Source: Advenella sp. S44 (GTDB lineage: Bacteria > Pseudomonadota > Gammaproteobacteria > Burkholderiales > Burkholderiaceae_B). Taken from it: DNA of 64,000 nucleotides. Every line of letters starts with the position of its first letter. Position 1 is the first letter of the stretch. Under the pieces are notes generated by a model. The model saw only the letters and a program-made list of their open reading frames with translations. It had not been told where the DNA came from and did no database searches. Below, in pieces: positions 1-64,000 of the stretch. The position numbers and the translations under genes are program-made. The DNA is taken from assembly GCF_002810445.1 (NCBI RefSeq), contig NZ_NEXS01000009.1:248001-312000 (forward strand), written 5' to 3'.

Positions 1-515
1 AGAAGAAATAGCATCCCAATAACAATCAAACCAAAAGGGATAAGTAGCGCCAACCCTCGCACTATACGCTGGTGCAACAAATTGTCGATAAGCTCTCGCT
101 CAAGATGATCATTCTTACTAACCATAAGAACGCTTCCGTCTGATAATGTTACGGGAACATTAATAATTTTCCCGCGTCCACTGCGTACAGTTGTACGGAT
201 AAGCTTGATTTCATCCTGCAGCGAACCACGGCGCAACCGTCTCGGATTTTCCAAATTTCGAGAATGCCATAGTAGATCACCATTTGAAGCATATAGCGTA
301 TAAAAAAGCTCGCTACCTGCATGTTGTGATGGGAGTTTTGTAAAGTCGCTACCCGCCTTAAACCCGGCTCCGATTTCATTCGCCGTAATCAGCATGATGC
401 TCCGGCGCAATTGATCCCTGGTCTCATACAAGTTGATTGCCAAGGCGCAAAAAGCCAACATCAAGACAATGACCATCGAAACAAGCAGTCGATTCCTGAG
501 GCTATGACTAAACAT
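1..515 (-). CDS. Sensor histidine kinase, N-terminal part (runs off left edge)
   Basis: Reading the minus strand from an ATG at 515 gives an open frame to the window edge, about 171 residues. It starts with a basic N-terminus and a membrane segment (residues about 9-28, MVIVLMLAFCALAINLY), continues with a periplasmic region of about 120 residues, and enters a second hydrophobic segment (LALLIPFGLIVIGMLFL) at the edge. This is the input half of a two-component sensor; the HAMP, His and ATPase domains must lie outside. Its ATG overlaps the 3' end of the response regulator gene by 8 nt, so the two are translationally coupled and probably cognate partners. The layout fits the QseC/TctE type, but the signal sensed cannot be told. 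Confidence 0.8.
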   Translation of the reverse strand, partial: MFSHSLRNRLLVSMVIVLMLAFCALAINLYETRDQLRRSIMLITANEIGAGFKAGSDFTKLPSQHAGSELFYTLYASNGDLLWHSRNLENPRRLRRGSLQDEIKLIRTTVRSGRGKIINVPVTLSDGSVLMVSKNDHLERELIDNLLHQRIVRGLALLIPFGLIVIGMLFL

Positions 516-1188
516 GAGGAGTATCTAGAACTAAACGGTACCCAATACCGCGTATCGTATCAATTCGAACGCTTGCGCCTGCAGTGTGCAATTTTCGGCG
601 CAAACGTGATACCAGTGCCTCTATCGCATTTAACGTTACTGTTTCCTGAAGAGAATAGATACGTTCCTCTAAATGGTCCTTAATAGCGATTCGAGGCGTC
701 GTACGCAGCAACTCTTCAAGAAGCAACAATTCTCGTTTGGCCAAAACTAAAACGTGACCATCTACCGTGACATGACGAGATTGTGGCTCGAAGGACAGAT
801 TTCCTTTTTCAAGCGTGTCAGAACCGTGCCCCGCGCGGCGCAATACAGCTCTAATACGAGCTTCCAATTCAGTCACGTCCACTGGTTTCAGTACATAATC
901 GTCAGCGCCTGCATTCAGAACATCTATCTTACTTTCCAGAGCGTCACGTGCCGTTAAAACGATGCATGAAGGGGAACGAAGATTTGAACGTAGATTTAAT
1001 AGCAATTGCAGTCCATCCATATCAGGCAGTCCAAGGTCGAGAATCATCGCATCGTAATAGGTGCTGTTAATCAACGCCTGCGCCATGCCGCCGCTATCGA
1101 CGGAATCCACCACGAAACCGCGCGATTGCATATGCTCTGTCAAGAGTGACCTTAATTGCTCGTGATCTTCGATAATCAGAAGTTTCAT
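508..1188 (-). CDS. OmpR-family response regulator (QseB/TctD-like)
   Basis: A 226-residue protein with an N-terminal receiver domain (about 1-115) and a C-terminal winged-helix DNA-binding domain (about 125-220). Phosphoacceptor Asp51 sits in MILDLGLPDMDG, the acidic pair is EDH near residues 7-9, and the conserved Lys is in LKPVD. The winged helix carries the usual ending VSRLRRKL...IRGIGYRL. It would be phosphorylated by the kinase encoded immediately downstream, whose start codon it overlaps. The upstream A+T-rich region (1189-1300) is the likely promoter. The target genes are not evident. Confidence 0.9.
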   Translation of the reverse strand: MKLLIIEDHEQLRSLLTEHMQSRGFVVDSVDSGGMAQALINSTYYDAMILDLGLPDMDGLQLLLNLRSNLRSPSCIVLTARDALESKIDVLNAGADDYVLKPVDVTELEARIRAVLRRAGHGSDTLEKGNLSFEPQSRHVTVDGHVLVLAKRELLLLEELLRTTPRIAIKDHLEERIYSLQETVTLNAIEALVSRLRRKLHTAGASVRIDTIRGIGYRLVLDTPHV

Positions 1189-1650
1189 CGCTTCTCTGTA
1201 GAAAGATTGTATCTCGTGATATTAAATCATTATTTTTAATAATAATGGTTTCGATATTCATTTAGATTACTAAGATCGTACCTGCCACCTTACAATGCCG
1301 TAAAATAGAGTTCAGCTATTCTGGAAAGGTCTAGGGGTTTTATTCTTTCCAGCTTCGATTAATTCACGAAACGCAGTCTACTATTTCGCACATTCTTTCA
1401 ATATCCCTTTTGTCACATAAGTGTGTTGAGTAACAGTACCTGGTCAGGAGTCAAGACTAGAGGCCCCTCTCAGTGGACATGAATTCAAAACATAAAGTGC
1501 GCTAAAAGTAAGTTCTTGAATACGTGGCTTCATATTTTTGTTCTTTCACATGTGAAATCGTAATGGTACAGTAAGCATCCGATAAAACCACCTTGTGATC
1601 TCTTATCAAGCCTGCCAGGATAGTGTCCACTAAATATTTAAGTGGACACG
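1189..1650. other. Gene-less A+T-rich stretch with IS remnants
   Basis: No convincing gene. It carries the presumed promoter of the minus-strand regulator (A+T-rich near 1215-1260). At 1472-1479 is a stray AGTGGACA, the same octamer as in the inverted repeat at 1641-1648, suggesting mobile-element debris. Confidence 0.5.
1623..1649. repeat. Inverted repeat upstream of transposase remnant
   Basis: Perfect 9-bp arms GTGTCCACT (1623-1631) and AGTGGACAC (1641-1649) surround the 9-nt spacer AAATATTTA. It ends one base before the ATG of the orfA remnant, so it may be part of the insertion-sequence leader or two fused element ends. Confidence 0.6.
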
Positions 1651-1836
1651 ATGACAGACGAATTAATCCTTGTTAAGCGCACCCGGCGCGCCTACCCGGC
1701 AACCTTCAAGGCTGAGATAGTTGCCGCGAGCCAGCAGCCTGGCGTTGCTACGGCCGGCCTGGCGTTGGCAAGCAGACTGAATGTCAACATGTTGCGGCGC
1801 TGGATCCGAAATCATGTTGATGGCCCGGGTGATTGA
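1651..1836 (+). pseudogene. IS66-type OrfA (TnpA-like) transposase remnant
   Basis: About 61 residues with a helix-turn-helix typical of the small first protein of IS66-family elements: the N-terminal RTRRAYPATFKAEIVAA followed by GVATAGLALASRLNVNMLRRWI. The family protein usually continues for some 50 more residues. Here the frame stops after NHVDGPGD, and no OrfB (TnpB) or OrfC transposase follows. I start at ATG 1651; a GTG at 1642 lies in frame but inside the inverted repeat. The next 240 bases (1837-2081) hold nothing I recognise. This is a dead fragment marking past element activity. Confidence 0.65.
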
Positions 1837-2081
1837 GGTGTTCGGCGCTTCTCACCCTTATCATGCCTATCTGTTCGCGCGGCTGTATCAATGTGTGTTC
1901 CCCGGACACTTAAGTTTTTTCAGCCGAGACAGAGTGCATACCGATACCTCGATTGGTATCCTGAGGGCTGACCGACAGCTGTTTCATGCCAACATTTACG
2001 TCTTTGAATGTGTGCTTCCAATTCAACTTGATTGAATTCCTTTAAAAGTCTAACTACGTTTTGATTTGTTGCGCATACGGA

Positions 2082-2387
2082 TTAGATGCCGCGGGTGATT
2101 TCAGAAGCCCCTTGCACGACAGGCAATGCCGTGATAACGAGATCTTTTAAAAATGGCTCGGCCGCCACCTTAGCAATCGCGGCACCCGCCATGAATTGGT
2201 CCATCGCCTCTTTGCTTTCCCACAAGTAAAAACTCGCAAATTCCCCGGTCTCAAAGTCAGCCATCCACGTTTTACGAATCAGTCCTGGGGCATTGGAGAT
2301 GACTTTGGCATAGGGATCAACGAACTTTGCAACGTATTCCTCGGGGGCAAGATCCAAGGTGTAACGAAAAATTTGAGCGTAACGCAT
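2082..2387 (-). CDS. YdhR-like monooxygenase-fold protein
   Basis: A 101-residue protein starting MRYAQIFRYTLDLAPEEYVAKF, with the single-domain ABM (antibiotic biosynthesis monooxygenase / dimeric alpha-beta barrel) pattern of the YdhR family, including a WMADFETGEFASFYLWES strand-turn-strand and a C-terminal helix. Family members are small cytoplasmic dimers proposed to act on quinols or other aromatics, but the reaction of YdhR itself is not well established. The ribosome site AGGAG lies just upstream of the ATG. It is the last gene of the TetR / DsbA-like / YdhR-like minus-strand set, 160 nt beyond the DsbA-like gene, which suggests a shared detoxification or redox role. Confidence 0.75.
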   Translation of the reverse strand: MRYAQIFRYTLDLAPEEYVAKFVDPYAKVISNAPGLIRKTWMADFETGEFASFYLWESKEAMDQFMAGAAIAKVAAEPFLKDLVITALPVVQGASEITRGI

Positions 2388-2549
2388 TAAAATCTCCTGT
2401 TGAGGTTGTCGAGCAATCGCTCGATGTAGAAGGTCATAAGCAAAATGCCTTGAGCCCTCAAAATGGGTGAGTATGGACCTACTCGAAACACGCCAACTGT
2501 CTACGCCACTGTGAGATACCCATTGCCGCAGCGTCGGCGATATAAGCAG

Positions 2550-3218
2550 CTAGATACTACATCCGTCAATGCTGCAACTTGTCGCAATAGCCTCTGGACT
2601 ATCTACTGCTGTGTCGAGCAGGGCTTTTTCGAATACCGCTACATCACGCGCGCCCGATACATACGCATTGCCATTGAAGAGAAACAATGGGACGCCATTA
2701 GCAATGGAATTTGCACTGACCTCATCATTCGCGATCTCTGAAATGATGGTCGGATTGATGAAGTCTTTCGCGACATCTGTGGCCCCAACTTCTTTGGCGA
2801 GCGATACGAGCACGTCACGATCAAATATGTCGCATCCGTCCGTGGTCGCTGCCTTATAAATGCGCTCTGTAAGTGCAAGCTTGAGAGCTTGAGAATCGAT
2901 ACTCTTTACTAATGCGTGGGCCAGGGTGGTATCACCAAAACGCATGGTCTCAAAGTTGTAGATCAGTCCTTCCTGAACCCCGTTTTGGCCAACAATAGCC
3001 ATGAAACGCTCCACAGCTTCGCGACTAGGGAATTTTTGACTTAAGGCCGTTCTGTATTCCAACGGCTCTGCTCCCTTGGCGAGGCGATACGCCTTAAACG
3101 TGACGCTCACATCAACTTTTCCTAGAAGCGAAGCGATTGCCTTATCGAATCGGCGCTTGGCTATCCAGCACCATGGGCATACAAAATCAGACCAAACTTC
3201 AACGCTAACTTTTTTCAT
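2550..3218 (-). CDS. DsbA-family (FrnE-like) thiol oxidoreductase
   Basis: From ATG 3218 the product has 222 residues with a thioredoxin-fold active site Cys14-Pro-Trp-Cys17 in VEVWSDFVCPWCWIAKRRF. It has no signal peptide, so it is the cytoplasmic FrnE/HCCA-isomerase-like branch of the DsbA family rather than the periplasmic oxidase. The usual cis-Pro region is present near the C-terminus (NGVPLFLFNGNAYVSGA), and there is an extra Cys pair at the end (CSIDGC). I prefer ATG 3218, preceded by GGAAAAG, to an upstream in-frame start at 3278, which would lie inside the palindromic operator at 3271-3290. That operator just upstream points to control by the adjacent TetR protein. Confidence 0.8.
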   Translation of the reverse strand: MKKVSVEVWSDFVCPWCWIAKRRFDKAIASLLGKVDVSVTFKAYRLAKGAEPLEYRTALSQKFPSREAVERFMAIVGQNGVQEGLIYNFETMRFGDTTLAHALVKSIDSQALKLALTERIYKAATTDGCDIFDRDVLVSLAKEVGATDVAKDFINPTIISEIANDEVSANSIANGVPLFLFNGNAYVSGARDVAVFEKALLDTAVDSPEAIATSCSIDGCSI

Positions 3219-3270
3219 GGCACTTTTCCGGTGTAACACGTTAACGCTATTGCGTAAATTCTTCAAAAAT

Positions 3271-3290
3271 ACTACCAATTAGTTGGTAGT
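3271..3290. promoter_or_regulatory. Palindromic TetR-type operator
   Basis: ACTACCAATTAGTTGGTAGT is a perfect inverted repeat (arms ACTACCAA / TTGGTAGT, 4-nt centre) located 53 nt upstream of the DsbA-like start and 54 nt downstream of the end of the tetR gene. A degenerate copy lies upstream of tetR at 3991-4003. Inferred operator of the neighbouring TetR regulator. Confidence 0.7.
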
Positions 3291-3343
3291 TTTACAGCTC
3301 AAAAAAAACCAACTTTTCATAGGTCGCGACGCCTATCCCAACT

Positions 3344-3907
3344 TTAATCTTGACTTGCAATGAGCCGTACGACTGAACCGCTCAGTAGATCTTCTTCGCG
3401 CGTTGCCCAGTTAATAAAACAGGACCCTTCCAATAAGCTCAATATAGCGAACGCCTTTTTTCTGGCTCCGTCGCCGGCAGGAATTTCCCCTTGCTCGATA
3501 CCTCGTTGCAACACGCTACTTAGCCAATCTATCTGCATATCAAAAAAGACATGCGTCAGCCGTCTTAGGCCTTCGGGGAGAGCCGACATTTCTGCCGCTA
3601 GTGCACCACATAAAGGAAGCATTTCTACCTCTGCGCTAGCTCGAAATAGAGCAAAAAAAGCCTCTAGCCGCTCGATCGTAACTTCGGTTTTGGCTTCGAT
3701 ATTGGCTAACTCACCACGAATATTGCTAATGTACTCCTCTACAACCGCTACACCCAAATCCTCTTTCGTTGGGAAATGGTGATGAATACTCGCCTTCTTT
3801 ATCCCTACATCATCCACTAAATCAGCATAACTAAATGCGGCGTAGCCTTTTGTACGCATCAGACCTGCTGCAATCCGTAACAATGCTTCGCGAGTTCCGG
3901 CTGCCAT
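3344..3907 (-). CDS. TetR/AcrR-family transcriptional regulator
   Basis: From ATG 3907 the protein has 187 residues. The N-terminal helix-turn-helix domain (about 1-55) reads TKGYAAFSYADLVDDVGIKKASIHHHFPTKEDL, the classic TetR motif. The C-terminal ligand and dimer domain is not diagnostic of a ligand. I chose ATG 3907 because GGAG lies 6 nt upstream; an in-frame TTG at 3919 lacks this spacing. It is the first of three same-strand genes (TetR, DsbA-like, YdhR-like). Similar palindromes lie both in front of tetR and in front of the DsbA-like gene, consistent with autorepression plus repression of the module, relieved by an electrophile or quinone-like ligand (inference). Confidence 0.88.
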   Translation of the reverse strand: MAAGTREALLRIAAGLMRTKGYAAFSYADLVDDVGIKKASIHHHFPTKEDLGVAVVEEYISNIRGELANIEAKTEVTIERLEAFFALFRASAEVEMLPLCGALAAEMSALPEGLRRLTHVFFDMQIDWLSSVLQRGIEQGEIPAGDGARKKAFAILSLLEGSCFINWATREEDLLSGSVVRLIASQD

Positions 3908-4323
3908 GGTCCACTCCAATCAAAATATCACCTTGCCGTCAACTTTTAAAGACTTGCTCAAATTGCAACAAGGTATTAACAATAAAAACAACCAACTAGT
4001 CGGATGTATTCTATGGGGAATGCTGAGTGCTGTCAAGTACCGCCTCCTCCGTAGCACAATTCGGCATGTCAGGTAGGAACTCTACATAAGTGCACTCTCG
4101 CCCTGACCCGAAAGAACACGTAACCTCGCGTTGGGGGCATACTCCTTTTCCTTCAATGCTACGCGCGCGTATCGGGCTCCGGTTCAAGGGAGGACGAACC
4201 CAGACCCTGACGATGCCGGGAAAGGCGCGCCTCCAAGCCCGACGAGAGGTCGTTAAAGAAAAAGCCGATATGCTCTTGACGCAAGTGCGCGGCGAGCCCG
4301 AGTGAAAGGCACTTTTGGTGAAA
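3908..4323. other. Intergenic region upstream of tetR
   Basis: Holds the presumed tetR promoter and, at 3991-4003, ACCAACTAGTCGG, a degenerate copy of the operator core ACCAATTAGTTGG. The rest (4020-4320) contains only a short open frame without a recognisable family or ribosome site and may be decayed DNA. Confidence 0.4.
3991..4003. promoter_or_regulatory. Second, degenerate TetR operator-like site
   Basis: ACCAACTAGTCGG matches the core ACCAATTAGTTGG of the perfect palindrome at 3271-3290 in 11 of 13 positions, and lies 84 nt upstream of the tetR start. Likely an autoregulation site. Confidence 0.5.
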
Positions 4324-5232
4324 TTAGCGATTGCCCGCTCCTAGATAGCCAGCTTTCAATGTTTCAACAACAAGCTCTACCGCGCGGGATGACTTTCGAC
4401 GACTAGGATAATAGACGTGAAGTCCAGTGAACGTAGGAAACCAGTCTGTGAGGGCCCAGCTAAGTTGGCGCGTTTGAACATAAGGCTCTACCAAATCCTT
4501 GGGTACGTATGCAAGTCCAAATCCATCAAGTGCAGCATCGGTGATCTGATAGACATTGTCGAAAATCAGTTGCCCTTCGACACGCACTTGAAGTTGACGC
4601 TTGCCTTTCCTTAGCTCCCAGGGAAGCAGTGAATTTCTTGTCGGCAGTCGAAGGTTAATGCAGTTGTGCAGCATTAGTTCCTGGGGGTTCTGGGGCGCTG
4701 GCTTTGATGCAAAGTAGGCACGGGAGCCAACAATTGCCATTGTCAGATCAGGAGCAATTCGAGTAGCAATCATATCCTGCGCAATTTGATCACCTAGCCG
4801 AATTCCGATGTCATACCGGTCTGCCACGATATCGGTAAGTCCGTATGCATTTACGAGCTCGATTTTCAGTTCAGGGTACTCACGTAGCAGCGGCTGAAGA
4901 CGCGGCCATACATAGGTTTTCGCCGCATGATCTGTCGTTGTAATGCGCACGGTTCCGGCAGCTCGATAGTGCGACGATCGCAATAAGTCGATCTCTGCGT
5001 CTATCTCTGCCAGCCTCGGTGCAATGGTGGAAACGAGCTGCTCGCCAGCATCCGTCAATGAAACGCTTCTGGTTGTGCGCGTCAACAACGGCATTCCTAT
5101 ATGTTTTTCAAGTGCCTGCACTGTACGGCTGAGGGCTGACTGCGACACACCTATCTGGGCGGCAGCGCGCGTGAAATTACGCTCTCTCGCAACAGATAAA
5201 AATGCCAAGAGGTCGTTAAGATTTTCTTTCAT
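4324..5232 (-). CDS. LysR-family transcriptional regulator
   Basis: A 302-residue protein with the N-terminal winged HTH (NFTRAAAQIGVSQSALSRTVQALEKHIGMPLLTRTTRSVSLTDAG) and a periplasmic-binding-like effector domain from about residue 90. The pattern TTDHAAKTYVWPRLQPLLREYPELKIEL is typical of the PecT/DmlR-like subgroup. GGAG lies 6 nt before the ATG. It is divergent from the NAD-dependent epimerase at 5367, the usual arrangement for a LysR protein that controls its neighbour. The inducer is unknown. Confidence 0.9.
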   Translation of the reverse strand: MKENLNDLLAFLSVARERNFTRAAAQIGVSQSALSRTVQALEKHIGMPLLTRTTRSVSLTDAGEQLVSTIAPRLAEIDAEIDLLRSSHYRAAGTVRITTTDHAAKTYVWPRLQPLLREYPELKIELVNAYGLTDIVADRYDIGIRLGDQIAQDMIATRIAPDLTMAIVGSRAYFASKPAPQNPQELMLHNCINLRLPTRNSLLPWELRKGKRQLQVRVEGQLIFDNVYQITDAALDGFGLAYVPKDLVEPYVQTRQLSWALTDWFPTFTGLHVYYPSRRKSSRAVELVVETLKAGYLGAGNR

Positions 5233-5366
5233 TCATGCTCCACGGCATAAGACCATCCCTATTTTGCCATCTTATCGCATAAATTGGTGAATGCTATAGT
5301 GACGAAATTATTGGGACATTTTAGGTGCACATCGGCCTATCCCGAATTTTTTGCAGGAGAAAACTA

Positions 5367-6362
5367 ATGTCGCGAGTTGTTGTTATCGGTGGGAGCGGCC
5401 ATATCGGCAGCTACCTTATCCCGAAATTAATCGAAGTTGGCCATGAAGTAGTAAACGTTAGCCGTGGTCAAGCAAGTGCTTACTTGAAACATTCAGCTTG
5501 GAACCATGTGGAGGAAATGACATTAGACCGAAGCGCTGAGGAACAAGCGGGGCAATTTGGCCTGCGTATTGCGGAACTCCGCCCGGATATCGTCGTTGAC
5601 CTGATTTCGTTCGACCTTCCTAGCACCAGAATGCTTGTCGAAGCCCTTCGCGACAAGGTTGAACACTTCCTGCACTGCAGCACAATCTGGGTGTACGGCT
5701 ATAATGCAGCGGTGCCAGCAGAAGAAACGGATCCGCTTAATCCATTCGGCGAGTACGGCATCAACAAGGCGCAGATTGAAACCTGGCTGTTGCGAGAGGC
5801 CCGACGAAATGGGTTTCCTGCTACTGTATTCCGCCCCGGCCATATCGTCGGTCCGGGCTGGGCGCCAATCAATCCAAAAGGCCACTTCAACACAGAGATA
5901 TTTTCCCAGATAACTCGCAACGAAGAGATCGCACTTCCCAATCTCGGTTTAGAAACACTCCATCACGTTCACGCAAGCGATGTAGCACAAATTGTCATGC
6001 TAGCCATCGCCAATCGGGCAGTCTCCGTCGGTGAGGCATTCAATGCAGTCTCTTCCAAAGCATTGAACTTACGAGGGTACGCAGAAGCAATGTTTCGCTG
6101 GTTCGGATTCGAGCCGAAGATTCGTTTCCAACCGATCATGGAATGGCTGGAAGGCGAGTCGCTGAATGATGCCAAGTTGGCTATGGAGCATATCTCACGT
6201 AGTTCGTCGCTATCCATAGAAAAAGCACGTCGGTGCCTCGGCTATCAACCCCATTATACGAGTCTAGCTGCGATACAAGAATCGGTTTCAGCCCTGATCG
6301 TTGCAGGCACTGTTCCAGCTCCTAAGAGCTGGGAATCATATTCTAATTTTATAAGAATCTAA
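5367..6362 (+). CDS. NAD-dependent epimerase/dehydratase family protein
   Basis: From ATG 5367 (AGGAGA upstream) the protein has 331 residues: a Rossmann nucleotide-binding start VVVIGGSGHIGSYL (Gly-rich motif at residues 8-14) and an extended-SDR catalytic Tyr130-x-x-x-Lys134 (YGINK). Such proteins oxidise, reduce or epimerise sugar-nucleotide or small hydroxy/keto substrates. The substrate here cannot be assigned, and no sugar-nucleotide pathway genes are nearby. It stands alone on its strand and divergent from a LysR regulator, which suggests an inducible catabolic or detoxifying dehydrogenase. An upstream in-frame start at 5325 is less likely because it lacks a ribosome site. Confidence 0.8.
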   Translation: MSRVVVIGGSGHIGSYLIPKLIEVGHEVVNVSRGQASAYLKHSAWNHVEEMTLDRSAEEQAGQFGLRIAELRPDIVVDLISFDLPSTRMLVEALRDKVEHFLHCSTIWVYGYNAAVPAEETDPLNPFGEYGINKAQIETWLLREARRNGFPATVFRPGHIVGPGWAPINPKGHFNTEIFSQITRNEEIALPNLGLETLHHVHASDVAQIVMLAIANRAVSVGEAFNAVSSKALNLRGYAEAMFRWFGFEPKIRFQPIMEWLEGESLNDAKLAMEHISRSSSLSIEKARRCLGYQPHYTSLAAIQESVSALIVAGTVPAPKSWESYSNFIRI

Positions 6363-6730
6363 TAGCATACAAATTTAAGACAATTCAATACTAAGCCAGG
6401 ACGGTTTGAAAAATATTTATACTATACGAGTACTATTTAAATACTCCATTACAATTCAGCAAAATAAAAATATAGGTTCCTGTAATTGACTATAAGCAGG
6501 ACAGGCCATTTGCGTAAAACTCAAGTCGATCAGATTTCTTGTACAGAATAGTTAGTCACCTTTGCAAGCAAACTAATTCTGCACAATTAAATCATCAACG
6601 GATCCACAAAAATCTCGGTAAAACTTTGCTCAAGAAATGATTGTGGACTGTCTCAAAAGTGCTTTACTAATACATAAACGTAGCGCTAATCCGGCATTAC
6701 CAATACCCCGACGCTCCACCCATTCCATTG
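6363..6730. other. A+T-rich intergenic region
   Basis: Lies between the convergent epimerase and PEP carboxylase genes. No open frame with a family and no strong hairpin seen. A stretch GTGGACTGTCTCAAAAGTGC near 6643-6662 resembles an insertion-sequence end but has no partner. Confidence 0.35.
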
Positions 6731-9610
6731 TCATCCTGAATTTCTCAGCCCCGCAGCAATACCATTAATGGTTAAATGTATTGCACGCTGTGTACGCGGA
6801 TCGGGCTCTTCCCCATTTTCTTGAGCAGAACGGTGACGTTTCAATAATTCGATTTGAAGATAGTTCAGCGGATCAATGTAGGCAAAGCGCTCTTTCAAAG
6901 ACGCAAGCAAAACCGGATTATCAGCGAGCAGTTCACGCCTGGTCAAAAGATGCAGCATCTTCAATGTGCGCTCGTGTTCAATTCTAATCATGTCGAAAAT
7001 TTTTTCGCGTAAAAATTTCTTCGGCATCAGCTGCGAATATCGTTCAGCAATGCATAGGTCGGTTTTAGCTAACACCATTTCGACATTGGAAAGCCAGGTA
7101 CGAAATGCTGGCCATTGTGTTGCCATTTGACGTAAATGTGCCAATCGATCCCCTTGTGACTTCGGCGCATTTGGACAATTATTGTATATATAAGCTTCCA
7201 CAGCCGATCCGACACCGTACCAGCCAGTCAGCATTAAGCGACATTGCGCCCAAGAAAATCCCCAGGGAATGGCACGTAAGTCTTCTATTCTATGGCCTGT
7301 TTTTCTAGAGGTAGGACGCGATCCAATATTTAGTCCCGCGATCTCGTTTATAGGGGTGGCGGTGAAGAAGTACTCGGCAAATCCAGCTGTCTCATACACC
7401 AAGCTACGATAGGTTTTCTGAGCGGCATCAGACATGCAGCTCATCGCAGAACCGAAGTGCTTGAGATGCAAATCTTCCACGCTTGCAGTAAAGCTGGCAT
7501 CACTTAAACTTGCTTCTAGAGTCGCAGCCACCAGCATATCCAAATGCCAGCGGCCAATTTCAGCATCTTTGTATTTACTTTGAATAACCTCCCCTTGTTC
7601 TGTGAGCCGAAGCTGACCAGCTACCGTACCTGGAGGCTGAGACAGGATAGCATCAAAACTGGACCCACCGCCACGCCCTACCGAACCACCACGACCATGA
7701 AATAAGCGCAATGTAATATTACGTTTCGCAAAAACCTCGACCAACTTGCGCTCGGCCTGGTACAGAGACCAATTCGATGTCAAAAAGCCTCCATCCTTGT
7801 TACTATCTGAATAGCCCAACATAACCTCTTGCGTGTTGTTTTGAGCCAACCGCACACGAGCGCTAATTTCGGGCAAATCCAAGAATGCCGACATAATTTC
7901 GGGCCCACGCTCTAAATCTAGAATGGTTTCGAAGAGTGGGACTACCATCAACCCCTCTTCATGGTGAGGAGCTTGGTTGCCAGGTTTGATGAGCCCGGCT
8001 TCTTTTTGCAACACAAATACTTCTAACAAGTCTGACAATGTTTCAGTGTGAGAAACAATTGTTTGCTGAATTGAATTATTTCCATAGCTTGTGCGCGCTA
8101 AAGTAGCAACTCGTAAAATGGCCAACTCGCGAATTGTTTCGTCCGAGTACTTCAGCCAAGGAGATGTTAGAGGTCGCCCTTGCGCGAGCTCTTGCCGCAA
8201 TAGCTGGACGCGTTCACCCTCATTCAACTCGAAATAATTTAGCAGTTTCCCATCTTGTCGAACGTCAGCTACTGAGAACAATTCAGCTAATACACGTTCA
8301 TGTACATCAGAACTTTGACGCAAGTCAATAGTTGCCAAATGAAACCCAAATACGTCTACTGCTTGCTGTAAACTGCGCAAGCGCAAACGTACTATTGGGG
8401 CAGCACAGTGAGATTCCAAAGATGTGGCAACAATGGCCAGATCGTTAGCCAACTCTTTCGGAGTTTCGTATGGTCTAAATGAGTAGACTGTATCTGGAAA
8501 TAAATCTTGATCTAATAATTTTTTTTCTGTAGCACTCAATCGAGTATATATAACACGCACGGCACTACGATAAGGTTCATCGCGGGCGTGACTCAATTCA
8601 TCTTCACCAGCTTCCGCTAATTCAGCCAGAGACGGAGTGACTCTGATGAGCATGCTGGACATTGAAAGCTCGTTACTAAGACCACGTAGTTCTTTGAAAT
8701 AATAATCAAATATGACGGTAGCTTGATGCTGGAAAGCCTTTTCCAGGCTTTCTGTGTTGACGTTCGGATTACCGTCACGATCTCCAGCAATCCAACTTCC
8801 CATGCGCAAGAATGGTGGCAAAAGACGAGGAGTTGGCGAAAACGGTGTGACTGATTCGTCCGACAACAATTTACTGAGATCAAGATACATACTTGGTATC
8901 ACTGATAAAAAAGTACTACGATAGTACGATAGCGCGTTCTCAATTTCATCGTCGACTGTCATTTTCGTGAAACGCAAAATTCGAGTCTGCCACAACGATG
9001 CAACACGCCCTAATAATAAAAAGTCCAAATCAGCGCGCTCTTTATCACACATTGGAGCGTCACGTTGAATTAGCGAATCAGCAATCTCACGATGGAGATC
9101 CAAAGTACTTTTGCGTTGTACTTCAGTTGGATGTGCTGTCAGCACTGGCATGACATGCGACCCGGCTAAAAGCTCGCTAATTTTGGAAGGACAAGTTCCA
9201 TGTTTCTTCAGTACCTCGAAAGCAGCTCGCAAACTACCTCTCGCAGCGGTAGAACTCGACAAGGAATGTTGTCGACGAGCACGATTCTGTTCACGATCTT
9301 CGGCTATATTCGACAACTGTAGGAAATAGCTAAATGCCCTTGCGACAGAATTGGGATCATCGCCTTGTAAATTCTGAACGTAATTTCTCAACAATTCGCT
9401 GTCCACTGCTTTACCTTCCCGACGATACTTCAGAGCGGCGCGGCGCAGTGTTTCTATAGTATCGTAGACTCGTTTTCCTTCAGTGGCTTTTATGACTTGG
9501 CCCAGCATTCTACCTAAAAGGCGAATATCACTGCGAAGAGATGCTGAAGGCTCGGGCTGGAGACGGATTAGTTCCATTATTAAATGATTTCTCAGTTTGG
9601 CCGCAGGCAA
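6731..9610 (-). CDS. ppc: Phosphoenolpyruvate carboxylase
   Basis: Full-length enzyme (959 residues) that carboxylates PEP with bicarbonate to oxaloacetate, refilling the TCA cycle in the cytoplasm. Both signature motifs are present: [13 protein letters not shown] with the catalytic His near residue 160, and [24 protein letters not shown] also carries conserved active-site residues. The C-terminus ends ...[10 protein letters not shown], matching the conserved terminal glycine region. Two starts are possible: TTG 9610 (preceded by AGGGG) and ATG 9577 ([10 protein letters not shown]), the latter more in line with the usual family N-terminus but with a weak ribosome site. Codon use is clearly more A+T-rich than in the right half of the window, notable for a central-metabolism gene. 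Confidence 0.97.
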
Positions 9611-9892
9611 ATAACCCCTAACAAATTGGAAGTTTTAATCACGAAATAATGTTCATTGTGAATTTATTTCCAATTTGAACCCTCAAATGAGGGGTTTTCT
9701 TAAATTAGTAAGGGTTAAAAAAATCTGCCGGGAAAGGACAATGGGGGCGATCTGCATCGCATACCTCTTCATTTAGAAGGCAAGTGAAATTAGCATTTTC
9801 TATCATTTTTTAATCTATGAAATAAAGCTGGCATTAATGCCAGCCTTTACTGCGAATGCTACCTCACTCCACTTTGGCGGAGACTATGCGCT
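9611..9892. other. Intergenic region upstream of ppc
   Basis: Contains the ppc promoter region, a small hairpin at 9678-9696 (CCCTC-AAAT-GAGGG then GTTTTCTT, terminator-like on the plus strand without a plus-strand gene before it), and the terminator of the minus-strand dehydrogenase at 9824-9848. Confidence 0.4.
9824..9848 (-). terminator. Terminator of the HDH-family dehydrogenase gene
   Basis: GCTGGCAT-TA-ATGCCAGC is a perfect 8-bp stem at 9827-9844, 48 nt past the stop codon of the minus-strand gene. Read on the minus strand it is followed by TTTATTT. Confidence 0.7.
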
Positions 9893-11215
<1,323 letters not shown>

Positions 11216-11235
11216 CTAGGTCAATCGTTTTCACT

Positions 11236-11268
11236 AGCTCGAAATGTAAGCGCTTGCATTTTCGAGCT
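11236..11268. promoter_or_regulatory. LacI-family operator in the divergent promoter region
   Basis: Core ATGTAAGCGCTTGCAT (11244-11259) has the CG-centred symmetry of LacI/GalR operators. Flanks AGCTCG / CGAGCT extend the palindrome to 33 bp with one extra T in the right arm. It lies 38 nt upstream of the dehydrogenase start, ideal for repression. Confidence 0.8.
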
Positions 11269-11397
11269 AAAAAATAAGCCAGGATTATGATTCCGGCTAG
11301 TTGTTTCAATATTAAGCACTTATATGTATATATTAAGAGTTATTTTGATACGTTTGCACTAGGGTTAATACTTAGCAGCGGCATTTTTTTGTGTCAT

Positions 11398-11411
11398 ATG
11401 TAAGGGCTTGC
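11398..11411. promoter_or_regulatory. Second LacI-type half-operator near the lacI-like gene
   Basis: ATGTAAGGGCTTGC repeats the core ATGTAAGCGCTTGC of the operator at 11244 with one mismatch, 41 nt before the regulator's ATG. Suggests autoregulation or a loop between the two sites. Confidence 0.6.
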
Positions 11412-11451
11412 TCGTACAATTACTACTGCTAATTGGAGAACAACACTTCTC

Positions 11452-12528
11452 ATGAGTTCCGAACGACCAAGAATCGCCGATGTGGCGGCATTAGCCGGCG
11501 TATCCACTGCTACCGTCTCACGTGCACTTTCAAATCCTGAGAAAGTAAAAGCGCCAACACGGGAACGAATTATGCACGCTGTCACTCGTCTAGGTTATGT
11601 ACCAGATGGAGCAGCACGTGCATTAGCACTCGGTCACGCAAGAATGGTTGGGGCAGTAGTTCCTACACTGGATAACGCGATCTTCGCACGCGCGGTGCAG
11701 GGCATGCAAAGCACCCTGCAAGAATCGAATTATCAATTACTTATAGCAGCGCATGAATATAGCCTCACTGCAGAAACCCACGCGATTCGTGCTCTTCTAG
11801 AGCGATCTATTGATGCATTGGTACTCGTTGGCTGCGACCATTCGTTTGAAACATGGGAACTAATCAACACTACCCGTGTGCCAGTTCTTGTTACGTGGAC
11901 CAACGTCAAGACAACAGAAAGAATTCTCTCGATACCCGCTCCACATATAGGCTTCGACAATCGTCTTGTCGGTAAGCTCGCTGCTGAGCACTTACTTAAG
12001 CTTGGACATAAAAATTTAGGCATGGTTTCTGGCTTTACTCGACACAACGATCGAGCACGACATCGGGTCGAGGGATTTCGCACAGCCCTAGTCGACGCAG
12101 GAGTTCGGTTGCCAGATGACTACGTAATTGAGCAACCATTCGGGTTTGATGGAGGGCGCTCAGGCCTCAACCAATTAATGCAAATGCGTCCCCGGCCTAC
12201 TGCCATTTTTTGTGGTAACGATGTACTTGCGCTCGGCGCACTATTTGAAGCACAATCTCTGCAAATCGATGTGCCACAAGAATTATCAATTGTGGGTTGC
12301 GATAATCTCCCTATTTCTTCGCAAATTACACCTAAACTTTCCACTGTGCTGTTGCCAACCTATGATCTAGGACAACAAGTCGCACAAAGCTTACTCAATT
12401 GGTTTTCAACTAATCGTCCGCCGACAGACCGTTGCCTGCCCATTGAACTTGTAGTACGTGAGACGAGCCTTCCTCCTGTCAGTGAGTCTGCCAAATCTAG
12501 ATATAAAAATAATGCAAGAGACGAGTAA
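11452..12528 (+). CDS. LacI/GalR-family transcriptional regulator
   Basis: 358 residues. The N-terminal HTH plus hinge (residues about 6-60) reads RIADVAALAGVSTATVSRALSNPEKVKAPTRERI, followed by a sugar-binding-protein-like effector domain (AVVPTLDNAIFARAVQGM, GFDNRLVGKLAAEHLLKLGHKNLGMVSG, FCGNDVLALGA, VGCDNLPISSQITPKLSTV). It is divergent from the HpsN-like dehydrogenase and separated from it by two matching operator sites, so it very probably represses that gene and itself. The effector could be the dehydrogenase substrate; it is not visible in the sequence. GGAG lies about 12 nt before the ATG. Confidence 0.92.
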   Translation: MSSERPRIADVAALAGVSTATVSRALSNPEKVKAPTRERIMHAVTRLGYVPDGAARALALGHARMVGAVVPTLDNAIFARAVQGMQSTLQESNYQLLIAAHEYSLTAETHAIRALLERSIDALVLVGCDHSFETWELINTTRVPVLVTWTNVKTTERILSIPAPHIGFDNRLVGKLAAEHLLKLGHKNLGMVSGFTRHNDRARHRVEGFRTALVDAGVRLPDDYVIEQPFGFDGGRSGLNQLMQMRPRPTAIFCGNDVLALGALFEAQSLQIDVPQELSIVGCDNLPISSQITPKLSTVLLPTYDLGQQVAQSLLNWFSTNRPPTDRCLPIELVVRETSLPPVSESAKSRYKNNARDE

Positions 12529-12669
12529 ATCAAGGATTCACGCCTTTAGCATAAACTATTTCATAACAGCAAGAGTGATCCCTTCCTATTAATTTTTTTC
12601 CGTTGAAAATCTCTAATAGCCCGACTAATTACTTCGCATCGGGCTAATTAGCTGTCAGTACTCTAATTG

Positions 12670-13869
12670 TTAATTAGCACGTGCTCGGACCAGAAAGGTT
12701 CGCGCCGAAGGCCTTCTTAACGTTAGCACAGCCAAAATACCGAGCATTTCACAGACAATGAATAGTACTGACACAGGCCATGTCCCGTATTGAGGAACGA
12801 CGGCGGTTGCGAAAATTGGCACCAGTCCACCGAAAATTGTGGAGGCCTGGCTTCCAAATGAAATGCCGGTATACCGAAGCTGTCCTGGGAATGTTTCTGA
12901 AAAGAAAACAGGCAAGACAGCAAAAGTGCACCAAAGCGGAGCGGCCACCAAAAACATAGCAAACCACAAGTTTAGAACGTTGGTGGTGTCTGCTAACCAA
13001 AACACTGGAAACGCAACTAGAGCCATACATATACATCCAGCATATAGAATCGGTTCCGTTCCGATCCGGTCGGATAGTTTTCCGATAAAAATAATGATCG
13101 CGCTCATAATCGCATTAGTAACCACCATCCCCATAAGCACTTGCGTCTGATCCATATGCAAAATCGTTTTTGCGTAATAGGCTAAAAAAACCCATGCAAT
13201 ATAAAAGGGAACGGTAGAGGACGCTAAATAGACCAACGCCGTGCAAACAAGCTCCTTTGAGTGGTTTTTAAATAATTCAACAATGGGAAATTCAACAATT
13301 TCACCATGCTCTACTAATTCTTGAAAGACAGGTGTCTCTGCCGTACGAAATCTAATATAAAATCCGCAAAAAAATAACAAAATACTCACGAGGAAGGGAA
13401 TTCTCCAGCCCCACGCTGTGAAGGTCTCTTCACCTAAAAGAGAAGAAGAATAGTAAAACATTAAGGCACCTAGAGCTAAACCAGCCGGACAGCCGATTTG
13501 CACAATACTCCCGTAAAACCCTTTAGTGCGCTTTGGAGCATATTCCACGGCCATCAGTACAGCACCGCCCCACTCACCACCCATCGCCACTCCCTGAACA
13601 AAGCGGCAAAGAACCAAAAGTATAGGCGCCCAAATACCGACACTACTGTAAGTAGGTAGCAATCCGATGAGAAACGTTGAGCCGCCCATCATCGTCAAGG
13701 TAGTGATCAGCATTTTTTTTCGACCGATCCTATCTCCAAAATGACCAAATATTACGCTACCCAAAGGCCGCGCAAGAAACCCCACAGCGAGTGTCCCGAA
13801 GGACGCAAGCGTGCCAACCAAAGGGGAATAGGAAGGAAAAAACAGTTGACCAAAAACGAGAGCGGCAAC
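12670..13869 (-). pseudogene. MHS-family MFS transporter, 5' end removed by IS3 element
   Basis: The reading frame continues upstream of the first Met (13821) to the insertion-sequence end as VAALVFGQLFFPSYSPLVGT..., which is internal sequence in metabolite:H+ symporter (MHS) proteins. The normal start with the first membrane helix and WYDF motif, roughly 30-40 residues, is missing. The rest is intact: DRIGRKKML after helix 2, about 11 helices and a basic C-terminus. MHS carriers import organic acids and zwitterions such as citrate, ketoglutarate or betaine. It may be dead, or expressed from ATG 13821 as a shortened protein. It lies downstream of the cut alcohol/aldehyde dehydrogenase operon and probably once belonged to it or to the HpsN-like module. 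Confidence 0.85.
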
Positions 13870-13941
13870 TGTAACTATCCCCTAAAATAATACAGCTGAA
13901 GCGTAGAATTTTTCTTACACTAAGAAAAAAGGATTTTTACG

Positions 13942-14202
13942 ATGAGCAAACGGATGACAGAAAGCCAAATTGTGGCGATGTTGAAAGAAGCGGAAGCTGG
14001 GATACCGATTAAAGAGCTGTGCCGCAAGCATCATGTAGGTAACTCCACATTTTATAAATGGCGAGCCAAATATGGCGGCATGGAGCTCTCCGACGTAAAA
14101 CGACTCAAAGAGCTCGAGGAGGAGAATCGTCGCTTAAAGCAGATGTATGCTGATTTAAGTTTGAAGTCTCAGTTGCAGGAAGAAATCATAAAAAAGCTGT
14201 AG
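13942..14202 (+). CDS. IS3-family transposase OrfA
   Basis: 86 residues: an HTH domain (RMTESQIVAMLKEAEAGIPIKELCRKHHVGNSTFYKWRAKYGG) followed by a leucine-zipper-like coiled coil (VKRLKELEEENRRLKQMYADL). It binds the element ends and regulates transposition. Near its end an A AAA AAG heptamer (14190-14196) in the correct phase allows -1 ribosomal frameshifting into orfB to make the OrfAB transposase. The frame is intact. The pattern resembles the IS407/IS51 subgroups. Confidence 0.93.
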   Translation: MSKRMTESQIVAMLKEAEAGIPIKELCRKHHVGNSTFYKWRAKYGGMELSDVKRLKELEEENRRLKQMYADLSLKSQLQEEIIKKL

Positions 14203-15017
14203 TGCCTGTTGCGACGCGTAAAGACTGGGCAAAAGCGCTACAGGCACAGCATGACATCAGCGTTGTTTTAAGCTGCATGATTACGGGGATGAGTCGCACC
14301 GCGTTTTACTATCAGCCTAAACGTTGTGATGATAGCGAGGTAATTACAGTGCTAAACACGCTGGTTGAAAGACATCAACGTTGGGGGTTCCCCAAGTGTT
14401 TTAAGCGCATACGCGCTTTAGGTTACCGCTGGAATCATAAGCGTGTACAGCGTGTTTATAATGCATTGCGACTCAACATAAAGACAAAGCGCAAGCAACG
14501 CGTGCCTGCTCGCCAACCCGAACCACTCGTCGTACCTAAAAGTACGGGTCAGTGTTGGTCGATGGATTTTATGTCGGACCGCTTAGAAAATAACGTGCGA
14601 TTTCGTACATTTAATGTGATTGACGATTGCAATCGCGAGTTGCTAGGAATCGATATTGGCACGGGCTTGCCGTCTGCTCGTGTCACCCGTTACCTAGATG
14701 GGCTGGCCTCTTGGCACGGCTACCCACGTAGAGTTCGTGTCGATAATGGCCCCGAGTTCACCTCCGCGGAGTTCGTTCAGTGGGCACATCAACATGGCGT
14801 TTATATTGATTATACGCAGCCCGGTTGCCCCTATCAAAACGCCTATATTGAGCGCTTCAATCGTACGTACCGCCAAGAGGTATTAGATTTATATCTTTTT
14901 ACGTCGTTGAAGCAAGTTCAACACATCACGGAACACTGGACAACGATTTACAACACCGAAAGACCGCACGATTCACTCAATGACATGACACCCATTGACT
15001 ATAAATTAACATTATAA
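14202..15017 (+). CDS. IS3-family transposase OrfB (DDE integrase core)
   Basis: 271 residues ending at 15017. It has an N-terminal HTH_21-like region (RHQRWGFPKCFKRIRALGYRWNHKRVQRVYNAL) and an rve integrase core with the catalytic triad Asp122 (WSMDFMSD), Asp181 (VDNGPEF) and Glu217 (YIERFN). The 35-residue spacing between the last two is characteristic of the IS3 family. It overlaps the stop of orfA by one base and is normally made as the OrfAB fusion by frameshifting at 14190-14196. All catalytic residues are present, so the element may still be active. Confidence 0.93.
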   Translation: MPVATRKDWAKALQAQHDISVVLSCMITGMSRTAFYYQPKRCDDSEVITVLNTLVERHQRWGFPKCFKRIRALGYRWNHKRVQRVYNALRLNIKTKRKQRVPARQPEPLVVPKSTGQCWSMDFMSDRLENNVRFRTFNVIDDCNRELLGIDIGTGLPSARVTRYLDGLASWHGYPRRVRVDNGPEFTSAEFVQWAHQHGVYIDYTQPGCPYQNAYIERFNRTYRQEVLDLYLFTSLKQVQHITEHWTTIYNTERPHDSLNDMTPIDYKLTL

Positions 15018-15020
15018 ATT

Positions 15021-15311
15021 CTATGTGTGTGGTGTATTAAAGATGGGGTATTTACACAATTCGTCCACATGCTGTTCAATTAGTCGGCCAAGTTCTCGCA
15101 ACAGTTCTCCGCGTTTTGCAGGAAGATAGTCTGTCCAGGGTGAACTATCAAAGGCTATGCTCGCCGACTCCACCGCATCTTCCACCTGCGCGGCCGACGC
15201 GATTGGACATTTTGCCCAAATAGAAGCATCATATGGACTAATACAATCAAAATATCTACCGGAGTCTGGCGCATGCCAGATTCCGTTAATGAATAACTCG
15301 TAATTTTTCAT
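15021..15311 (-). pseudogene. Aldehyde dehydrogenase, N-terminal fragment cut by IS3 element
   Basis: About 86 residues match the start of NAD-dependent aldehyde dehydrogenases (YELFINGIW..., SPYDASIWAKCPIASAAQVEDAVESA, RGELLRELGRLIEQHVDEL). At 15056 the gene enters the insertion-sequence end, which supplies a short foreign tail and a stop at 15021. Some 400 residues, including the catalytic Cys and Glu, are missing. Start ATG 15311. It follows the zinc alcohol dehydrogenase on the same strand, so the pair would once have oxidised an alcohol to the acid in two steps. Confidence 0.88.
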
Positions 15312-15413
15312 TTGCACTACACCTTTTCATGAGTCGCTACTCTCGCGCTAGACGTAGAGTTCGACATTATATTGTCGAGCATCGGAGATACCCGCCGACC
15401 TTTTACTAGCACC

Positions 15414-16445
15414 TCACGAGAAAACCACAACAGATTTCCCTGTCTTCTGTTCGTCGAAAAGTCTATACGCTTCGTCTACCTGCTCCAATTTCCATGTGTG
15501 GGTAAAAAGCCGTTCGACCTCCACTTTATGTTTGGACACAAATTCCGCACACTCTACCTGCCACGATTTTGAGAAAGTCCAAGAGCCATAGACCCTCAGT
15601 TGTTTTCTGACTAGGTGCTCAGTAACATCGACGGGAACAGTCCCCCCCATTCCAACGAAAGCCACTTTTCCCCATACTGATGCACACCGTAACGCATCGA
15701 CTCCCCCTTTATCGGAACCTGAGGTATCTATTACATACGGCACGCCTCTGCCTTGAGTCAATTCCCGGATCGCCTGAAGCGCATCGTTTTTACTAGTATC
15801 AATAGTGATTGAGGCGCCAAGATTCTTAGCCTCATGCAGCCGACTTGCATTAACATCCAATGCAATGATTTCTCCTCCCATCGCTTTTGCAAACTGTGTG
15901 ACCGCAAGACCTACAGGCCCTTGACCGACCACCAGAATGGCTTCACGATTAGAATAATCTATTTTCTTTAATGCCCCCCAGGCTGTCCCAGAACCACATG
16001 AAATTGCAGCGCCAACCTCATACGAAAGATCATCTGGTAGCTCAATCAAAGTATCAGCGGGCACTTTTAAATACTTGGCGTGTCCACCATGCGCAGTTAA
16101 CCCATAGCTCGCCTCTTTGTCGCGGCATAATTGTGTCCAGCCGGTCATGCAATCAGTGCAACACCCACATCCCTTATAATGATGGACCATGACCCGAGCA
16201 CCTATTCGCGCGACATGGCTGTTAACAGCGCATCCCTTGGCGACTACTACACCGCATGGTTCATGGCCTGCGATAATTGGTCCTGGTGGCAATTTTCCCT
16301 TGAATGTCCCCCTAAATGACTTGAGATCACTTCCGCATATACCCGATGCCTTCATCTCTAAAACAACTTCGTTATCCTCTGGTGTCGGATCTACGAACTC
16401 CATCAACTGAACGGTGCGATCACCTGGAAATACAGCACCCAACAT
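15414..16445 (-). CDS. Zinc-dependent medium-chain alcohol dehydrogenase
   Basis: 343 residues: catalytic zinc ligands in ASGICGSDLKSF (Cys) and IIAGHEPCG (His-Glu), a structural zinc lobe with four Cys in GCGCCTDCMTGWTQLC, and the NAD(P)-binding VVGQGPVGLAVTQFAK. It oxidises an alcohol, possibly a polyol or amino alcohol as in threonine/sorbitol dehydrogenase relatives; the substrate is not determinable. It was followed by an aldehyde dehydrogenase now truncated by the IS3 element. It is divergent from a LysR gene, the likely regulator. With its partner lost, its product may no longer be processed locally. Confidence 0.9.
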   Translation of the reverse strand: MLGAVFPGDRTVQLMEFVDPTPEDNEVVLEMKASGICGSDLKSFRGTFKGKLPPGPIIAGHEPCGVVVAKGCAVNSHVARIGARVMVHHYKGCGCCTDCMTGWTQLCRDKEASYGLTAHGGHAKYLKVPADTLIELPDDLSYEVGAAISCGSGTAWGALKKIDYSNREAILVVGQGPVGLAVTQFAKAMGGEIIALDVNASRLHEAKNLGASITIDTSKNDALQAIRELTQGRGVPYVIDTSGSDKGGVDALRCASVWGKVAFVGMGGTVPVDVTEHLVRKQLRVYGSWTFSKSWQVECAEFVSKHKVEVERLFTHTWKLEQVDEAYRLFDEQKTGKSVVVFS

Positions 16446-16498
16446 AATTTAGCCCCTTGTGTCGAAAACTTAATAATATTGCTTTCTACTTTGGCCAG

Positions 16499-16535
16499 TA
16501 TGCTATTCTTTCTGGATCTATACTAAATTAGCATA
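16499..16535. promoter_or_regulatory. Inverted repeat in the ADH/LysR divergent promoter
   Basis: TATGCTA (16499-16505) and TAGCATA (16529-16535) form a perfect 7-bp inverted repeat with a 23-nt spacer between the divergent starts. It is a candidate binding site of the adjacent LysR protein. Weak evidence by itself. Confidence 0.35.
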
Positions 16536-16548
16536 GGTGTTTACTCTA

Positions 16549-17436
16549 ATGATTAAACTTAAACAACTCGAATTTTTCCGAGCCGTAATGCTTTATGGAT
16601 CCATAAACCGAGCATCCCACTATTTGTGTGTAAGCCAGCCCGTAGTGAGTAGAACCATTAGTCAATTCGAGAACAATATTGGCCTCCAATTATTTGAACG
16701 ACGGACTTCCCATCTAGTTCCAACGGAGAATGCTTATATATTGAACAGGTATTGTGAAGAAATTTTTGAATCAACAAACCGGTTGGATACCGTCATTAAA
16801 CTGCTTCAAGGCAAAAAAGTTGATCATTTGAAATTTGGTGCATCGCCTGCGCTTTCCAATACTTTCCTCCCAAAAATACTGGCAAAATACGATAGAAATA
16901 CCTGTATCCATTTTGAATCGTGTATGCTTAGAGATATAGCGCCCAATGTGGAGTCTGGGATGTTTGAGTTTGGGCTGACTATTTGGCCTATTGTTTCCGA
17001 CAGAATAATTTGCACGCCTATTGCAGAAAGCCGGTTCGTTTTTTTATGCCACAAAACAAATCCCCTGAGTCAGCTTAATAAAATTCGCTTTGATGATTTC
17101 GTCGATCAGGAGTTTATCTTTACCAATAGAAATAATCCAATCGGTAATTATATAGATCGAAAGGCCCAAGAAATGGGAGTCCAGTTTGACAAGTATATTG
17201 AAGTTGATAGATCAGAGATCGTCTGCGCTATCATCAATTCTGGACGTGGCGTTTCTATAATAAACTCTCACGGCTTTGATACTGATCAATGGCGAAATAC
17301 ACGTTCGATTGAACTGGATAATTCGATATATACAAACATTTATTTAATAACTCAGAAATTTGGCACCGCCAGCTCTCCTGCTGATCAGTTTATAAGTTTT
17401 ATAAGAAAGGAAATAGCTTCTTCTGAAATTATCTGA
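16549..17436 (+). CDS. LysR-family transcriptional regulator
   Basis: From ATG 16549 the protein has 295 residues; a GTG at 16537 is also in frame. The HTH region reads LKQLEFFRAVMLYGSINRASHYLCVSQPVVSRTISQFENNIGLQLFERRTSHLVPTENA, followed by an effector-binding domain (KFGASPALSNTFLPKILAKY). Codon use is strikingly A+T-rich, in line with acquired DNA. It is divergent from the zinc alcohol dehydrogenase and probably its activator. Confidence 0.9.
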   Translation: MIKLKQLEFFRAVMLYGSINRASHYLCVSQPVVSRTISQFENNIGLQLFERRTSHLVPTENAYILNRYCEEIFESTNRLDTVIKLLQGKKVDHLKFGASPALSNTFLPKILAKYDRNTCIHFESCMLRDIAPNVESGMFEFGLTIWPIVSDRIICTPIAESRFVFLCHKTNPLSQLNKIRFDDFVDQEFIFTNRNNPIGNYIDRKAQEMGVQFDKYIEVDRSEIVCAIINSGRGVSIINSHGFDTDQWRNTRSIELDNSIYTNIYLITQKFGTASSPADQFISFIRKEIASSEII

Positions 17437-17627
17437 CGAAGTACTTTTGAATTTTTCCCACGTGATTTCAACGTCTCCAATAGCGCATCAGTCACAATCT
17501 CATACAGACGGAAAACTTCGTCACAGGGTTCAGGCCCTAACCCTTTTATTCCGGCTCGAAGGCTTCAAAGCCAAGCCAATTGGCCTCTTTAACGGAGACC
17601 TTCCCAACGACGCTGTTCTAGCATATA

Positions 17628-17792
17628 TTATTCAGCAATAGTCGGAGCCCGCTGAATTATAAAAGAAACTCCAAAACCATGCCTAACCATGAGTTTTATC
17701 GCTTCACGAGAATCTACTTCCATAGCATCTCGCAAAGCTATTCCACGTTGGATCAAATGCTCGTCAATATCTCTAGATACCAAAATTTTCGA
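17628..17792 (-). pseudogene. Decayed LysR-family regulator, effector-domain fragment
   Basis: A 54-residue minus-strand frame contains DIDEHLIQRGIALRDAMEVDSREAIKLMVRHGFGVSFI, matching the late part of LysR effector domains (E-x-D-S-x-E-A-I-K-x-M-V-x-x-G-x-G-V). It lacks a start and its own HTH and is broken on both sides by stops and apparent frameshifts. It lies just left of the tRNA-Arg fragment, in the decayed edge of the putative island. Confidence 0.55.
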
Positions 17793-17845
17793 CTATAACA
17801 AGCATCAGAAATCTCAGCTAATAACGTCACATCGCTACGACCACG

Positions 17846-17884
17846 ACCAAGGGGTCGTGGGTTCAAATCCTGCCGGGCGCGCCA
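17846..17884 (+). tRNA. 3' fragment of tRNA-Arg(ACG), putative attachment site
   Basis: The sequence carries the variable loop, T arm (GTGGG-TTCAAAT-CCTGC) and acceptor 3' strand CGGGCGC-G-CCA of a tRNA whose 5' end would be GCGCCCG, as in bacterial tRNA-Arg(ACG). A GCTACGA at 17834-17840 resembles the anticodon arm, but then the match breaks and no D arm or 5' acceptor is present. A rho-independent terminator follows. A truncated tRNA 3' end is the classic duplicate left by site-specific integration, so this is a likely right-hand att site, with an intact tRNA expected to the left of the window. Confidence 0.8.
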
Positions 17885-17890
17885 CATTAC

Positions 17891-17925
17891 TTAGGGTCTC
17901 CATATGGAGGCCTTTTGTTTTTGTG
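17891..17925 (+). terminator. Terminator after the tRNA-Arg fragment
   Basis: GGTCTCC-ATAT-GGAGGCC hairpin followed by TTTTGTTTTTG, seven bases past the CCA end. It is a normal tRNA-gene terminator, retained from the original locus. Confidence 0.75.
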
Positions 17926-18457
17926 CCTTCTGTTTTTGTCTTATAAGAACGTCGTCTTCCTATTAAACGTTCTGGCTCTACGCCAAAATTGGTGTATCAG
18001 TAGTCACCAAATTCGATTCATCCCTGCCTGCTCTACCCGATAATCGGGGCTCTATCTCATAATCGGGCATAGCATTCACCAGACCCGACTCCACCCTGCA
18101 TTCCGACCGCCATGGGCCAAGACCCTCAACCGGTCATTCTCAACACTTCCAAACTCTCACGCTTGGCACGAGCGCATCTCCATTTAAATATGGACGCCTT
18201 GCCGGTTCGACTCTCGCACTACCTTTCGTTCCCCGCTGGGATGGCCATTAAAGATATACGGGCCAATCTGAAACACCAATCCATCCAAACAAGAACCAGT
18301 GCATCCAAAGTACCAGCGCGCCAGAACATCTCTTGCATGACTAAATGGTAAGAAAACGCTAAGTTGCTGCGCTGGCTGCCCAAAGACATAATTGTGGGCT
18401 CGAAGCTTCGTGCATTGAACCGAAGCTGTATTAAACAATTTCCAAGGAGACAACTGC
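17926..18457. other. Gene-less stretch upstream of tctBA
   Basis: No tctC-like receptor and no gene I recognise. Two copies of ATAATCGGG occur at 18041-18049 and 18059-18067. A plus-strand open frame at 18112-18351 has no family, no ribosome site and poor composition. It probably contains the tctBA promoter and leader. Confidence 0.4.
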
Positions 18458-18907
18458 ATGCGTCGAGTCGATTACCGAGACTTGATCGGGGGGATATTGA
18501 TCACAACTGCCGGTGCCGGGGCTACGTACCATTCATTGACCGCTTTCTCTGTAGGCACGGCGGCCCGGATGGGACCAGGTTACTTCCCCGCCCTCGTCGG
18601 TGGCCTGTTAATGCTTTGCGGAATCCTGATAATGATTCCTGCACTGCTGCGTGAAGGACCCATGCCGACCTTCGAATGGAGGCCTTTGTTCTGGATCAGT
18701 CTTTCGATGCTTGCATTCGCGTTGCTGGTTCTTCCGTTCGGTCTGGTGCCCGCGATCATCGCGCAAACAATCCTGGCGGGCATCTCGGATTGCAAACTGT
18801 CTTGGCGAGGCTCGCTGCTCCTGGCCGGGGCTCTCTCTGTCGGAGCGACCCTGGTATTCAAATTTGGCCTGGGTGTCATCCTTCCGACGTTCGCCTGGCC
18901 TTGGTAG
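18458..18907 (+). CDS. tctB: Tripartite tricarboxylate transporter, small membrane subunit TctB
   Basis: 149 residues with four predicted membrane segments (about 12-30, 45-63, 80-110, 118-140) and the early MGPGYFPALVGGLLMLCGILI motif characteristic of TctB. It is the small integral-membrane partner of TctA in secondary, receptor-dependent uptake of organic acids. AAGGAG lies 8 nt before the ATG. tctA begins 12 nt after the stop. Unusually, no tctC receptor gene precedes it; one of the Bug receptors elsewhere in the genome would have to deliver substrate. Base composition is clearly more G+C-rich than on the left side of the tRNA fragment. Confidence 0.93.
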   Translation: MRRVDYRDLIGGILITTAGAGATYHSLTAFSVGTAARMGPGYFPALVGGLLMLCGILIMIPALLREGPMPTFEWRPLFWISLSMLAFALLVLPFGLVPAIIAQTILAGISDCKLSWRGSLLLAGALSVGATLVFKFGLGVILPTFAWPW

Positions 18908-18919
18908 GAGAAGATAAAG

Positions 18920-20437
18920 ATGGAAATACTTGACAACATCATGCTCGGTCTGACGACCGCGCTCGATTGGAACAATCTTCTCTGGTGCCTCGTCGGCGTA
19001 TCGCTCGGCACATTGATCGGCGTCATCCCCGGGGTTGGTACCCTGGCAACAATGTCGTTGCTGTTTCCGATCACCTACGTCCTGGAACCGACCGCCGCGC
19101 TGATCATGCTGGCCGGCATTTGGTATGGCAGCACCTACGGCGGATCGACAGCCTCGATTCTGTTGAATCTTCCCGGAACGCCGGCCAACGCTGTGACCTG
19201 TCTTGACGGGTTTCCGATGGCCAAACAGGGGCGGGCTGGCGTCGCGCTACTGATGACGACGGTTGCCTCCTTCTTCGGGGCCAGCGTCGGCATTCTTATG
19301 ATGATGCTGTTCTCTCCACTGCTGGCAGAGGTCGCGTTCAAATTCGGTCCCGCAGAGTACTTCTCAATGATGGTGCTGGGCCTGGTGTCGGCCTCTGTCG
19401 TGTCATCTGGTTCGGCTCTCAAAGGCATCACGATGGTCGTGGGCGGTGTGCTGCTGGGCATGGTCGGCACCGACGTCAATTCCGGCGTGGCGCGCTTCGA
19501 TCTGGGCTTCCCCGAACTGCAGGACGGGGTGCAGATCGTCGCACTTGCCATGGGCCTGTTTGGCGTCACCGAGATCATCGCCAGTATCAATCACGTGAAG
19601 GCGGCCGACCGCAAGATCGACGTATCCATGAAGGCCATGCTGCCGACTCGTGATGAGATGAAGCGCTCCTGGGGACCAATGGCCCGTGGATCAGGCCTGG
19701 GGTCGTTCTTCGGCGTGTTGCCTGGCGTAGGTCCCACCGTCGCCGCCTTCATGGCCTATGCGCTGGAGAAACGGACCTCGAAGACTCCCGAGCGCTTCGG
19801 CAAAGGCGCGATCGAAGGCCTGATGGCCCCGGAGGCAGCCAACAACGCATCAGACCAGGCGTCCTTTATTCCGACGATGACACTTGGCATTCCCGGCAGT
19901 GTAACGATGGCTTTGATCATTGGTGCGCTGATGATTCACGGCATCCAGCCCGGACCGCAAATGCTGACCGAGCAGCCCGACATGTTCTGGGGTCTGGTAA
20001 TGAGTTTCTGGATCGGCAATATCGTCCTGGTGATCCTGAACGTGCCGATGATCGGTTTGTGGATCCGTGTGTTAACGATCCCTTATCACATCCTCTACCC
20101 GGCGATCGTGATGTTCATCTGCATCGGCACCTATTCGGTCAACAACAACGTCTTCGATGTCTATGCTGTTCTGGTGTTCGGCATTGGCGGCTACGTACTG
20201 CGCGTGCTCGACTTCCAGCCTGCGCCGCTGCTGCTTGGCTACGTATTGGGCCCGATGCTGGAAGAAAACTTCCGGCGCGCCATGCTACTCTCGCGCGGTA
20301 GTATGCAGACGTTCATTGAGCGTCCGATCAGTATGTGGGTGCTGCTCCTGACCGCAGCCTTGCTGGTTTGGGGCTTCTGGAGTAGCCTGCGCCACCGGTC
20401 AGCCGTGCCCCAGGCCGACTCGTCTGAGTCGACGTGA
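18920..20437 (+). CDS. tctA: Tripartite tricarboxylate transporter, large membrane subunit TctA
   Basis: 505 residues, the expected length, with 11-12 membrane segments. Conserved features include the repeated GxxPGxG motif (GTLIGVIPGVGTLATMSLLFP near residues 32-52 and GSFFGVLPGVGPTVAAFMAYALEKR near 255-280), the GSTASILLNLPGTPANAVTCLDGFPMAKQGRAG region and the EAANNASDQASFIPTMTLGIPGSVTMAL region. It forms the ion-coupled channel with TctB. It ends with a strong terminator, so tctBA is a two-gene operon. A convergent TctDE-like two-component system downstream is the probable regulator. Confidence 0.97.
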   Translation: MEILDNIMLGLTTALDWNNLLWCLVGVSLGTLIGVIPGVGTLATMSLLFPITYVLEPTAALIMLAGIWYGSTYGGSTASILLNLPGTPANAVTCLDGFPMAKQGRAGVALLMTTVASFFGASVGILMMMLFSPLLAEVAFKFGPAEYFSMMVLGLVSASVVSSGSALKGITMVVGGVLLGMVGTDVNSGVARFDLGFPELQDGVQIVALAMGLFGVTEIIASINHVKAADRKIDVSMKAMLPTRDEMKRSWGPMARGSGLGSFFGVLPGVGPTVAAFMAYALEKRTSKTPERFGKGAIEGLMAPEAANNASDQASFIPTMTLGIPGSVTMALIIGALMIHGIQPGPQMLTEQPDMFWGLVMSFWIGNIVLVILNVPMIGLWIRVLTIPYHILYPAIVMFICIGTYSVNNNVFDVYAVLVFGIGGYVLRVLDFQPAPLLLGYVLGPMLEENFRRAMLLSRGSMQTFIERPISMWVLLLTAALLVWGFWSSLRHRSAVPQADSSEST

Positions 20438-20459
20438 TCCACGCTGACGTTTTGTAAAA

Positions 20460-20490
20460 GATGGCCGACACAAGTCGGCCATCGCTTTTT
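20460..20490 (+). terminator. Terminator of tctBA
   Basis: GATGGCCGAC-ACAA-GTCGGCCATC perfect 10-bp stem followed by GCTTTTT, 22 nt after the tctA stop. Confidence 0.92.
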
Positions 20491-20517
20491 GTGCAGACCG
20501 CATAGCCTATGCGAAGG

Positions 20518-20712
20518 TCATTCGACGATGCGCAAACACACTCGATAACAGCCAAGCCGCTTAAAATACTCACTAACCTCTTCCTGTGCGCTGTGACGCT
20601 GTTCTTGAACTTTGAGCGCTTGGCTCTGCTGCCTTTCAGCTTCCAATTCATGCGCCAATAAGCAGCACACACTGGGCGCATCCGTCGTTTGCCCGCAATC
20701 ATGGTAGGTCAT
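20518..20712 (-). CDS. Small hypothetical protein, Cys-containing coiled-coil-like
   Basis: A 64-residue frame with an Ala/Gln/Glu-rich helical centre (LAHELEAERQQSQALKVQEQ) and five Cys residues. I recognise no family and see no good ribosome site before the ATG. It is kept because the amino-acid pattern looks protein-like and the 590-nt gap between tctA and the kinase gene is otherwise empty. The remainder of the gap (20713-21028) shows nothing else. Confidence 0.3.
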   Translation of the reverse strand: MTYHDCGQTTDAPSVCCLLAHELEAERQQSQALKVQEQRHSAQEEVSEYFKRLGCYRVCLRIVE

Positions 20713-21028
20713 TGACGCATGTATCAGGTTCTGGCCTTTTAAACCAGATAAGTGGCGTTGTCCTATCGATGGCCGCAGCGTATTGCTTGACGCCTGGCCG
20801 CAAGTATTTTCAGCAGCCCATCCAATCGTTATAGATAATCATCCGGAGGCGACCAGTAATATTGGAACCGTCACGGCGCGCAATTGGCCGGCAAACGGCC
20901 ATACTTATACCGAGACTCACGGATCCACAGATAGGTGGCGCTCAGATAAGATCAGGATTCTGATTATCGGATTGTTGGCGGCGTCAGCCACCGTGTTGCG
21001 GATCACTGCTCTAGCCATCCATATGGCG

Positions 21029-22399
21029 TTAACTGTGAGCTGGATCACGCGGCAATGTTACGGTGACCCGCAAGCCTGGCTGCGCGTTAGAAAAAGAAAG
21101 GCTTCCGCCATGCAAGCCGACAATGCTCATTACGCTGGTCAGACCTAAACCGTGGCCTTCCGAGGACGGGTCCGATCGATAAAAATGCTTGCCCAGGTGC
21201 TCATACTCGGTGGCGGGCAGCCCCGGCCCATCGTCCTCGATATTAATGAGTGCGGTACGATCCTGCTTGACTACGTCAACTACGACCCGATTACTGGCAT
21301 ACTTAAGCGCGTTGTCCAGCAGATTGGCCAATGCGCTGGCAAGCAAATTAACATCGCCGTCAACACTCACATGATCCAGGTTCGCACAGGATAACGTTAT
21401 CCCTTTTTCTTCCGCGAACGCCTCATGCATCTGCACCACGTCAGTGACGATTACGTCCAAGCCGCAGGGCTTGAATGAACGACGTTGTATACCCGCTTCC
21501 ATCTCTGCAATTTGCAAAAGTTTTTCCAGCAACACATTAAGGCGTTCGATGCCTTCTATTGCGTGTTGGTTGGCCTCTAGCGCTTCTGCCATGGATACGC
21601 CCGGCTGCTGCGCCTCTTGCAAGGCACCCACAATGCGGGTCAGCGGAGTGCGCAGATTATGAGCAATGGTATCCGAAATGTGCCTGGCGCTCTTCATCAA
21701 CAGTTCGATCCGGTCTAGCATCGTGTTGATGTCATGATTGAGCAGTGTGAACTCATCTTCGCCTGTCGGTGCCGAGACACGTTTAGAAAGTTTGCCGGCG
21801 CCAATTTGTTGCGTCGTCCGTCGAATGTGGCTAACTCGGTATGCCAGTTCTCTTCTAAACAGATAGGTTCCAAGAAACACCATAAGCCCTGCCAAAATAA
21901 TGGCTGCTAACGTCGCTTGGCCGACTAATGCGGTGATGTCGCCTATCTCTCTTGAGTCTTGTCCGACGACCAATACTTCACCGTCAGACAAAGTCTGGAT
22001 TTGTAGCTGGCCGCGCGTCGGAACGCCTTCTTGAACAACCTCAGCGTCAAAGATTGATGTAGAGCTTGAATCCAATTGCGGAAACGGTGCAAGGTTTCCG
22101 GCCAGCTTGCGGCCATCCTTATCAAGAAGCAAATAGATTTCTCTGTCGGAGTCGATTCGATCCGACAGCGTCAGTTCAATGGCAGATATAAGCGCATCAC
22201 GGCCGCCGTCCTCAAAGGCAGCGACCAGACGTTGCCCTGTCGCTGTTATTTGTCTGGTGTACTCGGTGCGTAATGCGCCAATGAATTGAACGTAGATGAA
22301 TACGATCAATATTGAAGTTGTTGCAATTGCCAGCAAGCCGTAATTTAACGTAAGGCGAAACGAAATGGAGTTCCACAGCCGCCTGAACTGATGGGTCAT
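21029..22399 (-). CDS. Sensor histidine kinase (TctE-like)
   Basis: 456 residues. An N-terminal membrane helix (about 15-37), a periplasmic sensor segment, a second helix (about 165-185), a HAMP domain, the dimerisation/phosphoacceptor box ISDTIAHNLRTPLTRIVGAL with the phospho-His, then the ATPase with N box (LANLLDNALKYAS), G1 box (IEDDGPGLP) and GHGLGLTSV. It is the membrane sensor of a two-component system. Its ATG overlaps the stop of the response regulator by 4 nt, so it is the cognate partner. Location next to tctBA suggests sensing of the carboxylate taken up by that transporter (inference). Confidence 0.92.
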   Translation of the reverse strand: MTHQFRRLWNSISFRLTLNYGLLAIATTSILIVFIYVQFIGALRTEYTRQITATGQRLVAAFEDGGRDALISAIELTLSDRIDSDREIYLLLDKDGRKLAGNLAPFPQLDSSSTSIFDAEVVQEGVPTRGQLQIQTLSDGEVLVVGQDSREIGDITALVGQATLAAIILAGLMVFLGTYLFRRELAYRVSHIRRTTQQIGAGKLSKRVSAPTGEDEFTLLNHDINTMLDRIELLMKSARHISDTIAHNLRTPLTRIVGALQEAQQPGVSMAEALEANQHAIEGIERLNVLLEKLLQIAEMEAGIQRRSFKPCGLDVIVTDVVQMHEAFAEEKGITLSCANLDHVSVDGDVNLLASALANLLDNALKYASNRVVVDVVKQDRTALINIEDDGPGLPATEYEHLGKHFYRSDPSSEGHGLGLTSVMSIVGLHGGSLSFSNAQPGLRVTVTLPRDPAHS

Positions 22400-23106
22400 T
22401 CTTCTTCAGACCCCGCATTGGCGCCCTGCCGATCAGAAAGGGTGTATCCCACACCGCGTATCGTATGAATCAGAGGGGTAGACGAAATGAAATCAATCTT
22501 GCGGCGCAGTCTGCTAACCTGAACATCAATCACATTGGACTGCGGGTCAAAGCTGTACCCCCAAATCGTTTCAAGCAGCATCGTTCGCGTCACAATTCTG
22601 TGAACGTTCAGCATGAGATAAAGCAATAAACGAAATTCTTGCGGCTGCAAGGAAATCGTTCGTTCAGCGCGTTGTACTTTCTGCGTAGCGACATTAATCG
22701 TCAGATCCGCAATCCGGAGTTGTTTCACTTGCAGATCGGGCCGCGTTCGCCTGACCAAGGCATCCATTCGAGCGACCAGTTCAGAAAAGGAGAAAGGTTT
22801 GACCAGATAGTCATCACCACCGGCTTTTAAACCGTCTACCCGATCATCAACAGCCGACAGTGCACTTAGCACCAAAACAGGCGTTTTTTTGCCTACTACC
22901 CGCAGCGCGGACAGGATTGAAAGGCCATCGACATGATTGGGCAATATCCGATCCAAAATGATAATGTCCCATTTGTCCTTCATCGCATTTTCAAGTCCGC
23001 TGGCACCATCCCGGCTGACGCAAACCAAATGCCCAAGCTCAGTCAGGCCGTTGGCAAGATAACGAGCGTTATCCCGATCATCCTCAATAATAAGACATTG
23101 CCACAT
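22396..23106 (-). CDS. OmpR-family response regulator (TctD-like)
   Basis: From ATG 23106 (MWQCLIIEDDRDNARY) the product has 236 residues: a receiver with phosphoacceptor Asp52 in IIILDRILPNHVDGL (one residue longer than the usual DRMLPxxDGL loop) and Lys in YLVKPFSFSEL, then a winged helix (SLQPQEFRLLLYLMLNVHRIVTRTMLLETIWGYSFDPQSNVIDVQVSRLRRKI). It is the first gene of a two-gene operon with the kinase (ATGA overlap). GGAAAC precedes the start. An in-frame start at 23157 is possible but lacks a ribosome site. Likely regulator of the convergent tctBA operon. Confidence 0.92.
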   Translation of the reverse strand: MWQCLIIEDDRDNARYLANGLTELGHLVCVSRDGASGLENAMKDKWDIIILDRILPNHVDGLSILSALRVVGKKTPVLVLSALSAVDDRVDGLKAGGDDYLVKPFSFSELVARMDALVRRTRPDLQVKQLRIADLTINVATQKVQRAERTISLQPQEFRLLLYLMLNVHRIVTRTMLLETIWGYSFDPQSNVIDVQVSRLRRKIDFISSTPLIHTIRGVGYTLSDRQGANAGSEEE

Positions 23107-23588
23107 ATCTGTTTCCAAGCGAAAAGTGTGAGGCCAAAGCCCCTTGAAGATTAGCAAAGCACTTCTTAGGTCTCATGTCCTTTCCATGCAGCTATCGTAG
23201 ACCATATCACCAAGCGGCAAGAGACTCAAGAAGTGCTTGGCACGGCGATCATGTTTGCTGGCCGGCTTATCTTGGGTAAGCGCCTGACATATTCCCGGGT
23301 CTTACAATAACCAAGCGCAGTGTTGCGGTAATACGCAGTGCAACATGGAACAGTACAGGCCGCTTGCAGGCCACGAACAACGACACGAGCGGTCGGAGGC
23401 ACCGCAACATCGCGTGGGCATATAGGCGCCGACAATCTTGCCAAATAGTAAGGTTATCGTAATGCGTGCCAGGCCGGTTTTGACTAAGATGCCGCAAACA
23501 ACCGTAATGGTTATTTTCTTGCATCGGGAAGGTGACGCAATGAGACATGCTATAAAATGGCCGTTGCACCTCTTCAGGAGTCGCCAGA
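23107..23588. other. Intergenic region with divergent promoters
   Basis: Lies between the minus-strand response regulator and the plus-strand small lipoprotein. Several short open frames overlap here on the minus strand, but none has a family or ribosome site. I see no repeats or RNA signatures. Confidence 0.35.
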
Positions 23589-23834
23589 ATGTCCGTTCAA
23601 ACAGTTAGCCGATGCGCCGTTGTGTTGTCTCTCGCCGTTTTTATTGCAGGCTGCGGCTCAGGCGCCAAAAAACCCCCGGTCGCTGCCGCTCGCAGCGACG
23701 ATTGCAAATGGTACCGCATTAGCTGTCTGTATGAAGGCGCATACGAGCCGGACGAGCGGGACTATGCAGAACAAGAGGCAAAACGCTTGAATCAGGCCGA
23801 GTCTCTCAGGCTGGTTCACAGCTCCAGATGGTGA
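23589..23834 (+). CDS. Small lipoprotein
   Basis: 81 residues with a type II signal peptide: basic start, hydrophobic AVVLSLAVFIAG and lipobox IAGC with the lipidated Cys at about residue 20, followed by a short Ala/Arg-rich segment and CKWYRISCLYEGAYEPDERDYAEQEAKRLNQAESLRL. AGGAG lies 8 nt before the ATG, a strong start. Lys rather than Asp near +2 suggests export to the outer membrane by Lol. The remaining two Cys could form a disulfide. No function assigned. It is monocistronic and unlinked to the genes on either side. Confidence 0.75.
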   Translation: MSVQTVSRCAVVLSLAVFIAGCGSGAKKPPVAAARSDDCKWYRISCLYEGAYEPDERDYAEQEAKRLNQAESLRLVHSSRW

Positions 23835-23932
23835 TCGCAGTATGACCGTCCGCGCTGCCCGGCCCTGCTCACACTGTTTCGGTAATGCGAATCGACAACG
23901 ACCTCGCATATGCAATTCTCAGGATATTCAAA

Positions 23933-24043
23933 TTGAAACTGCGCTGTATCAGGCATTTTGCCGAGCTAGCCGAAACGCTGAACTTTCACAATACGGCAGT
24001 ACTGTCGCTGGCTGAGAGCAATTTTCCCTGGCGCTATCGGTGA
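23933..24043 (+). pseudogene. Possible LysR N-terminal remnant
   Basis: A 36-residue frame starting at TTG 23933 reads LKLRCIRHFAELAETLNFHNTA..., resembling the first helix of LysR proteins (MKLRHLRYFVALAEELNFTRAA). The match fades before the recognition helix, and a frameshift near 24025 leads into another short frame. Probably a decayed copy ahead of the intact LysR gene at 24219. The rest of 23835-24218 shows nothing else. Confidence 0.35.
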
Positions 24044-24218
24044 TGGAAAACATATACCGCTATTGCATCATCTACAAACGGCTTGATAGCGAATCAGCAG
24101 TCAAGCGCATTGGGTTTGGCTCGGTGTACCGACAGGAAACCGAATCCATGGCCACACCCAAATATAGGGCGCGGGCCTCGCATACGCTGGTTCTGGCATG
24201 AGCTACAGAAAACCGCCC

Positions 24219-25142
24219 ATGAACCTTACTCTGCGCCAAATGAAAGCTTTCGCAGCATTGGCAACCTTACGTAACTTCACTCGCGCTGCAGAGCACTGCA
24301 GTATTACTCAATCTGCTTTCAGTGCGCTTATTGTAAACCTGGAAAGTGGGCTGAACGCCAAGCTGTTCTCAAGAAATACGCGCAACGTGGAGCTTACCGC
24401 CGAAGGTGAGGTTTTTCTCAACATAGTCAATCATCTCATTCCGGAAACCGAGCGTGCCTTATCGGAAATGCAGGACCATGTATCCCGACGCAAGGGCCGG
24501 GTAGCCATCGCGGCGTTACCTACCATATTTTCGTCGCTACTCCCGGACATTATCGCTACTTTTCTCAAAGATAATCCGGGTATAGCGCTATTTGTAGAAG
24601 ATGTGCCGAATACGGCCTGTGTAGAGCTTGTTCGTAATCGCAAAGTAGATTTCGCACTGTGTGCGTCAGCAGAACCCGGAACAGACCTCCTATTGGAAAA
24701 ACTGGCATCGGACACATTTTACTTTGTCTGCCAACCGGTCCATCCGCTGGCACACCGCAAGCGCCTTTCTGTTGCTGATATTCTTCCCTATTCGATCGTC
24801 GTCTTTGAAAAGGCCAGCAGTATCCGCCAGCATCTGGATGCTTCCGTATATCCAAAACAGTGGATAAAAGTGCTTCAGGTCAATAACCTGTCAACTGCCG
24901 CCGGTCTAGTGGCTGCAGGTATCGGACCCACCATTGTCCCGGTACTCGGATTATGTCAATTCAATCTGAAAAGGCTTCTTGCCATTCCAGTCATGCTGCC
25001 TATTAACGAGCGCGATATTTGTCTGTTGCGTAGAAAGGATGCGACCGAATCCATTGCAGCACAGGAACTGATCCGCCTGTTGAGAAACCGACTGCCCGAG
25101 GAGGTCGCACTGCTTACTTCACGTCAGCCGACCTGGAAATAA
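24219..25142 (+). CDS. LysR-family transcriptional regulator
   Basis: From ATG 24219 the product has 307 residues. The HTH reads LTLRQMKAFAALATLRNFTRAAEHCSITQSAFSALIVNLESGLNAKLFSRNTRNVELTAEG, followed by an effector domain (RKGRVAIAALPTIFSSLLPDIIATFLKDNPGI). The motif RVAIAALPTxxxxLLP recurs in the LysR protein at 33036, so the two belong to the same subgroup, often found next to Bug receptors. An upstream in-frame ATG at 24198 is the alternative start; neither has a clear ribosome site. It is transcribed in the same direction as, and probably controls, the Bug / enolase / dehydrogenase operon at 25320-28494. Confidence 0.9.
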   Translation: MNLTLRQMKAFAALATLRNFTRAAEHCSITQSAFSALIVNLESGLNAKLFSRNTRNVELTAEGEVFLNIVNHLIPETERALSEMQDHVSRRKGRVAIAALPTIFSSLLPDIIATFLKDNPGIALFVEDVPNTACVELVRNRKVDFALCASAEPGTDLLLEKLASDTFYFVCQPVHPLAHRKRLSVADILPYSIVVFEKASSIRQHLDASVYPKQWIKVLQVNNLSTAAGLVAAGIGPTIVPVLGLCQFNLKRLLAIPVMLPINERDICLLRRKDATESIAAQELIRLLRNRLPEEVALLTSRQPTWK

Positions 25143-25319
25143 CGACTGCGGCTTGTAGAAACACCGATATACTTTTCCGACCAAATAAATAACCTCTTTT
25201 GATTATGCTGATTTATCGATTAATTTACAAAAATAATCCATATATCAGCTAGCTCAAGCGCGCTAGACTACATAAAACAATCTTAAAAATCCAGCGCCAC
25301 ATCGAAAGGAGATCTATCT

Positions 25320-26291
25320 ATGAAGCAAGTTGTAAGACTGATTCGAGCGGTCGTTTTTGTCGTTTTATCGGCAGGCACCGCAAATGTATTGGCTAAAGAT
25401 TACCCCAGTCAGCCCGTCCGAATTACAGTGGGTATGGCTCCCGGCGGAGCCAACGACACCATCGCGAGGCTGATCTCAGCCGAGCTATCGGAAAAAATGG
25501 GTAAAACGTTCGTAGTGGAAAACAAACCAGGTGCCAATAGCACAATCGCTACAAACGAATTGAAGCGGGCAAAACCGGATGGCTACAATTTGATGCTTGT
25601 CATTTCGTCACATGTGACCAACACCATGTTGTATAAGAACCTGAATTACAACCTGGCAGATTTCAAACCCGTTTCCATTATTGCCGACACTCCATTTGTA
25701 TTGGTGGCCAACCCCAAATTCAAGCCTGACACCCTTAAACAATTTATCGATCTGGCAAAGGCCAGTGAGCAACAGATAGACTTTGGGACGCCTGGCCTAG
25801 GCTCGACACAACACATTGCCATGGAACTCATGGACCAAATGGCGGGTATAGAAATGAATCATGTCCCGTATAAAGGCGGGGCGCCTGCACAGACTGATTT
25901 GCTGGGCGGCGTTATCCCCGTCATCTTTGCCACGCCTACTCAGAGTCTACCATTCATTCAGAAAAAGCAATTGAAGGCAATTGCGGTCACCTCCCGAAAA
26001 CGCCTCTCGCAGTTTCCCGACGTCCCGACTTTTGATGAAGCAGGACTTCCGGGCTACGAAGCCAATGTCTGGTTTGGAATAATCGCTCCCAAAGATACAC
26101 CCGACGACATTATTCAGACACTTAATAAGGAGATCAACGACATTGTAAAAAGCGACAAGATAGGCAAGCGTCTTCAGGATCTAGGACTCAATCCTATCGG
26201 CAGCACCACCCAGGAGTTCCAGGCTTTGCTTGAAGAGGAACAAACAAAATGGCAGGACGTCATTAAGAAAGCAAACATCCAATTTCAATAA
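25320..26291 (+). CDS. Bug-family (TctC-like) periplasmic receptor
   Basis: 323 residues: a signal peptide (about 1-25, LIRAVVFVVLSAGTANVLA) and the Bug fold with YPSQPVRITVGMAPGGANDTIARLI, the KPGANSTIATNELKRAKPDGYNLMLV loop and VPYKGGAPAQTDLLGG. These residues bind carboxylates through two water-bridged loops in characterised Bug proteins. AAGGAG lies 9 nt before the ATG. It is the first gene of an operon with an enolase-superfamily enzyme and a 2-hydroxyacid dehydrogenase, so the ligand is likely a hydroxy or sugar acid. No TctAB genes adjoin; it would rely on a shared transporter such as the one at 18.4-20.4 kb, or act as a sensor. Confidence 0.93.
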   Translation: MKQVVRLIRAVVFVVLSAGTANVLAKDYPSQPVRITVGMAPGGANDTIARLISAELSEKMGKTFVVENKPGANSTIATNELKRAKPDGYNLMLVISSHVTNTMLYKNLNYNLADFKPVSIIADTPFVLVANPKFKPDTLKQFIDLAKASEQQIDFGTPGLGSTQHIAMELMDQMAGIEMNHVPYKGGAPAQTDLLGGVIPVIFATPTQSLPFIQKKQLKAIAVTSRKRLSQFPDVPTFDEAGLPGYEANVWFGIIAPKDTPDDIIQTLNKEINDIVKSDKIGKRLQDLGLNPIGSTTQEFQALLEEEQTKWQDVIKKANIQFQ

Positions 26292-26344
26292 CTCGGGCCA
26301 ACTTTCCCTAACACTATTATCGATTATCAGGAGTGATTTATCTT

Positions 26345-27493
26345 ATGCCAATCATTGAGTCCGTTTCCGTATGTATCGCGCGCGTTCCCTTGGCACAGCC
26401 GGTTACTTTTTCCACACGAAAGGTCACAGCGCGTGAATATTGCCTGGTTCGCATCCGGTCGGCAGACGGCGTCGAAGGACTGGGTTATTGTTATGCAGTC
26501 AACAGTGCCGGACGCCTTCTCTCAGTGGCAGTCACCGATCTGCTAGCCGCCAGACTCGTCGGCCAGGACTCTCATCGCGTAGAAGGGTTATGGACGGAAA
26601 TGTACCAGGAAGCATTACTGGTCGGCCGCACCGGTGCCGTTATGCGCGCCCTATCTGCTCTCGACACTGCTCTGTGGGACTTGAATGCCAGATCAGCAAA
26701 ACTTCCCCTATACCGATATCTTGGTGCGAAAACATTGGAACGTGTGCCAGGTTATGCCAGCGGTGGCTATTATCTACCCGGGAAAACGACCGAGCATTTG
26801 GCTCAGGAGATGGCTAATCACGTAGCGGATGGGTTCAGAGCGGTAAAGATCAAAGTCGGCCTCGAAAGCGTAGCAAATGAACGAAAGCGACTTGCGGCGG
26901 TGCGCGAAGCGATTGGCGACGATATCCGACTTATGCTCGATGCCAACAATGCCTGGCAAGATCTGCCGACAGCGCTGGAATATATGCGGTGCTTTGAACC
27001 GTATAACCCATATTGGATTGAAGAGCCATTTTCTCCCGATGACGTTGATAATCACGTTCGTCTTGCAAAGGCTACACCTGTAACCGTAGCAACCGGCGAG
27101 GTTGAAGCCGGCAGATGGCGTTTCAAAGATCTAATCGCTCAGCAGGCCACGACGCTGCTTCAGACAGACGCAACTGTGTGTGGTGGTATAACAGAATGGA
27201 AACGAATCGCAGCAACTGCTGCCAGCCATGGGATTATGGTCGAACCCCATGCCTGGCACGACGTACACGTTCATTTGGTGGCCAGCACCCCTAATACAAC
27301 CTACGTCGAATGGATGCCTGATGACCACATCGTCAACTTTCGCAAGGTCATCGACAAGCAACTGACCGCAGAAAATGGCGACATCTTGTTGCCTAAGGGC
27401 GACGGATTAGGCTTTCATTTTGACGATGCAGCCACAGAGCAATATGGTGTGATCTATCCTGGAGAAAAAAGCCAGTGGATAAGCATCACGTAG
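26345..27493 (+). CDS. Mandelate racemase / muconate lactonising enzyme family protein
   Basis: From ATG 26345 the product has 382 residues of the enolase superfamily: an N-terminal capping domain (to about 125) and a TIM barrel with the KxK base (RAVKIKVG), metal ligands Asp in MLDANNAW, Glu in WIEEPF and Glu in VATGEVEAG, and a His-rich end of the barrel (VEPHAWHDVHVHL). These enzymes abstract the alpha proton of a carboxylate, as racemases or sugar-acid dehydratases. Paired with a Bug receptor and a D-2-hydroxyacid dehydrogenase, an acid-sugar dehydratase or racemase role is likely; the substrate is unknown. AGGAG lies 11 nt before the ATG; a GTG at 26333 is too close to it. Confidence 0.88.
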   Translation: MPIIESVSVCIARVPLAQPVTFSTRKVTAREYCLVRIRSADGVEGLGYCYAVNSAGRLLSVAVTDLLAARLVGQDSHRVEGLWTEMYQEALLVGRTGAVMRALSALDTALWDLNARSAKLPLYRYLGAKTLERVPGYASGGYYLPGKTTEHLAQEMANHVADGFRAVKIKVGLESVANERKRLAAVREAIGDDIRLMLDANNAWQDLPTALEYMRCFEPYNPYWIEEPFSPDDVDNHVRLAKATPVTVATGEVEAGRWRFKDLIAQQATTLLQTDATVCGGITEWKRIAATAASHGIMVEPHAWHDVHVHLVASTPNTTYVEWMPDDHIVNFRKVIDKQLTAENGDILLPKGDGLGFHFDDAATEQYGVIYPGEKSQWISIT

Positions 27494-28494
27494 AGCAACC
27501 GGTGCTGCCGGTTGGACTGCTTCTTTCGGAAGCTGTCAATCTAGAATATGGCAAGCATTTCGATGAAATTGCAAAGCGTATCAGAGTACCTTTACTACGA
27601 TATACGACGAGCGACGTACAGGGAAAAATAGACCGGATCAACGCCGCCTTTTTCTCTCGGGACTTATATGAAGGCAGTTCGCTGCACGAACCAAGTCCCT
27701 CATCGAATGCCTTTTTTCGCATCGTGGACAACGCAAGACAACTTACCTGGTTACATGTCTGTTCCTCGGGCCTGGATCTGCCCCAATATCAGGTCGCTAT
27801 TAAAAGAGGAGTCAGGGTTACGACGTCCAGCGGTGCAACTGCGCAAGCGATTGCACAGACAACGCTTGCGGCCATACTGGCATTATCACGGGGTTTTGGA
27901 CACTGGCTTCCGGCACAGACGAGAAAAGACTGGGCACCGTTGACAGGAAAAGATTTGCCGGCAGACATCGAGACGCAGCGCGTTATTATCGCCGGCGCAG
28001 GCGCGATCGGCCTGACGCTTGGACGCATGCTGTTGGCAATCGGATTCAAGGTAACTATAGTGCGCAGGATTGCTACGCCGATACCACCCTTTGTGAACGT
28101 CATTGATTATACTGAGCTCGATCGTGCGTTGGAGCAGTGTAACTGGCTTGTTCTGGCTTTACCTTTGAATGAACAAACACATGGATTGATCGATCAACGG
28201 CGTCTTGCATTGATGCCGGCTCATGCACGTATCGTCAATATCGGGCGGGGCGCGCTGATTGATGAATCAGCACTGACGCAGGCGCTGTCGCAGGGTCAGA
28301 TTGCAGGTGCCTATTTGGATACATTCACGAAAGAGCCGTTGACCACGTCATCTGCGCTCTGGACACTGCCTAACGTATGGATCACGCCCCACAATAGCGC
28401 AGCGTCAGCAGGGCATAGCCAGCGTGTTGTCAGGATTTTCGAGCAGGAGTATAAGCGATGGCTTAACGAACAGCGAACCGTTTTTGCGGATTGA
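27475..28494 (+). CDS. D-2-hydroxyacid dehydrogenase
   Basis: 339 residues from a GTG start preceded by GGAGA at 9 nt, overlapping the enolase-family gene by 19 nt, so translation is coupled. It has the NAD-binding fold GAGAIGLTLGRMLLAIGFKV and the family catalytic residues: Arg in VNIGRGALIDESAL, Glu in DTFTKEPL and His in WITPHNSAAS. It reduces 2-keto acids to D-2-hydroxyacids or the reverse, in the cytoplasm. It presumably processes the product of the preceding enzyme. Last gene of the operon. Confidence 0.9.
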   Translation: MDKHHVEQPVLPVGLLLSEAVNLEYGKHFDEIAKRIRVPLLRYTTSDVQGKIDRINAAFFSRDLYEGSSLHEPSPSSNAFFRIVDNARQLTWLHVCSSGLDLPQYQVAIKRGVRVTTSSGATAQAIAQTTLAAILALSRGFGHWLPAQTRKDWAPLTGKDLPADIETQRVIIAGAGAIGLTLGRMLLAIGFKVTIVRRIATPIPPFVNVIDYTELDRALEQCNWLVLALPLNEQTHGLIDQRRLALMPAHARIVNIGRGALIDESALTQALSQGQIAGAYLDTFTKEPLTTSSALWTLPNVWITPHNSAASAGHSQRVVRIFEQEYKRWLNEQRTVFAD

Positions 28495-28789
28495 ACAGGG
28501 GAACGGCGGGATACTCGGCCGTTGGCCAAATGCGCCCCCCGACAAGAGATATGATATCGAATTCGTGTGTACTCTCTTAGCCGTTTCCTCACAATGGCAT
28601 CAATATAGCATGCCCTATCAGCACCATTACAGCCCGCTTGCAGGACCAAAACAGCAGGCGAAAAAGCGCTGAGAGACCACCTTTACGACCCATATCTCAG
28701 CGCTACCCTCGCCATGCAGATCGCCCTTAAAGAATTTAAAAGCCCGGCTTAAATCGGTGATTTTCCCGGGCGCTCGACAACCTCAAGGC
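28495..28789. other. Intergenic region between convergent operons
   Basis: No gene recognised. It holds the catalase terminator at 28738-28771. Confidence 0.4.
28738..28771 (-). terminator. Terminator of catalase gene
   Basis: On the minus strand GCCCGG ... CCGGGC (arms 28766-28771 and 28742-28747, 18-nt loop) followed by TTTTAAATT. It lies just past the catalase stop codon. Confidence 0.6.
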
Positions 28790-30289
28790 TCAAGCTTCAC
28801 CCTGGCCTGCTGCCGGCTCGGGAGCCGTGCCCTGGCGTACCTTTTCTTCAATACGACGCCCGAGGTCAGCGTCAATACGCTTCCAGTAGTCGAAGGCGCG
28901 TTCCAGGACCGGACTGCGCACACCACCCAGCAGGCTGCCGGCCACCTGTTCTATCAGCTTGTTGCGCTGCTCATCATTGAAGACTTCGCGAACAAGCGTG
29001 CCGGGCTGACCAAAATCGTCATCTTCAGCGTGCAGCGTATAAGCTTGACGAACCATATCGCCATCCGTTTCCCAGCCGTCGTCCACTTTTCCGGTACTGT
29101 CGGACCAGTCGCGTCCGGCGCTGTTGGGCGCGTATACGGGCGCGTTGCCGCTGTGCTCATAGGCCATTTGCCCGTCGAACATATAGGTATTGACTGGGAC
29201 TTTGGGCCGGTTGACCGGCAATTGGTGAAAATTGGTGCCGATCCGATTGCGCTGCGCATCGTTATAGGCAAAGGCGCGTCCGAGCAGCATTTTATCTGGT
29301 GACAGGCCGATACCCGGAACCACATTGCCGGGCGAAAAGGCGGCCTGTTCGATTTGAGCAAAAAAGTTCTCGGGATTGCGGTTCAGTGTCATCGTACCGA
29401 CCTTGATCAGCGGATAGTCCTTGTGCGACCAGGTTTTGGTCAGATCAAATGGATTAAAACGATATTTGCCGGCATCGGCATAAGGCATAACCTGCACTGA
29501 TAACACCCAGCTTGGATATTCGCCGCGGGCAATGGCATCAAACAGATCGCGCCTGTGGAAGTCGGCGTCTTTACCGGCCATTTCAGAGGCTTCGGCATTA
29601 CTAAAAAACGCCATACCCTGGTTCGTATGGAAATGATACTTGACCCAGAATTTTTCACCTGCTTCATTGATCCACATGTAGGTATGCGAACCGTAACCGT
29701 TCATATGACGCCAGGTACGCGGCAGGCCGCGCTCTCCCATCAGATACGTGACCTGATGCGCAGTTTCAGGATTGCTGGTCCAAAAATCCCACTGCATGTG
29801 ATTGTCGCGCAGCCCGGAATCGGGCAATCGTTTCTGACTGCGGATAAAGTGCGGGAACTTCATCGGATCGCGCACAAAAAAGATTGGGGTATTGTTGCCG
29901 ACCAGATCGTAGTTGCCTTCGTCGGTGTAAAACTTCAGGGAAAAACCGCGCACATCGCGCCAGGTATCGGGGCTGCCTGCTTCGCCGGCCACCGTAGAGA
30001 AGCGCGCCAGCATTTCAGTCTTACAGCCCTTTTGAAAGACTGCCGCTTTCGTATATGCAGAGACATCTTCCGTCGCTTCGAATTCTCCAAACGCCCCGGC
30101 GCCCTTTGCATGGGGCTGACGTTCCGGCACTTTTTCACGGTTAAAGTGTGCCATTTGCTCAAGAAAATGGACATCGTGAAGCAAAATTGGCCCGTTCGGT
30201 CCAACTGTCAGAGAGTGACGATCGCTTTGCGCGGGCGCACCAGTGCCTGTGGTCGAGCCGGAATTATTTTTTTTGTCTGATTCTTTCAT
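28790..30289 (-). CDS. katA: Heme catalase (monofunctional, small-subunit type)
   Basis: From ATG 30289 (AGGAG at 9 nt) the product has 499 residues. It dismutates hydrogen peroxide to water and oxygen. Distal His60 lies in [20 protein letters not shown], the catalytic Asn in [13 protein letters not shown], and the proximal heme Tyr in [17 protein letters not shown]. The N-terminus is Ser/Gly/Lys-rich with no signal peptide. The length fits clade 3 small-subunit catalases. It stands alone, divergent from a glutathionyl-hydroquinone reductase; both serve oxidative-stress defence. No OxyR gene is adjacent. The symbol katA is by family type only. Confidence 0.95.
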
Positions 30290-30660
30290 GGAAAATATCT
30301 CCTGTTGCACATATAAAAGCCGAAGCGATCACTGTATTGATCACCTTCGCATCGTTACTATATGCCATTTTCAGCCCAAATTGAACTGGTTGTTATACTC
30401 ATTTTTCGCCCGACCGGGGCGCAGCACGCAGGCAGCTGTTTCTTAGCGCCCCAGCAATCTGCTCGCAATACCCTTATACTTGGGGTTTACATCGGTCAAA
30501 TAAATGCTTTCGGCCTCACGCACCCAGCACCCTTCTGATGTTCCGGGCAGTCTGCTGAATGCGCTGGCGAGCCGCCGACTATGTGGCCAGGCATGAAGGA
30601 ATCGATCACACGCCGGCAAATGGTTAACAAATCATCTGCCGCAGCACAATAGCGAGGAAT
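30290..30660. other. Divergent promoter region catalase / GST-family gene
   Basis: No gene. It must hold both promoters. I see no clear inverted-repeat regulator site. Confidence 0.4.
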
Positions 30661-31638
30661 ATGATGGGTCTATTAATCGACGGCAAATGGAAAGACCAGT
30701 GGTACGACACAACCGGCAGCGGAGGCCGATTTGTACGCAGCGACGCACAATTTCGCCACTGGATCACAGCAGACGGCAGTCCCGGCGCGAGCGGCGAAGG
30801 CGGCTTTCGGGCCGAAGCTGGTCGTTACCACCTATACGTGTCGCTGGCCTGCCCCTGGGCAAATCGCACAATGATTCTGCGGGCCCTCAAAGGTCTTGAA
30901 GACAAAATCAGCGTGTCCGTCGTCAACCCGTACATGGGAGACAAGGGCTGGACGTTTGAACCAGACGACGGGGTCGTGGGCGATCCGGTCGGCAACGCTC
31001 GCTATATGTACGAAGTTTATCTGAGGGCACAGCCAGACTATAGTGGTCGCGTAACCGTACCAGTCCTGTGGGACCTGGAACGCAACACGATTGTGAACAA
31101 CGAGTCGGCGGAAATCATCCGCATGCTCAATAGCGCATTTGACGATATAGGCGCAACGCCTGCTGACTTCTCCCCTGCTGCGCTGTTGCCGCAAATCGAT
31201 AAGATCAACGCGCGAATTTATAACAACGTCAATAACGGCGTGTACAAGGCGGGCTTTGCGACCGATCAGGCAGTCTATGAGAAAGAGGTTACCAGCCTGT
31301 TTGCCACACTGGATGAGCTGGAGACCGAACTGGGCCAGCGTCGTTATCTGCTCGGGCCGACAGTGACCGAAGCAGACTGGCGCCTGTTCACCACGCTGAT
31401 CCGCTTTGATGCGGTGTATCATGGCCACTTCAAATGCAACCTCAGACGTCTGGTGGACTACGAAAACCTGTGGAGCTACACCCGCGAGCTTTACCAATGG
31501 CCGGGAGTCGCTTCCACCATTAATTTCGATCATATCAAGCGGCACTACTATCGGAGCCACCATACCATCAATCCGAATGGCATCGTTCCGCTGGGTCCCC
31601 TTCTGGACTTGGCAAGGCCGCCAAGCCGCAAGCTGTAA
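30661..31638 (+). CDS. Glutathionyl-hydroquinone reductase (YqjG/EcGS-type, Xi-class GST)
   Basis: 325 residues with the Xi-class hallmarks: an extended N-terminus GRFVRSDAQFRHWI, catalytic Cys64 in LYVSLACPWANRTMI, VVNPYMGDKGWTFEPDDG, TVPVLWDLERNTIVNNES (glutathione-binding Glu-Ser) and the late YNNVNNGVYKAGFATDQ motif. It reduces glutathionyl-(hydro)quinones with a second glutathione, recycling quinone adducts in the cytoplasm. The start has two adjacent ATG codons after GAGG. It is divergent from catalase. Confidence 0.9.
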   Translation: MMGLLIDGKWKDQWYDTTGSGGRFVRSDAQFRHWITADGSPGASGEGGFRAEAGRYHLYVSLACPWANRTMILRALKGLEDKISVSVVNPYMGDKGWTFEPDDGVVGDPVGNARYMYEVYLRAQPDYSGRVTVPVLWDLERNTIVNNESAEIIRMLNSAFDDIGATPADFSPAALLPQIDKINARIYNNVNNGVYKAGFATDQAVYEKEVTSLFATLDELETELGQRRYLLGPTVTEADWRLFTTLIRFDAVYHGHFKCNLRRLVDYENLWSYTRELYQWPGVASTINFDHIKRHYYRSHHTINPNGIVPLGPLLDLARPPSRKL

Positions 31639-31669
31639 AAACCGCAAGTTGTACCGCCGGCCCCGCCGC

Positions 31670-32908
31670 TTACTTACGGCGTGCTGGCCGCCGCAGCACT
31701 GTGTATGCCACAATCCCTATGGACAGCACCATGGCGGACATCAAAAAGGCAGAGGTAAAAATATCCTGGCCCTGCAGCTTGAAAATATCGTGGGCCTTGC
31801 CCGAAATCCACTGCATAAATGAAGCGCCCAGAAACAGTGAGGTGTTAAATAGCGCGATAGCACGGCCCTGCATGTTCTGGGGATAAACCTCCTTGGCGTC
31901 GGCCAGCTGCCAGACGGTATTGCCGGCTCCGATCGCAATCATCACGATCGTGCCGATACTGAGCCACAGCTGCTGGCTATACGCCAGGATAATAAAAGCA
32001 ATGACCAGAACCCAGGGCTGTATGCATAAATACGCGTAACGTTTGCCTGGACCCGGGTCCAGGCGCCCGAACAGCATCGGACTGAACACCGAGATAACAG
32101 ACAGCAGCAGGGCCAGATTTCCTGCAAAAACCAGGCTTGCGTGATGACGCTCGACCAGTAGTGGCCCCAGCCACAAGCCACGCAGCGTCAGGAACGCAGC
32201 ATAAATCACGAACACCAGCGACAGAATGCCCGGCGTTTCCCGAATTTGCAGCAAGGCCTTATAGCCCGAAATTGAACGCACTGCCATAAGGGACTTTTGT
32301 TTAAGACTGAGCGATGAGGCCTGCAGTCCACCATCCACATGACGAACGCCAAAGTAAATGAGCAGCCAGGTCAGGGAACTTAGAACAGCCAGAATATAAA
32401 AGCAGCTACGCCAGCCGAAATGACCGACCAGCCAGGCAGTGGGTGTCGATGTAAAAATCAGGCCCAGACTGCCCGATCCCAACGCAAACGCATACATCAT
32501 TGAAAACTGCTTGCCCGAAAAATGCCGGGCCATCAAAACAATACATGCCAGAAAGGCAGGCGCACAGCCAAAGCCAATCAGAATCTGTCCCCACTGCAGC
32601 ATTGCCGGTGACACCGCCATGGCCGAAAGCACCGCGCCCGCTACTGAGAACGGAGAAACAAAGAGAATGGTTTTTCGAATACCAAAGTTGTCGATCAAAA
32701 TGCCAATGACAACCTGCAGGCAGCCAAATGCAATATGAAAAGAGCCAATTACACCTGCCAGCCTGTCGCTGTCGAGCTTAAATTCGGTGCTCAACGGCAC
32801 CGAGAGAATACCGCCCACAGTACGATAAGCCTGGCTCAATATAAACCCGGACAACAGAAAATAAAGCATGAGCTTGACTTTATTTATAGAGATCGACTGC
32901 GTATTCAC
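31670..32908 (-). CDS. MFS transporter
   Basis: 412 residues with 12 predicted membrane helices (first at about 13-33). The loop after helix 2 reads GILIDNFGIRKT, a variant of the major-facilitator signature, and the middle of the protein has a basic cytoplasmic loop (SLSLKQKSLMAVRSISGYKAL). No substrate motif recognised; the general layout resembles the NarK/CynX-like or oxalate/formate branches. It is convergent with the GST gene and followed on the other side by a LysR gene on the same strand. Confidence 0.85.
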   Translation of the reverse strand: MNTQSISINKVKLMLYFLLSGFILSQAYRTVGGILSVPLSTEFKLDSDRLAGVIGSFHIAFGCLQVVIGILIDNFGIRKTILFVSPFSVAGAVLSAMAVSPAMLQWGQILIGFGCAPAFLACIVLMARHFSGKQFSMMYAFALGSGSLGLIFTSTPTAWLVGHFGWRSCFYILAVLSSLTWLLIYFGVRHVDGGLQASSLSLKQKSLMAVRSISGYKALLQIRETPGILSLVFVIYAAFLTLRGLWLGPLLVERHHASLVFAGNLALLLSVISVFSPMLFGRLDPGPGKRYAYLCIQPWVLVIAFIILAYSQQLWLSIGTIVMIAIGAGNTVWQLADAKEVYPQNMQGRAIALFNTSLFLGASFMQWISGKAHDIFKLQGQDIFTSAFLMSAMVLSIGIVAYTVLRRPARRK

Positions 32909-33035
32909 CGAATGCCTCTGAACAAGATTTTAATGATCGAAGGTGGGATTGTAACGCACCGCAGCATGGACCTTGTTTGGCCATCTGGTGGCTGTTATCA
33001 ATCCTTATTCGCAAGATATTGCGACAATGTACCGA

Positions 33036-33938
33036 CTATTCATTCGGCATTGGCAGCTCGGCGCTCATGCGGATCAGAGAGCGCATCACATGTAGCGTCA
33101 GTTCCGAATGGGAAAGTCCTTTCAAAGTAAAAATACCAATATAGCGATGCGGCGCTCCCTTCAAATAGCAGATCTGCAGATCGTCCCTCAGAAACGGTCG
33201 TGCCGCCGACCACGGAAGTATCGCGACGCCACATCCGCTCCGAACAAATTGGGAGATGGTATTCAGATCCCGCAGCGCGAACGTCGGTGAGAATATGGCT
33301 TTGTGGGCGGAGAAATAATCGTCTACGCCCGATCGGGTGCTGGTCCCCTGGGGCATGGAAATGATCGGAAGAGTCGACAGTCCGGCGACATCCCATTTTT
33401 TCAGACCGATATGGTTATCCGGGCGATGCATCAAGACAAAGGGCTCAACAAACAGTTTTGTAAACTGCAACGTCTGTGAGGCATTTTCTCTGGCCGCCAG
33501 CACAATATCCACCTTTCTGTCGTAAAGCAATTGCATCGCTTCATTGGCGATAACATCAAATACTTGCACTCTGGCTTGCGGATGAGTCCGCCCCAGTGCC
33601 GTGATCAATTTGGGTAGCAGCGTGGCGGCCAGCGTCGGCAATGCTGCAATGGCTACCCGCTGGTTACGAAACCTGACCATCTGTTCAAAATTATTCAGCC
33701 CGTCCCTATAGCCATTAACGGTTTGCCGGGCAATCTCCAGCAGCGCCTGCCCGTCGCGAGTCAGGCTCACATGCCGTGTGCTGCGCTCAAACAGTCGGAC
33801 TCCCACCAGCTCTTCCACTGTCTTTACCAGTTTACTGAGCGTGGGCTGAGTAATATGAAGCTGATCGGCCGCCTTTTGAAAGCTCAGCGCATCGGCGAGA
33901 ACAACAAATACATGGAGGTGCCTCGGAGTCAGATTCAT
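33036..33938 (-). CDS. LysR-family transcriptional regulator
   Basis: 300 residues: HTH MNLTPRHLHVFVVLADALSF...PTLSKLVKTVEELVGVRLFERSTRHVSLTRDG, then an effector domain beginning NQRVAIAALPTLAATLLPKLI, as in the LysR at 24219. It is divergent from the SDR / SDR / CMD / Bug operon starting at 34032 and the likely regulator of it. The short intergenic region (33939-34031) is A+T-rich, with an imperfect dyad around 33951-33976. Confidence 0.92.
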   Translation of the reverse strand: MNLTPRHLHVFVVLADALSFQKAADQLHITQPTLSKLVKTVEELVGVRLFERSTRHVSLTRDGQALLEIARQTVNGYRDGLNNFEQMVRFRNQRVAIAALPTLAATLLPKLITALGRTHPQARVQVFDVIANEAMQLLYDRKVDIVLAARENASQTLQFTKLFVEPFVLMHRPDNHIGLKKWDVAGLSTLPIISMPQGTSTRSGVDDYFSAHKAIFSPTFALRDLNTISQFVRSGCGVAILPWSAARPFLRDDLQICYLKGAPHRYIGIFTLKGLSHSELTLHVMRSLIRMSAELPMPNE

Positions 33939-34031
33939 GCCGTTCTTCTATTAATAAAGTAAAAAAATGAACTTATTCTTTTGTCTTTGCGAGTGTAACC
34001 TTGTGGCTGTGTATAGGAAAGAGGTGATCAT

Positions 34032-34826
34032 ATGTTACGGCTGGACGACAAGGTGACTTTGGTAACGGGCTGCGGCACGATGCAAAGCGGTTGGGGTAAC
34101 GGCAAGGCAACAGCAGTCATGCTGGCGCGGCAAGGTGCGAAAGTTTACGGTTGTGATTTGAGTCTGGACGCAGCGCAAAACACGCAAGCGATTATTGAAG
34201 AGGAAGGGGGGACGGCAACTGTCCAGTCGTGCAATGTTACCAGCGCGGACGACGTTGCACAGTTAGTTGCCAACTGTCTGCAGCAATACGGTCGTATCGA
34301 CATCCTGGTCAATAATGTCGGGCGATCCGAACCCGGCGATCCGGTGACAATGGACGAAGATGTCTGGAGCGAACAAATACAGGTCAACCTGACCTCGGCC
34401 TTCTTGTGCTGCAAGCACGTTATTCCCGTTATGCAAAGCCAGGGCGGTGGTTCCATTATTAACATATCGTCAATAGCGGGTTTGCGTTACGTAGGCAAAC
34501 CACAAGTGGCATACGCTGCAGCAAAGGCCGCGTTGATGCAAATGACATCGACCACCGCCATTATCTATGCCGATCAGAACATACGTCTTAACTCGGTGGT
34601 TCCCGGGCTGATGTTCACTCCACTGGTTGAACGGCTGGCAAATAAATATGCAAAAGGAGATTACGAAGGCTTTGTCGCTCATCGACACGCACAAGTGCCC
34701 ATGGGCAGAATGGGCGACGCGTGGGATGTCGCGCATGCGGTGCTGTTTCTGGCCAGCGATGAAAGCCGCTACATTACCGCACAGCAGATTGTGGTCGATG
34801 GCGGCGTGACCATGGCAACCCGTTGA
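34032..34826 (+). CDS. Short-chain dehydrogenase/reductase (SDR) 1
   Basis: 264 residues of the classical SDR family: cofactor motif VTGCGTMQSGWGNGKATA (an expanded Gly-rich loop compared with the usual TGxxxGIG), NNVG, catalytic Ser in INISSIAGLRYVG and Tyr-x-x-x-Lys in VAYAAAKAAL. It oxidises or reduces an alcohol/ketone with NAD(P). AGAGGTG precedes the ATG. It is the first gene of a four-gene operon. The next gene is a paralogue with the same GWGNG loop, so the two may act on successive or mirror-image substrates. Confidence 0.92.
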   Translation: MLRLDDKVTLVTGCGTMQSGWGNGKATAVMLARQGAKVYGCDLSLDAAQNTQAIIEEEGGTATVQSCNVTSADDVAQLVANCLQQYGRIDILVNNVGRSEPGDPVTMDEDVWSEQIQVNLTSAFLCCKHVIPVMQSQGGGSIINISSIAGLRYVGKPQVAYAAAKAALMQMTSTTAIIYADQNIRLNSVVPGLMFTPLVERLANKYAKGDYEGFVAHRHAQVPMGRMGDAWDVAHAVLFLASDESRYITAQQIVVDGGVTMATR

Positions 34827-34841
34827 TACAAGGAGAGGCGT

Positions 34842-35651
34842 GTGATTCACACCTATGCCCGTCTAACCGGAAAAGTCGCCATCGTCACCGGGGCCGGCAG
34901 TGTGGGGCCCGGTTGGGGAAACGGCCGCGCAACGGCAATTCGGCTCGCTCAGGAAGGAGCCCTTGTCGTCGCAGTTGACCGGGACTTCAATGCAATGGAT
35001 GAAACCATCAGGATGGCCGATGACCATGCCGATGCCATTACGCCGCTTGCATGCGATGTAACGGACGATAAAGCAATAGGTACGCTCGTAGAGACCGTCA
35101 GAAATCGATTCGGGCATATCGACATCTTGGTCAACAACGTCGGAAGTCCTGTCCCTGGAGGCCCTGCTCAGCTATCCGCAGAACAGTGGCAAGCGCAGCT
35201 GGATCTTAACCTTTCTACGGTATTTCTGACCTGTCGGCATGTATTGCCTTTCATGGAATCACAGGGCAGTGGCGCCATTGTCAATATAGCCTCTACCTCC
35301 GGGATACGCTGGACGGGCGCAGCACAAATCGGTTATGCCTGCGCTAAAGCCGGTGTAATCCAGTTCGGTCGCGTTGCCGCCATCGAGTATGCACCGAAAG
35401 GGATCCGAATCAATACGGTGGTACCGGGACAACTTCATACGCCCCTGGTAGATGCATTTCTGGCAAGGGATCAGGCAAAGGGCGACATACAGGCGCTGCT
35501 TGATCGCCGCAAGGCACGAATTCCATTATCCATTACAGGCGATGGACGAGATACGGCAAACGCCGTATTGTTTCTCGCCTCCGACGAAGCGCGCTTCATT
35601 ACCGGAACTGAACTGGTCGTAGATGGAGGCATGAGCGTGCGCTGTGATTGA
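34842..35651 (+). CDS. Short-chain dehydrogenase/reductase (SDR) 2
   Basis: 269 residues from a GTG start (AAGGAG 6 nt upstream), 15 nt after the first SDR. Motifs: VTGAGSVGPGWGNGRATA, NNVGSP, IVNIASTSGIRWTG and the catalytic YACAK. It resembles its neighbour along the whole length, including the unusual GWGNG loop, and probably arose by tandem duplication followed by divergence. Role: dehydrogenase in the same catabolic pathway; substrate unknown. Confidence 0.92.
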   Translation: MIHTYARLTGKVAIVTGAGSVGPGWGNGRATAIRLAQEGALVVAVDRDFNAMDETIRMADDHADAITPLACDVTDDKAIGTLVETVRNRFGHIDILVNNVGSPVPGGPAQLSAEQWQAQLDLNLSTVFLTCRHVLPFMESQGSGAIVNIASTSGIRWTGAAQIGYACAKAGVIQFGRVAAIEYAPKGIRINTVVPGQLHTPLVDAFLARDQAKGDIQALLDRRKARIPLSITGDGRDTANAVLFLASDEARFITGTELVVDGGMSVRCD

Positions 35652-35689
35652 ACCATTCATTTCACTATTTTCAAACTCGATAAGGACCG

Positions 35690-36205
35690 ATGATGGCAAG
35701 GATACCCTACGCAAAACTTGGCCAACCCGAAACACTGGCGTTGGAAGAACGTATTACCGCAGAACGAGGCAAGGTATTTAACCTGTATGCAATGCTACTC
35801 AATAGTGCGCCGGTTGCAGAAGGATGGCTGGTTTTTCTGACAGCAATTCGCCAGAAAAGTACTTTAGCGGCCGATGTCAGGGAGCTGCTGATTATGCGGG
35901 TGGCCGTGCTCAACGAAGCAGATTATGAATTTTCACAACATCTGCCGTTCGCGCTGCGAGCCGGTTTTTCTGAAACTCAGATGCAACAGTTACGCCACAG
36001 TGATCTGCGCGATTTTGCCGACAGAGATCGCGCGCTCATTGCCTATTGCGATGCTATGACACGTGACATTCGCGTACCTGATCACACATTTGAAGCAATA
36101 CGTCCCTACTTCAACAACCAGGAGCTGGTCGAAGTGACGGCGACTATCGGCGCCTACAACATGGTTTCACGATTTCTGGAGGCATTACAGATAGACCACG
36201 ATTGA
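35690..36205 (+). CDS. Carboxymuconolactone decarboxylase-like protein
   Basis: 171 residues with the CMD/AhpD-like helical fold: RELLIMRVAVLNEADYEFSQHLPFALRAGF matches the family core, including a Glu/Tyr/His set. No CxxC redox pair is present, so it belongs to the non-peroxidase branch related to gamma-carboxymuconolactone decarboxylases. Two adjacent ATG codons follow AAGGACC. It is the third gene of the SDR operon, which suggests decarboxylation or ring handling of a cyclic acid or lactone (inference). Confidence 0.8.
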   Translation: MMARIPYAKLGQPETLALEERITAERGKVFNLYAMLLNSAPVAEGWLVFLTAIRQKSTLAADVRELLIMRVAVLNEADYEFSQHLPFALRAGFSETQMQQLRHSDLRDFADRDRALIAYCDAMTRDIRVPDHTFEAIRPYFNNQELVEVTATIGAYNMVSRFLEALQIDHD

Positions 36206-36250
36206 CCAGTACGCTGGCGAAAAATATATCAAAATAATCCGGAGACAAAT

Positions 36251-37231
36251 ATGAACATTCAACGTAACGGCTTGAAAATAGCAACTGCATTTTTGCTGAG
36301 CCTTTGCATGATGCCTTTCGTAAACGCTCAGCAGGCTTTTCCGAAAAAGCCGATTGAACTGATCATTCCCTTTGCGCCTGGCGACACAGATAAAATGTTG
36401 CGCCCTATTGCAGACAGAATGGGCGATGCGCTGGGACAACCGGTAGTCATGCAGTATAAACCTGGCGCCGGTGGCGGTGTAGGAGCAAGCCAGGTAGCCA
36501 ACGCGAAGGCCGATGGCTACACTCTGGCAGGCAGCTCGCCGGGCGCGCTGGTCATCGTACCTTTGGCCAATAAGGAATTCAAATACGAAACCGAGTCGTT
36601 CGCACCCGTAGCGGCATTTACTAAAGGCGCCTTCCTGCTGCTAGTGCCTGGCGACTCACCCTATAACACACTGGAAGATCTCATTACCGCCGCAAAAACC
36701 AAGCCCGGTACACTGACCTATGGAAGTTCCGGCACGATGGGCATTACTCATTTGCTGACTGAAATATTTTCGAAGAATGCCAACATCGAGCTCATGCACA
36801 TTCCCTATCAGGGAAGCACACCTGCGGTCGTCGACCTGCTAGGCAAAGAAATCAATATGGCCATGGCAGCCATAGCGCCGGCGCTGGGCTATGTTAAAAG
36901 CGGACGATTGCGCGCGCTGGCTGTCATCAGCGATCGCCGCTCTGCGTTGCTGCCAGATGTACCCACGGTAGCGGAGCTGGGGTACGGAGTAAACAGCCCT
37001 GCCCTGTATGGCATCGTTGCACCTAAAGGGACAGCCAAGGAACGGGTTTATGCCATCTATGAGGCCGCAAAGAAAGCCATAGAGGAACATAAAGACGAAA
37101 TCAACAAAAACCTGACTACCCTGGGTGCAGAGATCCAGCTACTGGATCCCGAACAATATGCCGCGTATCTCCAGGAACAGAAATCCATGTTTTCAAAGGC
37201 AATAGATGGTTTGAAGGTGGGACAGCAATAA
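36251..37231 (+). CDS. Bug-family (TctC-like) periplasmic receptor
   Basis: 326 residues with a signal peptide (cleavage near NA-QQ, residues about 26-27) and the Bug pattern FPKKPIELIIPFAPGDTDKMLRPIADRM, YKPGAGGGVGASQVANAKADGYTLAG, IPYQGSTPAVVDLLG. The usual PGGxxD loop is changed to PGDTDK. GGAG lies before the ATG. It is the last gene of the SDR / SDR / CMD operon and presumably captures the operon's substrate in the periplasm. A terminator follows at 37391. Confidence 0.92.
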   Translation: MNIQRNGLKIATAFLLSLCMMPFVNAQQAFPKKPIELIIPFAPGDTDKMLRPIADRMGDALGQPVVMQYKPGAGGGVGASQVANAKADGYTLAGSSPGALVIVPLANKEFKYETESFAPVAAFTKGAFLLLVPGDSPYNTLEDLITAAKTKPGTLTYGSSGTMGITHLLTEIFSKNANIELMHIPYQGSTPAVVDLLGKEINMAMAAIAPALGYVKSGRLRALAVISDRRSALLPDVPTVAELGYGVNSPALYGIVAPKGTAKERVYAIYEAAKKAIEEHKDEINKNLTTLGAEIQLLDPEQYAAYLQEQKSMFSKAIDGLKVGQQ

Positions 37232-37390
37232 TGACAGGCGAGCGGGAAAAACCCATTCGTGGCCGCCAACACCAGGCTCGCAATGACCCGCAAAGTGCAT
37301 GCCTCACGATCGATGGCAGCCACTGATGCCATTTGCGGTCTCGGGGGGGCGCATGTGTCAATAACGATGAATATTTACCTGGATTGAGGG

Positions 37391-37419
37391 GCCTGCGAAA
37401 CGATCCGCAGGCTTTTTTT
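37391..37419 (+). terminator. Terminator of the SDR/CMD/Bug operon
   Basis: GCCTGCG (37391-37397) ... CGCAGGC (37406-37412) followed by TTTTTTT. It is about 160 nt past the Bug stop codon. Confidence 0.9.
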
Positions 37420-37529
37420 GCTGCCAGATAAAGTCATGTTCACTCATCACTAGCATTGTTTGCTATCCGCTTTGGCACAGCAATGTATCACAGGTAAAAT
37501 ATCTCTGAACTTTTCCTCAAAGGTCGACA

Positions 37530-38078
37530 ATGTCAGCCCCGATTCTATCGACACCCCGTTTAATGCTAAGGCAATGGCTAGACAGCGATTTGCCTGCATT
37601 TGCCGCGTTGAATGCCGACCCGCAAGTGATGCGCTATTTTCCCGCTGTGCTGCACCGGCAGGAGAGCGACGCCCTGGCTGCCCGAATACGGCACCGCCTT
37701 GACACCGCCCCATTTGGATTGTGGGCAATGCAGATTGATGGCGTGACCGATTTTGCCGGATTCCTCGGGCTGTCCGTGCCGTCTTTCGAGGCCTCTTTTA
37801 TGCCATGTGTGGAAGTGGGCTGGCGGCTCGCCCGTCCGTACTGGAAAAAGGGCTATGCCAGCGAAGGCGCGCGCGCCGTCCTGGACTATGCCTTTCATAC
37901 ATTGAATTTGCCACAGATCGTTGCCTACACCGCAGCAGTCAACACGCCTTCCATTACGCTCATGCAGCGATTGGGCATGCACCACTGCGTCAGTAATGAT
38001 TTCGCACATCCGGCGCTGCCCGAAGGCCACCCGTTGCGTCAACACGTGCTTTATCGCCTGACACAAGCCGATTGGTAA
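37530..38078 (+). CDS. GNAT-family N-acetyltransferase (RimJ/RimL type)
   Basis: 182 residues: TPRLMLRQWLDSDLPAFAALNADPQVMRYFP at the start, acetyl-CoA-binding region WRLARPYWKKGYASEGARAVLDYAF and VNTPSITLMQRLGM. The family acetylates ribosomal N-termini, amino acids or antibiotics; the target here is unknown. AAGG lies 7 nt before the ATG. It is convergent with the IclR gene and apparently independent. Confidence 0.88.
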   Translation: MSAPILSTPRLMLRQWLDSDLPAFAALNADPQVMRYFPAVLHRQESDALAARIRHRLDTAPFGLWAMQIDGVTDFAGFLGLSVPSFEASFMPCVEVGWRLARPYWKKGYASEGARAVLDYAFHTLNLPQIVAYTAAVNTPSITLMQRLGMHHCVSNDFAHPALPEGHPLRQHVLYRLTQADW

Positions 38079-38106
38079 GCCTTGGCAAGGCAATGCCAGT
38101 GGGCAA

Positions 38107-38883
38107 TTAACTTTCTGCCTCAAGCACGGCACCTGCCAGTTCCATCAGAACCGGCCCAAGTCGGCTCACGATATCCACTTGCGGCAGATGCGTGTTGACG
38201 CTGACATTCAACACATGAACAGGCTGATACTGGAAACGCAATGGCGTTGCCAGTGCAATCACGTTCGGCTGCCAGGATGCGACGCAGAAGCCGGATTTTC
38301 GCACCTGTCCCAGTGAATGCTGAATCTGCCGTTCCAGAGTCGCCCAGTCTGCATGCCGACGCAGGTGCAGGCGTTGCATCAGTTCAGCGCGCGCCTGCGA
38401 CGCCATGCTTGCGAGATACGCCCGGCCGAGTGACGTCAGCTCAATGGGCACCCGCTGCCCCGCGACGACATTGCGCAACGACACTTTCTTATTGAAGCGA
38501 ACCGATTCCAGATAGACCATTTCATCATGGTCTATCACCGCAATACCCACATTGATTTTGTGCGTTTCGGCGACGCGTTGCATGAGCGGCGCTGCAATTT
38601 TCAACACCGGCGATCCCGAACGCATCGCATGGCCAAAACTGAGCAAGGGTGCTGCCAGCCGGTAGGCGCGTTCTCTCGCGTCGTAATCAAGCATCCCTGT
38701 GCGCACCAGCGTTTGTGTCAGGCGGCTGACCGTAGCCGGCGCCAGGCCGGTGCGCTCAGCCAATTCACTGTTTCCGATCAAGTCAGCTCCTGGACGGAAT
38801 GCCCGAAGAATGTCGATCCCGCGCTCCAGTGAGCGATTTTGCGCCGGGCGATCCAGACGTTCCTGCACTTTATTCTTGACCAT
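38107..38883 (-). CDS. IclR-family transcriptional regulator
   Basis: From ATG 38883 (GGAG 5 nt upstream) the product has 258 residues: an N-terminal winged HTH (LERGIDILRAFRPGADLIGNSELAERTGLAPATVSRLTQTL) and a GAF-like effector domain (VAETHKINVGIAVIDHDEMVYLESVR, GQRVPIELTSLGRAYLA). It is divergent from the Bug / enoyl-CoA hydratase / acyl-CoA synthetase operon at 39035 and very likely its regulator. The effector is probably a small aromatic or aliphatic acid (inference). Confidence 0.92.
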   Translation of the reverse strand: MVKNKVQERLDRPAQNRSLERGIDILRAFRPGADLIGNSELAERTGLAPATVSRLTQTLVRTGMLDYDARERAYRLAAPLLSFGHAMRSGSPVLKIAAPLMQRVAETHKINVGIAVIDHDEMVYLESVRFNKKVSLRNVVAGQRVPIELTSLGRAYLASMASQARAELMQRLHLRRHADWATLERQIQHSLGQVRKSGFCVASWQPNVIALATPLRFQYQPVHVLNVSVNTHLPQVDIVSRLGPVLMELAGAVLEAES

Positions 38884-39034
38884 GTGCACTCCCTGCCAAT
38901 TCCATCTAGTGAAATATTGTTATTACGTTTGGCAAGTTTAACGCATAAACTGCAATCGTAATATTGATAGACCAACACGAGTTTGGGCGGCGGCAAGACT
39001 GTGCCTGAACACCCAGACAATGACAGGAGACCCC

Positions 39035-40027
39035 ATGAAAACCAAAAACATATCACGCGCTTGCCTGCGGGCAGCCCTTGTGGCCATCACTGGCCTGACA
39101 GCAGCCTTCGCGGGCCAGGCGGCACATGCAGAATTTCCTGAACGGCCAGTGCGCCTGATCGTTCCATTTGCGCCGGGCGGCGGCACCGACATGATCTCCC
39201 GCCTGCTGGCAGAAGGCATGGCACGTGAGCTGAAAAAACCAGTGATCGTAGAGAACAAGCCCGGTGCGGGCACTGCGATCGGCTCGGACGACGTGGCCCG
39301 AGCTCGCCCCGACGGATACACACTTCTGATGGCAACCTTTGCCCATGTCGTCAATCCGTATCTGCATCCCAAGCTGCCTTACGATACCGACAAGGCATTT
39401 GCCGCAATCAGTATGATCGGTCACTCGCCCAGCGTACTTGTGGTCAAGCCCGATAGTCCGATCAAATCTGTGAACGATCTGATCGAGGCAGCAAAACAAA
39501 AGCCCGGCACGCTCACCTATGCCTCTCAGGGCGTTGGTACCTCGGCGCATCTGGCCGGTGAACTGCTCGAATCCCTGGCGAAAATAGATATGTCACATGT
39601 ACCTTATCGGGGTGCAGGACCGGCACTGAATGATCTGTTGGGCGGTCATGTCGATATGATGTTCGGCACGGCTGCTGCGGTGGGCCCTTCCCTGGAGGCG
39701 GGCACATTGCGGGCATTGGGTGTAACCACAGCCGAGCGCTCTCCCGCACTGCCGGATATTCCCACCATTGCCGAAAGCGGTGTGGCCGACTATGTGCTCG
39801 ATAGCTGGTATGGCCTGTATGCACCGGCCGGTACGCCGCCCGAAGTTATCGCGACGCTGAACGCCGCTGCGCATAAAGCAGCCAACACAGAAACATTCAG
39901 GAAAAAGGTTCAGGGCGAGGGCTTGGAGATATCAACAGGTACGCCCGAGGCGCTCGACGACTATATCAAAGGCGAACAAGCGCGCTGGAAAAAGGTAATC
40001 TCATCCAGCAAAATCACGCTGGACTAG
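39035..40027 (+). CDS. Bug-family (TctC-like) periplasmic receptor
   Basis: From ATG 39035 (AGGAG 5 nt upstream) the product has 330 residues with a signal peptide ending near HAE (residues about 30-32) and the full Bug signature: FPERPVRLIVPFAPGGGTDMISRLLAEGM, VENKPGAGTAIGSDDVARARPDGYTLL, VPYRGAGPALNDLLGGHVDMMFG. First gene of an operon with enoyl-CoA hydratase and acyl-CoA synthetase, which suggests the captured ligand is a carboxylate later activated to its CoA ester. Confidence 0.94.
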   Translation: MKTKNISRACLRAALVAITGLTAAFAGQAAHAEFPERPVRLIVPFAPGGGTDMISRLLAEGMARELKKPVIVENKPGAGTAIGSDDVARARPDGYTLLMATFAHVVNPYLHPKLPYDTDKAFAAISMIGHSPSVLVVKPDSPIKSVNDLIEAAKQKPGTLTYASQGVGTSAHLAGELLESLAKIDMSHVPYRGAGPALNDLLGGHVDMMFGTAAAVGPSLEAGTLRALGVTTAERSPALPDIPTIAESGVADYVLDSWYGLYAPAGTPPEVIATLNAAAHKAANTETFRKKVQGEGLEISTGTPEALDDYIKGEQARWKKVISSSKITLD

Positions 40028-40055
40028 CCAAATTCGAAAAAAAGGAAGCAGTGAT

Positions 40056-40856
40056 ATGACATACACATTGATCGATGTCCAGGTGCAATCCGGTATTGCA
40101 ACTGTATTTCTCAACCGGCCTGAAAAACGCAACGCCATGAGCGACGATATGCGTACGGAATTCATTGAGGCCCTGGAACAAATCGCGGCCGACAAATCCA
40201 TCCGGGCGCTGGTTCTGACCGGCAATGGCAAAGGATTTTGCGCGGGCGGAGATATCACCGGCATGCAGCGACGCATGGATGCTGCACCCGGCGACGTCGC
40301 CATCAACGGCTGGAGTCGCCAGCAACGCGTTCATCATGCAGTCTCACTGCTGCATACGATGCCCAAGCCCACCATTGCCGCGGTCAACGGGGCGGCCTCC
40401 GGTTTGGGAGCTGATACAGCCATGAGCTGCGATTTTATCGTCGCTTCCCAGGCCGCCACATTCAGTTGGTCATACATTAATCGCGGGCTCATTCCCGATG
40501 GCGGCGGTATGTATTTTCTGCCGCGACGCATCGGCCTGCCCAAAGCCAAGGAACTCATCTTCAGCGGACGCACCGTCGCCGCTCAGGAAGCACTGGACCT
40601 GGGGATCGCAGACCGTCTGGTGGCGCCCGAGGCATTATTGAGCAACGCGCAACAATGGGCAAAAGAGCTAAGCGCCGGTTCAGGAACCGCACTGGCCCTG
40701 GGCAAAACCATTTTGAACCAGACTTTCGAGCTGACTGCCGCCCAGGCGTTCGCCCAGGGAAGCCAGGCCCAGGGCATCTGTTACACCAGCACTGAGCACC
40801 GGGAAGCCGTGATGGCATTTCTGGCCAGAATGGCCGACAAAAAGACTGCAAAATAA
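40056..40856 (+). CDS. Enoyl-CoA hydratase/isomerase family protein
   Basis: 266 residues of the crotonase superfamily: oxyanion-hole segments TGNGKGFCAGGDITGMQ and AVNGAASGLGADTAMSCDFIVASQ, and the later RGLIPDGGGMYFLPRRIGLPKAKELIFSGR. The usual hydratase Glu in the second segment is replaced (GLGADTAMS), while an Asp is retained in IPDGG, so isomerase, hydrolase or hydratase activity are all possible. It acts on an acyl-CoA in the same pathway as the acyl-CoA synthetase that follows 18 nt later. Confidence 0.9.
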   Translation: MTYTLIDVQVQSGIATVFLNRPEKRNAMSDDMRTEFIEALEQIAADKSIRALVLTGNGKGFCAGGDITGMQRRMDAAPGDVAINGWSRQQRVHHAVSLLHTMPKPTIAAVNGAASGLGADTAMSCDFIVASQAATFSWSYINRGLIPDGGGMYFLPRRIGLPKAKELIFSGRTVAAQEALDLGIADRLVAPEALLSNAQQWAKELSAGSGTALALGKTILNQTFELTAAQAFAQGSQAQGICYTSTEHREAVMAFLARMADKKTAK

Positions 40857-40874
40857 CGGGAAAGCAACACAATC

Positions 40875-42959
40875 ATGAATGCAATATCACGTCTTGTCCG
40901 GCCACGCAGCGTGGCAATTATCGGCGCCTCTGCCGACTTGGGAAAAACAGCAGGCAGGCCCCTGGCCTATTTGCGCAAACATGGCTTTGATGGCGCCATC
41001 TATCCCGTCAATCCGCGCGTTACGCATATTGGAGATGTCCCTTGCTATCCGGATATTGACTCGCTGCCAACGGTTCCTGATGTAGCCATCATCCTGTTGG
41101 GCGCCGGGCGTGCGCATCAGGCAGTGCGAGAGCTGGCGCAAAAGGGAACTGCGGCGGCAATCGTACTTGCCAGCGGCTATTCCGAAGCCGGCGACGAAGG
41201 AAAAGAGCGCCAGCAACAACTGCGGCAGGCCGCCGGCGAAATGCGAATACTGGGACCGAACACCATTGGCCTGGTCAATCTGACCGATGGCATTCCGCTG
41301 TCTGCAAGCGGAGCGCTGGAAATGGATCAGTTCCCGGTCGGCGACGTTGGCGTGGTCTCGCAAAGCGGCGGCATTCTGGGTGCACTGCTCTCGCGCGCAG
41401 CGGCACGCGGACTTGGCATGTCCAAGCTGATATCGACCAGTAATGAAGTGGACCTGGAAATGGCCGATTTCATCGACTATCTGGTTGACGATGAAGCCAC
41501 CAAAGTCATTGCACTGTATATTGAATCCATACGCAATCCACAAAAATTCCGTGCCGCCGCCCTTCGTGCTCGGCATGCGGGTAAGCCCATTGTCGCATTC
41601 AAGATCGGCAGATCCGAAGCGGGCGCCCAGGCGGCCATCTCGCATACAGGCGCGCTGGCGGGCCAGGATACAATGTATGACGCCCTGTTCCGGCAAACCG
41701 GTGTGATTCGTGCGCAGCGATTCAGCGACCTGCTGGATATGCCAGGCGCATTATCGACCGGACGTACACTGCGCGGCAGACGTGTTGCCATTCTGACTTC
41801 AACGGGCGGTGCTGGCACATTGGTCTCAGACAGCCTGGGCGTGGCTGGCTTTGAAACCCCCGCGCCTGGCGCTGACACCGCTGCCGCATTGCGCGCACTT
41901 CAAGGCGATATGCCGTCGGCGCTGGACCGCAACCCCGTTGACGTGACACTGGCCGGTTTGCAGCCGGATCTGCTGCGTGGAGCAATCCGAGCCCTGTCGG
42001 CCAGTGATGACTTTGACGCATTGGTCATGATTGTGGGTTCGTCCAGCCTGGGCAATCCGCAATTGATGGCCGATGCCATTTGTGATTGCCTGCCCGAAAC
42101 GGACAAACCGATTGTGGCATTCGTCAGTCCGCACGCGCCAAACGTAGCCCGCCTGCTCAATCAAAGGCAAATCCCGGCCTTCATGGAACCGGAATGCTGC
42201 GCGGTTGCTCTGGATGCCATGTGGCAAACACAGGCAGAACCTGCCCAGCAGGAGCAGAGTGCGACCCAGCCGCCGCCACTGCCAGACCTGCCGACTGGAT
42301 CATTAAACGAAGCCCAGGCCAGGGATTTGTTTACCCGCTTTGGCATTGCCGGCGCCGCACAAACCATTGTCTCAAGCCCCGAAGAGGCACAGGCGGCTGC
42401 CCTGTGCTATGAATCAGCTGTTGTGCTCAAAATATTGTCCAGCCAGATTCTGCATAAAAGCGACGTGGGTGGCGTATGTGTGGGTGTAGCGCCCGAGCAG
42501 GTGGCAGAACGCGTCACCCAGATGCAAACGGAAGTTGCGGCCAAAACCGGTGTGCGTCCTGAACAGTTCCTGGTGCAGCAGATGGTGACATCGGGCATCG
42601 AACTGATCCTGGGCTTTCATCGTGATGCGCTGGGCAGTGCCATTTTACTCGGCATGGGAGGCGTAACTGCAGAATTGCTGAAGGACACCACCATGCGTCT
42701 GTTGCCGGAACAGGGCGGACTAAGTCTTAATGAGGCCTATGACATGATGCGTGATCTGCACACCTGGCCCCTGCTCGATGGTTATCGTGGCCGCATGAAA
42801 GCCGATCAGCAAGCGTTGGCACAAGCCATTGTGAACTTTTCCAATATGGTAGCCAGCGTGGGCGACAGGCTTATTGAGGCCGAGATCAACCCACTGTTTG
42901 TCCTGCCTGATGGACAAGGCGTCAAAGCAGCAGATGGTATCGCGATCCTGGCCGAATGA
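40875..42959 (+). CDS. NDP-forming acyl-CoA synthetase (acetate-CoA ligase family)
   Basis: 694 residues with fused alpha and beta parts: a CoA-binding Rossmann domain (about 1-135, LVRPRSVAIIGASADLGKTAGR), succinyl-CoA-ligase-like domains with the phospho-His in AISHTGALAGQDTMYDALF, and a C-terminal ATP-grasp domain (about 470-694, AVVLKILSSQILHKSDVGGVCVGV and EINPLFVLPDG). It activates a carboxylic acid to its CoA thioester with release of NDP and phosphate. In this operon it would activate the acid brought in through the Bug receptor, before action of the crotonase-family enzyme. Exact acid unknown. Confidence 0.92.
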   Translation: MNAISRLVRPRSVAIIGASADLGKTAGRPLAYLRKHGFDGAIYPVNPRVTHIGDVPCYPDIDSLPTVPDVAIILLGAGRAHQAVRELAQKGTAAAIVLASGYSEAGDEGKERQQQLRQAAGEMRILGPNTIGLVNLTDGIPLSASGALEMDQFPVGDVGVVSQSGGILGALLSRAAARGLGMSKLISTSNEVDLEMADFIDYLVDDEATKVIALYIESIRNPQKFRAAALRARHAGKPIVAFKIGRSEAGAQAAISHTGALAGQDTMYDALFRQTGVIRAQRFSDLLDMPGALSTGRTLRGRRVAILTSTGGAGTLVSDSLGVAGFETPAPGADTAAALRALQGDMPSALDRNPVDVTLAGLQPDLLRGAIRALSASDDFDALVMIVGSSSLGNPQLMADAICDCLPETDKPIVAFVSPHAPNVARLLNQRQIPAFMEPECCAVALDAMWQTQAEPAQQEQSATQPPPLPDLPTGSLNEAQARDLFTRFGIAGAAQTIVSSPEEAQAAALCYESAVVLKILSSQILHKSDVGGVCVGVAPEQVAERVTQMQTEVAAKTGVRPEQFLVQQMVTSGIELILGFHRDALGSAILLGMGGVTAELLKDTTMRLLPEQGGLSLNEAYDMMRDLHTWPLLDGYRGRMKADQQALAQAIVNFSNMVASVGDRLIEAEINPLFVLPDGQGVKAADGIAILAE

Positions 42960-42981
42960 TGGATTCGGGTTGATGGGGTTC

Positions 42982-43003
42982 GGGTTGATAACGTGGTCAA
43001 CCC
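42982..43003. terminator. Hairpin after the acyl-CoA synthetase operon
   Basis: GGGTTGA (42982-42988) ... TCAACCC (42997-43003), 8-nt loop, without a clear U tract. It is preceded by a short tandem repeat of TTCGGGTTGAT. Possible weak terminator between convergent genes. Confidence 0.4.
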
Positions 43004-43054
43004 TCACAGTATCCTGGTGCGCTGACCAAAGCCAGCTGCCAAAAATTCGTATAT

Positions 43055-43744
43055 TCAGGGACTGGCCATATCGGATCGCTCAGGCGCAGCCTGCATAGCA
43101 GGCGGAAACAGTACAGGCGTCTGCCCCTCCTCCCAGGGCGCATACTTATGCATCACCCGCGCAAAGATGGCCGACTGCTTCCAGTTTTCAAGCCAGCGCA
43201 GCACATGCGGCCAGGCCTGCGTTTCAAACCAGGAAAAATCGGTATGCGCAAATTGCCTGACAAACGGTGCAATGGCCATGTCGGCCAGCGCGCAATGCGC
43301 CCCCGACAAATACGGTGTATGACTCAAACTTATTTCCAGTCCCATTACCCAATCTGCCGCCTGATCACGATGCTGCAAGCCGTGTTCAAGATCGTAACGT
43401 TGCGGATACTTGTAGCGGTCAAGATGACATTTGAAATCTTGTTCGCATGAATCAATGATTGCCAGCATATCGGCCAGGGAATTGCCCGTCGGCGCCAGCC
43501 AGCCTGACGGATCGTTCTGGCGCAGCGCCCATAACATGATATCCAGGCTCTGCTCAATAACCTGACCATCGGCAAGAATCAGGACCGGCACGGTGCCCTT
43601 GGGCGAGGCTGCCAGCATGGCAGCGGGCTTGTTGCGCAGAACAATTTCGCGCAAGTGGCAGGTCTGCGCGCTGGCCGCGATAGCCAGCCGGGCGCGCATG
43701 GCGTATGGGCAGCGTCGAAACGAATAGAGAACAGGATAGGACAT
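43055..43744 (-). CDS. Glutathione S-transferase-like protein
   Basis: From ATG 43744 the product has 229 residues: a thioredoxin-like N-terminal domain (LYSFRRCPYAMRARLAIA, with CPYA like glutaredoxins; PKGTVPVLILADGQVIEQSLDI with the cis-Pro and Gln-Ser of glutathione binding) and a helical C-terminal domain (ISLSHTPYLSGAHCALADMAIAPFVRQFA). The CPYA motif points to an omega- or glutaredoxin-2-like member. Substrate unknown. Start chosen over an upstream in-frame codon at 43798 because it matches the family N-terminus. Confidence 0.88.
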   Translation of the reverse strand: MSYPVLYSFRRCPYAMRARLAIAASAQTCHLREIVLRNKPAAMLAASPKGTVPVLILADGQVIEQSLDIMLWALRQNDPSGWLAPTGNSLADMLAIIDSCEQDFKCHLDRYKYPQRYDLEHGLQHRDQAADWVMGLEISLSHTPYLSGAHCALADMAIAPFVRQFAHTDFSWFETQAWPHVLRWLENWKQSAIFARVMHKYAPWEEGQTPVLFPPAMQAAPERSDMASP

Positions 43745-43832
43745 AAAAACACCTGAATAAAAAAGGATGCCTGTCTCACAGGCGTGATTTACAGGCACCC
43801 TTTGACTCTACCACATTCGGACAACGTGACTG

Positions 43833-44882
43833 TCACACGCTATCGTCCCATCTCAACCGGACCTGACCGCGCTGGCACACAATATGGCAACCGTGGTGTT
43901 TCAGAAGGATATTGCGGTCGTGTCCGAGTGCATGCACCTGACGCAACTGGCGCAGCCACTGATTCAGTCGCGCCTCGGTAGGCATCGGAATATGATGACG
44001 CTGCAGCCACTGGCGCAACACGTTGGCTTGGCGGTGTTGCGGCAATTGGCGCCAGCGGGCCAGCGAGAAGGAGATCCCGTCCTCGGTAAGCTCGCAATGG
44101 CGCAGGTCCATCTCGCCCAGGTCCTGCAGCAACAAGCTGCTTTGCGCCATTACCCGGGCATGACGCAGCAAGTTGCCCTGCCACTGTGGCCAGCGCGCAT
44201 TCAAGATGGGCGTGAGCAGCGTTCGCACGGCGGCGCGGGTATATTTCTGATCGCGATTGGTCGGATCCTGTACAGGTATCCAGCCGGTCTGCGCCTCATA
44301 ATGGACGGCCGCATTCAGAATCCTGCTGCGATCGACATCCAGCCATGGCCGATACAGTTGCAAAACACCGCGCTGCGTATGAGCTGCCATACCCGACATG
44401 CCCTGCACCCCTGCCCCGCGCAGCAAACGCAGCAGAATGGTTTCTGCCTGGTCATCTCGATGATGAGCCAACAACATATGATGACAATTGTGATTGACCG
44501 CCCAGTTCTGGAACGCCGTATAACGGGCCAGTCGCGCGGCCGCTTCAGTGCCTTTACCGGAGTCGCCTGTAACCCGCACCGGCAAAAAATGAAATGCCAG
44601 GCCAAGTTGCCGCGCCAGCGCAGCTGTGTGCGCCGCCCAGGCATCGGCAGCATCCACCAGTCCGTGGTGCACATGAACCGCATGCAGGGTTTTCTTGTGC
44701 TGCGAGACAATCTGGGCAGCAGCAATCAGCAGCATGGCCGAATCGGCACCGCCGCTGACACCGATGGCAATATTGCGTGCGTCTATCGTGCTGAGGACAG
44801 TGTCCAGGGGCCCAAGAAGCGTGGTGTCTTCAAGCACACCGGCCTGGTCAGAGACAGGGTTATTTATCCTGGACACGACCAT
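43833..44882 (-). CDS. tilS: tRNA(Ile)-lysidine synthase
   Basis: From ATG 44882 the product has 349 residues. It joins lysine to C34 of tRNA-Ile(CAU) so that AUA is read as Ile; essential in bacteria. The ATP PP-loop SGGADSAML is at residues 43-51, followed by [54 protein letters not shown] (family signature) and RPWLDVDR. The gene overlaps the 3' end of accA by 23 nt, an arrangement common in related genera. The C-terminal substrate domain is shorter than in E. coli, as in other beta-proteobacteria (from memory). Confidence 0.94.
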
Positions 44883-45819
44883 AGGACATGAGTCGCTCCA
44901 GGCGTTTGTCCAGAAGCTCGTCAACATCCATGCCTGATACCAGGCGCAGTGCTTCAGAAAGCGAGCGCTTCAGGGTTTTGGCCATGCCAACGGCATCCCG
45001 CTGCGCGCCACCCACGGGCTCAGGGACCACTTTATCGATAAGACCCAGGTCCAGCAGCCGTGGCGCAGTAATGCCCAGGGCTTCAGCAGCAACAGGTGCC
45101 TTGTCGGCACTGCGCCACAGAATCGATGCGCAGCCTTCGGGAGAAATGACACCATAGGTCGCGTATTGCAGCATCTGCACCACATCGCCCACCGCAATGG
45201 CAAGCGCGCCGCCCGATCCGCCTTCGCCGATAATGGTTGAAATAATGGGTACACGCAGTTCGGCCATGGCATACAGATTATGACCGATAGCTTCCGACTG
45301 GCCGCGCTCTTCAGCGCCAATACCCGGATAGGCGCCCGGGGTATCGACAAAAGTAAATACTGGCAACTGGAATTTTTCTGCCAGACGCATCAGCCGCAGT
45401 GCCTTGCGATATCCTTCAGGTCGCGGCATGCCAAAATTGCGTTTGGCCCGCTCTTTGGTGTCGCGCCCTTTCTGATGCCCGATAACCATGCACGCTTCGC
45501 CCGAAAAGCGCGCCAGACCGCCCACGATAGACAGATCGTCCTCGTACATGCGGTCACCATGCAGTTCGTGAAAATCGGTGAAGATTTCGCGAACGTAGTC
45601 CATGGTGTAGGGGCGTTGCGGATGACGCGCAACCAGCGCGGTTTGCCAGGGCGTGAGTTTGGAGTAGATACTGTTGGTCAGACTCTCGCTTTTTTGCTGC
45701 AGCTTTGTGATTTCTTCGGAAATATCGACTGCCGAATCAGAGGAAACATGACGCAACTGCTCGATCTTTTGTTCGAGCTCTGCAATTGGTTCTTCGAATT
45801 CTAAAAAAGTAAATTTCAT
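44860..45819 (-). CDS. accA: Acetyl-CoA carboxylase carboxyltransferase subunit alpha
   Basis: 319 residues, the expected length. It transfers the carboxyl group from biotin to acetyl-CoA with AccD, the first step of fatty-acid synthesis. The start [19 protein letters not shown] and the core [67 protein letters not shown] and [11 protein letters not shown] are diagnostic. It is third of four minus-strand genes (cysS, glycosylase, accA, tilS), a conserved order in Alcaligenaceae. Confidence 0.98.
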
Positions 45820-45853
45820 AATTGTCTTGTCATGAATGATTTTTCACGTGCAC

Positions 45854-46489
45854 TCAGGCCACTGTTTCCAGGCTTCGCCATAAGTACCATGTCGCCACTG
45901 TTCGCCACGGTTGCCACGATTGAGCCACTTCGCGTACTTCGTACCGGGATACCGGTTCGCCGCTAAAGTAGTGCGCAGAAATTGCCTTCAACAACCCCTG
46001 GTCATCGATGGGCAAAATATCGGGCCTGTGCAGATTGAAAATCAGGAACATCTCGGCCGTCCATCGGCTGATGCCTCTGATGGCACATAGCTCGGTTATG
46101 ATGTCTTCGTCGTCCATTTTAGACCATTTCAACGGATTTACTTTCCGCTCGTTGAAATGATTTGCCAAATCCAGAATGTATTCTGTTTTTCGCCTGGACA
46201 AGCCCGCTTCCCGCCATTGGGCCTCATTGTATTCAAGAACGGTCGCCGGTGATGGCCGGTGGCCACAAAGCTGTGTGAAATTCTTCCAGTGCAGGTCCGC
46301 CGTCTTGGCGGAAATCTGCTGCCCGATAATGGCGCGCGCCAGTGTAACAAAGGCGGTTTTGTTCGTGGCCAGCCATAAATCGGGATTAGCCGGAATGATT
46401 TTTCGAAGAATACGGTCCTTCTTTATCAGAAACGCAACCGCCTCGTCCCAATACTCGGGCTTTACGGGTGCCGGTGCTGCAGATGACAT
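45854..46489 (-). CDS. DNA-3-methyladenine glycosylase (HhH-GPD, AlkA-like)
   Basis: From ATG 46489 the product has 211 residues. It has a helix-hairpin-helix plus Gly/Pro-Asp loop: LCAIRGISRWTAEMFLIFNLHRPDILPIDDQGLLKAI, with the catalytic Asp in PIDDQGL. It excises alkylated purines in base-excision repair. No iron-sulfur Cys cluster, so the AlkA rather than the Nth branch. GGGGAA precedes the ATG, 11 nt past the cysS stop; an alternative start at 46516 would overlap cysS. Position between cysS and accA matches related genomes. Confidence 0.9.
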   Translation of the reverse strand: MSSAAPAPVKPEYWDEAVAFLIKKDRILRKIIPANPDLWLATNKTAFVTLARAIIGQQISAKTADLHWKNFTQLCGHRPSPATVLEYNEAQWREAGLSRRKTEYILDLANHFNERKVNPLKWSKMDDEDIITELCAIRGISRWTAEMFLIFNLHRPDILPIDDQGLLKAISAHYFSGEPVSRYEVREVAQSWQPWRTVATWYLWRSLETVA

Positions 46490-46500
46490 GTGTTCCCCTA

Positions 46501-47952
46501 TCAGGCGCGACGCCATTGCGTCAGGCCACCTGGTTTATCTTCAAGTTCCACGCCCTGCTCTTTAAGCTGCGCACGGATCTGATCGGCCTTGCCAAAATCA
46601 CGATCCTGCTTGGCCTGGCGGCGCTGTTCAATCAGCGCCTCAATATCGGCCTCACTCAAGGCGGTGGCGGCAACCGACAGGCCCTCGCGCCGGATATAGC
46701 GTGACGGCGACTGCAGATATTGCTGCGGATCCTGTTGCAACAAACCCAAAACCGCGCCAAGCGCACGAATCCGGCCGCTGAGCGTGGCGCTGTTTTGCCG
46801 ATTGGCTTCGGTAACCATGTCGAACAGAACAGCAATGGCCACGGCCGTATTGAAGTCGTCGTCCATGGCGGCTTTAAACGCCTGTTCGTAATCGAGCGAC
46901 CAGTCGATGACGCCACTGGCGGTCACGCCGGTGTTGTTCAACGTCTGGTAAATACGATCCAGTGCAGCCTGTGCATTGTACAGGTTGTCCGGCGTAAAGT
47001 TCTGAGGGCTTCGGTAATGGTTGCGCACCACAAAAAACCGCAGCATTTCGGCCTCGCGCGTATTGACCTGGTAATCGGCCGTTGCCGCGTCCGGCTCAGT
47101 ACTGACAGTATCACGGATTGTCCTGAAATTGCCCAGCGACTTGGACATTTTTTCATCATCGACCATCAGCGGGCCGCAATGCATCCACCAATTGGCCAAT
47201 GTGCCGCCGTAAGCGCCCTCGGACTGTGCAATCTCGTTCTCGTGATGCGGAAACTTCAGATCGGGGCCGCCGCCGTGGATATCCAGGGGCTGCCCGAGCA
47301 ACTCGCGACTCATGGCCGAGCATTCAATGTGCCAGCCCGGGCGGCCACGCCCGAACGGAGATTCCCAGATGGAATCTTCCGGCTCGTCAGGTTTGGCCTG
47401 CTTCCATAGTACAAAATCGAAGGGATCGCGCTTGCCATCAGAAACCGCCACACGGTTACCTGCGCGCAGGTCGTCCAGGACTTTGCCCGATAGTTTGCCG
47501 TAGCCCGGAAAACTGCGAACTGCATAATTGACATCGCCGTCCGGCGTCTGGTAGGCCAGATCCTTATCCTTGAGGTCCTGAATAATTTGCAGCATGCCGG
47601 GTATGTGCATGGTGGCGCGCGGCTCCCGGTCGGGCGGCTGTACATTCAGCGCACGCTCGTCTGCGTGCAGGGCATCGGTGTAGAAGGACGTGACAGCATG
47701 TAAAGGCTGGTTCAGCGACACAGCCTTGTTAATGATTTTGTCGTCAATATCGGTGATATTGCGCACATAGTCGACCTGATAGCCGCTTTGGCGCAGCCAG
47801 CGCTGTATGACATCGAAACTGACCAGCATACGGGCGTGGCCCAGATGACAGAAGTCATATACCGTCATGCCGCAAACGTACATCCGCACTTTGCCGGGCT
47901 CTACCGTAACAAAAGGCGCTTTGGCGCGGGAAAGGGTGTTGAATATTTGCAT
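46501..47952 (-). CDS. cysS: Cysteinyl-tRNA synthetase
   Basis: From ATG 47952 ([14 protein letters not shown]) the product has 483 residues. A class I synthetase: HIGH-type motif HLGH at residues 36-39, zinc ligands Cys27 (VCGMTVYD), Cys in HIECSAMS and His in FPHHENE, the KMSKSLGNF signature, and a DALR helical domain near the C-terminus ([13 protein letters not shown]). It charges tRNA-Cys. The ribosome site is not obvious; an in-frame start at 48006 would add an unrelated 18-residue tail. Divergent from the TPR-protein gene. Confidence 0.97.
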
Positions 47953-48147
47953 GGCAGAAACAAAAAAACCGGACGTGCTTGCGGTCGGGATTGACCGATG
48001 CAGCAAAGAAAAATAGCCGTAGCGGGTTAGGGTTTATACGCCGCACGCCCAACTAAGGCTAAAATACGAAGGAGTAAGTATAGCAATTCCTCACCGGAGG
48101 CTGCATGTACTTGAAGGTTTTCTTTCACGATTTTCTGGATAAGCGCT

Positions 48148-48861
48148 GTGAAACCAACTGTTATTCACCGTTCGCTCTTGGTGTGCTCCCTGTGCCTGTT
48201 GCCAGCGCTGCAGGCAATTGCCCAGCAGGCAGCGACCCCGTATCAGGCCGGCTCAACGTCTTCAGACGATGCGATCAATGCCATCCCCTCCCCAAGGTAC
48301 ACTCAGGACAACGGGCCGAATGCGCGCGAGCCTGGCTGGCAGGGGCTGGCAAACGTGCTGAAAAAGCTGGAGCCCTCAGTGGACACGTCCATTCCGGAAA
48401 CCGCATCGGATGCCGCCAATCGCCTGAGTGCGATGATAACGCAAGGCCAGGCAGCCCAGGCGCTGCGGGAAATCGAACAGCGCCAGAACGTTAATGATCG
48501 GATCATTGCCCCGGCGACCGATGTACAACTGCTTTTTCTCAAAGCTCGCGCACTGGCGGCGCTGGGACGCGCGCCGCAGGCCCTGGAAGTTTATCGCAGC
48601 ATGACATCCAGCTACCCAGAACTGGCCGAACCATGGAACAATATGGCAGCGCTTTACCTGCAATCCGGTCTGCTGGAGCCGGCACATGAGGCGCTCAAAA
48701 CTGCCTTGTCGATTAATCCACGCTACGGGGTTGCATTGCGCAACATGGGTATGGTGCAATTGATGCTGTCCCAGAAGGCATTTGCCGATGCGTCCCGTAA
48801 CGGCATTCCCGGTGCCGCAGCCCAGGCGCAGGCCCTGGAGCGCATTATTCAAGGAAATTGA
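48148..48861 (+). CDS. Exported tetratricopeptide-repeat protein
   Basis: 237 residues: a signal peptide (about 1-25, [23 protein letters not shown]) and two to three TPR units in the second half ([73 protein letters not shown]). A probable periplasmic scaffold; partner unknown. It sits between cysS and the cyclophilin gene, as in related beta-proteobacteria. Its stop overlaps the TTG at which the next frame could begin. Confidence 0.85.
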
Positions 48862-48866
48862 AAAAC

Positions 48867-49496
48867 GTGACATCGCATTTTGTAGTTTTACGCCGCATTG
48901 CCGGCTTCGCGCTGGGGGCCGTTATGTCGGTCACCGCGATACAGGCGGCATATGCCGCAGATTCTTCAACCAAAAAGGAAATATCCATGAGTCAGCCAAA
49001 GGTTAAAGTGCAAACCAATCAGGGCGATTTCGTCCTGGAACTGAATGCTGAAAAAGCACCCGTTACCACAGAAAACTTTCTGAAATATGTCAACAATGGT
49101 TTCTTCGATAACCTGATTTTCCACCGTGTGATCAAGGGATTCATGATTCAGGGCGGCGGTTTTGACGTTGAGATGAAACAAAAAGCGACCGAAGCGCCTA
49201 TCAAGAATGAAGCAGATAACGGCCTGAAGAACGACAAGTACACCATCGCCATGGCTCGCACCAACGATCCCCAGTCGGCTACTGCTCAGTTTTTCATCAA
49301 CGCCAAGGACAATGATTTTCTGAACTTCTCAGCACCCACTGCGCAAGGCTGGGGCTATGCCGTGTTCGGCAAGGTTGTAGAAGGCCAGGACGTCATCGAC
49401 AAAATCGAAGAAGTCAAAACAGGCAATCGTGGTTTCCATCAAGATGTGCCGGTTGAGCCCGTCGTCATCGAAAAAGCCAGCGTTGTCGAAAACTGA
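48867..49496 (+). CDS. Peptidyl-prolyl cis-trans isomerase (cyclophilin), with signal peptide and internal start
   Basis: The frame encodes a signal peptide ([25 protein letters not shown]) joined directly to a complete small cyclophilin of the PpiB type ([25 protein letters not shown]..., [40 protein letters not shown]). Catalytic residues Arg (FHRV), Phe and Gln are present. Related genomes usually carry two tandem genes, an exported ppiA and a cytoplasmic ppiB (from memory). Here only the ppiA leader seems to remain, fused to ppiB. The ATG at 48987 has its own AAGGA site 8 nt upstream, so a 169-residue cytoplasmic form starting there is as likely as the exported one from GTG 48867 or TTG 48858. 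Confidence 0.88.
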
Positions 49497-50313
49497 TTTC
49501 ACACTGCCCGGCACGATCTGGGTTGCCTCGGATATCCATCTGGCGCGGCAGGTTCCGCAAACCTGCCGCGTTTTCTATGCTTTTCTGGCCGAGGCGGCCG
49601 TGCATGCCGACGCACTCATATTGGCGGGCGATATCTTTGACGCCTGGATCGGCGACGATGCAGCCGTCCATGAACCCGAACCGTGGCTGCGGGAAGCGCT
49701 CGAACATTTATCCGAAACTGCAAAAAAGATCCCACTATTCATAGGTCATGGCAATCGTGATTTTTTGATGGGACCGGCGCTGGCCCGCCGACTTGGCGCA
49801 ACACTGATGCCCGAATCTGCACTGTTCCAGACAGACGTCGGGCCCATACACATCAGCCACGGAGACGAACTTTGCACGCACGATGTGCCCTTCCAGCGTT
49901 TTCGCAAATTCTCGCGCCACCGGCTCACGCGTCAACTGTTTCTGGCGCTGCCCTTGCGTGTGCGCCAGATGATCGCCCGGCGCGCCCGCAAGACCAGCAT
50001 GCATTCGCATGGCACCAAGCCGATGTATCTGATGGACGTCGCTCACACGTCAGTCTCGGAAGTATTCAGAACCCATCCGGCACTCATTCACCTGGTGCAC
50101 GGACATACCCACAAACCCAAATGCCACCGCTTTGAAGATCACGGAGCACAGCGATGCCGCTGGGTGTTGCCCGACTGGGAATGGGATCATCCGCCTTTTC
50201 GCGGGGGGTATCTGTCTATCGGCGCAGCCGGGATCACGATGCATCGCTATACGGCGCCCGATTCGATGTCGGCGCCAAAGCCTTCATTCGCTGGAAAAAC
50301 GGGCTGCCATTAG
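49444..50313 (+). CDS. lpxH: UDP-2,3-diacylglucosamine diphosphatase
   Basis: About 289 residues from ATG 49444, overlapping the cyclophilin gene. Downstream starts (TTG 49486) are possible, as the family normally begins near [10 protein letters not shown]. Calcineurin-type metallophosphoesterase motifs are complete: [40 protein letters not shown] and LVHGHTHKP. LpxH cleaves UDP-2,3-diacylglucosamine to lipid X in lipid A synthesis at the inner-membrane face. The C-terminal tail is somewhat longer than usual. Neighbouring cyclophilin and TPR genes match the locus in related genera. Confidence 0.93.
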
Positions 50314-50329
50314 CCAGCATGCCGGCCGG

Positions 50330-51130
50330 CTAGCGCCCCTGGAACAGCGGCTTGCGTTTTTCGCGAAACGCCTTGCTTCCTTCCCGATAATCCTCTGTCA
50401 TACCCATCTCGCGTTGTAGCTCGATTTCCAGCTCAATTTGCCGCGGCAGGCTATTATCGGCGCTGGCATACAAGGCATGTTTCGTAGCGGCCAGCGCACG
50501 TGTTGCACCGGTAATCAATTGCGTATGAACCAATTGCATCTGTGATTGCAACTGCTCATCGGGAATGCACTTCCAAATCATGCCCCATTGTTCCGCTGTC
50601 TCGGCCGATACCGGTTCAGCCAACAGCGCTGCGCCCATGGCTCGCTGTGTGCCTACCAGTCGCGGCAGAAAATGCGTAGATCCGGCATCGGGCACCAGAC
50701 TGATTTTGGCAAACGCCTGGATAAACTTGGCGGACTTGACGGCAAATACCAAATCGCAGGCCAGTGCGAGACTCATGCCCGCCCCGGCGGCCACGCCATT
50801 GACGAAACAAACAATCGGGGCAGGCAAGGCGCGCATCCGCAAGATCAGCGGCTTGTAATTCTTTTCCAGCGCCTCTCCCAGGTCACGGAATTGGCCCGGC
50901 TCCAGTGGCTGGCGCTCCCCCAAGTCCTGCCCTGCGCAAAAGCCGCGGCCCGCGCCGGTCAGTATCACGCCACGCAGATCGGCACGCGACTCAAGAAAGT
51001 CCAGGGCATCACGCAGTTCATCATGCATCGGCGCGGTAAAACTGTTAAGTTTATCCGGCCGGTTAAGCGTGATATAGCCCACGCTGTCACGGTATTCAAA
51101 CAAAATTGTCTCGTAAACTTTTTTCTCCAC
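50330..51130 (-). CDS. Enoyl-CoA hydratase/isomerase, PaaG-like
   Basis: 266 residues of the crotonase superfamily: ILTGAGRGFCAGQDLGERQPL, CFVNGVAAGAGMSLALACDLVFA and KISLVPDAGSTHFLPRLVGTQRAMGAALLAEPVSAETAEQWGMIW. The GxGRGFCAGQDLxER and PDAGSTxFLPR patterns are those of PaaG, the 1,2-epoxyphenylacetyl-CoA isomerase, with Asp in VPDAG as the catalytic acid. No other paa genes are in the window, so it may instead isomerise another ring or unsaturated acyl-CoA. Convergent with lpxH. Confidence 0.85.
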   Translation of the reverse strand: MEKKVYETILFEYRDSVGYITLNRPDKLNSFTAPMHDELRDALDFLESRADLRGVILTGAGRGFCAGQDLGERQPLEPGQFRDLGEALEKNYKPLILRMRALPAPIVCFVNGVAAGAGMSLALACDLVFAVKSAKFIQAFAKISLVPDAGSTHFLPRLVGTQRAMGAALLAEPVSAETAEQWGMIWKCIPDEQLQSQMQLVHTQLITGATRALAATKHALYASADNSLPRQIELEIELQREMGMTEDYREGSKAFREKRKPLFQGR

Positions 51131-51445
51131 TGCTGTACTCCCTTAATATCCCAACAAAATCAGCGCCGACATGGCTGCAATAACTGCACGTGCGCCATGA
51201 TACCCAATCTGGCGACAGACCATTGGCAAAAGATCTGTTGCGTCCCTATCTCACTACAAATTGTCGTGAACTGCAATTCTGTATTTCGGAAGCCCCCGTT
51301 AGCCTGCCTTTGATCCCGCTGTCGCCTTGCGGGAAAACGTGAGTTAAGTGACTCAGAAGAGATCCTTAGGCAAAAACAGATTGTCATTTGCCGGCACCGA
51401 ATCAATACTGTATGACATATTCATTTTTCGATACAGGAACCGCCC
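51131..51445. other. Divergent promoter region
   Basis: Between the PaaG-like gene and the DUF35/thiolase operon. A hairpin CCCGC...GCGGG at 51318-51335 has no U tract. No gene seen. Confidence 0.35.
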
Positions 51446-51844
51446 ATGACCGTGAGTAATCAGGCGCTGGAAACTGGCGCAGATCAATACTTTGACATCC
51501 AGTTGCAGGCCGGAATGTTCACCATCCAGCGCTGTAGTCAATGCGACAACAGCATTTTCTATCCGCGCATGATCTGCCCTCATTGCGGCAGTGATGATCT
51601 GTATTGGTATGAGCCTTCAGGAAAGGGGACAGTGTATTCCACGACAATCGTGCGCAACAAACCGGAGAAAGGCGGCGACTATAACGTGGCGCTGATCGAT
51701 CTGGCGGAAGGCCCTCGCATGATGAGCCGGGTAGACGACATGGCACCCGGCGAAGTGAAAATCGGCTTGGCGGTCAGCGCCCGAATCAAGCAGACAGAAG
51801 AAGGCGCTTTGCTGGTCTTTGTACCCGCAGGAGAACAGGCATGA
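51446..51844 (+). CDS. Zn-ribbon/OB-fold protein (DUF35, thiolase partner)
   Basis: 132 residues: a rubredoxin-like zinc ribbon with four Cys (QRCSQCDNSIFYPRMICPHCGSDDLYW) and an OB-fold acyl-CoA-associated domain (GTVYSTTIVRNKPEKGGDYNVALIDLAEGPRMMSRV). DUF35 proteins form complexes with SCP2-type thiolases or with ChsH-like hydratases. It overlaps the thiolase gene by 4 nt (ATGA), supporting a stoichiometric complex. AGGA precedes the ATG. Confidence 0.92.
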   Translation: MTVSNQALETGADQYFDIQLQAGMFTIQRCSQCDNSIFYPRMICPHCGSDDLYWYEPSGKGTVYSTTIVRNKPEKGGDYNVALIDLAEGPRMMSRVDDMAPGEVKIGLAVSARIKQTEEGALLVFVPAGEQA

Positions 51845-53013
51845 TTGATACGAAACTGCGCGGCGCAACCGCAATTGTCGGTGTCGGACAGGCAGGCCTG
51901 GGGCTGGCGCAGGGCTATACCGAAATGGAGATTCTGATTCAGGCCGCCAGCCGTGCCGTACGCGACGCGGGCCTGACCATGCAGGATATCGACGGCATTG
52001 CCACGGCCAGTGTCGCCTCAACCATGTGGGTGATGCCCGTGATTGAACACCTGGGCATTAAACCCACCTTTATCGACAACACCATGGTGGGCGGCTCCAG
52101 CTTTGTTGCCCATCTGATGCCTGCTATGCAGGCATTGGCCAGCGGACAATGTAATGCCGTACTCGTCTGTTACGGCAGCACGCAACGCAGCTCTACACTG
52201 AACCGGGCCGCTATCGGCCAGATGCGCAAGGTGATGGACCCGCAGCCTTACGAAAACCCTTATCAGCCTTTGAGTCCGCTAAGCTCCTATGCTCTTGCTG
52301 CCGCAAGGCACATGCACCAATACGGCACAACACGCGAACATCTGGCCGAAGTCGCCGTTGCTGCGCGCCAATGGGCGCAGCGTAATCCCGAAGCGTCCAT
52401 GCGCGATCCGCTGACGATTGATCAAGTGCTCTCGGCACGCATGGTGTCCGACCCGCTGACCGTGCGCGACTGCTGCCTGGTGAGCGATGGCGCCGGCGCG
52501 TATGTGCTGGTGCGCGCCGATCGGGCCAAAGCGCTCCGGCAAAAACCCGTTTACGTGCTGGGCAATGCCACTGCCGTGTGGAACCGCCAGATTTCCTCCA
52601 TGGACGATCTAACCGTGACCGCAGCCCGGCAGTCCGGAAAAATTGCATTTGAAATGGCCGGCGTCAAGCCCTCGGATATTGACGTCGCCGAAGTCTACGA
52701 CGCGTTTACCATCAATACGATACTGTTCATGGAAGACCTGGGCTTTTGCCGCAAGGGCGAAGGCGGTGATTTTGTCAGCAAAGGCGGCATTGCCCCCGGC
52801 GGCCACTTGCCGGTCAATACCAACGGCGGAGGCCTGTCTTGCGTACATCCGGGCATGTACGGGATCTTTATTCTGATCGAAGCGGTCAGGCAGTTAAGAG
52901 AACAATGCGATGCGCGTCAGGTTGCCAACGCCCAACTGGCCGTGGTGCATGGCAACGGCGGCACGCTCTCGAGCCAGTCCACCGCAATATTGGGTACGCA
53001 AGCGACACTGTAG
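51841..53013 (+). CDS. Thiolase-family protein (SCP2/lipid-transfer type)
   Basis: 390 residues: a thiolase fold beginning ATAIVGVGQAGLGLAQGYTEMEILIQAASRAVRDAGLT, with VCYGSTQRSS in the place of the usual nucleophilic-Cys segment, and late VYDAFTINTILFMEDLGF, NTNGGGLSCVHPGMYG and VHGNGGTLSSQSTAIL. The His and Cys of the C-terminal active site are recognisable (LSCVHPG, GNGG). This branch, with a DUF35 partner, cleaves or condenses bulky acyl-CoAs such as aromatic or steroid side chains. Second gene of a two-gene unit; CoA-transferase genes follow after 185 nt. Confidence 0.9.
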   Translation: MIDTKLRGATAIVGVGQAGLGLAQGYTEMEILIQAASRAVRDAGLTMQDIDGIATASVASTMWVMPVIEHLGIKPTFIDNTMVGGSSFVAHLMPAMQALASGQCNAVLVCYGSTQRSSTLNRAAIGQMRKVMDPQPYENPYQPLSPLSSYALAAARHMHQYGTTREHLAEVAVAARQWAQRNPEASMRDPLTIDQVLSARMVSDPLTVRDCCLVSDGAGAYVLVRADRAKALRQKPVYVLGNATAVWNRQISSMDDLTVTAARQSGKIAFEMAGVKPSDIDVAEVYDAFTINTILFMEDLGFCRKGEGGDFVSKGGIAPGGHLPVNTNGGGLSCVHPGMYGIFILIEAVRQLREQCDARQVANAQLAVVHGNGGTLSSQSTAILGTQATL

Positions 53014-53198
53014 AAGCTGGCACGCTGTTACAAGAGCAGCATCGACGCTTCTACAACGCGGCTTGGGGGAGTCTTCAGGCCATTGTTGCATCATGACTTA
53101 CAGGACACGTCGAGAACTCAGCTTTCGAGAGCAGGCGCCGACTTTGTGCGGCCAATTCAACAACGAGCGATGGAAAGACCTTCCCATATTGGAATGCA

Positions 53199-53873
53199 AT
53201 GATAAACAAGGTTTTAGAAACACACGAAGCGGCACTGAGCCAGATTCCGGACGGCGCATCTATTATGGTGGGCGGTTTCGGCGATGCGGGTATCCCGTTT
53301 GAGATGTTGGCCACGCTGGCAGCAATGGGCACTCGAAATTTGACCATCATCAGCAATAACGCCGGCACACGCGAAGTTGGCATTGCCCGCCTGATCAAAA
53401 ACGGACAAGTCAGGAAAATAATCTGCTCCCACCCTCGCCCGCCGCAATCGGATATTTTTGCGCAGGCATATCGCGCCGGTCAGATTGAGCTCGAATGCAC
53501 CCCACAAGGGACGCTGGCTGAAAGGATGCGAGCCGCCGGCGCTGGCCTGGGCCCGTTTTTTACGCCCACCGGCTATGGCACGCGCGTATCGGAAAACAAG
53601 GAAGAACGCGTGGTCAACGGTGTTGGCTATGTCCTGGAAGAACCCCTGCATGCCGATTTTGCGCTGGTGCGCGCCCATCTGGGCGATCGCTGGGGCAACC
53701 TGACCTATCGCTGGGCGGCCAGAAACTTCAATCCCGTCATGTGTACTGCGGCCAAACACACCATCGCGCAAGTCGATAAAGTGGTCGAACTGGGCAGTAT
53801 TCATCCCGAACAGGTCATGACTCCCGGAATTTTTGTGAAACATATCCTACTTGCAGGAGGGCAGCATGCCTGA
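53199..53873 (+). CDS. 3-oxoacid CoA-transferase, subunit A
   Basis: 224 residues of the class I CoA-transferase alpha family (PcaI/ScoA/AtoD type): DGASIMVGGFGDAGIPFEMLATLA, NNAGTREVGIARLIKNGQVRKIICS, IELECTPQGTLAERMRAAGAGLGPFFTPTGYGT and FALVRAHLGDRWGNLTYRWAARNFNPVM. Together with subunit B it moves CoA from succinyl-CoA to a 3-oxo acid (3-oxoadipate or acetoacetate). Its end overlaps the start of subunit B by 8 nt. The adjacent thiolase would then cleave the 3-oxoacyl-CoA formed. Confidence 0.94.
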   Translation: MINKVLETHEAALSQIPDGASIMVGGFGDAGIPFEMLATLAAMGTRNLTIISNNAGTREVGIARLIKNGQVRKIICSHPRPPQSDIFAQAYRAGQIELECTPQGTLAERMRAAGAGLGPFFTPTGYGTRVSENKEERVVNGVGYVLEEPLHADFALVRAHLGDRWGNLTYRWAARNFNPVMCTAAKHTIAQVDKVVELGSIHPEQVMTPGIFVKHILLAGGQHA

Positions 53874-54564
53874 CTACATCCGTCTTGACAGGGAACGAAT
53901 TGCCAGACTGGTAGCCAACAGCCTGCCCGATGGCGCCTATGTCAATCTTGGTATTGGCATGCCTACTTCGGTCGCAGACTATCTGCCGCCAGACAGGGAA
54001 ATTATCCTGCACAGCGAAAACGGCATTCTGGGCATGGGACGCAGCGCGATTGATGACGAAATCGATACCGACATCATTAACGCAAGCCGTAAACCCATTG
54101 TCCTGCTGCAGGGCGCCTCCATTACCGAACACACCAATTCATTTGCCATGATGCGTGGCGGACATCTGGACTACTCGATCCTGGGCGGCTTTCAGGTTGC
54201 CGAAAACGGGGACCTGGCAAACTGGATCACCGATGCACCCGATGCCATTGCAGCGATTGGCGGCGCAATGGATCTGGCCGTAGGAGCAAAGCAGGTGCTG
54301 GTCATGATGGAGCATACGACCAAGACCGGCACGGCCAAATTGCTGCATCAATGCACATACCCGCTGACCGGTGCCGGCGTGGTCGATTATGTTTACACCG
54401 ATCTGGCCATCGTTCAGGTATGCGAGGGCCGTTTTATTATACGGGCCATGGTGCAAGGGTTGACGCAGCAGCAATTGCAGGACCTGAGCGAGGCGACATT
54501 GCATATGGATGGCCCGTGCCAGACAATCCGGCTGGACAGTGAGGGCCAACCCTATCTGGATTGA
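53866..54564 (+). CDS. 3-oxoacid CoA-transferase, subunit B
   Basis: From ATG 53866 (AGGAGG 5 nt upstream) the product has 232 residues of the beta family (PcaJ/ScoB/AtoA type): IARLVANSLPDGAYVNLGIGMPTSVADYL and the catalytic Glu in LHSENGILGMG, followed by GGHLDYSILGGFQVAENGDLANWI. The Glu forms the covalent CoA thioester intermediate. Translationally coupled to subunit A. Substrate range cannot be told from sequence. Confidence 0.95.
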   Translation: MPDYIRLDRERIARLVANSLPDGAYVNLGIGMPTSVADYLPPDREIILHSENGILGMGRSAIDDEIDTDIINASRKPIVLLQGASITEHTNSFAMMRGGHLDYSILGGFQVAENGDLANWITDAPDAIAAIGGAMDLAVGAKQVLVMMEHTTKTGTAKLLHQCTYPLTGAGVVDYVYTDLAIVQVCEGRFIIRAMVQGLTQQQLQDLSEATLHMDGPCQTIRLDSEGQPYLD

Positions 54565-54791
54565 CAAACAGATTGGCAGTGCAATGATAGCGTGTGACGC
54601 ACACGCGCCAGGAGGAACTCGCGCCATTGCACGCCCCCGAGCGACAAAAGGTTGCGCCACCTTGCCGTATCCTGAAAAAAAAACGCCCTGCAACGGCGAT
54701 TACAAGTGTGATTAAACACACGGCAGCAAAGCATCACTGGCAGGCATCCCTTGCCTGGCATCAAGAGCAATATAAAATCCAAGGAGACATC

Positions 54792-55775
54792 ATGAAGACA
54801 ACATTCAACCAGCTGCGGCATCGGATGCTGCGCGCAGGCGTGCTGGCATTCGGACTGGTGCTAAGCGCAGGTGCCCAGGCCTTTCCCGACAAACCCATTA
54901 CGCTGCTGATTCCTTATCCACCGGGCGGCAGCGCCGATATGCTGGCCCGGCCGATTGCCGCGCAAATGCAGAAGACAATGAAACAACCCGTTGTGCTTGA
55001 ATACCGCCCCGGCGCGGGAGGCACCATCGCGACGGCACAGCTGGCGCGGTCTAAACCCGATGGCTATACCGTGCTGATGGTGCTGGCCGCGCACGCGATC
55101 AACCCCAGCATGTATAAATCGCTGCCCTATGATACCGAAAAGGATTTTGCGCCGGTATCGGTCCTGGCGACCTTGCCCATGCTGGTCACCGCCGCCAAGC
55201 AGACGCCGGCAAATACGACACAGGAGTTGATCGACTATGCCAGGGCCAACCCGGACAAGCTCACATTTGCCTCTGCCGGCAATGGCAACACCAGCCATCT
55301 GGCGGCAGAACTATTCAAAAGCGCCACCAACACGAAAATGATTCATGTCCCCTACAAAGGCAGCGGACCCGCCGTAGTGGCCATGCTCTCGGGCGAAGTC
55401 TCGCTGATGTTTGACAGCATTTCCACCTCCCTGCCCCACGTGAAGGCCGGCAAACTCAAAGGCCTTGCAGTGACAGGAACCAAGCGCTCGGCTGTCCTGC
55501 CCGATGTGCCTACTGTGGCAGAGTCCGGTGTCCCAGGCTTTTCCGTCAATGGCTGGTACGGTATCCTGGCACCGGCGGGCACCCCACAAGAGGTAGTCAC
55601 GCAACTGAACAAGGCGTTCAATGATGCCGCCCAGACACCCGCGGTCAAACAGCAACTGACCCAATACGGCTACGAAATAGAAGGTTCCACACCACAGCAT
55701 TTTGCCGATCTCATCACAACTGAAATCAAGAAATGGAAAACCGCGGTCGACCAGTCAGGCGCCCGCGTCGAATAA
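54792..55775 (+). CDS. Bug-family (TctC-like) periplasmic receptor
   Basis: From ATG 54792 (AAGGAG 6 nt upstream) the product has 327 residues: signal peptide (VLAFGLVLSAGAQA, cleavage near residue 27) and FPDKPITLLIPYPPGGSADMLARPIAAQM, YRPGAGGTIATAQLARSKPDGYTVLMV, VPYKGSGPAVVAMLSGEVSLMFDS. It follows the CoA-transferase pair by 227 nt and precedes a second Bug gene by 80 nt, so one operon may carry two receptors. Likely ligand: a keto or aromatic acid degraded by the thiolase/CoA-transferase set (inference). Confidence 0.94.
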   Translation: MKTTFNQLRHRMLRAGVLAFGLVLSAGAQAFPDKPITLLIPYPPGGSADMLARPIAAQMQKTMKQPVVLEYRPGAGGTIATAQLARSKPDGYTVLMVLAAHAINPSMYKSLPYDTEKDFAPVSVLATLPMLVTAAKQTPANTTQELIDYARANPDKLTFASAGNGNTSHLAAELFKSATNTKMIHVPYKGSGPAVVAMLSGEVSLMFDSISTSLPHVKAGKLKGLAVTGTKRSAVLPDVPTVAESGVPGFSVNGWYGILAPAGTPQEVVTQLNKAFNDAAQTPAVKQQLTQYGYEIEGSTPQHFADLITTEIKKWKTAVDQSGARVE

Positions 55776-55855
55776 CGCCGGAGCTGCCGCTGGATATTGC
55801 GGACGGCACTTTTTCCTATGTGTCATCCGATCACGAACGGACCTATGGAGACACC

Positions 55856-56830
55856 ATGTCAAAACGTTATCTGCGTTTCGCTTCCCTGCTATTGCTGCTG
55901 TCACCCGCCCTCGTTTGGGCAAGCGATCACTGGCCTGGCAAGCCCGTCAAATTGGTGGTCGGTTATGCAGCCGGCGGACCCGTAGACACGGCTGCCCGGC
56001 AATTTGCCAAATTCCTGAGCGACCAGATCGGGCAACCTGTCGTTATCGAAAACAAAACCGGTGCCAGTGGCATCATCGCTGCGGAAAACGTGGCAAGGGC
56101 GCAAGCCGACGGCAGCGTGCTGTATTTTCTGGCCAGCCCTACGCTGACCATCACGCCGCATATTCAAAAAGGGATCCAGATCGACAAGGATCGGGATTTC
56201 CGTTACCTGGGCAACCTGGTCGAATATACCAATGTGCTGGTCGTCAATAACAAACTGCCCGTGAAAAATATCAATGAACTCATTGCTTACGCCAAAGCCA
56301 ACCCTGGCGCCTTGTCCTTTGGTTCAGCGGGGGTAGGATCATCCAACCAGTTATCTGCGGAGCTGCTCAAGCAACGAACCGGTACACAAATGCTGCACGT
56401 TCCCTATCGCGGCAATGCCCCGGCCATGATTGATGTCATTGGCGGCAAGACGTCAATGATGTTTGACATTACCGGTACGGCGATCAATTACATTAATAGT
56501 GGCAAGGTACGAGCCCTGGCAGTCACCTCCAAAGAACGCAATCGCGCGTTACCTGACGTGCCTTCCATGTCCGAAGCGGGCATTGAGAACTACGATGTAA
56601 CTGGCTGGTACGGCGTTGTCGGTCCCGCAAAACTGGACGACGCTACCGCCGATCAGATTGAAAAAGCCTTGAAGACCGTCTCTGAATTGTCCGAATATCG
56701 CAAGCAAATGGAAAAAGTCGGCTATACCATTTCGCTGCGCAGCGGCAAACAACTGAAGTCACGTATCGACGATGAATACCGATTGTGGGGCGAAGTCACT
56801 GCAAAGGCCGGCATCCAGCCAACTAAATAG
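55856..56830 (+). CDS. Bug-family (TctC-like) periplasmic receptor
   Basis: From ATG 55856 the product has 324 residues: signal peptide LRFASLLLLLSPALVWA and WPGKPVKLVVGYAAGGPVDTAARQFAKFL, IENKTGASGIIAAENVARAQADGSVLYF, VPYRGNAPAMIDVIGGKTSMMFD. The ligand loop reads AGGPVDTAAR, the same variant as in the convergent receptor at 56935, and differs from the preceding gene. Terminated by a short hairpin at 56831. Confidence 0.93.
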   Translation: MSKRYLRFASLLLLLSPALVWASDHWPGKPVKLVVGYAAGGPVDTAARQFAKFLSDQIGQPVVIENKTGASGIIAAENVARAQADGSVLYFLASPTLTITPHIQKGIQIDKDRDFRYLGNLVEYTNVLVVNNKLPVKNINELIAYAKANPGALSFGSAGVGSSNQLSAELLKQRTGTQMLHVPYRGNAPAMIDVIGGKTSMMFDITGTAINYINSGKVRALAVTSKERNRALPDVPSMSEAGIENYDVTGWYGVVGPAKLDDATADQIEKALKTVSELSEYRKQMEKVGYTISLRSGKQLKSRIDDEYRLWGEVTAKAGIQPTK

Positions 56831-56850
56831 CGTCGGGCTTCGCCCGCGCT
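56831..56850 (+). terminator. Terminator of the double-Bug operon
   Basis: GCG-T-CGGGC-TTC-GCCCG-CGC stem immediately after the stop codon, followed by TTTCGTT. Confidence 0.6.
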
Positions 56851-56860
56851 TTCGTTAACG

Positions 56861-56916
56861 CAATCAGGCAGTATGCTTTTTGCATCTGCATATGGGCTTC
56901 GCATACTGCCTGATTG
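56861..56916. repeat. Long inverted repeat between convergent Bug genes
   Basis: Perfect 16-bp arms CAATCAGGCAGTATGC (56861-56876) and GCATACTGCCTGATTG (56901-56916) with a 24-nt loop. It lies between two convergent operons and could act as a bidirectional terminator or a transcript-end stabiliser, though U tracts are weak. Confidence 0.85.
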
Positions 56917-56934
56917 TCCTTGTCATGTGCTGCC

Positions 56935-57933
56935 TCAGCCCCGAATGGTAATGTTAGCGTCGGTAATGGTCTTGTGCCACTTGGCAATTTCATCGCTCAG
57001 AAATGTGCCGAACTCTTCGGGCGTCATTGGCATGGCCTCGGATCCGCTGCCATGCATTTTTTCAATCACACCTTTGTCATTCAACTGCACGTTCAGGTTT
57101 TCGTTGAACTGCTTCACAATATCGGCCGGTGTGCCCGCCGGTGCAAACAAACCGCTCCAGGAATAGGCTTCGTAGCCGGGCAAGCCTTCATCGGCAATGG
57201 GTGGTACATCGGGCGCCAGGTCTGATCGCTGGGGATTTCCCACGCCCAGTGGAATCACTTTGCCCGATTTAATGAACGGCAAGGCGGAGGTGGCATCGGC
57301 AAACATCAACTGTACCTGCCCGCCCACCAGATCCTGAACCGCCGGCGCACTCCCCTTGTAGGGCACATGCTGCAGCTCGATACCAGCCATGCTGGCAAAC
57401 AAGGCGCCGGCCAGATGCGTGCCGCCGCCGGTTCCCGAAGAACTATAGGCAATTTTGCCCGGTTGTGCCTTTGCCTGTGCAATCAGCTCCTTGACTGATT
57501 TGACCTTCAGAGAGGGATGGGCAATCAGTATGATCGGGAACCGCGCAACCGCGCCTACCGGTACAAAATCCTTCTGAATGTCGTAATCCAGGGATTGATT
57601 CAGGCTGGGTAAAATAGCGTGGTGAATGGCGGCAAAAAAATAATTGTACCCATCCGGTTTAGCCTGTGCCGACAGCCGGGCCCCCAGGATACCACCGGCG
57701 CCTGCGCGATTTTCAATAATGGCCGTCTGGCTCCATTGCTGCGTCAAGCCGTTGGTCACGATGCGTGCGGCCGTGTCTACCGGCCCGCCCGGCGCAAAAG
57801 GAACAATAAAACTGACCGCCTTTGCCGGCCACTGCGCAGCAAAAGTCACGGCAGATCGCAGGCTGTATACGGCGGCAGCGCCATAAAGCGCGGATTTGAG
57901 CAGTTGTCTGCGTTGCATCATCGGATTTTTCAA
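56935..57933 (-). CDS. Bug-family receptor with Tat-like signal
   Basis: I choose TTG 57933 because AGGAG lies 6 nt upstream; ATGs at 57921/57918 are alternatives. The product has 332 residues. The N-terminus MQRRQLLKSALYGAAAVYSL has a twin-Arg followed by x-L-L-K, close to the Tat consensus, unlike the plain Sec signals of the other receptors here. The mature part shows the Bug pattern: WPAKAVSFIVPFAPGGPVDTAARIV, IENRAGAGGILGARLSAQAKPDGYNYF, VPYKGSAPAVQDLVGGQVQLMFAD. Monocistronic and convergent with the two preceding Bug genes. Confidence 0.92.
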   Translation of the reverse strand: MKNPMMQRRQLLKSALYGAAAVYSLRSAVTFAAQWPAKAVSFIVPFAPGGPVDTAARIVTNGLTQQWSQTAIIENRAGAGGILGARLSAQAKPDGYNYFFAAIHHAILPSLNQSLDYDIQKDFVPVGAVARFPIILIAHPSLKVKSVKELIAQAKAQPGKIAYSSSGTGGGTHLAGALFASMAGIELQHVPYKGSAPAVQDLVGGQVQLMFADATSALPFIKSGKVIPLGVGNPQRSDLAPDVPPIADEGLPGYEAYSWSGLFAPAGTPADIVKQFNENLNVQLNDKGVIEKMHGSGSEAMPMTPEEFGTFLSDEIAKWHKTITDANITIRG

Positions 57934-58411
57934 AACAGTCTCCTTATTATCATGTTTGCAATGACATGATGTTCTTGTGGGTGCTGCAACGTTCAATTAT
58001 GCCGCCAGAATCTTCCATGCCCTGTTTTTTATACGTGAAGGATCCCCTCAGCAGCGCCTAAGACCGGCGGCTGCTATTGATGTTGTTGTTCCCGGCACCC
58101 TCTGTAGTGCACAAAATGCGGGTGCCACATTGAAATACTACATTCAAGCGCAAAGCAGAAAAATAAACAGTTCGACACCCGCTAAACTTTGTTACGCTTT
58201 CTCGGGCTGCTTCTCAGCCATTGCGCTTTTATAGATATGTCCATAATAGCTACCAATGCGGCAAATCAAGAATCGGCGCGTGGCCAATAATTTTTCATCA
58301 GTTTGATCGGTCAAAATCGGAATACTGTGCGCAGTCGCAAAGCGCAAGAATGACAGCCCTTGCCCTCCGAAGCACGATCACTCTATGTCCGCCCGGACAC
58401 AGAGATGCCAA
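57934..58411. other. Gene-less stretch between minus-strand genes
   Basis: Holds the promoter of the Bug gene and the end of the LysR transcript. Near its right end, CTCTATGTCCG-CC-CGGACACAGAG (58381-58404) forms an 11-bp stem with one mismatch, without a U tract, 8 nt past the LysR stop. No gene recognised. Confidence 0.5.
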
Positions 58412-59320
58412 CTAGCGCTCGCGCATCCGATTCGATACCTCAAGCAGATGACCAATGAATTTTTCTGCATATGCGGGCAGATCGCGTCCAGCCAGCCGGC
58501 AGACGTTGCGTTCACGATCGGCCCATTCATCGGTAAGTTTAATTATATGCAGGCGCGGCGCGCGGCTATAGGCGCGGGCGCATTCTATCGGCACGATTGC
58601 AAGGCCGATACCCGCATCAACCATGCGGCAGACGGCTTCGAAACTGCCGACATGCACGCGCTGATGCAAGCGCTTGCCCAGCTTATAGGCCTTGTCATCC
58701 AGAAACGTCTGGATGGCGCTCTCGGGATTGATACCGACAAACTGATACTGGTCGATCAGGTTGTCAAACGAAATTTCACGCAACTCTTTCAATGGATGCC
58801 CCAAGTGGGTGACGGCCACCAGTTCATCGCGAAACAATGGCACCACATCCAGCCCATCCAGGTTGACATTGCTGGAGACGATGCCAATATCTACCGATCC
58901 GCCACGGATAGCAGACACGATTTCCTTGGACAGTTTTTCTTCGAGCGCAATATCAATATCGGGGTTTTCGGCCAGGAAAGTGGACAAGGCTTCAGACATA
59001 AAGGAATGCGTCGCCGCCGTATTAGCCATGATTCGCAGTTTGCCTTTGATACCGGTAGAAAACGGCTGAAGCTCGGCGTGCATGCATTCCAGTTGCTGGA
59101 ACACCCCCTTGGCATACTTCAGAAAAACCTCACCGGCCGGAGTCACGCTCACACCTGTGACCTGGCGGATCAGCAGACGCACCTTGAGCGAATCCTCCAG
59201 ATTCTTGATACGGGCGCTGGCGGCCGGTAGGGAAAGAAACGTTTTTTCGGCGGCGCGGGTCAAATTGGAAGCCTGCCCAATATTGATGAACAGCTTGAGG
59301 TCGGTCAGGTCATAGCGCAT
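58412..59320 (-). CDS. LysR-family transcriptional regulator
   Basis: From ATG 59320 (MRYDLTDLKLFINIGQASNLTRAAEKTFLSLPAASARIKNLEDSLKVRLL) the product has 302 residues. The HTH has SLPAASARI where most LysR proteins have SQPAVSxxI, a trait of the CrgA/YbhD-like subgroup. Effector domain from about 90 (GKLRIMANTAATHSFMSEALSTFLAENPDIDIAL). An in-frame ATG at 59374 would add an unusual 18-residue tail. Divergent from the SDR/MaoC operon and its likely regulator. Confidence 0.9.
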   Translation of the reverse strand: MRYDLTDLKLFINIGQASNLTRAAEKTFLSLPAASARIKNLEDSLKVRLLIRQVTGVSVTPAGEVFLKYAKGVFQQLECMHAELQPFSTGIKGKLRIMANTAATHSFMSEALSTFLAENPDIDIALEEKLSKEIVSAIRGGSVDIGIVSSNVNLDGLDVVPLFRDELVAVTHLGHPLKELREISFDNLIDQYQFVGINPESAIQTFLDDKAYKLGKRLHQRVHVGSFEAVCRMVDAGIGLAIVPIECARAYSRAPRLHIIKLTDEWADRERNVCRLAGRDLPAYAEKFIGHLLEVSNRMRER

Positions 59321-59473
59321 CTTAAGCTTATACGAAGGGGGTAGTTGAGAAATACGAACAACGCTGTCCGCCATTATGGCCTATCATAAAATTGAACAGC
59401 AATACATAGTAATCCCTAAGCGGATCGACAGCCATGCTTCGGTCCCCATCAATGAAATTGACAGGAGAATCCA

Positions 59474-60388
59474 ATGAGCTCGATTGCAGAAGGTAAAGTC
59501 GTGATCGTGACCGGAGCTGGCGGCGGTATCGGCAGAGACATTGCAATCGCTTACGCCAAAGCCGGCGCCAAAGTGGTGGTAAACGATATTGGTGTCTCGT
59601 TAAGCGGCCAGGGCGGAACTGACGGCCCCGCACATGCTGTGGTTGAGGAAATAACTGCAGCAGGCGGCACCGCCGTACCCAGCTCCGACAGTGTCGCCGG
59701 CTATGAATCGGCCAGCCAGATTGTGCAAACGGCCATGGATCACTTCGGGCGTGTTGATATTGTGGTCAATAATGCGGGCAACCTGCGCGATCGCCTCTTT
59801 CATAAAATGAACGAGGAAGAATGGCGCCAAGTCATTGATGTGCACCTGCATGGCACGTTTTTTGTCAGCCGCGCTGCGGCCCCCTACTTTCGTGAACAGG
59901 AGTCGGGCGCCTACGTACACATGACCTCGACATCGGGGCTGATCGGCAATTTGGGTCAGTCCAACTATTCCGCTGCAAAGCTGGGCATCGTCGCCCTGTC
60001 CAAGTCTATTGCACTTGACATGGCTCGCTATAACGTCAGGTCCAATTGCATAGCGCCGTTTGCCTGGAGCCGCATGACCAGCTCCATTCCGGCAGAAACG
60101 CCCGAAGAAAAAGCGCGGGTGCAGAAATTACAGAAAATGGAAACGCATAAAGTTGCGCCAATGGCCGTCTATCTGGGCAGCGATGCTGCGGCAGAAGTCA
60201 CCGGGCAGATTTTTGGCGTGCGAGCCAATGAAATTTTGCTGTTTAGCCAGCCACGTCCGGTGCGCTCTGTTCACATGTCGGACGGCTGGACCCCGGAGCT
60301 GATCGCCCAGATTGCCATTCCCGCCATGCAGGGCCAGTTTCACAAACTGGAACGATCGCCCGACGTGATTAACTGGGATCCCATCTGA
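59474..60388 (+). CDS. Short-chain dehydrogenase (3-hydroxyacyl-CoA dehydrogenase type)
   Basis: 304 residues of the SDR family with the larger insert typical of peroxisomal multifunctional-protein-like dehydrogenases: VTGAGGGIGRDIAIAYAKAGAKVVVNDIGVSLSGQGGTDGPAHAVVEEI, NNAGNLRDRLFHKM, and catalytic Ser (TSTSGLIG) and YSAAK. The C-terminal extension (VTGQIFGVRANEILLFSQPRPVRSVHM) also fits that subgroup. It oxidises a 3-hydroxyacyl-CoA. AGGAG lies 6 nt before the ATG. It pairs with the MaoC-type hydratase 17 nt downstream, making a beta-oxidation unit of hydratase plus dehydrogenase. Confidence 0.92.
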   Translation: MSSIAEGKVVIVTGAGGGIGRDIAIAYAKAGAKVVVNDIGVSLSGQGGTDGPAHAVVEEITAAGGTAVPSSDSVAGYESASQIVQTAMDHFGRVDIVVNNAGNLRDRLFHKMNEEEWRQVIDVHLHGTFFVSRAAAPYFREQESGAYVHMTSTSGLIGNLGQSNYSAAKLGIVALSKSIALDMARYNVRSNCIAPFAWSRMTSSIPAETPEEKARVQKLQKMETHKVAPMAVYLGSDAAAEVTGQIFGVRANEILLFSQPRPVRSVHMSDGWTPELIAQIAIPAMQGQFHKLERSPDVINWDPI

Positions 60389-60405
60389 TTACCCGGAGTG
60401 TGCGT

Positions 60406-61272
60406 ATGCCACTGGATTACCAACGTATCAAAAACTGGCCTTTTGTCGACACGCGTCATCGCTACACGCAACGCGACAGCATTTTGTACGCAGTGGGTAT
60501 CGGGCTGGGTTCGGACCCGCTAGACCCATTCCATTTGCAATTTGTCTATGAGAAGCAGTTGCAGGCATTTCCCACCATGAGCAGCATCCTGTGCTATCCG
60601 GGCTTCTGGATGCAGGATCCGGCGACCGGCATCAACTGGGTCAAGCTGGTGCATGGCGAACAACGCAGCACCTGGCACAAGCCACTGGCTGCCGAAGGCG
60701 TACTGACAGGAAAAACCCATATTTCGCATGTCATCGACAAGGGCCCGGACAAGGGTGCATTGGTAGTTGCCGAACGCAATATGTACGATGAAGATAATAC
60801 ACTTGTGGCAACCATCCAGCAAACAACATTCTGCCGCGCCGACGGCGGTTTCGGAAATGGCGATGCCACCTTGGCTGCCCTGCCGAGCATGCCGCAACGC
60901 AGGCCGGACCATCAGCGCCGCATCCCGGTCGCACCCAATGCGGCGATCGTGTACCGGCTCAATGCAGACCCGAACCCGTTGCATATTGATCCACAGGTCG
61001 CCACTGCCGCCGGGTTCGAGCGACCGATACTGCACGGGCTGAGTACTTACGGTCATGTCGCAAGAGCGATAGTCCAGGACTGCTGCGATAATGACCCGGC
61101 CCGCCTGTATCGCTTCGATGTCCGTTTTTCGGCGCCGGTGTACCCGGGCGAGACGCTGCTATGCGATATCTGGCAGGAAGGCTCGGCCCAGATCCACTTT
61201 CAGGCCAGGGTAAAAGAACGCAATGTCACGGTATTGAGTCACGGCTATGCCGCCCTGCGTCGCAACCCATAA
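60406..61272 (+). CDS. MaoC-family (R)-enoyl-CoA hydratase
   Basis: From ATG 60406 (GGAG 8 nt upstream) the product has 288 residues: two hot-dog halves as in hydratase-2 proteins. The second half carries the catalytic motif YRLNADPNPLHIDPQVATAAGFERPILHGLSTYGHVARAI with Asp and His. It hydrates 2-enoyl-CoA to (R)-3-hydroxyacyl-CoA. The preceding gene encodes the matching dehydrogenase, as in eukaryotic multifunctional enzyme 2, in which both domains are fused. Ends before a bidirectional terminator. Confidence 0.94.
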   Translation: MPLDYQRIKNWPFVDTRHRYTQRDSILYAVGIGLGSDPLDPFHLQFVYEKQLQAFPTMSSILCYPGFWMQDPATGINWVKLVHGEQRSTWHKPLAAEGVLTGKTHISHVIDKGPDKGALVVAERNMYDEDNTLVATIQQTTFCRADGGFGNGDATLAALPSMPQRRPDHQRRIPVAPNAAIVYRLNADPNPLHIDPQVATAAGFERPILHGLSTYGHVARAIVQDCCDNDPARLYRFDVRFSAPVYPGETLLCDIWQEGSAQIHFQARVKERNVTVLSHGYAALRRNP

Positions 61273-61340
61273 TCGGCTTGGCTCATCCGGTGGAGCACAC
61301 ACGCAACGAATGATGCCATTTACCAGACAGCGAATCATAA

Positions 61341-61366
61341 AAAATGCCGGACAATGCCGGCATTTT
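61341..61366. terminator. Bidirectional terminator between maoC-like gene and uppP
   Basis: AAAATGCCGG (61341-61350) ACAATG CCGGCATTTT (61357-61366) is a perfect 10-bp stem with A and T runs on the two sides, serving both convergent genes. Confidence 0.85.
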
Positions 61367-61385
61367 CCAAAAGCTTGCATGCAAG

Positions 61386-62240
61386 CTACGCGACCTGGTT
61401 CCAGGCCCAGAATGCCACGATAATGCCAAAGACGATTCGATACCAGCCAAACGGCCGATAGGACGCGCTGGACAGAAAGCGCATCAGGGCCCGCACCACA
61501 ATCAGCGCGCTGATATAAGCCGCGATAAAGCCCAGCACGACAGCCAGCAAATTACTCTGGGTCAGCTCGCCACCGTGCTTGTACAGGCTCAATACCGTCG
61601 CGGCAATCATGGTGGGCATGGCCAGAAAAAACGAAAACTCGGTAGCCGTCTTGCGGTGGATGCCTGCCATCATACCGGAAATAATGGTTGCACCCGAACG
61701 CGATGTTCCCGGGATCATGGCCAGGCACTGGGCAAAACCGACAACCAGCGCCTGCCTCCAGGTGATGTCGTCCAGGCTTTTGGTAAGATGGGCCAGCTCA
61801 TGGTCCTGCAAGGTGGTGTGCTTGGCCATGGATGGACGACGTTCCACCCACAGCATGATCACGCCACCGACCACCAGGGTAAATGCATAAATCATGAATC
61901 GGCCATCAAGCAGCCGATTGACCTGTTCAATCAGCATCAGGCCGATAATCGCCGCAGGCAAAAAGGCAATAATCAGATTCATGGTAAACCGCTGCTCGGC
62001 CCGGTTACCGGTAAATGTGCCCACAATGACTTCGCGCAGGCGCTGGCGGTATAACCACATCACCGCCAGGATAGACCCCAGCTGGATAACGATCTCATAA
62101 ACCTTGAATTGTCCGGAATCAAAGTTAATCCAGTCTCCCAGAATCAACAGATGGGCTGTACTGGAAATCGGCAGAAATTCAGTTATCCCTTCGACAATGC
62201 CCAGAACGACAGCTTTAAACAGGTACCACACTTGATCCAT
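61386..62240 (-). CDS. uppP: Undecaprenyl-diphosphatase (BacA type)
   Basis: From ATG 62240 (GGAG 10 nt upstream) the product has 284 residues with about 8 membrane segments. It removes a phosphate from undecaprenyl pyrophosphate to recycle the lipid carrier for peptidoglycan and surface polysaccharide. The two signature motifs are complete: GIVEGITEFLPISSTAHLLI near residues 14-33 and IPGTSRSGATIISG. Its stop lies just past a bidirectional terminator. It is 28 nt downstream of suhB on the same strand and probably shares its transcript. Confidence 0.96.
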   Translation of the reverse strand: MDQVWYLFKAVVLGIVEGITEFLPISSTAHLLILGDWINFDSGQFKVYEIVIQLGSILAVMWLYRQRLREVIVGTFTGNRAEQRFTMNLIIAFLPAAIIGLMLIEQVNRLLDGRFMIYAFTLVVGGVIMLWVERRPSMAKHTTLQDHELAHLTKSLDDITWRQALVVGFAQCLAMIPGTSRSGATIISGMMAGIHRKTATEFSFFLAMPTMIAATVLSLYKHGGELTQSNLLAVVLGFIAAYISALIVVRALMRFLSSASYRPFGWYRIVFGIIVAFWAWNQVA

Positions 62241-62268
62241 AATAACGGGCTCCGAACCGCACAACAAT

Positions 62269-63063
62269 TTACTGCTTCAGCGAGATAAGCATTTGGGTGA
62301 AGATTTTGGGGCTGGCCGCCAGCACATTGCCGGTTTGTTGCCAGGTTTGTTCCCCTTCGAAATCGGCGACCAGACCACCCGCCTCAAGAATCAGCAGGCT
62401 GCCCGCCGCCAGATCCCAGGGTTTGAGATGGACACCGCAGTAGCCATCGAAGCGACCGGCGGCGACATAGGCCAGTTCCAGCACGGTCGCACCAAGCCGG
62501 CGAAAACCCGAACATTCGTCGACCAGGCCGTAGTAACGCTCGGCGCCCTTGCGATTGGAACCGGAAACCGAAGGGAAACGGCCGGAGATTAGCGCGTCTG
62601 AAAAACGGGTGCGGTTGCCGACCCGTACGCGGCGATCATTCAGGAACGCGCCACCTCCGCGGGTGGCGGTAAACATTTCATTGCGGGCCGGATCGTACAC
62701 AACCGCCTGCGTGACAACGCCCTTGTGCAAAAGCGCGATGGATACTGCATAGTTGGGGAATCCATGAACAAAATTGGTCGTGCCATCCAGCGGGTCGACA
62801 ACCCACTGGTACTCGGGCATTTCGTTTTCTTTATCCTTGGCGCCGGGAATATGACCGGACTCTTCACCCAGGAAGGCGTGATCCGGGTAAGCGTCGCGTA
62901 ACACCTCTATAACCGCCTGTTCTGCGTTCCGATCGACTTCGGTAACATAATCGTTGGGGCCTTTACGCGCAATCTGAATTTTGTCCAGATCGAGACTGCC
63001 GCGATTAATAATGGCGCCGGCACGGCGAGCGGCACGTACGGCGATGGTGAGCATGGGGTGCAT
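62269..63063 (-). CDS. suhB: Inositol-1-monophosphatase family protein
   Basis: From ATG 63063 (TGGAAAG upstream) the product has 264 residues: [40 protein letters not shown], metal ligands Glu in FLGEESG, Asp in [23 protein letters not shown], and Asp in [18 protein letters not shown]. SuhB hydrolyses inositol monophosphate and in E. coli also joins the rRNA antitermination complex. It is divergent from trmJ, a conserved arrangement. An upstream in-frame codon at 63156 lacks the family N-terminus. Confidence 0.94.
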
Positions 63064-63174
63064 AGCTTTCCAGACTTCGGTTGAGTAGTAAAATAGGCAT
63101 TTTAATGGACAATAATGCAGACTTCTGCAAATCCATTCATTTCTGTCCATATTCATGGCGTTCTAAGGAATTTT

Positions 63175-64000
63175 ATGTCACCGTTGCATACCCGGGTCCG
63201 TTTTATCATGGTGTCGCCGACCCACCCCGGCAATGTGGGCTCCGCCGCAAGAGCACTCAAAAACATGGGGTTTGCCGATCTTGTTCTGGTTAACCCGAAA
63301 GATCGCGACATACTTTTCTCTGAAGAAGCACAGGCCCTGGCCAGCGGCGCAACCGATATCCTGGAGTCTGCGCGTATCGCTCCCGACCTTGACACGGCGC
63401 TAACGGGCATTACCCTGGCCTTTGCGCTGACCGCCCGCAGCCGCGACATGGGCCCCCCTCCCCTGGACATCCGTCAGACGGCCCAGCTCTCTCGCACGCA
63501 CCTGCACAATCACGCCGATACGCAAATTGCGATTGTCCTGGGCACAGAGCGAACCGGACTGGACAATGACGATATCAGCCGCTGCCACCGCATCTGTCAT
63601 ATCCCAGCCAACCCTTTGTACAGCTCATTGAACGTATCGCAGGCATTGCTGCTGGCGGCCTGGGAACTGAATTACGCCATGCAGGCCGCGCCAGCGGCAT
63701 GGCATGCCGGCGCGGCAACGGCAACGACAACGACAGCGGTATCAGCCCCGATAACACTGTCCGCCGGCGCCGTCTCTTCCGGCAACGAAACATCAGCCCA
63801 GCACCCCGCGCCACCCGTGTCTACGCTGATTCCGGGTAGTTCAAGTGTGCCCGATCGCGATTATGCCCCTGCCGAAAAGGTAGAGGCATTCATCAATCAC
63901 TGGGAAAGCGCACTGATCGGGATTGATTTTCTGAATCCAAACCATCCGAAAAAGCTGATGCCGCGCATGCGCTATATGTTTACCCGCATTCACATGACGC
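63175..64000 (+). CDS. trmJ: tRNA (cytidine/uridine-2'-O-)-methyltransferase TrmJ, partial (runs off right edge)
   Basis: Translation from ATG 63175 (AAGGAA 5 nt upstream) stays open to the edge, 275 residues so far. The SPOUT knot motifs are VSPTHPGNVGSAARALKNMGF, LGTERTGLDNDD and NPLYSSLNVSQALLLAAWEL. TrmJ methylates the 2'-OH of position 32 in tRNA anticodon loops. Between the SPOUT domain and the C-terminal dimerisation segment (VEAFINHWESALIGIDFLNPNHPKKLMPRMRYMF) lies a linker of about 65 residues rich in Ala, Thr, Ser and Pro, longer than in E. coli. The end of the protein is outside the window. Confidence 0.93.
   Translation, partial: MSPLHTRVRFIMVSPTHPGNVGSAARALKNMGFADLVLVNPKDRDILFSEEAQALASGATDILESARIAPDLDTALTGITLAFALTARSRDMGPPPLDIRQTAQLSRTHLHNHADTQIAIVLGTERTGLDNDDISRCHRICHIPANPLYSSLNVSQALLLAAWELNYAMQAAPAAWHAGAATATTTTAVSAPITLSAGAVSSGNETSAQHPAPPVSTLIPGSSSVPDRDYAPAEKVEAFINHWESALIGIDFLNPNHPKKLMPRMRYMFTRIHMT

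Follow-up and report, generated by a model that had tools for sequence, protein, structure and literature searches.

The tRNA-Arg(ACG) fragment at positions 17834-17925 of the window, by which we mean the whole 64-kb stretch of DNA that was analysed (C11:248001-312000 in a draft assembly of 17 contigs and 4.3 Mb), is very probably the attR junction of a 36.5-kb element (C11:229365-265884) that sits at a tRNA-Arg(ACG) gene, has no recognised transfer genes or right-arm sites, and is probably unable to excise itself. The features on which this reading is built are collected in Table 1.

The displaced tRNA end and its repeat

The right end holds the 3' half of a tRNA-Arg(ACG), running from the anticodon loop to the CCA and followed by the terminator, in the layout GCTACGA-CCACG-ACCAAGG...GCGCGCCA: The anticodon loop GCTACGA (17834-17840) is succeeded by the inserted CCACG, and 17846-17884 comprises the 3' strand of the anticodon stem, the variable region, the T arm, the 3' strand of the acceptor stem, and the CCA, behind which a hairpin and a T-run follow. 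The sequence-only reading had described this interval as a tRNA-Arg 3' end with its normal terminator, which the sequence confirms. Its statement that the 5' half is missing holds with regard to the loss itself, but the start at 17834 already includes the anticodon loop, so that the missing part is everything 5' of that loop. ARAGORN called no tRNA gene anywhere in the window, Rfam at gathering scores yielded no match in it, and no ORF of at least 90 aa overlaps 17834-17925, which places the fragment outside coding genes.

A search of the whole 4.3-Mb genome with a 31-nt pattern and up to three mismatches gave exactly two matches, both on the plus strand (C11:229334 and C11:265854) and hence in direct orientation at a spacing of 36,520 bp. 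The left match lies within an intact tRNA-Arg(ACG) gene at C11:229287-229364. Over the 39 nt ending at the CCA both copies are identical without a gap, and the ungapped match continues into the terminator to a total of 78 nt with three mismatches (96% identity); at a probability of ~2e-19, there is no reasonable chance that the 39-nt exact repeat arose at random. Both things that the sequence-only reading had proposed to look for are consequently in place: a complete tRNA-Arg(ACG) gene that lies in direct orientation and shares the 39-nt 3' end, and a tyrosine-recombinase gene, which directly follows the intact tRNA. The sequence-only reading had also cited composition changes on the two sides; GC content is 46.3% between the two copies versus 54.8% in the 14.3 kb to the left and 54.5% in the 46 kb to the right. 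The tRNA gene and its downstream 3' fragment thus share replicon and orientation, the tyrosine-recombinase gene lies inside the interval, and the 36.5 kb between them fall within the 2-200 kb range of tDNA islands.

Table 1. Positions of the island features, the right-end junction, and the adjoining flank in the window.
Feature	Position	Strand	Remark
Right-hand half of the island	1..17845	.	left half outside the window, C11:229365-248000
Response regulator, cargo	508..1188	-	paired histidine kinase C11:247193-248515 overlaps the left edge of the window
Second putative oriT-like (nic-like) sequence, CCTGTCCTGCTTATAGT	6485..6505	-	
Phosphoenolpyruvate carboxylase, cargo	6731..9610	-	
Histidinol dehydrogenase family, cargo	9893..11206	-	
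Two-ORF transposase (HTH_Tnp_1 + rve)	13942..15017	+	
LysR regulator, cargo	16537..17436	+	last open gene before the right end
Displaced tRNA-Arg(ACG) 3' half, anticodon loop to CCA (attR core)	17834..17884	+	based on the repeat and the right ends of relatives
5-nt insertion CCACG in the anticodon-loop segment	17841..17845	+	neither in the intact tRNA nor in five right ends from four relatives
Perfect 8-bp hairpin CCACGACC-AAGG-GGTCGTGG	17841..17860	+	created by the insertion
78-nt direct repeat (96%)	17846..17923	+	repeats C11:229326-229403, 3' part of the intact tRNA and terminator
tRNA transcription terminator, displaced with the tRNA end	17885..17923	+	resembles the G003/G004 version more than the left copy
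TctB and TctA genes, right flank	18458..20437	+	adjoin the tRNA in G003, the fragment in G005

Integrase, relatives and crossover point

The gene nearest to the intact tRNA points toward it and has its stop 104 bp beyond it. It is open and encodes a 374-aa tyrosine recombinase (PF00589, E 4.8e-6), whose 26.9 bits lie just below the Pfam cut-off of 27.1 bits; a 75-aa DUF4224 protein is encoded directly upstream. The residues R226, K249, H328, R331, H350, and Y360, which we take to be the catalytic residues of a tyrosine recombinase, are invariant in all six integrase homologues. The homologous integrases that we compared share 98, 85, 72, 66, and 61% identity over the alignment, and the nearest named records with this integrase belong to Advenella. 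Homologues adjoin tRNA-Arg(ACG) in G005 (taken as Advenella kashmirensis W13003; 98% identical), G008 (taken as Advenella sp. FME57; 85%), G216, and Polynucleobacter (G444). No tRNA was found in the 21-kb stretch examined around a Mycetohabitans homologue (57%) or in the 4-kb stretch examined around the homologue of G045 (40%). Members of this integrase family are thus located at tRNA-Arg(ACG) in Advenella, another genus of its bacterial family, and Polynucleobacter. Among titles and abstract beginnings of the papers listed (12 of 43 for TrfA/tRNA-Arg ICEs), literature searches on Advenella islands or ICEs, anticodon-loop integrases, TrfA/tRNA-Arg ICEs, and PtuA/PtuB or Septu with type I systems returned no description of this island or integrase family.

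Ten genomes of the genus were searched, our own (G000) included, and the displaced fragment occurs in three of them (G000, G005, G008). A second copy of the tRNA end is thus present and the fragment is not conserved in all relatives, which supports integration at the 3' end of the tRNA gene. Conservation of the left-hand genes in all relatives, named by the sequence-only reading as the finding that would speak against an island, was not observed: The 1.3 kb of island directly to the left of the fragment had no match in the nine other genus genomes, with two first-look candidates scored per genome, and gave partial matches of 67-77% in two other genomes among 268 of the family. For the rest of the island, the comparison covered the surroundings of the tRNA in six of these nine genomes.

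Sequence of our left flank adjoins the tRNA in five other genomes (G003, G004, G005, G007, G008), and in two of the nine congeners, G003 and G004, the flanks stand together without the island. In G003, our right-flank sequence is taken up again ~350 bp past the tRNA, from C11:266336 onward (~120 bp ahead of tctB), and a broken integrase end (60% identity, one stop) lies in between; in G004, the left flank continues across the tRNA, and similarity sets in again ~290 bp further on, at C11:271543, with TctBA missing. Arm-like repeats follow the tRNA in both genomes, so that these sites may have been occupied before: Both are unoccupied today, neither is pristine, and both bear traces of earlier elements. 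TctB/TctA are absent from the corresponding place in G008 as well as in G004. The surroundings of the tRNA in G007 contain integrase fragments and an ISL3 element; another copy of the terminator in this genome (C1:1470718) was considered as an attR and dismissed, being a terminator alone without a tRNA part. In G009, the tRNA match is divided over two contigs and no tRNA was called. G001, G002, and G006 possess two intact tRNA-Arg(ACG) genes in tandem. This arrangement is found in small genomes (3.0-3.3 Mb), and the larger genomes have a single gene, which is the integration site. The integrase search found nothing in G001 and G002; in G006, its single match was weak (E 4.4e-4) and lay on a contig other than that of the tRNA.

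Just to the right of the island, at window 18047-18200, lies a remnant of an ISL3-type insertion-sequence end, of which copies with 73-76% similarity occur in seven of the nine stretches compared (from G000, G003, G004, G007, and G008). Two of the relatives' copies lie near integrase genes, and the segment was therefore considered as a further attachment site; it was rejected as such since it matches the ISL3-type end.

The two copies of the tRNA end differ in what follows the CCA. The right copy reads CATTACTTAGGGTCTCCATATGG, as does G003 and, except for one base, G004; the left copy reads TTTTACTTAGGGTCTCCAGATGG. As the right copy has the terminator version of G003 and G004, it is probably the original 3' end of the chromosome, and the left copy would have arrived with the element. 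If so, the point of exchange lies within the tRNA, left of the terminator difference. G008 likewise has two differing copies, the right one again with CATT; in G005, both have TTTT, which makes the terminator uninformative there. We further compared five right ends from four relatives (G005, G008, G216, and two in G444), for which both ends lie on one contig in G216 only (51.5 kb apart) and on different draft contigs in G005, G008, and G444. In all five, the shared sequence sets in at GGCTACGAA or a few bases ahead of it. The acceptor stems vary among these hosts, whereas the anticodon and T arms are nearly constant, which makes strand exchange in the anticodon loop likely.

Damage at the right end, transfer functions and cargo

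The insertion in the anticodon-loop segment would have arisen either by a template switch or, once one A had been lost, by a 6-bp tandem duplication. The hairpin that it creates means little by itself, because 15 perfect 8-bp hairpins of this kind exist in the 64-kb window. At the left end, past the terminator, two direct repeats like TTTGCACTATTGAAA are located 19 nt apart, an arrangement found in all five loci with this integrase at tRNA-Arg, the second repeat of G008 being weak (four mismatches). On the inner side of the right end, ACTGTACTATT stands exactly 139 nt ahead of the core in three of the relatives' five ends, with ATAGTACA 67 nt on; in a fourth (G444, C26), each half of the pair deviates by one mismatch, and in the fifth (G444, C9), a comparable pair with a different sequence was recognised by eye. 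We regard the left repeats and the right-end pairs as putative arm sites of the integrase, with motifs that were drawn from the compared sequences themselves and hence serve as a description, not as a blind test. The ACTGTACTATT/ATAGTACA pair was found neither at our own right end nor in the whole island at two and one mismatches (0.18 pairs expected in shuffled island sequence). As far as its sequence goes, the element therefore looks defective, with its right-end damage known from one draft assembly. The sequence-only reading had not noticed this damage, which becomes visible against other elements of the family.

The transfer functions were compared with those of the sister elements. The G005 contig with the displaced fragment encodes a relaxase, a coupling protein, VirB/Trb secretion proteins, TrbM, TrfA, and ArdC; integrase and conjugation genes are on different draft contigs in G005 as well as in G008. 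When 26 ORFs chosen from both parts of the G005 element were compared with the island, two matched, namely the integrase and an IS66 transposase, and 24, including the relaxase, coupling, and secretion proteins, had no match in it. In the control, G008, all seven right-end and all twelve transfer-region ORFs found a match; of the seven chosen left-end ORFs, the integrase alone did so in the stretches compared. The 51.5-kb element of G216 is matched by the integrase alone, so that conjugation genes are not universal in the element family. TrfA has no match in our whole genome and matches in three of the ten genus genomes, in G003 on a contig other than that of the tRNA. Judged by the 26 ORFs compared, the set of relaxase, coupling protein, and type IV secretion genes that defines an ICE was not found in the island.

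The island contains two oriT-like sequences: CCTATCCTGCATATAGT at C11:240285-240305, preceded by an inverted repeat (by eye), and a changed version at window 6485. CCTATCCTGCATATAGT-like sequences also occur in the G005 element, the G007 remnant, and two Advenella plasmids (there intergenic), of which one is typed as MOBP conjugative and one as non-mobilizable; they were not found in the stretches of G008 and G216 examined. The site at C11:240285 is nearly identical to that of the A. mimigardefordensis DPN7 plasmid 24p (23.6 kb, typed non-mobilizable). Shuffled island sequence yields 0.02 such matches at the looser setting. CCTATCCTGCATATAGT resembles the nick site of IncP plasmids, which suggests the oriT assignment; both sequences are accordingly putative transfer origins, located in one island where no relaxase was found.

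Besides the genes in Table 1, the ORFs scanned in the island comprise an HTH protein (under the cut-off), HsdM, HsdS, PtuA, and PtuB, a siderophore-linked iron uptake system with a TonB receptor, a two-component system, regulators, an epimerase, an MFS transporter, an alcohol dehydrogenase, and IS parts. The genes hsdM-hsdS-ptuA-ptuB are tightly packed on the minus strand to the left of the window (C11:233072-238791) and place a type I methyltransferase with its specificity subunit beside a Septu ATPase with its nuclease. The scanned ORFs included no hsdR; given the IS66 remnant upstream of hsdM, one may once have been present and then lost. With up to three candidates scored per genome, a PtuA homologue was found at E <= 1e-60 in our own genome only among 399 genomes of the order. 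We take the two-ORF transposase to be IS3-like; it is adjoined by the start fragment of an aldehyde dehydrogenase (window 15021-15317). After the LysR regulator, a broken LysR-like stretch on the minus strand can be recognised by eye in translation.

Origin of the junction and comparison with known systems

According to our preferred explanation, the element was inserted at tRNA-Arg(ACG) by its own tyrosine recombinase, most likely through strand exchange in the anticodon loop as suggested by the five right ends of four relatives. The element would have carried in a tRNA 3' half and terminator of its own, which keeps the left tRNA whole, and the original chromosomal 3' half, as the comparison with relatives indicates, would have been displaced to the right end. 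Its integrase and left end assign the element to a family that in sister Advenella strains is conjugative by gene content; this copy would either have lost the transfer genes and the arm sites of the right end or never have possessed them. With neither found here and a 5-nt insertion in the core, the element is probably unable to excise by itself. We regard as unlikely a bolder version of this history, in which a formerly conjugative element was locked by the small mutation at the attR crossover, possibly a template switch that perfected the hairpin, together with the loss of the right arm, and in which the oriT or oriTs let the relaxase of a relative move the island or neighbouring chromosome.

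The most serious competitor is a composite island, in which an older, decayed element left the right fragment and a second element, whose right end was lost in the fusion, contributed the integrase and left end. It would explain why no family arm sites are present at the right end, why two different oriT-like sequences share one island, and why a broken LysR-like stretch lies at its right end, and it is in keeping with the integrase scars at this tRNA in G003 and G007 and with the probable tandem pair at the same tRNA in Polynucleobacter. There, in G444, two elements with arm repeats GTACTACTGAA and GGACAATAG probably form a tandem array at tRNA-Arg(ACG): The attR on C26 is directly followed by arm repeats of the second type, which recur at another right end (C9), and no integrase of the second element was found in the 1.9 kb examined. 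Together with the two oriT-like sites, this arrangement makes accretion of elements at the tRNA plausible. However, no third copy of the tRNA 3' end was found in the genome, and a deletion of the inner junction must be assumed, so that on balance we consider the composite island possible, yet somewhat doubtful. An intact and mobile element with a crossover in the T loop and a diverged right-arm sequence appears improbable to us. In its favour stand the open integrase gene, whose product shares 98% identity with its A. kashmirensis W13003 counterpart, and the 39-nt identity, which would permit an exchange in the T loop; yet all five right ends of the four relatives have kept the anticodon loop, and the left-arm repeats are kept here while the right-arm pair was not found. 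That the tested relaxase and secretion proteins of the sister element are unmatched weighs against it as well, although movement by the machinery of another element requires none of them. Finally, G001, G002, and G006 show that tRNA-Arg(ACG) genes can occur in tandem, and the fragment might by analogy be a decayed tandem duplicate, or a chance similarity, instead of an integration scar. We rejected tandem duplication as its origin and consider either version scarcely conceivable in view of the adjacent integrase, the GC step, the flanks that stand together in relatives, and terminator versions that fit integration.

With a single element integrated at tRNA-Arg(ACG) and damaged at its right end as the preferred reading, both ends of an Advenella island are now fixed, and the related attachment sites, be they complete, damaged, scarred, or tandem, make crossover point and arm sites readable. 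The closest counterparts are the elements of G005 and G008, which agree with the island in the tRNA used, in the integrase, and in the left-arm repeats (the second one of G008 being the weak one mentioned above), and differ from it in possessing a relaxase, a coupling protein, type IV secretion proteins, TrfA, and right-arm sites near the fragment. They suggest a route by which a conjugative element family may turn into fixed cargo. A more distant counterpart comes from Castellaniella, which we take to belong to the same bacterial family as Advenella. Its island likewise neighbours an arginine tRNA and, unlike ours, carries copper resistance as cargo; the passage describing it gives no anticodon or integrase details (PMC11046850).

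An island targeted to a tRNA gene with a displaced 3' fragment is a well-known kind of feature. New here are the insertion at the presumed crossover, the lack of a right-arm pair, and the lack of matches to the sister conjugation proteins tested. Islander counts 3,919 islands, among them 3,760 with a 3' fragment and 2,083 centred on the anticodon, and lists 148 islands 'with damage' (PMC4383910). As in the site A islands described there, a tRNA gene, a downstream 3' fragment in direct orientation marking the end, and an internal tyrosine integrase occur together in the Advenella island, whose fragment is set apart from theirs by the 5-nt insertion at the presumed crossover (PMC4383910).
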